DNA from: a virus | Length of the DNA: 26,595 nucleotides | Reading direction: 5' to 3' (one strand) | Virus record (IMG/VR): IMGVR_UViG_3300008267_008070 | Span: 1-26,595 of that record | Translations under genes and position numbers: made by a program | Notes under the pieces: generated by a model | What the model was told of the DNA's origin: nothing | What the model saw: only the letters and a program-made list of their open reading frames with translations | Database searches by the model: none | Shown here: piece after piece, positions 1-26,595 of the stretch | Position numbering within the stretch: the first letter of the stretch is position 1 | How the letters are laid out: each line of letters starts with the position of its first letter

Positions 1-10
1 TTTATTTTTA

Positions 11-910
11 TTAATATTCTTTACTTAATATTAATTTTTTATTTCCTCCTTCTGATGTATCATAAACTACAAAATGAACTTCTGGGTATAATTTGCTTAA
101 TTCATCTTCTATAAACTCAACCATCGCTTTAACGTTTCTTATATCGTCATCAGAAAATCCCATTGAAACTTTTGTGTACTTTCCACTGTTGACTAATTTT
201 TCAGCGTTTGAGAAAACCTTTTTAAGAAAATGTGCTAACGCAACTTTTTTAGAGTGTTCAGGATTTGCCGCTCCACCACTAACAGGTAAATCAAATCTTT
301 GACCAAATTCTTTTGAAGAGACAGGATAATACTCACCTTTTTCATCTAAATATAAATCAATAATTTGGTCGTCATTTAATTCATCTAATTTGAAGAATTC
401 AGAATCACCTTCATATTCTAAACTATCTTTAATGTTTCTAACCATTTCTTCTTTTTGAGAATCCGTCAACATTTCATCAATAAACAATCTCACACCTTCT
501 TTAATCGCTTCAGGGTTATGTCCTCTTGCGGTGTTAATTGCAAATGGATTACCATATATTAAAGTTTCTATAAACTTATTAATACTAGGTGCAAAATCTT
601 TTTTATCTATAGCCTCTTTAGTATCTTCTAAAAAGGTATCGTAACTTGTGAAATCTCTAAATGGATTTTCATCAAAACCAACAATCATTTCACCATTATA
701 TTTAAAAGGTTCACTACCAATTAAATGTCTAAAATGAGCAAATTCGTGAGTTGACATTCCAATTGAATTTCCATTATCCGATTTTAAATAAATTTTAGTT
801 GGCATATTCAATATATTGTCATCCCAATCTAAAACATACATTCTAAGATTTCTTTCCGTTATACGTTTTTTAATATATCTTTGTTGTGATTCGGTAATAA
901 TAAGTTTCAT
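11..910 (-). CDS. HAD-superfamily hydrolase-like protein with a possible capsid-targeting leader
   Basis: This 299-residue protein is probably a haloacid dehalogenase-type phosphohydrolase. The visible motifs are DWDDN at residues 28-32 (motif I nucleophile and acid Asp), NTARG at 126-130 (motif II Thr), lysines near 221-222 (motif III) and GFSDDD at 251-256 (motif IV). The order and spacing fit the family, but the middle is diverged, so the substrate is unknown; a nucleotide or polynucleotide phosphatase is only one possibility. The N-terminus starts MKLIITESQQ and has a second ITE at 18-20 just before the enzyme domain. This resembles the short leaders of T4 internal head proteins, which the prohead protease cuts after (L/I)xE. 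I chose the ATG at 910 because the longer frame begins inside the terminator of the upstream sheath gene. The stop codon lies close to the window edge. Fold call fairly sure, role unsure. Confidence 0.6.
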   Translation of the reverse strand: MKLIITESQQRYIKKRITERNLRMYVLDWDDNILNMPTKIYLKSDNGNSIGMSTHEFAHFRHLIGSEPFKYNGEMIVGFDENPFRDFTSYDTFLEDTKEAIDKKDFAPSINKFIETLIYGNPFAINTARGHNPEAIKEGVRLFIDEMLTDSQKEEMVRNIKDSLEYEGDSEFFKLDELNDDQIIDLYLDEKGEYYPVSSKEFGQRFDLPVSGGAANPEHSKKVALAHFLKKVFSNAEKLVNSGKYTKVSMGFSDDDIRNVKAMVEFIEDELSKLYPEVHFVVYDTSEGGNKKLILSKEY

Positions 911-925
911 TATAATTATTTTTAA

Positions 926-933
926 TATAAATA
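926..933 (-). promoter_or_regulatory. Candidate phage promoter element TATTTATA
   Basis: On the minus strand TATTTATA lies 15 nt before the HAD gene start and just after the sheath terminator. A second copy lies at 938-945. The same octamer in the same sense orientation precedes several other genes here. Promoter function is inferred. Confidence 0.35.
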
Positions 934-944
934 TTAGTATAAAT

Positions 945-969
945 AAAAAACCCCTCACTTGGAGGGGTT
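945..969 (-). terminator. Rho-independent terminator after the tail sheath gene
   Basis: The arms at 949-956 and 962-969 form a perfect 8-bp stem (AACCCCTC / GAGGGGTT) with a 5-nt loop. On the minus strand the stem runs into a run of six T. It sits 22 nt beyond the stop of the sheath gene and should end its transcript. The plus-strand side also has a short T run, but no plus-strand gene leads into it. Confidence 0.85.
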
Positions 970-990
970 ATTTTTATTAATCTATTTTTA

Positions 991-3900
991 TTAGATATTC
1001 TCAAACGACGCACCTGTTGGTGTGATGTAGAATGTAATATCAATAAATTCTAACGATTTTGTTGGTTTGATGTAGATTTTACCTGTCATTTGGTTTCTAT
1101 CTAAATCAGCCGTATCGTTTGATACTGTTACACGGAAATCGTATAAACCTCTATCTCTTCTGATTGAATCTAAGATTGGGTTAACTGCGTCTAAGAAATC
1201 TTGTCTAACTTTTTGGTCATTTTGTTCAAACAATAATCTTACTGAAACCGCTGATATTAATTTACGTGCTTGTAACAATAATCGTCTTACGTTTATTCTG
1301 TCTAATGCAGATTCTCTAATTTGTAGAGTTTTATTACCCCAAATTACAGTTCCCACATCTGAGAAAGTAGCGATTGGGTTAATTCTACCTTTGTAAAGAA
1401 CGTCTCTATCTTCTTGAGTTAACTTCTTACGAGCCTTAATTGCATTTACGATACCTCTTGTGTAACCCGCCGCAGCGAACCAAGGGAATGCGATGTTATC
1501 TGTTAACGCTAAGTTTCTTGTTACCTCAGCCGTTGGTGGTAAGTAGATTTGTGTGTTATTAACACTATCTCTTGTTAATACCCAAGGGTAATAAGTTGCA
1601 GTGTAGTTAGAATCTATACCTGTAGTTTCTAAGTTATCAACCGCCTCTTGAGGATAAATCATATCAGCAGTATCACCCGGTGTTGAAACAAACATGTTGT
1701 AGTCAGGTGTTGTACAAATATAAATTGAATCCGCTCTATCGTTTTCAATCATATCAATAGCACTCTCAACTAAATCTGAGTGATTTAAGTAATCAATACC
1801 CGGTGTTGTAAATACGTTAATGTTTACCGCTTCAGGGTTTGAGAAACTTCTTTGACCTAACAAGTAAGCGTAGTAGTCAGTGTTTGCCCAATCTTGAGTA
1901 TTATCACCAACTGTGATTTGTTTAAACGCTCCCCAACCTGTTGCAGTAGGATATTTAACTGAAGGACAAGACCCACGTAAGTAACCACTTCTACCTAATA
2001 CGAATCTATCAGTGTTAGTTCTATTTTCTCTGTAGATATCCCAACCATCAAAACCACCTGTTACTAAGAACGTAAATTTACGTGCGAATAATCTGTAGTA
2101 TGGGTTAGATTCGTTATCAGGGTCAGAACTAAAGTTAGCAGAACCAACATAGAATCTTGTAGTTGCACTTGTAACTGCCGATAACACAAAACGAGCTTCG
2201 TCATTATTGTAAACTTTTTCGTAGAATGTGTTATTAATTGTAATACCTGAAGCTCTATTATCCATATGGAAACCTTTTGTCTTGGTATCCCAAATGTTAG
2301 CAGATACTGCAGTACAAATATCTAACGGTAATTGTTTACCTTTATAACCTGTGAAGTCAACATCATAACCTATTGTATCTGAGAAACCTAAATAGGTTCT
2401 TCTAATATTATCACCTGAAGATTTAATAATATCGTCAGCTCCTGATGATAAACCAAATGGTGGGTTGTAAACAACTTCACCCGGATAGTCGTATTTAGTT
2501 TTGAAAATTGGGAAAGGTGATTTAGAACCTGTATATGTTCTAACATCGTATCCATCAAAACCACAAGGTAATGCGTCTGACGGTGCGTTTTCATTCACCT
2601 CAACCATCACATATTTTGATTTTAATTCGTATTCACCATCCGCAGTACCAATTTTTTTAGCAATATAGTTATTTTGGTTCATATCCATAGAACAGTTTGT
2701 GAACTTTTCAATAACTACAGGGGCAGAATCCGAATCAAAGAAATCTCTAACTAACACATCAAATGTTCCATTACCGAATGAAATATTTGCGATTGAAATT
2801 TTAACTTCAGTGTTTGCTGAATCACCATCAGAAATTGTTGTGAATTTAAATAAGTTATAAACTTTATTACCTCTTAATTCAGATACAACCCAAGGTGATG
2901 TTGGTGATTGATATTTTTCTAAGTAATATCCTATTGATGTTGGGTCAGCACCTTGTCTTGCGTCAGGTAATGCCGTTAAGTCAACATTTAAACCTCTAAT
3001 AAATCCTTTTCTCCAACCATAATTTAATAATGATTGATATCTTTCTTCAACAAATATTGGAACAGTAACTCTATCTTTAGAAAAATTAGATGAACCTAAT
3101 ACTTTACTAATAAATTTAGAATCTGAATTACTGAAAGACACTTCAAAAGAATAGTTATTACCATCTTTATCTGTAACATCAATTTCAAATGTTGAATATG
3201 GGTTTTTAGTTACACCTGAATATATACCTGTTGTGTTTAATGAAACATCAGTCAATCCTGAAACTTGATAAACAGCACCACTATCATTTGAATAATTAGC
3301 GATACCTCTTGAACGAATAGTTGCAATAACTAAATCGTCAAAATCTTTATATGCTTCAGCAACATATTCATAGTATACACCTGATAATTTACCCGTATAA
3401 CAGAATATTGGTTCAACAGTAGTCGTAGTAGTTGTTGTTGTACTTACAGGATTACAAGGGTCAGTTGTTGTAGTAGTTGTTGTAGGTGCAACTGTTGTAG
3501 TTATACCTGAAGGTATATAAGTTAAATCAGTTACAGTTGTATAAAAAGATGAACCTGTATATTGAGCTCCACCAATATTGTCAAATAATGCGTAATACCA
3601 AGGGTCATTAACAGGTGCTGAATAATTGATTAAATCAGCATTTAAGTTTTCAACTTGGAATACGTTAGTTTTAGCAGTATAACCATATGATGTGTTAGCG
3701 GTATATTGTAATTCAGGTATTGGACCAAAGTAATAAACTGACGTTGCTTCAGTTGATGTATCCTTCATTACCTCAAACGCTTGGTTTTTCAATTGACTAT
3801 CCAAAGTAGAGATTTTACCATTGAATTGTTCATAAGGTATTGTTAATTTTGCTAAAATTTCATCAGGGATTGTTGTATTATCAAATGTGATATTTGTCAC

Positions 3901-4371
3901 ACTATCAGTACATCCTGTAAATTCAATATCAAATGATATTGCTTTATAAGTGACACATTCTGTCTCACAATTAGCGGTAATTGAACTTAAACATAAATAT
4001 TGTACAGTTGTTGGGTCAACGTTACCTTTAGTTGTGATTGACCAAGATGGTCCTGCATCATATCCCGACAATCCTAAAACTCTAGTTACAAACAATTGAT
4101 TTGATTGTTGTAAATATGATTTAGCGATATACGATGCCTCGTATTTTGGAATTTGAGTATTTATGAACTTCTCAGGTGAAGTACCTCCAAAGAAAGTTGA
4201 GAATTCGTCATAGTTTCGGATAAAAATAGGTTCAAAAGCCGGACCTTTTAAAGTCTCCCCTACGATACCTAATGTAGTTACACCTACACTTTGTGCTACG
4301 AAACTCAAATCAACTTCAGATGTATATACACCTGGTGAAACAAATACTTTACTGTTTGTTGATGTTGCCAT
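991..4371 (-). CDS. Contractile tail sheath protein (T4 gp18-like), greatly enlarged
   Basis: The sheath polymer contracts to drive the tail tube through the host envelope. The N-terminus has the classic sheath start (VFVSPGVYTSEVD, residues 9-21). The C-terminal third has the conserved core: GGFDGWD near 774, the PPTAEVTRNLALTDN region, an IWGNKTLQIRE segment and the INVRRLLLQARK helix near 1020-1035. At 1126 residues it is far longer than T4 gp18 (659), so several hundred residues of extra domains are inserted between the conserved ends. Residues 291-318 of the insert form a Thr tract (T3, T7 and T8 runs separated by short Pro/Cys-containing spacers). The codons in the runs are a mix of ACA, ACT and ACG, so the tract is kept at protein level. 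It is the third gene of the gp14-gp15-gp18 run and ends in its own terminator. The inserted part probably faces outward. Confidence 0.93.
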   Translation of the reverse strand: MATSTNSKVFVSPGVYTSEVDLSFVAQSVGVTTLGIVGETLKGPAFEPIFIRNYDEFSTFFGGTSPEKFINTQIPKYEASYIAKSYLQQSNQLFVTRVLGLSGYDAGPSWSITTKGNVDPTTVQYLCLSSITANCETECVTYKAISFDIEFTGCTDSVTNITFDNTTIPDEILAKLTIPYEQFNGKISTLDSQLKNQAFEVMKDTSTEATSVYYFGPIPELQYTANTSYGYTAKTNVFQVENLNADLINYSAPVNDPWYYALFDNIGGAQYTGSSFYTTVTDLTYIPSGITTTVAPTTTTTTTDPCNPVSTTTTTTTTVEPIFCYTGKLSGVYYEYVAEAYKDFDDLVIATIRSRGIANYSNDSGAVYQVSGLTDVSLNTTGIYSGVTKNPYSTFEIDVTDKDGNNYSFEVSFSNSDSKFISKVLGSSNFSKDRVTVPIFVEERYQSLLNYGWRKGFIRGLNVDLTALPDARQGADPTSIGYYLEKYQSPTSPWVVSELRGNKVYNLFKFTTISDGDSANTEVKISIANISFGNGTFDVLVRDFFDSDSAPVVIEKFTNCSMDMNQNNYIAKKIGTADGEYELKSKYVMVEVNENAPSDALPCGFDGYDVRTYTGSKSPFPIFKTKYDYPGEVVYNPPFGLSSGADDIIKSSGDNIRRTYLGFSDTIGYDVDFTGYKGKQLPLDICTAVSANIWDTKTKGFHMDNRASGITINNTFYEKVYNNDEARFVLSAVTSATTRFYVGSANFSSDPDNESNPYYRLFARKFTFLVTGGFDGWDIYRENRTNTDRFVLGRSGYLRGSCPSVKYPTATGWGAFKQITVGDNTQDWANTDYYAYLLGQRSFSNPEAVNINVFTTPGIDYLNHSDLVESAIDMIENDRADSIYICTTPDYNMFVSTPGDTADMIYPQEAVDNLETTGIDSNYTATYYPWVLTRDSVNNTQIYLPPTAEVTRNLALTDNIAFPWFAAAGYTRGIVNAIKARKKLTQEDRDVLYKGRINPIATFSDVGTVIWGNKTLQIRESALDRINVRRLLLQARKLISAVSVRLLFEQNDQKVRQDFLDAVNPILDSIRRDRGLYDFRVTVSNDTADLDRNQMTGKIYIKPTKSLEFIDITFYITPTGASFENI
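3418..3501 (-). repeat. Thr-rich (mucin-like) low-complexity tract inside the sheath gene
   Basis: These codons give residues 291-318 of the sheath: three runs of Thr (3, 7 and 8 residues) separated by VAP and DPCNPVS. Thr codons are mixed rather than a pure triplet repeat. Similar T6-T7 runs with Pro and Cys occur in the fibre protein encoded at 15144-15869. Confidence 0.85.
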
Positions 4372-4451
4372 TAGTTTTTTTATTTCGTTATTTTATTTAT
4401 TTATTTGATAAATATTCTTTAAAAAACCAAAATACTTTACTTTCTACGAGG

Positions 4452-4459
4452 TATTTATA
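4452..4459 (+). promoter_or_regulatory. TATTTATA element; reads TATAAATA (T4 late box) on the minus strand
   Basis: Two readings are possible. In the plus sense it is the TATTTATA element seen before other genes, here 34 nt before the small ribbon-helix-helix gene. On the minus strand it is a perfect match to the T4 late promoter box TATAAATA, about 80 nt upstream of the tail sheath start. Base composition makes either match possible by chance. Confidence 0.3.
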
Positions 4460-4493
4460 TTTTAGGTAGAATAATTTCTTCCTTTTTTCTGCT

Positions 4494-4658
4494 ATGAGTG
4501 ATAAAGATAAAAAGATTAAGAATTTGAAGATTTCGGAAGAAGTACACGAAATTTTAAGACAATACTGTGATAAACGAGGTATAAAAATATATCGTTTTTT
4601 AGAAAGATTGATAATAGAAAAGTGTAAAGATAAACCTGATATTTACGGTGAAAATTAG
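4494..4658 (+). CDS. Small ribbon-helix-helix (Arc/CopG-like) DNA-binding protein
   Basis: This 54-residue product begins with a lysine-rich tail, followed by a strand-like segment NLKISEEVHEILRQYC (residues 10-25), a turn with GIKIYRFLERLIIEK (29-43) and a charged tail. That strand-helix-helix pattern and the length match the ribbon-helix-helix fold of Arc, CopG and MetJ, dimeric repressors that place a beta-sheet in the major groove. It is the only plus-strand gene between the leftward gp15-like and gp18-like genes. Its stop overlaps the stop of the convergent gp15-like gene by 3-4 nt. No Shine-Dalgarno sequence is visible. It could regulate phage or host promoters; its target is unknown. 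Confidence 0.65.
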   Translation: MSDKDKKIKNLKISEEVHEILRQYCDKRGIKIYRFLERLIIEKCKDKPDIYGEN

Positions 4659-5698
4659 ATTAACAAATTATTTAACACTAATGATGAATCTTGAGTTTCA
4701 TCTTTTTTAGTTATGATAATTTTTAGTACGTCATTTGTGTTAATCTGTATCTGAGGGATGTTTTCCCCATAATAATTGTTATTAATATAAATGTCGTATG
4801 ATTGTATGTTAGTCATTTCACCAACATTAAGGTCAACATTATAATCAAATAACTGTGTTATAGTTTTATTACCATTTAAAAATAAAACATCCATAGTTGT
4901 ACTACTTGGATTTGTGTTATTTTTTTGTTGTTTTCTTGATAATTGAGTATCCACTTCATAAGCAATTAATGACCTATTAACCGCTGGAGTTATTTCAAAT
5001 TCATCCTCGTCAATTAAAAAACCTAACATTGTGAATTCGTAACTTTGTACATAATATTTTCTTTTTTCTAAATCACTAACAGATTCATCCGAGATACCAC
5101 CTTGAATAATTGGAATGTAATGACCTTTGATATTAGTATAGGCTTGTTTTGATGCAAATTTTTCTAACACAATTTGGTTGAATTTATTTAATTCCCTCAT
5201 TCTATTACAAGTTATCTTAACTTGAAATGTAATATCAATCGGTACAGGTTGGGGAATTTTATAAACATCAACTCCGTTTCTTTGTCCGTCAAATGTTGGG
5301 ACTTGAGCATAAAAATATTGTCGTCTGTTTGGTATATTGTAAACGGTTGACGGATTAGAACCATACTTAACTTCAGGTACTCTTACAACCGTAATAAATG
5401 GGGGTTCTACGTTTTTATCTAAATTCTGAATATCCCAAGTTTGAGTAAATTGAGCCCAATTTTGAGTAGTGATTAAAATATTAATCATTGGAATAACTTT
5501 ACCTGAAACAACAGTCTTTAAATCGTTTTTAACAAATTCTAACATCCCACCGTCTAAATCTTCATGTAAGATTGATTTTGGTAGATAAGTACCGTCACGA
5601 TTGATTTTATCAACTAATTCGTGTCGTCTATCCAATAAGATTTTTGATTCTGTTAAATCAATATTTTTCTTTATATTATTTTTTTTAGGTAAACCCAT
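4655..5698 (-). CDS. Tail terminator / tail sheath stabiliser (T4 gp15-like)
   Basis: gp15 caps the finished tail tube and sheath and links the tail to the neck. The assignment rests on the central region, where PVPIDITFQVKITCNRM (residues 151-167), an alternating helix and a strand pair near 213-230 (KRKYYVQSYEFTMLGFLID) follow the pattern of T4 gp15, whose equivalent segment ends in a similar Tyr/Phe-rich strand. The gene lies between a gp14-like and a gp18-like gene in the same direction, as expected. At 347 residues it is longer than T4 gp15 (272). The extra C-terminus, from about residue 260, looks like a small beta-sandwich (FLNGNKTITQLF, then strands ending in VLKIIITKK). No Shine-Dalgarno precedes the ATG. 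Good confidence from pattern and context. Confidence 0.75.
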   Translation of the reverse strand: MGLPKKNNIKKNIDLTESKILLDRRHELVDKINRDGTYLPKSILHEDLDGGMLEFVKNDLKTVVSGKVIPMINILITTQNWAQFTQTWDIQNLDKNVEPPFITVVRVPEVKYGSNPSTVYNIPNRRQYFYAQVPTFDGQRNGVDVYKIPQPVPIDITFQVKITCNRMRELNKFNQIVLEKFASKQAYTNIKGHYIPIIQGGISDESVSDLEKRKYYVQSYEFTMLGFLIDEDEFEITPAVNRSLIAYEVDTQLSRKQQKNNTNPSSTTMDVLFLNGNKTITQLFDYNVDLNVGEMTNIQSYDIYINNNYYGENIPQIQINTNDVLKIIITKKDETQDSSLVLNNLLI

Positions 5699-5724
5699 TT
5701 TAATATACTTTCAATTATTATTAT

Positions 5725-6240
5725 TTACAATCCTCTAAATTCGTTATCCATAACCGCAGACGCTAAAATAGTTCTGAAATATGGAACAGTTCCTCCGTAA
5801 GTGTGTTTGTTATCCGAAACAACCCTTCCGTCATTATTAACTGTGTAGTAACGAACACGATTTTCAGTTTCATAGTATCCAATGTAGTCTCCAAATTCAA
5901 TATCAATACCTAACTCATCTAATTGTGATTGATACACTGAAACTTTTAAACCACCAGGTTCAAACTGATTAATTTTACTATTACCGACCATTTTATTTTC
6001 AGGGGCCATAATTTGAACGTAACCTTTAAACTCAACAGGTGGTAAAAATTTAATACCATCTGATAACGCCTCACCATATACGTTATCAAGATTAGTTTTA
6101 GATTTATCTATTCTATATAAAACTAATGTGAAATTCATATCACCGTGAAGCCATTCTTCACCCATTCGTATATCAAGGTTAAAATCTTCCGCACCGAAAA
6201 ATTTACCTAATCTTGTAATTGGAACTTTATTATCAGACAT
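5725..6240 (-). CDS. Neck / head-completion protein (T4 gp14-like)
   Basis: This 171-residue protein resembles T4 gp14, which joins gp13 on the head portal to receive the tail. Points of resemblance are an early segment ending VLYRIDKSKTNLDNVYGEAL (roughly residues 41-60), matching the gp14 stretch with YYVPRE and FGEDL, and a later strand-rich part with EFGDYIGYYETENRVRYYTV (residues about 115-135), matching EGDLIYFPMDNSLFEI in gp14. It is shorter than T4 gp14 (256 residues). The gp15-like gene follows 26 nt downstream on the same strand, which supports the call. It is divergent from the helicase gene, with only 45 nt between the starts. It could instead be another small connector protein. 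Confidence 0.65.
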   Translation of the reverse strand: MSDNKVPITRLGKFFGAEDFNLDIRMGEEWLHGDMNFTLVLYRIDKSKTNLDNVYGEALSDGIKFLPPVEFKGYVQIMAPENKMVGNSKINQFEPGGLKVSVYQSQLDELGIDIEFGDYIGYYETENRVRYYTVNNDGRVVSDNKHTYGGTVPYFRTILASAVMDNEFRGL

Positions 6241-6285
6241 ATTGATAAATATCTAAAATTTATTATTTTTTATAAAAATTATGTT

Positions 6286-8052
6286 TTGGAAGAAATAAAT
6301 AAAGATAATTTAACCATAGAACAGAAAGCACTCAAAGCACTTGAGACATATAGTGGTGCGAATAATTATATATTAAAATTAATAGACAAAAAAAATAAAA
6401 ATAAAAAATTTCACCCTACAAGGTCACAATCAGATTATATCTTAACTTATATTGATACAACACCTAAAGTTGCTAAAAAATGGGTTGAACTTGACCCTTA
6501 TTTCGCTAAAAAAATTGCCGATGAAAAATTACTAACTGAAGTTCCAAAAGAAATTTGGGTTGAGAAATTATTAGTTGAAAAAGAAAAGTCATACCACATT
6601 TGGGGGAAAATTAATTCAGGTGATACCATTTCTGAAATGTGGATGCCTAAAGGTGCGTTAATTAAAACACACAAAACTGAAGAAGTTATTATTGATTATA
6701 CTAAATATTCTCACAGACCCCCACTTAATCATCAAAAAGAGGCTATTGAAAAATTAACAGGTTCTAAAAGATTTATATTGGCTGATGATATGGGTTTGGG
6801 TAAAACCACGTCAACAATTATTGCTGCGTTAGAAACAGGTGTCAAAAAAGTATTAATAATATGTCCCGCATCACTGAAAATTAACTGGCAACGTGAGATT
6901 GAAAATTACAGTGACAGAAGTGTGTACATTGCAGAAGGAAAAAACTTTTCAACTGAACACGATTTTGTAATCGTTAATTATGATATATTAAAAAACTTTC
7001 ACGAATTAAAGTCAAAGAAGGAAACTATTATGGATAAATTTAATCCTGAATTGATAATAATTGATGAAGCACATTACATACAAAACGGTCAAGCACAACG
7101 AACTAAATTAGTTAACGATTTCGCATCAAAGTCTAAATATCTATGGTTATTAACAGGTACACCTATGACTTCAAGACCAATGAACTATTATAATTTGTTA
7201 AATTTAATTGAAAGTCCTGTGGCTCAAAATTGGATGGCTTACGCGATTAGATATTGTCAGGGGTATCAATTTATGGCGGGTAAACGAAAAGTTTGGAATA
7301 CATCAGGTGCGTCAAATTTAGAAGAACTTAGAGATAGAACATCAAGACAAGTATTAAGAAGATTAAAAACTGAGGTGCTAGATTTACCTGACAAAATAAT
7401 AACACCGGTATATCTTAGATTAAAATCTAAAGAATACGAAAATGAAGTTGGTGAATACTATGAATGGTATGATACCAAAAAAGAAGAGTCTAAGTCATTA
7501 ACAATACAATTCAGTAAGTTAATGAAAGTTAGACAGATAATAGCCGAAGAAAAAATTAAACATACAATAGAATTAGCCCAAAATATTATTGACCAAGATA
7601 AAAAGGTAATAATATTTACTAACTTTACAGATACATTAAAAAGAATTCACGAACACTTTGGTAAACAATCGGTTTACTTAGACGGTTCTTGTACTAAACC
7701 ACAAAGACAATACGCAGTTGACCAATTTCAAGAAAATGACAAAATTAAAGTTTTTGTCGGAAACTTAAAAGCCGCGGGTGTCGGAATTACTCTCACCGCT
7801 GGTGAGGCTTGTATTATGAATGACTTATCATTTGTTCCTTCAGACCATTCTCAGGCTGAAGACCGAGCGTATAGATATGGTCAAAAATCAAATGTATCCG
7901 TTTACTATCCAATATTTGAAAACACAATTGAAGGTGTTATTTATGATATCCTATCAAGTAAGAAAAATATTTTTGAAACAGTAATGGGTGACAATATTGA
8001 TAAGAGTGATTTTATTGGGGAATTAATGAACAAGATTAATACTTTAAGATAA
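6286..8052 (+). CDS. SNF2-family (SMARCAL1-like) DNA helicase/translocase
   Basis: This is a superfamily 2 ATP-dependent DNA translocase. It has motif I ADDMGLGKT (residues 166-174), motif Ia IICPASLKINW, the DEAH box (260-263), motif III LTGTP (289-293), a C-terminal RecA domain with VYLDGS and motif VI with AEDRAYRYGQ near 525-534. DDMGLGKT and the RxxRxGQ pattern are diagnostic of SNF2 proteins, and the compact form without large insertions resembles SMARCAL1/HARP annealing helicases. In T4-like phages, UvsW is the comparable helicase that remodels recombination and fork structures, so a role in replication or recombination is likely. The first usable start is a TTG at 6286, because no ATG occurs in frame until about residue 118; an ATG five bases upstream is out of frame. 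It could be a rare start or a one-base error in the T run. Confidence 0.88.
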   Translation: MEEINKDNLTIEQKALKALETYSGANNYILKLIDKKNKNKKFHPTRSQSDYILTYIDTTPKVAKKWVELDPYFAKKIADEKLLTEVPKEIWVEKLLVEKEKSYHIWGKINSGDTISEMWMPKGALIKTHKTEEVIIDYTKYSHRPPLNHQKEAIEKLTGSKRFILADDMGLGKTTSTIIAALETGVKKVLIICPASLKINWQREIENYSDRSVYIAEGKNFSTEHDFVIVNYDILKNFHELKSKKETIMDKFNPELIIIDEAHYIQNGQAQRTKLVNDFASKSKYLWLLTGTPMTSRPMNYYNLLNLIESPVAQNWMAYAIRYCQGYQFMAGKRKVWNTSGASNLEELRDRTSRQVLRRLKTEVLDLPDKIITPVYLRLKSKEYENEVGEYYEWYDTKKEESKSLTIQFSKLMKVRQIIAEEKIKHTIELAQNIIDQDKKVIIFTNFTDTLKRIHEHFGKQSVYLDGSCTKPQRQYAVDQFQENDKIKVFVGNLKAAGVGITLTAGEACIMNDLSFVPSDHSQAEDRAYRYGQKSNVSVYYPIFENTIEGVIYDILSSKKNIFETVMGDNIDKSDFIGELMNKINTLR

Positions 8053-8067
8053 TTTGAATCTTCGGCT

Positions 8068-8075
8068 TATTTATA
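8068..8075 (+). promoter_or_regulatory. Candidate phage promoter element TATTTATA
   Basis: The octamer lies 17 nt before the ATG of the superoxide dismutase-nuclease gene, in the 40-nt gap after the helicase stop. It has the same orientation relative to the gene as the other copies. Confidence 0.35.
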
Positions 8076-8092
8076 TGATATAGATAAGTAAT

Positions 8093-9631
8093 ATGAACAC
8101 ATTAGAACAAAAAATCAATTTAATTACAGAAAAATTAGAAAAAATTGATATAGAAAAAAACAAAAATTTATTTTTAACTGAAATGAAAAAAATAGGGATT
8201 GAAAAACTTCCCTATTCTTATTCTTCATTAAAACAATTTATTGATGCCGAAACAATGTCTTACCATTATAATAAACATTATAAAGGATACGTTGAGAAAT
8301 TAAATGACGCGTTAAAAAAGTCAAATCAAGGTGATGTTGAATTAGAAGAAATTATTAAAAGTATTAGTAAATACAATAAAACAATCCGTAATAATGCCGG
8401 TGGGGCTTTTAACCACGCGTTGTTTTGGAAAATGTTAACACCGTCACCACAAAAACCATCAGGTAAAGTTTATTCCAAAATTATAAAACAATTTGGTAGT
8501 TTTTCAGAATTCAAAACTAAGTTTGAGGAAATTGCTAAACAAAGATTTGGTTCAGGATGGGTGTGGTTAGTTTTAACTAAACGTAATACGTTAAAAATTG
8601 TTACAACCCCAAACCAAGATAACCCATTAATGAACGTTATTAAAAACGGGGGATATCCTTTATTAGGATTGGATTTATGGGAACACGCCTATTATTTGAA
8701 ATACCGAAACAAAAGAGACGAATATATAAAAAACTTTTGGAAATGTGTTAATTGGAAATTTGTTGAGGAATTATACTCAATGAAAATGAAAACAAAATTA
8801 AATGAAAGTGTAGGTATTAAAACATTATTAAACGAATCAAAAGATTTAGTTTGTACCGGAAAAGAAGTTGAGGAAATTAGAACATTATTTAATACTAATC
8901 CGTCGGTAAAAGATTTATACAAAAATTCAATTAATCAAATATTAAAAGTTGTACTATCCAAACATTATTATGATAGAGGTAAGTACTCACCTGATTCTGC
9001 ATCAGGAATTTATGATTTAGAAAATAATGGTAGGTCTGTTATAAATAAACTTAACACTAATTACAGTTGTTTTTGTCAGTTAAAAAAAGATATTAATGTT
9101 GTTATAACTAAGATGGGTAAATCACCTATTGATTTTACTAATAAATCTAATACCGACCAAGTTAATGAATGTCAAAGATTTGTAAACGCCTTGAATTATT
9201 TTAAAACAAGAATCTTTGATACCTCATCATCAACATTTGAAAAATTAATGAAAATATTAAACACTACAAATAGTTGGGGTGATTTTAGGGAAGTTTATGT
9301 TGTTGAAAAATTAAAAGAGATTTTTGGTCAAGATAAGGTGACAAAAACAGGTGACCTTGGTAGTATGAAAGATATGATTGGTGGTGTTGACTGTGAGGTG
9401 GTAACTAGTTCAGGACTTAAAACGGGACAAATAAAACCATTTCAAAATGTTAAAGACGATGGTAATAATATGACAATATATGGTTCAGGTAGTGTTACAC
9501 CGTATAAAACAGATTGGATTATTTTTATGAATAATCAAAATAAAATCTTGGTATTTAAAAATGACAATACTAAAATCGTTAATGGAAACTTTGTTTTCCC
9601 TAAGAACGATTTAATTTATACTTTGGTTTGA
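8093..9631 (+). CDS. Mn-type superoxide dismutase domain fused to a predicted PD-(D/E)XK nuclease domain
   Basis: Residues 38-228 are a full Fe/Mn superoxide dismutase, which converts superoxide to hydrogen peroxide and oxygen. All four metal ligands are visible: H58 (in SYHYNKHY), H108 (NNAGGAFNHALFW), D194 and H198 (LGLDLWEHAYY). Q175 in NQDNPLM and the GG in the second motif point to the manganese type. A coiled-coil-like lysine/glutamate-rich extension precedes it (1-37). The linker (229-252) contains two LNE motifs at 236-238 and 246-248. The C-terminal 260 residues are unrelated to dismutases. Near 395-450 they show a helix with E400, then GGVDCEV (D433, E435) and QIK (446-448), the pattern of a PD-(D/E)XK endonuclease core. 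The dismutase call is firm, the nuclease call moderate. The fusion is in one uninterrupted frame. No Shine-Dalgarno is visible. The job in infection is unknown; oxidative defence plus DNA cleavage is inferred. Confidence 0.85.
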   Translation: MNTLEQKINLITEKLEKIDIEKNKNLFLTEMKKIGIEKLPYSYSSLKQFIDAETMSYHYNKHYKGYVEKLNDALKKSNQGDVELEEIIKSISKYNKTIRNNAGGAFNHALFWKMLTPSPQKPSGKVYSKIIKQFGSFSEFKTKFEEIAKQRFGSGWVWLVLTKRNTLKIVTTPNQDNPLMNVIKNGGYPLLGLDLWEHAYYLKYRNKRDEYIKNFWKCVNWKFVEELYSMKMKTKLNESVGIKTLLNESKDLVCTGKEVEEIRTLFNTNPSVKDLYKNSINQILKVVLSKHYYDRGKYSPDSASGIYDLENNGRSVINKLNTNYSCFCQLKKDINVVITKMGKSPIDFTNKSNTDQVNECQRFVNALNYFKTRIFDTSSSTFEKLMKILNTTNSWGDFREVYVVEKLKEIFGQDKVTKTGDLGSMKDMIGGVDCEVVTSSGLKTGQIKPFQNVKDDGNNMTIYGSGSVTPYKTDWIIFMNNQNKILVFKNDNTKIVNGNFVFPKNDLIYTLV

Positions 9632-9639
9632 TATTTATA
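9632..9639 (+). promoter_or_regulatory. Candidate phage promoter element TATTTATA
   Basis: The octamer begins one base after the stop of the dismutase-nuclease gene and lies 14 nt before the ATG of the gp13-like gene. It matches the position and orientation of the other copies. Confidence 0.4.
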
Positions 9640-9653
9640 TATAAAAAAGAATT

Positions 9654-10775
9654 ATGTCAGTTATACCAGAACCACATAGAAGTGACTTATATAAAAAAGT
9701 AAGACACTTGTTAGGAGCTCCATTACGTTCAGTTGAATTGGACGATGAACAAATGGATACTCTTTTAGAATTTTCCATTGATGATTACTCAGAACAAGTA
9801 CAAAATTGGTTAATTGAGTCTCAATGGACTTCATTATACAATTTAAACTTAGATACTCAATCGTTATCACGAGCGTTTATAACTAAAAGTTTAGATTTTG
9901 AAACAAGATATAGTTACGCATATTCTAAAATTGTTGGTTTACAAGCCGGTGGTGATTGGGAATTGAAAAAAGATTTTGTACAATTACAACCTAATCAACA
10001 AATTTATGAAATACCTGCGGGTAGGGAAATCAATGAGGTTTTATGGTTTACACCTGCAACTTTGAATAACTTATTATTTGACCCTTGGACTTTTGGTTCA
10101 TTAGGTGCAGGTGGTATTGGTGGACCCGGTGGTTATTCACAAATGGGTATGTCAGGGTCTTTCTTTATGATGCCAGCATTTGATATTATGTTAAGGATGC
10201 AAGAGATTAATATTCAGAAAAGAATTATTAGTAGTGAAATGACTTATAGAATAACGGCATTACCTGAAGGTAAGAAGGCGTTACATTTAATGAATACACC
10301 TGGTGGTAAATTTGATTTTGGTAGTTCATCATTAATGAGAGGTAAAGTTTGGTATTGGTATTATGATACTGAAGGCGCTGACCGTGATAAATGTTTAAAA
10401 GATAATCCTGATATTATCAAATTACCATCTGATGTTCCTTTTGATAAAATGAGTTGGAGTGATTTAAATCAACCGGCACAAGTTTGGGTTAGACGTTGGT
10501 TTGTTGCTTCGTGTAAAGAAACATTATCAAAAGTTCGTGGTAAATATAGCGGTAACTTAAAAACACCTGATTCAGAATTAACTATGGATTATCAATCATT
10601 GGCAACCGAAGGTAAAGATGAAAAGACTAAATTAATTGAAGAATTGACGGGTGCTGAGGGTAGATTAACAAGATTGAAACCTGATAAAGTTATGGAACGT
10701 GAAGCGTTGTTGGCAGAAAACTTAAATAAACAAATGAAATTTAGGGCGTTCCCAAGACAATTTTATGTAATATAA
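9654..10775 (+). CDS. Neck / head-completion protein (T4 gp13-like)
   Basis: gp13 binds the portal after DNA packaging and forms the upper neck ring. The N-terminus fits the family pattern of a short helix, then GAPLRSVELDDEQMDTLLEF (residues 21-40) and SIDDYSEQVQNW. In T4 gp13 the equivalent reads as Gly-His-Pro followed by SVELTDEQID. The rest alternates strands and helices typical of connector proteins. A Gly/Met-rich loop at about 147-170 (GAGGIGGPGGYSQMGM) is a probable insertion. The C-terminal RRWFVASCKETLSKVRGKYS helix is also common in phage versions of this protein. At 373 residues it is longer than T4 gp13 (309). Unusually, it is on the opposite strand from, and 3.4 kb away from, the gp14-like gene. 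The 110-residue gene starts on the base after its stop. Confidence 0.75.
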   Translation: MSVIPEPHRSDLYKKVRHLLGAPLRSVELDDEQMDTLLEFSIDDYSEQVQNWLIESQWTSLYNLNLDTQSLSRAFITKSLDFETRYSYAYSKIVGLQAGGDWELKKDFVQLQPNQQIYEIPAGREINEVLWFTPATLNNLLFDPWTFGSLGAGGIGGPGGYSQMGMSGSFFMMPAFDIMLRMQEINIQKRIISSEMTYRITALPEGKKALHLMNTPGGKFDFGSSSLMRGKVWYWYYDTEGADRDKCLKDNPDIIKLPSDVPFDKMSWSDLNQPAQVWVRRWFVASCKETLSKVRGKYSGNLKTPDSELTMDYQSLATEGKDEKTKLIEELTGAEGRLTRLKPDKVMEREALLAENLNKQMKFRAFPRQFYVI

Positions 10776-11108
10776 ATGAATACAATTAGAAAAACTGTGG
10801 GAGAAAAAACATATTTTAGAGGTATTGGTGAACCAATATCTAGAATCGTAACTGATTCAGTTTATAAAACTAATGGTGAATACTTTATCGTTATTAAAGA
10901 CACTGAGAATTGTAAATTAATTTTAGATTCAACAACTACAAATCATATACGAGTTAAAGCACTAACTAAAGTTCTTATTAGTCCTTTAATTGGTAAAATT
11001 GATGAAGAGTGGGATGAGATATTTATTGATAAAGGTGCTTGTGTTGAATTTTTACAATTAGATAATGATTGGTATATAGTATCTTCAGATGGTCTTAAAC
11101 TTAATTAA
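10776..11108 (+). CDS. Small virion-associated protein of unknown function
   Basis: I do not recognise a named family for this 110-residue protein. It is predicted to be mostly beta-strand, with short alternating hydrophobic stretches (YFIVIKD, KLILDST, KALTKVLISPLI, ACVEFLQL) and a C-terminus DNDWYIVSSDGLKLN. The WYIVSSDG-type ending is common in small beta-rich phage structural proteins, in my recollection. Its ATG directly follows the TAA of the gp13-like gene, so the two are probably translated as a coupled pair and transcribed together. Two terminator hairpins follow. A decoration, head-fibre or neck accessory role is inferred from this position only. Confidence 0.6.
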   Translation: MNTIRKTVGEKTYFRGIGEPISRIVTDSVYKTNGEYFIVIKDTENCKLILDSTTTNHIRVKALTKVLISPLIGKIDEEWDEIFIDKGACVEFLQLDNDWYIVSSDGLKLN

Positions 11109-11111
11109 ATC

Positions 11112-11139
11112 CACAGGGGGAAATTGATTTCCCTCTGTG
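11112..11139. terminator. Stable hairpin between convergent genes
   Basis: The arms at 11112-11123 and 11128-11139 form a 12-bp stem with one G-T wobble and a TTGA loop. The following sequence is AT-rich on both sides but has no long T run. It may stop or pause transcripts from either direction, or protect the 3' end of the plus-strand mRNA. Confidence 0.55.
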
Positions 11140-11155
11140 AATTTTAAAATCTTAT

Positions 11156-11193
11156 AACAACTTAAATATTAATAATTTAAGTTGTTTTTTTTT
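11156..11193 (+). terminator. Rho-independent terminator closing the plus-strand gene block
   Basis: The arms at 11156-11167 and 11175-11186 form a 12-bp stem (AACAACTTAAAT / ATTTAAGTTGTT) with a 7-nt loop. On the plus strand the right arm leads into nine T (11185-11193). This is a clear intrinsic terminator for the gp13-like operon. It ends 3 nt before the stop of the convergent DNA polymerase gene. Confidence 0.88.
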
Positions 11194-11196
11194 GTC

Positions 11197-14142
11197 TTAA
11201 ACATACTCTTCCCAACCCTCTTCGGCTAATTCATAAATATAATTAGGTTCTACACCTCGTTTCTCCCAATATAATAATTCGTCTTTAGTAATTGTCGCCA
11301 AATCCTCAACAGTATCTTGGTCACCAGGTTCAAACGGATGACCACTAATCAATTCACATTGGTCGGTAGTAAAGAAACCTCTTTCTTCAGGGTCTTTAAC
11401 TAATAAACTTTTTCTAACCTCATCTTTAAATACAACTAACAAAGGTCCGATACGTTTATTAAAAGTATCAATAGCCCTTGGGACATTGTATTCACCTAAC
11501 ATATCAGGATTAGACTCAATTTCAGAACTTTCTAACATATAACAGTTAAGTTTAATTACTGAATCAGTACTTGCAAGTCTATATGCGATATCCGTTGGAA
11601 TACCTGTATTCGCCTCTTTATTTTTAGAATTACTACGAACCCAGTTATCATTAGACCAAGATTGTTCCCAACCATTCTCAAGTAGAAATTTTTCTTTTTC
11701 TTTAAATGATTTAGTTAATTTAGTTGAATCTGAGAAGAACAATTCAATTTGTTCATCATTCCATCCCGCTTTAGGTCTATTTACTTTTTGAACATCCCCT
11801 TGAGACGACCTGTTACCATTATTAACATAATATATAACATCCCCTAAATTAACATTTAAATTATGTTTAAGGGCTAATTCCATATGAGCCATTCTTGACA
11901 TTGCACCACCCGACTTTGTTTTTTGAGTTGCACGTTTATGATAATCGTCAAGACTTAATTTAACTTTAGCACGTTGAGCAATCTTCATCAATGGAATTTG
12001 TTGGTTGAATATCTTAGTTAGGTATTCATAATACCACTCAACAAATTCTTTACCTTTACCCTCAAGTAATTGTTTCACACCCTTATCTAAGAAGTCCTCA
12101 ATGTATAATGGTAATTTCTTAGATTTGATTGTGTTACCTGTTAATTTAACTTTACCGTTATGTTCTAAGGTTGCGTAGTTCTTTCTTGCTAAGTTGATAC
12201 AAGAATCCCAAGTTCCGTCACAGTCAAGACCCATTTCACCTTTCATAAACATATCATTATATTCGGCAACATCGGCATCATAACCTTTATATTCTTTCCC
12301 TTCTTTAACTAACCAATTGTTTCCTTTACCAATGTAAACTCTATCATCAACACCTTCAGGTGGTAATGAGAAGTTCATACCATCCGTATCACATACAAGT
12401 GGGGTATAACCTTTCTTCATAAAGAACTTCATCATCTGTCTTAGGTATTGTCTTCCTGTACAAGTAATCTGTTCACCCATAAACATATCACCCCAAGCAA
12501 ATACTTGTGGTGCGGATAACGCACCGAATAGGGAGTTAATAAAAATCTTAATAGGTAACTGTTTACGGTCATATGCTAACGATTTAACCTTATCAATGGA
12601 CTTATACTCAGACGCAAGATTTTTGTACTTAATACGGGTATTTCTGAAATACGCTAACAATCCTTTCATCGCACCCATAACGTCACATTTAGGGAACACT
12701 TCGTGAACTAATTGTATTGACGGATATAGTGACGAGAAGTCAAGTTTTAATACATCTTTAGAATAACCAACACGTAACAATCTTGAAAGACCACCAACGA
12801 ACTCTGTCTTTTGTTCTTTTTCAGGAATTGCTAATTTATATTTATAAGACCATGCCAACATAATCATTTTCCACAATGTGGCAGTACCCATAGTTGATAC
12901 TCTTTCATATGTTGTCGGTACTAATGATGCAAGTAAGAATGTTCCTTGGTTAAACTGTTCGTCAACCACCAAGGTTTCTTCTAAGTCATCGTCAAGATAA
13001 CGCTCAACTAAATCATCACCTGTCGTTCTAATATATGTTTTAGGATTTTTTTCACATATTAAATCAATGTTACTATCAACACCAACTTTACGGTAATTAC
13101 CATTTTTAATATTTAACCAATATTCTTCTTTTTTTGCGTAGAAGGGACCAATATCAAGGTGGTCAATATATACACGGTCTTTAGCCTCAGCGTCAATGTA
13201 TTTCGTTATATACTTCAAACCTGCGGACTTAATCGCAGAATTAATCGCTTGAGCTCTACGGACTGAATGAATAATATCAATAACATTATAACCCCACATT
13301 TGAACTTGGTTAAATCTCTCAACCTCATTCGCGAGTTTCAACATACTCTCTTTTTGTTTTATATTTTCACTTGGTCTAAGTGTTTTAGAAACACGTTTAA
13401 TATCAATATTTAACGCTTTACAACGTTCAAATATCCAATACCAGTCAAAGTTTGCTGAGTTGTAACCTCCAATAATACTTGGTTTTAATTCATCTATAAT
13501 GTTAAAAAACTCTACAAGACCTCTACGTTCATCGTCTTCATTAGAACACTCAATCACCTTACGGTAACCTTTATTTGTTTTAATTCCAATCATAAATATA
13601 CGACCATCTTTAGGTTCTAAAGCGGTCGTCTCAAGGTCAAATACAAATCTTGTGATATCATCGTAAGATTCATATCCTTTAAATAATCTTTTTTCTCTTG
13701 AAATGAGGTATTGTTCTACCGGTGGTAATATCAATATTTTATCTTTGGTTCTTTCACCCCAAGGGTCTACACCACCATCACGGAAAAATTGAATTAATGA
13801 ACGATAACCCTTTAATGATTTAACCATATATTTTAAACCATTTTCAAGTCTATCATTGGATTCTCCATTTTCATCAGTAGTTCTTAAACGTTCAATAAGG
13901 ATACCGTGTTTGGACATACCTTCTTTTTGTTGGGCTTTTGACGATTGATAAAAATTTAAACCACGTAAATCACCAACCCACGCAAATGATGTGAATGTAT
14001 CTTTTCTAATTTCTTTACCTTTTCCTGGGATTTCTTTGACTTTATAGATGCAGTCACCTGCGTAGTCAAACTCAATAGCAACGATGTGTTCTTCAGGGTC
14101 GTTCCCTTCCAAGAACGACTTAATTTCTTCTTCGTTTATCAT
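11197..14142 (-). CDS. Replicative DNA polymerase, family B (T4 gp43-like)
   Basis: This 981-residue enzyme copies phage DNA and proofreads. The exonuclease domain has Exo I FDLETT (D169, E171), Exo II YNSANFDWYW (D233) and an Exo III-like RYLDDDLEE segment. The polymerase domain has motif A LDFSSLYPSI (D468), motif B with KIFINSLFGAL (N536) and motif C CDTDG (D585, D587). A KSKKLP segment follows, where family B enzymes have their KKR/KxY-type DNA-contact motif. Length is close to T4 gp43 (898), with no intein or split. Motif C is slightly unusual: T4 has YxDTDS, here VCDTDG. The gene stands alone on the minus strand and converges with the plus-strand block. Its 97-nt leader contains two inverted repeats. 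Start codon has no Shine-Dalgarno. Confidence 0.95.
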   Translation of the reverse strand: MINEEEIKSFLEGNDPEEHIVAIEFDYAGDCIYKVKEIPGKGKEIRKDTFTSFAWVGDLRGLNFYQSSKAQQKEGMSKHGILIERLRTTDENGESNDRLENGLKYMVKSLKGYRSLIQFFRDGGVDPWGERTKDKILILPPVEQYLISREKRLFKGYESYDDITRFVFDLETTALEPKDGRIFMIGIKTNKGYRKVIECSNEDDERRGLVEFFNIIDELKPSIIGGYNSANFDWYWIFERCKALNIDIKRVSKTLRPSENIKQKESMLKLANEVERFNQVQMWGYNVIDIIHSVRRAQAINSAIKSAGLKYITKYIDAEAKDRVYIDHLDIGPFYAKKEEYWLNIKNGNYRKVGVDSNIDLICEKNPKTYIRTTGDDLVERYLDDDLEETLVVDEQFNQGTFLLASLVPTTYERVSTMGTATLWKMIMLAWSYKYKLAIPEKEQKTEFVGGLSRLLRVGYSKDVLKLDFSSLYPSIQLVHEVFPKCDVMGAMKGLLAYFRNTRIKYKNLASEYKSIDKVKSLAYDRKQLPIKIFINSLFGALSAPQVFAWGDMFMGEQITCTGRQYLRQMMKFFMKKGYTPLVCDTDGMNFSLPPEGVDDRVYIGKGNNWLVKEGKEYKGYDADVAEYNDMFMKGEMGLDCDGTWDSCINLARKNYATLEHNGKVKLTGNTIKSKKLPLYIEDFLDKGVKQLLEGKGKEFVEWYYEYLTKIFNQQIPLMKIAQRAKVKLSLDDYHKRATQKTKSGGAMSRMAHMELALKHNLNVNLGDVIYYVNNGNRSSQGDVQKVNRPKAGWNDEQIELFFSDSTKLTKSFKEKEKFLLENGWEQSWSNDNWVRSNSKNKEANTGIPTDIAYRLASTDSVIKLNCYMLESSEIESNPDMLGEYNVPRAIDTFNKRIGPLLVVFKDEVRKSLLVKDPEERGFFTTDQCELISGHPFEPGDQDTVEDLATITKDELLYWEKRGVEPNYIYELAEEGWEEYV

Positions 14143-14171
14143 ATAATTAATTTATAATGGTTTATTAGCAA

Positions 14172-14186
14172 TCACCACTTTGGTGA
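14172..14186 (-). promoter_or_regulatory. Hairpin in the DNA polymerase leader
   Basis: TCACCA and TGGTGA form a 6-bp stem with a 3-nt loop, ending about 30 nt before the polymerase start on the mRNA. T4 gp43 represses its own translation by binding a hairpin in its leader, so a similar operator is possible. This is inference from position only. Confidence 0.3.
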
Positions 14187-14212
14187 CGTTTACCTTACTA
14201 CAAATAATTATA

Positions 14213-14225
14213 AGATAGTCTATCT
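14213..14225. promoter_or_regulatory. Palindrome AGATAG-T-CTATCT upstream of the polymerase
   Basis: Perfect 6-bp arms around one central base lie in the short gap between the small protein gene and the polymerase gene. The shape suits an operator for a dimeric repressor. No second copy was noticed in the window. Confidence 0.25.
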
Positions 14226-14239
14226 ATAAAATCAAATGA

Positions 14240-14437
14240 TTATTTTTGATTAACTAAACGATAATTTGTGTATACTCTAAGTAATGAATTATCATATTTT
14301 TTTAATAAATCATTTTTAATATTGATAGATTCTATAATAGTAAACGAAGTAGCATTTTCAAAACTTTCAGTCCAAACATCGTTCTCAAACGAAACCAAAA
14401 AGTTATTATCAGTTAATCTTTGTATTTTTCTAGCCAT
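14240..14437 (-). CDS. Small protein of unknown function (65 residues)
   Basis: I do not recognise this protein. It starts MARKIQRLTDNNFLVSFEND and is mixed in charge, with a predicted strand-rich first half and a helical stretch around INIKNDLLKKYDNSLLRV. There is no signal peptide or membrane segment. I chose the ATG at 14437 because it follows the stop of the upstream appendage gene by one base (TAA-T-ATG), a typical coupled start; the longer in-frame start would overlap that gene by 58 nt. Its place directly after a fibre-like gene may mean a small assembly or attachment role, but nothing in the sequence shows that. Confidence 0.6.
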   Translation of the reverse strand: MARKIQRLTDNNFLVSFENDVWTESFENATSFTIIESINIKNDLLKKYDNSLLRVYTNYRLVNQK

Positions 14438-14438
14438 A

Positions 14439-15113
14439 TTAATATAAATAAATTGTGATTGGTGTATAATATAAAAGGTTATCAGAAAACTCACCAAGGA
14501 AAGGGTCTATTGTTATTAATACAACATTACTTGATTGAGCATCAGTAAAAAATAAAAATTGTGGTAATGTTAAATTAAAATCATATGGTGGTGTTTGTTG
14601 TGTAAAACATTGAGTCAAAGGTGCTTTAAATTCTTGTTCATCTGTTAACGTATAAAAAATAAACAATCCAGGAGCACCACTTGGATTTGCTTCAACACCA
14701 ACTTCAAAACCTAAACTGTTTTCTAACACATTCATAAAAAAGTCACCTAATGAAACTAATGTACTTCCATTACTCCATATTACATTAGGGTCACCAACAC
14801 CTGTTCCTGTTGCAATAAAAACACAACCTGTAGTATTAATCTCACCAAAAATAACATCGGCAATAGGTGAAAAATCATCACCCGTTTGATAATCATTAAT
14901 TGTATATTGTTCACCCGGTATTAATCCACCTATTGGTGGTTCAGTAGATGTTATAGAACCTGTTTGAAACAATTGAGCTCTAAACACTTTAGAAGGCTGA
15001 ATATCCCCATATTTTAAATGGAAAGTTTGACCATTTAATTCATAAGGTATAGCTAAATTAGGGTCTGTGCTAGCACTATAATTTAATTCTGATATTGTTT
15101 TTCCTGTTAACAT
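14439..15113 (-). CDS. Probable tail fibre / virion appendage protein
   Basis: The 224-residue product begins MLTGKTISELNYSASTDPNL followed by AIPYELNGQTFHLKYGDI. That ISEL...AS...D...P...G.T..L...I pattern is the common attachment segment at the N-terminus of many phage tail fibres and other appendages, where it anchors the protein to the particle. The remainder is rich in small and aromatic residues and strand-forming stretches (GCVFIATGTG, GLFIFYTLT, VVLITIDPF), consistent with a beta-structured exposed domain. There are no visible enzymatic motifs. It follows the Thr-rich fibre gene by 30 nt and precedes the 65-residue gene. A TATTTATA element lies 12 nt before its start. The exact position on the virion is unknown. 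Confidence 0.6.
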   Translation of the reverse strand: MLTGKTISELNYSASTDPNLAIPYELNGQTFHLKYGDIQPSKVFRAQLFQTGSITSTEPPIGGLIPGEQYTINDYQTGDDFSPIADVIFGEINTTGCVFIATGTGVGDPNVIWSNGSTLVSLGDFFMNVLENSLGFEVGVEANPSGAPGLFIFYTLTDEQEFKAPLTQCFTQQTPPYDFNLTLPQFLFFTDAQSSNVVLITIDPFLGEFSDNLLYYTPITIYLY

Positions 15114-15125
15114 TATATTTTTGTT

Positions 15126-15133
15126 TATAAATA
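15126..15133 (-). promoter_or_regulatory. Candidate phage promoter element TATTTATA
   Basis: On the minus strand the octamer lies 12 nt before the ATG of the 224-residue appendage gene. The wider string ACTAATATTTATA is shared with the element before the HAD gene at 926-933. Confidence 0.4.
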
Positions 15134-15143
15134 TTAGTTTTAT

Positions 15144-15869
15144 TTAAAATTTTAAAAAGAATCCTTCCATTACCGAAATATAATAACCTTCATTTGTAAT
15201 AAATGGGTTATCTAATTGATTTTGGATATTAGGTGTTGGTGTCGGTGTTGTGGTCGGTGTTGGTGTAACTGTATTTGTGGGTGTCATACTTGGTGTAACA
15301 CTTGGTAATGTAGTAGTTGTTGTTGTATAGTTTGGTGATTGTGTTATAATTGGTGATGTGGTTGTCGTTGTTGTATAGTTTGGTGATGGTGTCGGTGTAC
15401 ATACAGGACAACTTGGACAAGGTGTTGTAGTTGTTGTAGTAGTATAAGGACCGTTAACACAACAAGGAAATTCTGACACATAACAACTTTCATATGGTAA
15501 ATCATCAGCAATAAATGATTCTTGAACGTATATGTTTAATTTTTCTCTAATTGGTAGAATTATAGTACCATCATCACTTCTTAATAAGAATTGACCTTCA
15601 TATTTACCAACCCTATTAGTATCTTTAGACGTGAATTGATAATAAATATAATATTCAGGTTCTTGATTTGGGTCTAAAAAAGTTTTTTCCACAAAACCAG
15701 CAGGTCTAGTACTAATTTTTGGAACACCTGTATCTGTATCAACCATTGAAAAGAAAATAGCCGATAACTCAATAGTCTTCATAAAACTATTGTAATCACT
15801 TCTACCGTCTTTAACAACTTGTAATTTTAATAATGGTAATGTCGCATTTTTTTTTATGAAAAAATCCAT
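15144..15869 (-). CDS. Baseplate/fibre-type structural protein with a mucin-like Thr/Pro stalk
   Basis: Residues 1-120 look like one beta-sandwich domain similar to the N-terminal domain of baseplate upper (BppU) proteins: a strand LPLLKLQVVKDG, a segment LSAIFFSMVDTDTG, YYIYYQFTSKDT, then RVGKYEGQFLLRSDDGTIILP and a closing strand LNIYVQESF. Residues 129-157 hold six Cys. Residues 143-213 are almost entirely Thr, Pro and Ser, with T7, T6 and T6 runs and a duplicated SPNYTTTTTT unit. The last 28 residues (NQLDNPFITNEGYYISVMEG) form a short hydrophobic end. The stalk resembles O-glycosylated mucin segments and the Thr runs in the sheath. It is the first gene after the glycosyltransferase operon and has its own TATTTATA element. 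Structural role is likely; the domain name is tentative. Confidence 0.65.
   Translation of the reverse strand: MDFFIKKNATLPLLKLQVVKDGRSDYNSFMKTIELSAIFFSMVDTDTGVPKISTRPAGFVEKTFLDPNQEPEYYIYYQFTSKDTNRVGKYEGQFLLRSDDGTIILPIREKLNIYVQESFIADDLPYESCYVSEFPCCVNGPYTTTTTTTPCPSCPVCTPTPSPNYTTTTTTSPIITQSPNYTTTTTTLPSVTPSMTPTNTVTPTPTTTPTPTPNIQNQLDNPFITNEGYYISVMEGFFLKF
15231..15443 (-). repeat. Thr/Pro-rich low-complexity tract with a duplicated unit
   Basis: This stretch encodes residues 143-213 of the fibre protein. Two copies of a unit encoding SPNYTTTTTT lie about 48 nt apart and differ by few bases. The final part alternates Thr and Pro. Length change by replication slippage is plausible. Confidence 0.8.
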
Positions 15870-15883
15870 CTATTGTTTTTATA

Positions 15884-15891
15884 TATAAATA
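15884..15891 (-). promoter_or_regulatory. Candidate phage promoter element TATTTATA
   Basis: On the minus strand the octamer lies 14 nt before the ATG of the Thr-rich fibre gene and just after the terminator of the glycosyltransferase operon. A new promoter is expected at this point. Confidence 0.4.
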
Positions 15892-15901
15892 GTTCTTTTT
15901 T

Positions 15902-15933
15902 AAAAAAACAAAGGGGTCGATTTAGACCCCTTT
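15902..15933 (-). terminator. Rho-independent terminator ending the glycosyltransferase operon
   Basis: The arms at 15910-15918 and 15925-15933 form a perfect 9-bp stem (AAAGGGGTC / GACCCCTTT) with a 6-nt loop. On the minus strand it is followed by G and seven T. It abuts the stop codon of the last glycosyltransferase gene. Confidence 0.88.
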
Positions 15934-17636
15934 TAACTTTCTTTTCTTAACCCCCTATCATAATGGTCAAATCTATTATGTTCGGTTGGTGTTAATAGTA
16001 ATAAACCAAAATTTAAATTACCTTTTTTAAGTTCTTGATACATATGACTCATCCACGTTTGTTCGTAAGGATGTGCCCAAGTTGTCTCTAAAAACATTTT
16101 TCTACTACCTGATTTTGAAACAATTTGAGGCCAGTTACAATAATAAATTTCACCTGTAACATACGGTAATTCATCGTATATTTTAATGTTATTATATTTA
16201 ACTTTAGGGGCATTTGGGTCAGTTCCTATTTCGGGTAATTTAGAATAGTCAGGCCAAAATTGTTCTCTAACTGTTTGGGGTACATTATACCAAGACCATT
16301 GTGTACTATTGTCACCAAAAAATTCTGTAAAGTTTAATTTAAGAAAATCAAAATTTTCTCTCTCAACAATATTAACTGATTTTTGATATAAGTTATTAAC
16401 TTTTCTATTGAACCCATTTCTACAAACACCTTCTTGTGGGTAGAAGAACATATCATCTTCAAAGAAAAACATATACTCTAAATCTGATTTTTCAAAATGT
16501 TCAGCAATCCATTGTCTACCACCACAAATACCTAAATTTTCCATTTTAATATGTTCAAACCCATACTTTGTACAAATCTCACTATACTTAGGTGTTGTTG
16601 TTAAATCTGTTGAATTATCTAACAATATCTTTCTTGGTTTATTAATAAAATCAGTGTCATACGCTAACATTGAATCTATCAATGTTTGTAATTGATTTGG
16701 ACTATTAAATCCGATAACATATAAACCAACGTTATTTTTATTTTTAGTGATATAGTTAGTTGACGGACTTATTTGATTATTTGTAGGTAATGACTTGTTA
16801 AGTTTTTCTTTAACTACTATATTATCATTTTTTAAATCTTCAAAAAATTTAGATAATAATCCGTTATTTTCAATTTCAATATAATTTACTAACTCAGGAT
16901 AACGATATATCATAATAGAAAATAAACTTTCTTCAGTACCCATATACCCTTTATTAAGGGTGTCAGTTAACAATGAATAATATATTGAATTGATATTTGT
17001 TATATCATTTTTTGGTCCACCAAAAAATCCACCTCTACCAACAATATTTACATTGTTACCGGCATATTCGTTTAATTTAGTAATATCAAAACCATGAATT
17101 TCGGTATTAGTTTCATAAGGGAATGTAATAAATGTAAATTTACTAATATATTTGTCTATCTTATCTAAAACTTTATCGTGAGTAAAATAACCAGGATGTA
17201 CTGTATTAACAATACCCGCATCTAACCAAAATAAATAATCAGAATTAAATTTATCCATAATTTTAGCATCGTGTAATAAAAACATTTTGCTCATAACCAA
17301 TGGATTATAGAATTCTAAAGTTGCTTGTGTAGATTCTCTTAACCAACCAACTTGAGATAACCAATTTTCATCCGTTCTTATTTTTTGAATTAATTGATTG
17401 TAGTCATTGTTAATAAACCAATCTTTATTTCTTAAAATAAATTGTGTGTTGGAAACATCCCTTTTTGACATTACGAACTCTTGGAGTTTATCGTCCCCAA
17501 AAATTATCATGTTTTCTTCTATATCAAGTAATTGACCAAATTTATCAAGATAATGGGACATTGACCTTGCCCAATCATTTGATAATTTATCTCTACCGAT
17601 ATCCCATAAACCTGTTACAATAGTTGTTTTATTCAT
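15933..17636 (-). CDS. Two-domain glycosyltransferase (HtrL/YibB-like plus GT-A domain)
   Basis: The N-terminal half (about 1-290) resembles the HtrL/YibB family: TIVTGLWDIGRDKLSNDW at the start, a central YLFWLDAGI (D139), GRGGFFGG near 200 and TEESLFSI near 234. These are positions used for nucleotide-sugar and metal binding in GT-A folds. The C-terminal half (about 305-567) is a second GT-A-like domain: VGLYVIGFNSPNQLQTLI, a KILLDNST strand, GGRQW, and MFFFEDDMFFYPQ near 390-400 as an acidic metal site. The protein may therefore add two sugars in succession. It is soluble, with no membrane segments, so it should work in the cytoplasm. It is the last gene of the cassette and ends at a terminator. 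Donors and acceptors cannot be read from the sequence. Confidence 0.72.
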   Translation of the reverse strand: MNKTTIVTGLWDIGRDKLSNDWARSMSHYLDKFGQLLDIEENMIIFGDDKLQEFVMSKRDVSNTQFILRNKDWFINNDYNQLIQKIRTDENWLSQVGWLRESTQATLEFYNPLVMSKMFLLHDAKIMDKFNSDYLFWLDAGIVNTVHPGYFTHDKVLDKIDKYISKFTFITFPYETNTEIHGFDITKLNEYAGNNVNIVGRGGFFGGPKNDITNINSIYYSLLTDTLNKGYMGTEESLFSIMIYRYPELVNYIEIENNGLLSKFFEDLKNDNIVVKEKLNKSLPTNNQISPSTNYITKNKNNVGLYVIGFNSPNQLQTLIDSMLAYDTDFINKPRKILLDNSTDLTTTPKYSEICTKYGFEHIKMENLGICGGRQWIAEHFEKSDLEYMFFFEDDMFFYPQEGVCRNGFNRKVNNLYQKSVNIVERENFDFLKLNFTEFFGDNSTQWSWYNVPQTVREQFWPDYSKLPEIGTDPNAPKVKYNNIKIYDELPYVTGEIYYCNWPQIVSKSGSRKMFLETTWAHPYEQTWMSHMYQELKKGNLNFGLLLLTPTEHNRFDHYDRGLRKES

Positions 17637-17646
17637 ATTATGATAT

Positions 17647-18255
17647 TTAATTTTTTATTTTACACACCCACACTACTTGTGTGAATTCATCTGACATAAA
17701 CGGTGACAAGTTGTTCTCAATACAACAGACCTCAATATCAGAATCTTGAATTTCTAACCAATTCCATATTTTATTAACAATATTATTATTAAAATAATCA
17801 ACATTAGGACCGTAATCGTGAGCCATAATGATGTCACCCGGCTTTAATAACTTTGATAATAAATTAAATTCGTGTTTTTTTTGACCACCATCACATAAAA
17901 CTATTGTTGTACCATCTTGTTGGATGTAGTTTTTAATTTCGGTTTCATTAAGTATACTTGAATATCCGGGACCAAAAATATTTTCAATACGGACCTCTAA
18001 GTTATTATTGGTTTCCATATACTCAAATAATGAATGTTTTTCAGTAACATCATAACTAATAAATTTAGTATTTTCCATTGACATAGAATTTAATAAATTT
18101 CGTAGTAATAACGTCAAACCACCAAAAGCGGTCCCTATTTCTAAAATTTGTTTAGGATTTGTTGTGTTGAATAGTTCTTTAAATATTGGAGATATATTTT
18201 CATGTTGTTGAGTCATTATCCCCTCATACAAAAACCAACCTTTTAATTCTTCCAT
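17647..18255 (-). CDS. SAM-dependent methyltransferase (CmcI/cephalosporin hydroxylase-like)
   Basis: The 202-residue protein has a Rossmann-type methyltransferase core. Motif I is ILEIGTAFGGLTLL (37-50), followed by FISYDVTEK (acidic residue for the ribose of SAM), a strand TTIVLCDGGQKKHEF and IIMAHDYGPN near 141-149. The combination of GTAFGGLTL and a metal-binding-like DGG...AHDYG is typical of the CmcI-like methyltransferases found in polysaccharide gene clusters, which usually methylate sugar hydroxyls. It is next to glycosyltransferases on both sides, so O-methylation of the glycan is the likely role. The 64-nt gap upstream is the only sizeable one in the cassette and contains a TATTTATA element 29 nt before this start, so the last two genes may have an extra promoter. 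Confidence 0.72.
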   Translation of the reverse strand: MEELKGWFLYEGIMTQQHENISPIFKELFNTTNPKQILEIGTAFGGLTLLLRNLLNSMSMENTKFISYDVTEKHSLFEYMETNNNLEVRIENIFGPGYSSILNETEIKNYIQQDGTTIVLCDGGQKKHEFNLLSKLLKPGDIIMAHDYGPNVDYFNNNIVNKIWNWLEIQDSDIEVCCIENNLSPFMSDEFTQVVWVCKIKN

Positions 18256-18284
18256 ATGTTTTTACAAAAAAATTAAAGGATTTA

Positions 18285-18292
18285 TATAAATA
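18285..18292 (-). promoter_or_regulatory. TATTTATA element inside the glycosylation operon
   Basis: On the minus strand the octamer lies 29 nt before the methyltransferase start, in the only gap over 12 nt within the cassette. The spacing is longer than for the other copies, so support is weaker. Confidence 0.25.
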
Positions 18293-18319
18293 GTAAATTA
18301 AAATCTCAAACAGAATGTG

Positions 18320-18994
18320 TTATAAATTACCGTACTTTTCAAAGTATTCATTAATTCTATTAACATCTTTTGTAACAAAATAATTACCGTCAAAAAATTC
18401 AAGATTTTTTTTATGATTTTCTAAATCAATATTTCGTTGTTCATAATGGTCACCTCCGGTTACTACAGGGTGTTCAATATCAATTAAGAAATTAAATTGA
18501 TTTGTGGATGGTAAAAATTGTTTAACTGCATTATAATGACCATCAGTATAAATTACTTCAGGATTAAAACCATCCGATAAATCAATTATTTTATGATGTA
18601 TTATTGGAAAACAACTAGTTGGACTATCATTACTTATTGATACGATATGTTTAACTTTTCTTAAATTTTCAATTAAGTTATGATGATTAAGAATTCTAAT
18701 ATCATCATTTAAAAACGTTATAAAATATGAATTACTAAGTTTATAACCTTGATTTAAAAATGTCGGTAATGATGCGTATCCTGTTAATCTATCGTCAATA
18801 ATAAATTTAATATCAAAATCAAATTTATCCGATAATATTTGATGTGAATTATAATCGTCAGTATCTAATCTAACAACAACCTCAACATCATCCTTATGGT
18901 TTTTAAAAGTTTCTGAAATATTATTTAATGTATTTTTTAACATTTCATATCTACCTCTTGAAGGTAATATAATTGACAATATCTTTTTTTTCAT
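18320..18994 (-). CDS. Family 2-like glycosyltransferase (GT-A fold)
   Basis: The 224-residue enzyme opens with ILSIILPSRGRYEMLKNTL, the standard first strand and helix of GT2 enzymes, then VEVVVRLDTDD (D45, D46 region) and YFITFLNDDIRI near 92-103, which supplies the acidic nucleotide-sugar and metal site. The later part (KIIDLSDGFNPEVIYTDGHY) is less familiar. It is shorter than most GT2 enzymes and has no C-terminal membrane segment, so it probably works on a soluble acceptor. It starts 3 nt after the stop of the preceding gene. The transferred sugar cannot be told. Confidence 0.75.
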   Translation of the reverse strand: MKKKILSIILPSRGRYEMLKNTLNNISETFKNHKDDVEVVVRLDTDDYNSHQILSDKFDFDIKFIIDDRLTGYASLPTFLNQGYKLSNSYFITFLNDDIRILNHHNLIENLRKVKHIVSISNDSPTSCFPIIHHKIIDLSDGFNPEVIYTDGHYNAVKQFLPSTNQFNFLIDIEHPVVTGGDHYEQRNIDLENHKKNLEFFDGNYFVTKDVNRINEYFEKYGNL

Positions 18995-18997
18995 AAT

Positions 18998-19858
18998 TTA
19001 ACTATATGGTGGAAAATACCTTGATTTATTATCAACATTAGTTTGGTTATAAGTATTGGCAAAAAATAAAAAATTTGAGAACCATCCACAAATCCTCATA
19101 ATTTTTTCCGATTTAGATATTGCGTACATTTCAAAAACAACTTCATTCATATAGTTTAATAATTCATCATCACTCAATCCTAATCCTCTAACTCCAGAAT
19201 GGTCTACTAAATAATTAAAATCGTTAAAATAAAGATTATCAAATTTTTCATTTCTCAGAATTTCTTTCATTTTATCAAATTGACTGAAAAATAAAATAGG
19301 TTTATCTTTATGTTCTAAAATAAATTGTTTAATCCAATTTAAATTTTTAGTAATTTCATCATCTTGATTACTTAGTTCAAAAGGTCTATAATGGATAACA
19401 TAAAAATTATCAGGATAATTTGATAATTTAGTTTCACAATATTTAGTAGTTTCTTCAGTTAACATTGATATTTTAGGTAAATCATCTCTAGTTTGCCATA
19501 ATATAAAATTCTCTAAATTATCCACACCATCAACTTTTTCATCAACATAAACATAATAAATTTTTGAATTATCAAGTATTAATTCACAAGTATCTCTTTC
19601 TGGAAAATTACCTAATGCAGGATTAAAACTTCCTGTTGAATCAATTACCAAATCATCAATTAAATCAAAATTTAATATTTTACCAAAAATATCTCTATCA
19701 TACGAATCCATTTTATATGGATTTAAAGTAAAGTCCACATACGCTTTAACAGTATACCCTAATTTTTTTAATTGTTCTTGTGTTACATATATTCTGTATA
19801 ATACATCATAAGTACTTCCAAAACCAGCGTTAAAGTTTGATGTTATATATGCTTTCAT
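18998..19858 (-). CDS. Probable glycosyltransferase, GT-B-like
   Basis: The 286-residue protein starts MKAYITSNFNAGFGSTYDVL, with a Gly-rich loop after the first strand as in GT-B enzymes, followed by YRIYVTQEQLKKLGYTVKAYV. A NFYVIHYRPFE strand around residue 148-158 resembles the H-x-R segment of fucosyltransferase-like folds, and YAISKSEKIMRICGWFSNFLFF near 250-272 resembles a nucleotide-sugar-binding loop where such enzymes have SxFS. Family assignment is tentative. The start is the ATG at 19858, which overlaps the stop of the upstream gene as ATGA; an ATG eight codons earlier would overlap further. The ATGA junction suggests coupled translation. The context of ten other sugar-modifying genes supports a transferase role. 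Confidence 0.55.
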   Translation of the reverse strand: MKAYITSNFNAGFGSTYDVLYRIYVTQEQLKKLGYTVKAYVDFTLNPYKMDSYDRDIFGKILNFDLIDDLVIDSTGSFNPALGNFPERDTCELILDNSKIYYVYVDEKVDGVDNLENFILWQTRDDLPKISMLTEETTKYCETKLSNYPDNFYVIHYRPFELSNQDDEITKNLNWIKQFILEHKDKPILFFSQFDKMKEILRNEKFDNLYFNDFNYLVDHSGVRGLGLSDDELLNYMNEVVFEMYAISKSEKIMRICGWFSNFLFFANTYNQTNVDNKSRYFPPYS

Positions 19859-20781
19859 TCGTAATTTAAAATGTCGTGCCAAACCATATATAATGGTTTA
19901 GGTTTATTACAACTTGGTTCCCAAAGTTCAAAATGATAATGGTCGTGTTCATTTGTTGCGTAAACATCAAATGTAAATGGTATCATAATATCTTTATTCT
20001 CATCGTGAGCAACTTTCATTATAGCCTCCTCAGTACATAGTACTTTTTTATCCATAACTTTTTCACAAGTTTCCCAAAAACTCTTTAAATAAGATTTCAT
20101 TGAATTAGTGTCTCCACCTATCAAACCACCAATAGGGTACGGTCCTAAAAACCCGTAATCTAATATATTATTTTCTTGATAAAAACCATAACCAATTTGC
20201 GGTCCGTTACTTGTTAAACTAGCAACTTTACCGTCACAAATTTTATTTAGTTTGTCAAATATTTTAGTATTTAATAAATTTGTAAAATCGTATTGTGTAA
20301 TTTCTTTATCAGCCCAAACAGGTCTTGTAACACCTATGTGATATTTTTTATCACCATACGGAACACAATACATCCAAGGGAAAATACCTGGGTGTTGTAA
20401 ACCACAATCAATCCAATAAATTCTATCACAATCATCAAGTTCTTGTTCTAACGCTTGGAACTTACCCCACATAATTTCAGGTCCTCTACCACTTAAATCA
20501 GTATCAAAATTAACATCCCTAATTTCACTAATTTGTTTATGATATTTCATATCACTTAATTCAAGTAATTTAATTTCCAAATTAGTTAAATTATTATTTT
20601 CTTTTAAATCTAACAATTCTTGTTCATTTCTTTTATGTGTGTAACATATGATAGGATAATCAATTCCTTTACAATGACTAATTAGAGACCCTTGATATCT
20701 AGTTTTTAAAGATGTTCTCGTACTTTGGAATGGATACCCTTCAGCATCCATCCAATACGCAGTTATAATTTTAGTTTTCAT
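19855..20781 (-). CDS. HtrL/YibB-like glycosyltransferase
   Basis: The 308-residue protein shares with the N-terminal half of the two-domain enzyme at 15933-17636 a start KIITAYWMDAEGYPF, a DRIYWIDCGLQHPG strand (D125), IGGLIGGD around 217-224 and a TEEAIM near 251. In the YibB-type GT-A fold these supply the metal site and the sugar-donor pocket. MWGKFQALEQEL before the DxxG strand corresponds to the helix holding the donor base. The C-terminus is rich in His and aromatic residues (EHDHYHFELWEPS). Sugar and acceptor are unknown. The ending ATGA overlaps the following gene by 4 nt. Confidence 0.65.
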   Translation of the reverse strand: MKTKIITAYWMDAEGYPFQSTRTSLKTRYQGSLISHCKGIDYPIICYTHKRNEQELLDLKENNNLTNLEIKLLELSDMKYHKQISEIRDVNFDTDLSGRGPEIMWGKFQALEQELDDCDRIYWIDCGLQHPGIFPWMYCVPYGDKKYHIGVTRPVWADKEITQYDFTNLLNTKIFDKLNKICDGKVASLTSNGPQIGYGFYQENNILDYGFLGPYPIGGLIGGDTNSMKSYLKSFWETCEKVMDKKVLCTEEAIMKVAHDENKDIMIPFTFDVYATNEHDHYHFELWEPSCNKPKPLYMVWHDILNYE

Positions 20782-20793
20782 ATTAATTTTGTG

Positions 20794-21537
20794 TTAAAAT
20801 CTTGTGTGTAAATCACCCGTTTTAGTGTAGAAATAAAAACAATCACTCATTAGTCTAAGCATTCCGTCATAAGAATATTTCATATCGGCTTCTAAAATTG
20901 AAATACCAATCTCAAATCCGTCAGGGTAATTTCTAATGTTATTAGCAATACTATACCATAAAAATTGTTCCCATCTTTGAACAAAGAATCTAAATTTCGC
21001 GTTATTTTTAAATACTAAAATTTGTTCATTCACACAGTGAGCGTCGTCCCATTTAGTATGTTCAAACACATCATAATCAAATAATTTTTCTCTAAAAAAA
21101 CTTTGGTCAGGATTTTGTTTATGTGTTCCAATTGGTGCTGGACGTTCAAATAGACAATCTAAATTGTTTTGTTCCATATGGTCAAACATATTTAATATTT
21201 TTTGCTCGTCAAAACCTTTCCACACACCCCAATCACCATCAGTGAATATAATATAATCGTGATGTACATCAGGATTTTGTTTCTCAAAATCAATTATGTG
21301 TTTAAGGGATAAACATTTTAAATTTAAATGAAAATCAAAACCACCACCAGTACAATTTAATGAATATGGTTTTATTATATTTGTGTGAATTCTATCACCT
21401 TGATTTAACAACTCTTCATTAGTTGTTGTAATAAACAAATTACAATGTTGAGTTTTTTCTCTTAATTCATTGTAAAATTCTTTAGTTTTTGATTCATACG
21501 GTTCATTTACCGCTAACGTAGTAAAACAATACTTCAT
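20794..21537 (-). CDS. Glycosyltransferase with a DGD metal site (GT-A)
   Basis: The 247-residue protein has the organisation of a GT-A transferase. It starts KYCFTTLAVNEPYESKTKEF, has a strand HCNLFITTTN, then DYIIFTDGDWGVWKG, in which D100-G-D102 is the classical DxD site for the metal and nucleotide sugar. HCVNEQILVFKNNAKFRFF (about 167-185) is the acceptor-side helix commonly found in this type. DFHLNLKCLSLKHI resembles the FxxKxxxL donor helix of GT8 and YibB-like enzymes. No transmembrane segment is visible. It begins 3 nt after the preceding stop, within the same operon. Family-level assignment is not certain. Confidence 0.68.
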   Translation of the reverse strand: MKYCFTTLAVNEPYESKTKEFYNELREKTQHCNLFITTTNEELLNQGDRIHTNIIKPYSLNCTGGGFDFHLNLKCLSLKHIIDFEKQNPDVHHDYIIFTDGDWGVWKGFDEQKILNMFDHMEQNNLDCLFERPAPIGTHKQNPDQSFFREKLFDYDVFEHTKWDDAHCVNEQILVFKNNAKFRFFVQRWEQFLWYSIANNIRNYPDGFEIGISILEADMKYSYDGMLRLMSDCFYFYTKTGDLHTRF

Positions 21538-21540
21538 ACT

Positions 21541-22221
21541 TTATAAATTTAATTCATTTAAAAATCTTAAACACTCCTCACCACTAGGAACTGTTGGTTT
21601 ATCATTTTCATCTAATTGCATACCGATGAAAAATTTTTTATCGTCTCTAGGGATGTAAGTTTCTCTTTTATCAAACCCAAAATATGTTATTGAATTAGGG
21701 TTAATATTTTGAATATATTGATATAAGATTTCTTGGTCGTCACCCCATCTTAATTCCGACTTAGATATAAAGTCGTTCATATGTGTCTCAAAGTCAACTA
21801 TTTTACCTTTAATACCAAATAAACCACTTGGTACAGGAGCATGCCAAGGATGGTCTCGTATTATAAAATACTCAGTACCTTCATCTAACCATCTATTAAT
21901 ATAATCAACTTCTCTTACCGATACTCTACTATCCAAATCTCTTGATAACGTAATATTATTATCAAAAAATGATAGATACCTCCAAAAATAAGGAAATGAT
22001 AATGAAGGTTTACCGCCCACAACAACATCAGAGACATCAATAACTGTTGCACCTTTTTTTGATAATTCATCAATTTTGTCTAAATTAGTTAAATTTGGGT
22101 GGTAATAAATAACTGTTTTCCAATCAGGTAATAATAAGTTGTTAACTTCAATATTTTTTTCGGCACCAACGTAATACTTATCTTCATACCCAAATAAACT
22201 ATAAGATATTATTTTTTCCAT
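21541..22221 (-). CDS. Glycosyltransferase with RDLDSR motif
   Basis: This 226-residue protein follows a pattern seen in sugar-transfer enzymes of phage and capsular clusters. It begins ISYSLFGYEDKYYVGAEKNI, then a LPDWKTVIYYH strand, FWRYLSFF, and NITLSRDLDSRVSVREV (R94, D95, D97, R99), the acidic donor-binding site. DHPWHAPVPSGLFGIKG follows. The close fit of 'S-L-F-G...KY..G...N' with 'W....Y' and 'RDLDSR' gives good confidence in a GT-A-type fold, though not in the sugar. It starts 2 nt after the preceding gene ends, so translation is probably coupled. Confidence 0.68.
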   Translation of the reverse strand: MEKIISYSLFGYEDKYYVGAEKNIEVNNLLLPDWKTVIYYHPNLTNLDKIDELSKKGATVIDVSDVVVGGKPSLSFPYFWRYLSFFDNNITLSRDLDSRVSVREVDYINRWLDEGTEYFIIRDHPWHAPVPSGLFGIKGKIVDFETHMNDFISKSELRWGDDQEILYQYIQNINPNSITYFGFDKRETYIPRDDKKFFIGMQLDENDKPTVPSGEECLRFLNELNL

Positions 22222-22223
22222 AC

Positions 22224-23222
22224 TTAATCGTTAATAATTTTATCTAAAAATTCTAATATATAATCTTCATTAAAATATATAGGTAATTTATTTTCTTTGA
22301 AAATAGGTTCTTCAAAATAAGATTTTAATTTATTATTATCATTGTAAACCTCATCTAAATAATTTACTAATTCGTCAATAGATTCAAAGTCGTGAGCATT
22401 AATAAATGACTTAGGATTAAAACCTTCTTCTTCTATAAATTTATTACCGTAAAAAATAGGTATTGAGTTTGATGCGTATGCGTGAATTATTTTTTCTTGT
22501 GTTAAATAGTCAGTGTTAGTATATTGATATGCAATATTGAAAACAGAATCTGAAAAAAAGTTAATTTTATCTCTATATGTTAAACCATCAATTTTACCCA
22601 TATAATCAGGGTTAGAGTAGTTATGGTATTTATGTGGATTTAAACCTTCTTCATCTTTTATTGTTGCCCTCCAAGGACCTGACGATTTTATCCAATGTTT
22701 TTCCATTATTTTATCAAATAAAATTTCTCTATCAGGATTATGACTTGCTTGAACAATACTACAAAAATGTTTTTTATTTTTGATAATTTCATCAAAATTT
22801 CTGGTATCTGTTAACCAACCAAATTCTGTGTCAAACATACCACCCTCATTATGTAAAACAAAGGCGTCAAGTACTAAAGTTGGAAATCTTAAATATCTTT
22901 CGTGATTAATATGTTCATAACCTAAACAATAATAATTGTTCCCTTTATTTAAATGTGAATTGAAGTCCGGTCTCGCTTCACCACTTAGAAATATTTTCTT
23001 AACCGAATCATCATACTCGTGAATACCTTTTACAATATCATTTGTGTAGTAATCAAGTTCATTCTCCCTATAAAATTGATTGGTATAAAATACTAAATCA
23101 GGGTTTTTAGAATCTATTACTACATTATATTTTTTTGATAAAATTTTATGGAAAAAATTTAACCAAGAAAAATTACCAACACCTGGGAAACTTGCTCTTG
23201 AAATTTTTATTGTTGTTTTCAT
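22224..23222 (-). CDS. Alpha-1,3-fucosyltransferase-like protein (GT10)
   Basis: GT10 enzymes transfer fucose from GDP-fucose to GlcNAc or glucose residues. The C-terminal half holds the family's donor-binding region: NIAYQYTNTDYLTQEKII (about 228-245, usual form FENS..DYVTEK), then AYASNSIPIFYGN and FNPKSFINAHDFES (about 268-281, usual form PP.SFI...DF). SGPWRATIKDEEGLNPHKYH before it corresponds to the variable linker. The N-terminal domain (VGNFSWLNFFHKIL and KNPDLVFYTN) fits the acceptor domain. ENS is replaced by QYTN, a modest change. Length 332 is normal for bacterial members. It needs GDP-fucose, for which no synthesis gene is visible here, so host supply or genes elsewhere are needed. 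Confidence 0.85.
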   Translation of the reverse strand: MKTTIKISRASFPGVGNFSWLNFFHKILSKKYNVVIDSKNPDLVFYTNQFYRENELDYYTNDIVKGIHEYDDSVKKIFLSGEARPDFNSHLNKGNNYYCLGYEHINHERYLRFPTLVLDAFVLHNEGGMFDTEFGWLTDTRNFDEIIKNKKHFCSIVQASHNPDREILFDKIMEKHWIKSSGPWRATIKDEEGLNPHKYHNYSNPDYMGKIDGLTYRDKINFFSDSVFNIAYQYTNTDYLTQEKIIHAYASNSIPIFYGNKFIEEEGFNPKSFINAHDFESIDELVNYLDEVYNDNNKLKSYFEEPIFKENKLPIYFNEDYILEFLDKIIND

Positions 23223-23233
23223 TATTTGTATTT

Positions 23234-24076
23234 TTATTTTTTATAAATGTTATCTATATTAATAAACTCATATCTTGGTTCATCATCAACCTTTAAATTT
23301 ACGTATTGACCAAAAACTTCATTATTTGAATTAGGTCCGTCATTTGTTAACGGCCAATATATTTTTTCGGCATTAGATAACAAACACGCCCAAAATGAAA
23401 ATGTACCTTGAGCCGCGATTATTTTATTAAATGAAGTTATTTCTGAAAAAATATCAAGAATTGACCCATCAATTAATTGAGGGTTATATTTCTTTAATTT
23501 TTCTAGTAAACTTGAATGTTGGTATGTGTGGTCTAAACTAACATACAAATTTTCAAAATTTTCTTTTTCTAAAATATCTAAATAATATTCATCAGGTAAA
23601 ACAAACCGAGCATCGTCCCTACTATTTCTTAACATAATAACAATATCGTTATTATTTCTTTTTTCTTTAACTAAAGAACTATAATAACCTTTAATACGTT
23701 CCTTATGTGGTTTAACATAATCGTACTTGGTAAAGTAACCCAAAACCATTATTTTATGATTTGGGTAATTTTTAACAAATTCATCAACACTTCCAAAATG
23801 ATATAAATCGCTATCATCCATAGTTTTAACAGGTGTATCAAATGAATTTTTACCTTTAAAACCTTTAAACGGAAATACTTGATTTACGTAATTACCTACA
23901 GATTGTTCTTCTCTTCGGATTAAAGCGTTTTCAGGTACAATAAAGTCAGACTCAATTAATTCTGCGGCGACTCTGCTAATACCATATATGAATAATTTGT
24001 TTCCTAAATTTTTTCTAAACGATGAAAAATGACCACCTAATAAACTATCGGTATATATATCGTATAACTCAACCAT
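23234..24076 (-). CDS. Fucosyltransferase-like protein (GT11-type)
   Basis: The 280-residue protein resembles alpha-1,2-fucosyltransferases. The clearest element is KIIAAQGTFSFWACLLS (about 218-234), matching the family segment ending in STFSWWGAYL, next to AEKIYWPL. The DIVIMLRNSRDD stretch (residues about 142-153) sits where GT11 enzymes carry HxRRGDY, but it reads LRNSRDD, so the key His-Arg-Arg-Gly-Asp motif is degenerate. Then DEYYLDIL and ENLYVSLDHTYQHSSLLEKL follow the usual order. It may use another donor. Placed between the GT10 gene and a methyltransferase gene, it fits glycan capping. Confidence in the family is moderate. Confidence 0.55.
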   Translation of the reverse strand: MVELYDIYTDSLLGGHFSSFRKNLGNKLFIYGISRVAAELIESDFIVPENALIRREEQSVGNYVNQVFPFKGFKGKNSFDTPVKTMDDSDLYHFGSVDEFVKNYPNHKIMVLGYFTKYDYVKPHKERIKGYYSSLVKEKRNNNDIVIMLRNSRDDARFVLPDEYYLDILEKENFENLYVSLDHTYQHSSLLEKLKKYNPQLIDGSILDIFSEITSFNKIIAAQGTFSFWACLLSNAEKIYWPLTNDGPNSNNEVFGQYVNLKVDDEPRYEFINIDNIYKK

Positions 24077-24082
24077 AATTTT

Positions 24083-24643
24083 TTAGTTTAAAAAAACAAC
24101 ACCAGTACCTGAAGAATGTCCAATGTTTGTAATATTTAATTTATCTTCATTAATGTTATTCCAAAATGTTATCATATCATCATTTAAAAAGATATCATCT
24201 AAAAGTAATACACCTTTATAATTGATGTTTTTTAAATGATTTAAAAATTCTAACTCAAAATCACCATTATGGAATGTGTCCAACAAAATTATTTTAGACT
24301 CTAATAAAATATTATCATACTTACCATTAATAACGTTATCAACAATAAATTCAATATTCTTAGGTCTTTCTTTTAATTGTAATTCATCAAATAAATTAAA
24401 AGAATACACTTTATTAGTTTCATTAGTACTTAATGCTAATGCTGATGAACCTTTTAATGTTCCGACATCTACAAATGTTGAATTATTAAAATATCTGGAT
24501 AAGTAAGTTAATAATCTGTAATGTTCTTCTGATGATTTTCTTTTAAAATAATCTTGATATTCTTCATTATCTATTAATGTATGAAGACTCATATCAAAAA
24601 TATCTAAAGTTTGATTTTCTAAATTAACAAATATTTCTTTCAT
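24083..24643 (-). CDS. SAM-dependent methyltransferase
   Basis: The 186-residue product has methyltransferase motif I STFVDVGTLKGSSALAL (55-71), with D59 and G61 for SAM, then VYSFNLFDEL, a NIEFIVDNV strand, IILLDTFHNGDFELEF with an Asp at the active-site position, and GVLLLDDIFLNDD. It therefore belongs to the class I fold, of the type often found in lipopolysaccharide and capsule loci (Methyltransf_24-like). I chose the ATG at 24643 because it is 4 nt after the upstream stop; the longer in-frame start would overlap the GlcNAc-transferase gene by 128 nt. The substrate is probably a sugar, from context. Confidence 0.7.
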   Translation of the reverse strand: MKEIFVNLENQTLDIFDMSLHTLIDNEEYQDYFKRKSSEEHYRLLTYLSRYFNNSTFVDVGTLKGSSALALSTNETNKVYSFNLFDELQLKERPKNIEFIVDNVINGKYDNILLESKIILLDTFHNGDFELEFLNHLKNINYKGVLLLDDIFLNDDMITFWNNINEDKLNITNIGHSSGTGVVFLN

Positions 24644-24647
24644 ATTT

Positions 24648-25898
24648 TTAATATAAATTTCCTGTGATTCTGTCACACCATCCTTTTGATGCTGAATAAG
24701 GCCAAACCACCCAATATTTTGGTTTATGTGTCGTTTGGAACTCTCTCCATACTTTACAATAACCGTCAGGGTCATTTTTCATTCTATTAATTTCATTAAT
24801 GTCGGCATCTTGTCTATGAATAGTTTCATCATTTTCATCGTGGAATGCTACCACCCAAAATTCATAATCAGTTTCAGGAACTGAATCATAACTAACATCA
24901 ATACAATGTTTAAAGATTGTTGCAAAACTTGATTCCCATTCTTCCTCCGTTTCGTAAATTGTTGGGTTTGGTGGGTAATGTTTATCTAAGGTATATTGTT
25001 GTACCGCTCTTCTTGAAAATCTTAAACCTGAATAAATTTCATAGTCTTTTAAAGTTCTTTCAGTACCAAAACCATATGGATTAAATTCATCAGAAATTTG
25101 TTCACCGTCCATACCAAATAGTTTTCTATTTTTTTCGTGTGAAACATTATTTTTTGTTACCCAATCTTTATCATCATCCCATTGTTTTGTTCTTCCTTTT
25201 CTAGTATATTCGTGCCATACTAATGTTTTGTGAGGGTGGAATAAATCATATCCAAATGTATATGCTCTAGCGGCAATTGAAATCTCCTCACCGTGAAAAT
25301 AAAATTCAGGGTCGTGTTGTACTTCATTACTAAACTCACCAACAGTAAATGCGAAATGAGCCGAATAAAATCTTGATGGTACAGGTTCTTTTAAATTTTC
25401 CCACCCTTGTATTGTTTCAGGTAAAAAGAATACCGCACCTTCAGGGATAAATCTATCAAAGACCATTCTCCAAGGTTCTTTAACTCTTTCAGCCGGGTCA
25501 TTTTCAGGATTAAATGACGATACATAACCCGTCAATAATGGTTTTTTAAAACCTTTCTTTTGTAATTGTTTAATCATTTTAATAAACTCATCATCCCAAT
25601 TTTTCTCAAATCTCATATGTGAGTCTATTTGCATTGTATATTCCTCACCATCATATAATTGTTGTACTTGATTTCTAGCCCAACAAACTCCTTTAGATTC
25701 TGTGTATAAAACATCTAATACTCTAAAACGTTTATCGTCTTTGAATTCGTCTAACACATCAAACTTGTCTTCAGGGTGATATTGACGACAAATACCAATT
25801 CGTAAATTTTTAGGTCTTTTGGCATTTTCAATCATTGATTTAATTGTGGGAATTAGTTCAGGGTCTCTATAAGACGCAATTTGAATAAAAATTTTCAT
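24648..25898 (-). CDS. GlcNAc-transferase-like glycosyltransferase (GT60-type)
   Basis: The 416-residue enzyme matches the GlcNAc glycosyltransferase family (PF11397-like), whose studied members add GlcNAc to protein acceptors such as hydroxyproline in Skp1. Its start is IFIQIASYRDPELIPTIKSM, followed by NLRIGICRQY, VLYTESKGVCWARNQVQQLY and YTMQIDSHMRFEKNWD, where D92-S-H94 is the metal motif (DSH in place of DxD). PEFYFHGEEISIAARAYTFG and FHPHKTLVWHEY later are also family features. It is the first gene of the cassette, so it may add the initiating sugar to a protein. I chose the ATG at 25898; a GTG three codons earlier is possible. No Shine-Dalgarno is visible. No prolyl hydroxylase gene is seen in the window. 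Confidence 0.85.
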   Translation of the reverse strand: MKIFIQIASYRDPELIPTIKSMIENAKRPKNLRIGICRQYHPEDKFDVLDEFKDDKRFRVLDVLYTESKGVCWARNQVQQLYDGEEYTMQIDSHMRFEKNWDDEFIKMIKQLQKKGFKKPLLTGYVSSFNPENDPAERVKEPWRMVFDRFIPEGAVFFLPETIQGWENLKEPVPSRFYSAHFAFTVGEFSNEVQHDPEFYFHGEEISIAARAYTFGYDLFHPHKTLVWHEYTRKGRTKQWDDDKDWVTKNNVSHEKNRKLFGMDGEQISDEFNPYGFGTERTLKDYEIYSGLRFSRRAVQQYTLDKHYPPNPTIYETEEEWESSFATIFKHCIDVSYDSVPETDYEFWVVAFHDENDETIHRQDADINEINRMKNDPDGYCKVWREFQTTHKPKYWVVWPYSASKGWCDRITGNLY

Positions 25899-25956
25899 AA
25901 ATTTCACTATTTTAGTTTAATAATAATTTTATTTTAAAATAAATAAAGATGTTTTT

Positions 25957-26595
25957 TTAGATTCCAAAAACATTAAAGAATCTACTACTTTCGGTGTTAT
26001 AATTTGATAAAACTTCGGCGGGTGTTAGTGCGCGATTATACAGTCTAAAGATTGATTGAGTACCTAAAAAGTCAGAGGCATCACCTGTAAAACAACCGAT
26101 ATCAAGTTGTAAATTATTTTGTTGTACTAAAAATGTTTTAGTTAAATCATATCCGGCATTATTACCATTAATATATGTATAATAACCTGAACTTGTCCAT
26201 ACTGCAACTAAATGAACCCATTGGTTAACTGATGTTGAACCTGTACTTGTATAGATGTCGGCTTGTAATGTTGGTTTAGAACCTAACATCCATAGATGAC
26301 CTCCGGAGTCTAGCCTCATTCTATAACCTTGATTACTATTTTTACTAAAAATTTCTAAATCATTTAACGCGGTTGGTTTAATCCATACCTCAACAGATAC
26401 TTCATTAGTGATTGCCGAGAGTGAAGGACTATTTGGTATTCTAACTTTTTCATTACCATAAAATCCAAAACCACCCATTTTATCAGGTAAAAATGTTGGT
26501 GCTGCGGGAACTAAATTAGAATAAAAAACACCATCGTTATTATTATCTGTAATGTCATTCCAATTAGTACCCGAACCCGGCCAAGAAAGAGGTGA
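25957..26595 (-). CDS. LamG (concanavalin-like) domain protein, partial at its N-terminus
   Basis: The frame stays open to the right edge, so the true start is outside the window; 212 residues are visible. The visible part is one laminin-G/concanavalin-like beta-sandwich: WPGSGTNWNDIT near its beginning, then VSVEVWIKP (about 67-74), QWVHLVAVW, YYTYINGNNAG, LDIGCFTG and the closing FRLYNRALTPAEVLSNYN (about 183-200). These motifs are typical of LamG modules in phage virion proteins, where they bind sugar or protein ligands. The remaining protein could contain further LamG repeats or a fibre shaft. It precedes the glycosyltransferase cassette by 58 nt on the same strand, so it may be co-transcribed with it. 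No terminator was recognised in the gap. Confidence 0.8.
   Translation of the reverse strand, partial: SPLSWPGSGTNWNDITDNNNDGVFYSNLVPAAPTFLPDKMGGFGFYGNEKVRIPNSPSLSAITNEVSVEVWIKPTALNDLEIFSKNSNQGYRMRLDSGGHLWMLGSKPTLQADIYTSTGSTSVNQWVHLVAVWTSSGYYTYINGNNAGYDLTKTFLVQQNNLQLDIGCFTGDASDFLGTQSIFRLYNRALTPAEVLSNYNTESSRFFNVFGI

Follow-up and report, generated by a model that had tools for sequence, protein, structure and literature searches.

The gene at 8093-9631 of a T4-like phage fragment joins a superoxide dismutase (SOD) to a nuclease-like sequence, and raises the question of whether such a chain is real and, if so, whether it works as one enzyme or is taken apart into two. The window, that is, the whole 26.6-kb stretch of viral DNA analyzed, also carries genes for a tail sheath, a family B DNA polymerase, an SNF2 helicase, and a head-tail adaptor. 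The reading preferred here, with a probability of roughly 0.68, is that of a capsid-targeted polyprotein which is cut by the prohead protease into a free Mn-SOD and a free nuclease, is carried in the head and probably enters the host with the DNA. The features concerned are listed in table 1.

Table 1. Features of the SOD-nuclease locus in window coordinates (site conservation counted over 37 non-redundant proteins of the family)
Feature	Residues	Coordinates	Strand	Basis
SNF2-family helicase, upstream neighbor		6286-8052	+	104/108 testable fusion loci, 35/38 nuclease-only loci
SOD-nuclease polyprotein gene	1-512	8093-9631	+	512 aa, one uninterrupted frame
N-terminal propeptide, predicted capsid-targeting region	1-30	8093-8182	+	AF2 helix 2-30; variable sequence ending in E30
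Predicted prohead-protease site 1	L28-T29-E30 / M31	8174-8182	+	E30 37/37; position 28 L/I 37/37
Mn-type SodFM1 SOD domain	36-226 (about 36-228)	8198-8770	+	Pfam PF00081 + PF02777; Foldseek MnSODs
SOD metal ligand	H58	8264-8266	+	Invariant, 29 relatives
SOD metal ligand	H108	8414-8416	+	Invariant, 29 relatives
C-terminal water-coordinating Gln	Q175	8615-8617	+	Invariant, 29 diverse relatives
SOD metal ligand	D194	8672-8674	+	Invariant, 29 relatives
SOD metal ligand	H198	8684-8686	+	Invariant, 29 relatives
Predicted prohead-protease site 2	L236-N237-E238 / S239	8798-8806	+	E238 37/37; position 236 L/I 34/37, M 3/37
Predicted prohead-protease site 3	L246-N247-E248 / S249	8828-8836	+	E248 36/37; position 246 L/I 36/37
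PD-(D/E)XK (QxK type) nuclease domain with N-terminal helical subdomain, predicted	249-512	8837-9628	+	AF2, Foldseek PDB/BFVD
Helix Glu ahead of core, predicted active site	E400	9290-9292	+	Invariant
Conserved Asp	D427	9371-9373	+	Invariant in fusions
Catalytic Asp (predicted) in GGxDC	D433	9389-9391	+	Invariant
QxK catalytic motif (predicted)	Q446-I447-K448	9428-9436	+	Q, K invariant
Head-tail adaptor-like (phrog_211), downstream neighbor		9654-10775	+	99/117 fusion loci, 36/39 nuclease-only loci

The Fusion and Its Two Domains

The translation of the gene is free of stops. In the viral-contig search, the best 80 loci match essentially the whole query with 56-66% identity, and a check of individual fusion ORFs in viral contigs confirmed 136, of which 72 are distinct. 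Since the same single frame is found in these 80 loci and 136 ORFs, from many independent contigs, an assembly or sequencing error is ruled out. The initial annotation had described an in-frame join of the dismutase to about 260 nuclease-like residues; this is an intact ORF, and the same domain order recurs in many contigs. The locus lies in a single conserved gene neighborhood, with the helicase on its 5′ side and the adaptor on its 3′ side. The T4-like late promoter TATAAATA was found 11 times against 8.9 in shuffles, and this candidate line of evidence was dropped for lack of an excess.

The fusion is absent from the isolate-phage records searched, and no description of it was found in the open-access literature. 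Judging from predicted structures, it has evidently been deposited already as BFVD A0A6J5L953 ('superoxide dismutase [uncultured Caudovirales phage]', 501 aa), which matches the window nuclease domain with a TM of 0.91 and 38% identity. The name of that entry covers the SOD half only, and no functional description of it was found. As far as could be found, the fusion has been sequenced before and its second half is without an earlier description.

The SOD domain is recognized by Pfam far above cut-off, as Sod_Fe_N (PF00081, residues 36-115, E 3e-22) and Sod_Fe_C (PF02777, residues 122-226, E 2e-40). In accordance with the complete Mn-type dismutase of the initial annotation, all four metal ligands and Q175 are kept throughout the 29 relatives, and G192, two residues ahead of D194, is also invariant in them. 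A C-terminal Gln with a Gly at D-2 usually marks an SOD as Mn-preferring (PMC10172142), and the combination of Q175 and G192 indicates that the window SOD prefers Mn. Foldseek similarly groups this half with MnSODs (identity up to 48%).

The nearest cellular SODs found are almost all from Bacteroidota. These SodFM1 Mn-SODs are ~42-54% identical to the window SOD and share its ligands, the C-terminal Gln and the Gly at D-2, but none of the 56 examined has a propeptide site ahead of LPY. The MCP of the relatives in turn resembles MCPs of Flavobacterium phages. Both likenesses together suggest Bacteroidota hosts, and the carriers of the fusion are probably a family of giant T4-like phages infecting this group.

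Dismutases had been called rare in tailed phages, which is roughly right, as SOD-only genes among the isolate-phage records belong to a few jumbo phages (the PA5oct group and Vibrio phage 2.275.O). Their SODs are separate, unfused genes of 28-30% identity and were rejected as the same system. Several 'phage' records with SOD matches were left out because they resemble host contamination or chromosome pieces.

For residues 250-512, sequence similarity gave no convincing family match in Pfam, PHROGs, or PDB. A Pfam match to ABC-3C MC4 was below cut-off and limited to the window protein (1 of 29 members), and is ascribed to chance; phrog_14585 and other PHROG matches were weak, were not common to the family and were likewise rejected. 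A profile of the C-terminal half, run against PDB sequences, gave nothing meaningful, and the scan of genome contigs yielded no cellular homologues of the domain.

The predicted structure was more informative. With 30 aligned sequences as input, AlphaFold gave a confident model (pLDDT 92.7, pTM 0.86) that resembles PD-(D/E)XK enzymes. Its best Foldseek match in PDB is I-Ssp6803I (probability 1.00, with a moderate E of 1.3e-3), and the other top folds are NhoI and archaeal Hjc (probability about 0.5-0.95). As no more than ~110 core residues can be aligned, the TM-scores are modest. All three share the predicted core fold and the D...QxK motif with the window nuclease, which differs by an additional helical N-terminal subdomain (GRSVxNKLNTNY..FC) that is highly conserved.

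The ~264-residue C-terminal half contains the motif string G431-x-D433-C ... Q446-I-K448. D433, Q446, K448, E400, and D427 are invariant in the 29 relatives, and E400, D433, and QxK448 are kept even in the divergent L102, whose nuclease is 38% identical to that of the window. The same E, D, and QxK positions are invariant in distant nuclease paralogues. The nuclease call of the initial annotation is thus supported, at the level of a modeled fold and its predicted active site.

Predicted Cleavage Sites at the Domain Joints

The cleavage motif of gp21, the prohead protease of T4, is L/I-x-E, with the cut behind the Glu; the same enzyme takes off the short targeting propeptides at the N-termini of T4 internal proteins (PMC9026906). 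Three candidate sites of this type are found in the window protein, none of which had figured in the initial annotation, nor had the propeptide. The first stands directly ahead of MKKIGIEKLPY. The other two are in the linker, as KLNE/S and as, for instance, ISE/G, and most residues between them vary. There are a few exceptions in the family, as L074 is without the third site and the sites of the SOD-less L190 and L207 are altered.

The site counts of table 1 are not independent observations, because the family members share ancestry. The motif is also short, and plain L/I-x-E is met by chance ~3 times per nuclease domain. The form with a small P1′ residue, [LI]xE[SGAM], is 16-34 times enriched at the N-terminus (1.11 per protein vs 0.07 expected) and in the linker (1.54 vs 0.05). 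It is depleted in the SOD domain (0.05 vs 0.41) and in the nuclease domain (0.24 vs 0.54). In the full-length AlphaFold model, pLDDT falls below 50 at residues 19-46 and 232-251 alone, and both junctions of the polyprotein are predicted to be disordered. The strongest independent support for cleavage comes from this depletion inside the domains and from the reappearance of the motif in proteins of other architecture.

The enzyme expected to cut such sites is encoded by the relatives. An S77 (gp21-family) prohead protease was found in 8 of the 20 relatives' contigs carrying the fusion or its kin, and in all five of those longer than 250 kb; the remaining contigs are shorter, most of them fragments. 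In G002, the protease gene is at 117086-117811. Protease, scaffold, and capsid genes are located together and in the same order in three contigs (322, 322, and 174 kb). The MCP is a gp23 homologue (PDB 8t9r/5vf3) with a conserved LINE/AT, a predicted site, at the expected end of its propeptide in 3/3 head clusters. The scaffold protein has several conserved L/I-x-E sites. The window itself stops short of the head genes.

Cleavage of the linker by a host protease, or a linker that is a mere flexible hinge, in either case with capsid targeting absent, is very improbable. The degenerate motif would allow this, as would the fact that the S77 protease is known from relatives' contigs and the protease of the window phage is not within the 26.6 kb. 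Against it, L/I at P3 and E at P1 are conserved by position, the MCP propeptide end bears the same motif, and the motif is avoided within the folded domains.

A nuclease paralogue with a tag of its own is found in one subgroup, which includes one of the 322-kb genomes (G002: 118104-119060, equal to L112: 4104-5060). It starts with MKITISE/GQ, has the prohead protease gene on one side and the scaffold gene on the other, and is homologous to the window nuclease in an hhalign profile comparison (E 2e-12). The head clusters of G001 and G005 showed no counterpart of this gene.

Modular Variants of the Chain

In sister phages, the gene at this locus encodes the nuclease but no SOD. Nearly all of these SOD-less proteins retain a propeptide with L/I-x-E directly before the nuclease (LVLSE/SKAEKC). 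In L218-L221, the SOD is gone and both flanking sites are kept (SINE/MKKI and IISE/G; in the shortened form SINE, then MKKIEIEKLKSIISE, then GKSERC), which looks like a recent deletion of the SOD. The opposite case is L236 (4261-6915, plus strand), where 885 aa hold an SOD and two tandem PD-(D/E)XK-type nucleases. Its inter-nuclease linker, KLTE/STRKNRLLLE/G, has the layout of KLNE/SVGIKTLLNE/S in the window protein.

In the nuclease-domain tree, the nuclease-only state requires at least two separate changes, L218-L221 not counted, and no SOD was found elsewhere in the nuclease-only contigs G013-G017. Together with the SOD-less sisters, these comparisons mark the SOD as an optional part of the chain and the nuclease as its stable part. 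The SOD-less sisters, L218-L221, L236, and the tagged paralogue of G002 are hard to explain with a plain hinge linker.

An uncut, bifunctional SOD-nuclease could act late in infection, for instance by shielding replicating DNA against superoxide while processing or degrading DNA, and the linker motifs would then be incidental. All fusions being in one frame, the conserved locus beside the helicase, and the resemblance of other jumbo-phage SODs to ordinary intracellular auxiliary genes agree with this, and the presence of SOD in phages has been interpreted as a defense from reactive oxygen inside the host cell (PMC12542629). Such an enzyme is nevertheless unlikely, because the linker is disordered and variable save at the L/I-x-E positions, the motif recurs at the joint of the two nucleases in L236, and the SOD is dispensable.

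These data also bear on the functions that had been proposed for the chain. The idea that DNA cleavage is tied to redox state found no support, given the disordered linker, its two conserved sites, and the many nuclease homologues without SOD. On account of the protease-type sites in that linker and the SOD-less sisters, the two domains are probably separated and work independently. A role against a host oxidative burst is possible for the SOD, more as pre-made virion cargo than as half of one bifunctional enzyme that also acts on DNA.

A Possible Route From the Prohead to the Host

The order of steps in the preferred, cleaved-cargo reading is modeled on T4 head maturation. The N-terminal ~30 residues would act as a T4-style targeting propeptide and direct the chain to the prohead core. 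As the head matures, the S77 (gp21-type) protease would remove the propeptide by a cut after residue 30, and cuts at 238 and 248 would remove a ten-residue spacer. Two separate enzymes, the Mn-SOD (~208 aa) and the PD-(D/E)XK nuclease (~264 aa), would then be present inside the head, and on hand with the DNA at injection, ahead of any phage transcription. The SOD might clear superoxide, either in the stressed, newly infected cell or around the packaged DNA. The nuclease might attack host, competitor, or plasmid DNA early. We infer from these comparisons that the chain is packaged, cleaved, and injected, that both products are active, and what they act on; for injection, the analogy is with T4 Alt and the T4 internal proteins.

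The closest known systems are T4 IPI-III and Alt (PMC9026906, PMC3012670), which share the N-terminal propeptide ending in L/I-x-E, the gp21/S77 protease, and the gp23-type capsid. Alt is itself an enzyme and has a cut site at either end (PMC9026906, PMC3012670). The T4 cargoes are single products, whereas the window chain has two enzymatic modules (three in L236), SOD included, with paired sites between them. In giant phages of the phiKZ/SPN3US type, many ejection proteins are packed in the head, and a gp21 relative cleaves them behind a Glu motif. They differ in their motifs (S/A-x-E or A-x-E) and in propeptides often longer than 100 residues, and the parts of the sources consulted do not mention SOD or nuclease cargo (PMC5694885, PMC10052503).

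A nuclease packed with DNA needs a safety mechanism, and this was counted against the cargo reading. The enzyme is presumably idle in the capsid, where metal or unprotected substrate would be missing. With the T4 targeting sequence, staphylococcal nuclease has been packed into active virions, whose DNA was cut when calcium was added (PMC3012670), so a packaged nuclease is compatible with live phage. Further points against the cargo reading are the shortness of the motif, the kinship of the sequences, the site exceptions, the lack of head genes in the window, the weak enrichment of N-terminal tags in the G005 fragment, and the position of the locus, which adjoins neck and tail genes and is outside the head-core cluster.

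The hazard of a nuclease inside the head would also speak for a different fate of the cleaved products, as components of the head or core. The SOD would shield virion DNA from oxidation in sunlit water, and the nuclease fold would be an inactive, DNA-binding core protein. The evidence for cleavage is identical to that of the cargo reading, and the high conservation of the helical subdomain also counts for this reading. It is quite improbable, though, since neither L102 nor the distant paralogues depart from the invariant catalytic positions, a sign that catalysis is under selection.

A broader form of the cargo reading stands at about even odds. It supposes a virion-delivered, self-processing cargo system in which an SOD and one or two nucleases between protease sites are cut in the head and injected ready-made, the SOD being in the cell before phage transcription, and in which dozens more predicted cargo proteins per genome carry the same type of N-terminal tag. 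If the cargo reading is right, the chain would be, as far as found, the first predicted phage cargo polyprotein, with several enzymes made as one chain and freed by the head-maturation protease, and an antioxidant enzyme would join the proteins injected with phage DNA. It would then be testable whether phage success is limited by reactive oxygen during the opening minutes of an infection. L/I-x-E at the joints plus short N-terminal tags would also provide a sequence rule for spotting injected effectors in uncultured giant phages.

In the two 322-kb genomes (G001 and G002), L/I-x-E with its Glu falling within positions 5-10 was counted in 69 of 323 and 71 of 321 ORFs. Shuffled sequences gave 26 ± 5, and the observed count is inflated by paralogous families. 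In cellular control ORFs, the motif near the start was found 8 times vs 6.5 in shuffles, and the 174-kb contig (the G005 fragment) showed only a weak excess. Recurrent forms are MK[FYI]LITE/S and MKK(V/I)xRLTE/S(D/E)L...IINE/Q; examples are the G002 ORFs at 33856-34179 (minus strand) and 37247-37621 (plus strand). Such N-termini may be the targeting tags of a large injected repertoire.

Some other genes were noted in passing. Just upstream of the helicase in L102, a 132-aa ORF (3054-3452, plus strand) resembles a SET-domain methyltransferase by eye. On the minus strand of the window, a protein at 14-910 starts with MKLIITESQQRYIKKRITERN, followed by LDWDDNILNMPTK with a HAD-like DxD motif; it had no match in the Pfam search, and homologues are found near the same place in G001 and G002. 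It adjoins the tail sheath gene (991-4371, minus strand), whose product is unusually large (1126 aa) and has a threonine-rich insert, only its last ~280 residues matching known sheath families. Downstream of the tail genes, ~10 ORFs at 15933-25907 (minus strand) are glycosyltransferase- and methyltransferase-like by eye.

Follow-up and report, generated by a model that had tools for sequence, protein, structure and literature searches.

The window analysed here, a stretch of 26,595 nucleotides of viral DNA, carries a run of eleven genes (A to K) whose products resemble enzymes of glycan assembly, and the question is which molecule would receive the glycan. An earlier note on this DNA had argued for direct building on a soluble acceptor, and had suggested that this acceptor is a phage protein. 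Our best reading is a cytoplasmic, lipid-free O-glycosylation of virion proteins in which the middle genes would set a switchable glycan type, and we consider it fairly probable that the eleven genes represent one allele of an exchangeable cassette that assembles glycans on such proteins.

Organization of the operon

All eleven consecutive ORFs claimed earlier are present on the minus strand, spanning 15933–25898, and the predicted intrinsic terminator was recovered directly 3' of the K stop. The features are the following.

24648–25898, minus strand: gene A, constant first gene, GT60/PF11397 polypeptide GlcNAc-transferase-like (PF11397, E value 5.8e-70)
24083–24643, minus strand: gene B, likely SAM methyltransferase, variable slot (SAM-binding-like motif VDVGTLKGSS)
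23234–24076, minus strand: gene C, GT11-like glycosyltransferase, variable slot (phrog_2644 glycosyltransferase, 5.9e-5; weak match to GT11, 0.014; present in 4 of 80 relatives)
22224–23222, minus strand: gene D, GT10 fucosyltransferase-type, variable slot (PF00852, 6.8e-11; 4 of 80 relatives)
21541–22221, minus strand: gene E, probable glycosyltransferase with DxD, variable slot (D/D/R invariant in the alignment; 8 of 80 relatives)
20794–21537, minus strand: gene F, probable glycosyltransferase with DxD, variable slot (DxD invariant; 11 of 80 relatives)
19855–20781, minus strand: gene G, YibB-like domain protein (related to the N-domain of K, hhalign 98.7%, E value 2.5e-16; 17 of 80 relatives)
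18998–19858, minus strand: gene H, no family assigned, variable slot (start corrected; 3 of 80 relatives)
18320–18994, minus strand: gene I, GT2 glycosyltransferase (PF00535, 5.8e-6; a singleton, with no relative among the compared cassettes)
17647–18255, minus strand: gene J, CmcI/rhamnosyl O-methyltransferase-type (PF04989, 2.7e-5; 19 of 80 relatives, at or near the K end in ordered cassettes)
15933–17636, minus strand: gene K, constant last gene, two tandem GT-A domains (PF09612, 4.9e-20)
15910–15933, minus strand: intrinsic terminator 3' of the K stop (9-bp GGGGTC stem, then a T tract, GTTTTTTT)

The close packing described earlier (mostly 2–12 nt or overlapping) holds, but two starts had to be revised. 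The first 44 codons of gene B as read from 24775 are the other frame of the gene A 3' end, and the B homologue of one relative (L070) has 185 aa; the likely start is therefore ATG 24643, giving 186 aa. For gene H, ATG 19858 is likely the start rather than TTG 19882. With these corrections the spacing is 2–12 nt or a 4-nt overlap, except between I and J (64 nt). The count of six recognisable and two likely glycosyltransferases was about right, although only four transferases exceed the cut-off of curated models, namely A (GlcNAc/GT60), D (GT10), I (GT2), and K (HtrL_YibB). As to the two proposed SAM methyltransferases, J has a weak match to the CmcI-type model (24.4 bits, cut-off 23.2), while B shows the SAM-binding-like motif only, a Pfam search with it returning no family above cut-off.

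No membrane-like segment was detected in the eleven proteins, in agreement with the earlier claim; extending the search to relatives, 189 cassette ORFs in all, likewise yielded none. The 25 commonest cassette families contain no flippase, polymerase, lipid-carrier enzyme, or oligosaccharyltransferase, the membrane flippase, polymerase, and oligosaccharyltransferase being what would mark a Wzx/Wzy or OTase-type locus. Together with an initiator of the GT60 type, these absences fit direct building on a soluble acceptor, the acceptor itself being a matter of prediction.

A constant frame around a replaceable middle

The earlier note had proposed a search for the same cassette in related phages. 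The frame was found, with exchangeable contents, an organization that could not be seen in a single sequence: judged from its relatives, the operon has a swappable middle, set in a constant frame made up of A, K, and a neighbouring gene, p241. Middle genes are replaced as blocks; across 77 relatives they fall into 52 gene families, arranged in 46 layouts. The first loci had been fetched via A, and the universality of A was checked for this ascertainment with loci seeded on p241 or on the polymerase. K is present in 77 of 80 A-seeded loci; with p241 as the seed, A was present in 49 of 49 loci and K in 66 of 70, and the polymerase-seeded loci with 9 kb upstream have a full A in 20 of 37, many of them ending short of the A position. 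K is absent from a few relatives (L488, L490, L528, and L529).

The replacement can be complete between near-identical ends. One pair of relatives (L057/L058) is 99.8% identical in A and 98.4% in K and shares none of four cassette genes; in another (L015/L051), A, K, and the polymerase are 98.8%, 92.3%, and 98.5% identical, with no cassette gene in common. DNA homology ends about 10 nt or less from the A stop and resumes a few nucleotides from the K start. Such variation might be ordinary T4-type plasticity, in which unrelated sugar genes pile up in a variable island by the tail genes and form no single pathway; hypervariable islands near tail genes are indeed common in T4-like phages (PMC7029224). 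We regard this as improbable. Those cassette products that can be recognised are glycosyltransferases, methyltransferases, or enzymes that modify sugars; they lie between the same two genes, and the ORFs share one orientation in 180 of 181 cases. Moreover, the same A/K pair recurs in other lineages and in bacteria.

The constant enzymes A and K

The PF11397 match of gene A (236.9 bits, cut-off 21) spans the catalytic domain. A is 75–89% identical across the 80 relatives and 44–48% identical to its homologues in the phages XacN1, RAS14, and CM1. Residues D92-S93-H94 are invariant in 10 sequences, including those of XacN1 and RAS14, and form what we take to be a DxH-type metal motif. From this family membership we propose that A is the initiating enzyme of the glycan. 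Known GT60 members transfer GlcNAc onto Thr or hydroxyproline of polypeptides; in T. cruzi a GT60-type enzyme initiates mucin glycans on Thr, and the activity, encoded by TcOGNT-2, uses the peptide KPPTTTTTTTTKPP and UDP-GlcNAc as substrates, with no dolichol donors (PMC3769586).

The N-domain of K matches PF09612 (HtrL_YibB) with 72.7 bits (cut-off 24.1), and K falls short of the NCBIfam YibB equivalog cut-off (71.1 vs 264.9 bits); K is therefore a domain relative of YibB and not YibB itself. To our knowledge HtrL/YibB has no established function. In the AF2 model (pLDDT 84), two alpha/beta domains are predicted, an HtrL_YibB domain at about 1–270 and a GT2/GnT-I-like domain at 300–560. Foldseek matches of the model were LH3, K4CP, and LARGE1; a structure comparison gave VIA Z 13–16, and the full length aligned to LH3 over 346–368 residues, but with an rmsd of 16–17. 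Residues 300–560 compare with GnT-I at Z 15, the structure searches having used the whole chain or the C-domain. The modelled fold thus resembles glycoprotein glycosyltransferases. When profiles of A, K, G, and E/F were compared with PDB sequences, no meaningful match resulted.

Occurrence in isolated phages and in bacteria

Near-identical DNA was not found in isolated phages, and the frame itself occurs in isolates. The order is A-carbamoyltransferase-G-F-K in the jumbo phage XacN1 and A-carbamoyltransferase-G-K in RAS14, the G and F genes being relatives of those described here, and full-length K is present in XacN1, RAS14, and CM1. For XacN1 at least two glycoproteins have been reported, the main text naming neither the proteins nor the method (PMC5852040).

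The same isolates bear on the proposal that the enzymes build oligosaccharides on hydroxymethylated pyrimidines of phage DNA. The second domain of K weakly matches the beta-glucosyl-HMC-alpha-glucosyltransferase family (0.0018), and phage glycosyltransferases that hypermodify DNA have been reported (Pyle et al. 2024, as cited in PMC12619734). Against this, the thymidylate-synthase-family gene keeps the dUMP-type Asn in the four largest relatives tested, XacN1, and RAS14, and a dCMP-hydroxymethylase-type version is found in none of them, the Asn alone being compatible with a dUMP hydroxymethylase. TET/JBP was not found in 12 relatives, in a search that had no positive-control match. Of the dCMP hydroxymethylase that T4-type DNA glycosylation would call for, nothing is seen in the largest relatives or the two isolates, the window being a fragment. 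Furthermore, XacN1 DNA is cut by the ordinary restriction enzymes BssHII, NaeI, and SpeI (PMC5852040). With only a dUMP-type synthase and DNA open to restriction, DNA base glycosylation is not supported and we judge it very improbable.

The A+K pair is also encoded in bacteria (Jiulongibacter, Saprospiraceae, Gemmatimonas, Halieaceae, and others). There, ORFs combining a twin-arginine signal with a Thr/Ser/Pro-rich composition lie within 2.5 kb of A at 6 loci and farther away at 1 (p 0.012, a guide only, as the criteria were set after looking and related ORFs are not independent). When A+K was sought in 395 genomes of the Jiulongibacter phylum, K was found in Jiulongibacter itself only; the pair is therefore rare in cells, and the Tat association comes from few loci.

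Candidate acceptors

Three further genes in the window are relevant here.

15144–15869, minus strand: p241, constant neighbour of K, candidate acceptor (baseplate-upper-protein-like domain, residues 1–120, and a Thr/Pro-rich mucin-like tail)
991–4371, minus strand: tail sheath, second candidate acceptor (poly-Thr segment at residues 297–318, at a swap site)
25957–26478, minus strand: LamG-domain fragment upstream of A (PF13385, 1.3e-24; frame open to the window end)

The distance from p241 to K is 16–62 nt in 34 of 42 layouts, and p241 is Thr/Ser/Pro-rich in 29 of 42 homologues, the other 13 having no such tracts. Pfam and PHROGs gave nothing convincing for p241. Its fold resembles baseplate proteins of 80alpha, NF5, and TP901-1, to a degree equalled by unrelated antibody (immunoglobulin) folds; in the BppU comparison, the N-domain has Z 8.3–8.7 against baseplate chains 6v8i, 9m8o, and 4v96, and antibodies score equally. 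The LamG fragment probably forms the C-terminus of a large protein of virion type, its counterpart in relatives lying within proteins of 2641–3214 aa that end just before A.

Among phage ORFs, 76 of 145 in the 1.5-kb cassette flanks are Thr/Ser/Pro-rich, compared with 22 of 209 beyond (p 4e-18, to be read as a guide only, the criteria having been chosen post hoc and neighbouring or related ORFs not being independent). A strict tie between A and poly-Thr was rejected: of 20 contigs with A that were searched over their whole length, only 9 encode seven consecutive Thr, and across all viral contigs A was no more frequent at poly-Thr loci (2 of 120) than at loci with a control pattern (1 of 117). 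The neighbourhood of p241, the Thr/Pro-rich flanks, and the XacN1 glycoproteins lend indirect support to the suggestion that a phage protein is the acceptor; for the present phage it is a prediction.

The enzymes might instead alter LPS, capsule, or surface proteins of the host during infection, whether to block superinfection or to spare progeny, with a swappable middle that tracks host surface diversity. In E. coli, from which HtrL/YibB is known, the gene adjoins those of the LPS core, and some cassette members match GT25 'LPS biosynthesis'. Glycosyltransferases in the variable islands of pelagimyophages have been interpreted in this way (PMC7029224). Such a role is nonetheless unlikely in our opinion: the cassettes have no membrane protein and their listed families no flippase, polymerase, or lipid-carrier enzyme; the first enzyme is from a polypeptide-transferase family; the frame is tied to p241 and is kept in phages of different host phyla; and bacterial A+K adjoin Thr/Pro-rich proteins with Tat signals.

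Proposed pathway

In the proposed O-glycosylation of virion proteins, A would act in the host cytoplasm and attach the first sugar, probably alpha-GlcNAc from UDP-GlcNAc, to Thr (or Ser/hydroxyPro) residues of phage proteins. Three acceptors are the best candidates: p241 through its Thr/Pro-rich tail, the tail sheath through its poly-Thr segment, and the large protein encoded upstream of A. The glycan would be extended by C, D, E, F, G, I, and perhaps H, and O-methylated by B and J, while K, with its two GT-A domains, may contribute a conserved portion, be it the next sugars of the core or a cap. Lipid carriers, flippases, and oligosaccharyltransferases would play no part.

The entire middle could be exchanged by homologous recombination within A and K. 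Because A and K are near-constant and the middle is not, closely related phages would carry different surface glycans, in a serotype-like manner. These might shield the virion from host factors, grazers, or competitors, act as decoys for them, or contribute to host binding. More tentatively, and with somewhat less than even confidence, we speculate that the GT60 initiator and its two-domain partner are the fixed recombination ends of a 'glycotype switch' of mucin type, by which phages trade entire glycan pathways and near-identical virions come to bear chemically different O-glycans on Thr/Pro-rich tail proteins, and that A+K is shared with bacteria which use the pair on Tat-exported mucin-like proteins.

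If this is true, certain large phages of the environment carry sugar coats that can be switched, comparable to bacterial capsule types, and produce them through a cytoplasmic pathway of mucin type that is free of lipid intermediates. It would give a testable role to many jumbo-phage glycosyltransferases, usually ascribed to DNA or LPS modification, and would make A+K a marker of cytoplasmic O-glycosylation in bacteria.

Comparison with known systems

Among known enzymes, A is closest to the GT60 polypeptide alpha-GlcNAc-transferases (T. cruzi OGNT and Dictyostelium Gnt1/Gnt2), matching PF11397 over the catalytic part; the T. cruzi substrates are Thr-rich mucins, and activity was shown on a Thr8 peptide (PMC3769586). 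Unlike these, A belongs to a phage operon, where K is its constant partner and the enzymes of extension are replaceable, and its donor and acceptor are putative. Bacterial flagella and Ser/Thr-rich adhesins are O-glycosylated stepwise from nucleotide sugars in the cytoplasm, independently of an OTase (PMC12871550), as is proposed here. GT60 and K set the present system apart, as does, in bacteria, their position beside Tat-signal proteins. The known cytoplasmic OTase-independent systems have initiating enzymes other than GT60.

Mycobacteriophage virion glycosylation involves few transferases, unlike the up to about 10 swappable genes between fixed ends described here. Mycobacteriophages and XacN1 nevertheless share phage-encoded glycosyltransferases and glycans on phage proteins (PMC5852040; PMC12619734). 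In mycobacteriophages, the glycans are carried by the subunits of capsid and tail tube, at their C-termini (Freeman et al. 2023, as cited in PMC12619734). The fibril glycan clusters of Megavirinae comprise 6–33 virus-encoded glycosylation genes and yield clade-specific particle glycans, but these viruses infect eukaryotes and also make nucleotide sugars, and the GT60/K frame is not reported there (PMC10117803). The moraphages, possibly the lineage of this phage, are large aquatic phages with presumed Bacteroidota hosts and a core with four putative glycosyltransferase orthogroups; frame, swapping, and acceptor are not described in the consulted part of that source (PMC12619734). Finally, the host-recognition islands of pelagimyophages are likewise variable regions by tail genes with glycosyltransferases, but they are reported to show the gradual divergence of a mixed island, whereas here the replacement is complete and takes place between two constant transferases (PMC7029224).

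Organization of the operon

Eleven ORFs, designated A to K, occupy positions 15933-25898 of the window, all on the minus strand. The starts of genes B and H were corrected to ATG 24643 and ATG 19858, respectively; the longer reading of B is another frame of the 3' end of A, which accounts for its partial "conservation". With the corrected starts, the intergenic gaps are 2-12 nt or are replaced by a 4-nt overlap, with a single exception of 64 nt, and a strong intrinsic terminator lies 3' of K. The sequences upstream of the operon genes are rich in A/T and contain no Shine-Dalgarno motifs, as is usual in Bacteroidota. No close relative was found in the phage collection.

The products of A (GT60), D (GT10), I (GT2), and K (HtrL_YibB) score above the cut-off of curated models, while C, E, F, and G are probable transferases on weaker grounds. 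J has a weak match to CmcI-type methyltransferases, B is a likely methyltransferase by virtue of a SAM-binding-like motif, and no family was assigned to H. K is a tandem GT-A protein whose closest folds are LH3, LARGE1, POMGNT1, and GnT-I, which extend protein-linked sugars, along with chondroitin polymerase. Some forms of K, 780-837 aa long, carry about 230 additional N-terminal residues that resemble a methyltransferase domain and offer an alternative to a standalone enzyme such as J. The extended form was seen in L010, L014, L043, L063, L074, and other loci.

Outside the operon, positions 8093-9631 (plus strand), adjoining a SNF2 helicase gene, encode a fusion of an Fe/Mn superoxide dismutase (residues about 36-226) with a C-terminal part of ~280 aa that weakly matches ABC-3C MC4 (0.00038); the fusion is present in 16 relatives. 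The large relatives L082-L085 have internal insertions in their thymidylate synthases, the gene being in two ORFs in L085.

Constant ends and replaceable contents

Loci of relatives were fetched with A as the query. Identity to the window genes is 75-89% for A, 48-73% in most loci for K, and 49-87% for p241, the baseplate-like neighbor after K. The middle genes are rare among 80 such loci (C, 4; D, 4; E, 8; F, 11; G, 17; H, 3; J, 19). The 77 loci having both ends display 46 cassette layouts of about 1 to 9 kb; their cassette ORFs and the window genes, 189 in all, form 52 clusters, 20 of them single, and 180 of 181 cassette ORFs share the strand of the operon. The families include glycosyltransferases (GT2, 10, 11, 25, 34, PLOD-type, and a sugar-binding DXD type), methyltransferases (FkbM and others), carbamoyltransferase, aminotransferase, epimerase, nucleotidyltransferase, and acetyltransferase. 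Every locus fetched with A necessarily contains A, so the test was redone with p241 as the seed: all 49 loci with 9 kb or more of upstream sequence carry A, and 66 of the 70 with 2.5 kb or more carry K.

Near-identical ends surround unrelated middle genes. No cassette genes are common to L057 and L058 (A 99.8%, K 98.4%), to L015 and L051 (A 98.8%, K 92.3%, polymerase 98.5%), or to L019 and L033 (A 95.4%, p241 98.9%, polymerase 99.2%, but K only 63%). In alignments of the first two pairs, DNA homology stops within about 10 nt of the A stop codon and restarts at the start of K. A long stretch with internal repeats lies upstream of A in L057 (1-3400) and L058 (700-4400).

Proposed pathway and candidate acceptors

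The T. cruzi member of the A family uses UDP-GlcNAc directly to initiate the glycans of Thr-rich mucins; the activity from the parasite was measured with a Thr8 peptide (PMC3769586). This role, together with the fold likeness of K, suggests an order of glycan building in which A would begin the glycan, the middle enzymes would determine its type, K would contribute a constant part, and the methyltransferases would act last. No membrane-like segments were detected in any of the eleven proteins, and we favor cytoplasmic, lipid-free O-glycosylation of virion proteins; the main rival is that the acceptor is the host surface, while DNA is an unlikely acceptor.

Among the candidate acceptors, p241 is encoded close to K, following it at a distance of 16-62 nt in 34 of 42 layouts. 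Its residues 1-120 are predicted, with moderate confidence, to form a beta-sandwich resembling the upper baseplate proteins of 80alpha, NF5, and TP901-1, and antibody domains equally. The tail has Thr/Ser/Pro-rich stretches in 29 of 42 homologues; in L016 and L051 it appears, on a sequence reading, to be swapped for a papain-type cysteine peptidase-like domain. The tail sheath (991-4371, minus strand) contains a poly-Thr segment at residues about 290-320, which is a site of exchange within the protein: some relatives have a poly-Thr/Pro segment there, and others an insert of 165-243 aa of ordinary composition. Mixed codons encode the Thr runs, so simple DNA repeats do not account for them. ORFs rich in Thr/Ser/Pro cluster near the cassette, at 76 of 145 inside 1.5 kb vs. 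22 of 209 farther out. On the other hand, such tracts are absent from several relatives, and across all viral contigs poly-Thr shows no association with A; they are thus the best candidate acceptors rather than proven or necessary ones.

Comparison with other systems

The frame recurs in isolated jumbo phages, in the order A, carbamoyltransferase, G-like, F-like, K in XacN1 and A, carbamoyltransferase, G-like, K in RAS14; XacN1-related contigs retain A and K around varying content. Proteomic analysis of XacN1 reported at least two glycoproteins, for which phage transferases, with ORF334 named, were suggested (PMC5852040). ORF334 is a homologue of A.

Bacterial GT60 genes have a scattered distribution, and a few bacterial genomes contain the A and K pair. 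The Jiulongibacter set (A, carbamoyltransferase, methyltransferase/K) adjoins a Tat-signal-like, TPTPTP-rich protein, and similar neighbors are found in five other bacterial loci. Tat transports proteins already folded in the cytoplasm, which fits soluble enzymes modifying their substrate before export. In Gemmatimonas (L247, 9155-9874), a Thr-rich Tat-type ORF adjoining A starts with what reads as a PqqD-like stretch.

Exact-term searches of the open-access literature, which are weak evidence, found no description of the constant-frame, replaceable-middle organization, of the GT60 and K pair, or of its link to bacterial Tat-signal mucin-like proteins. Variable glycosyltransferase islands have already been reported (PMC7029224), and a study of moraphages, which may be the lineage of this phage, places four putative glycosyltransferase orthogroups in their core (PMC12619734). 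Virus-directed glycosylation of virions is itself already known, from giant viruses (PMC10117803) as well as from mycobacteriophages.
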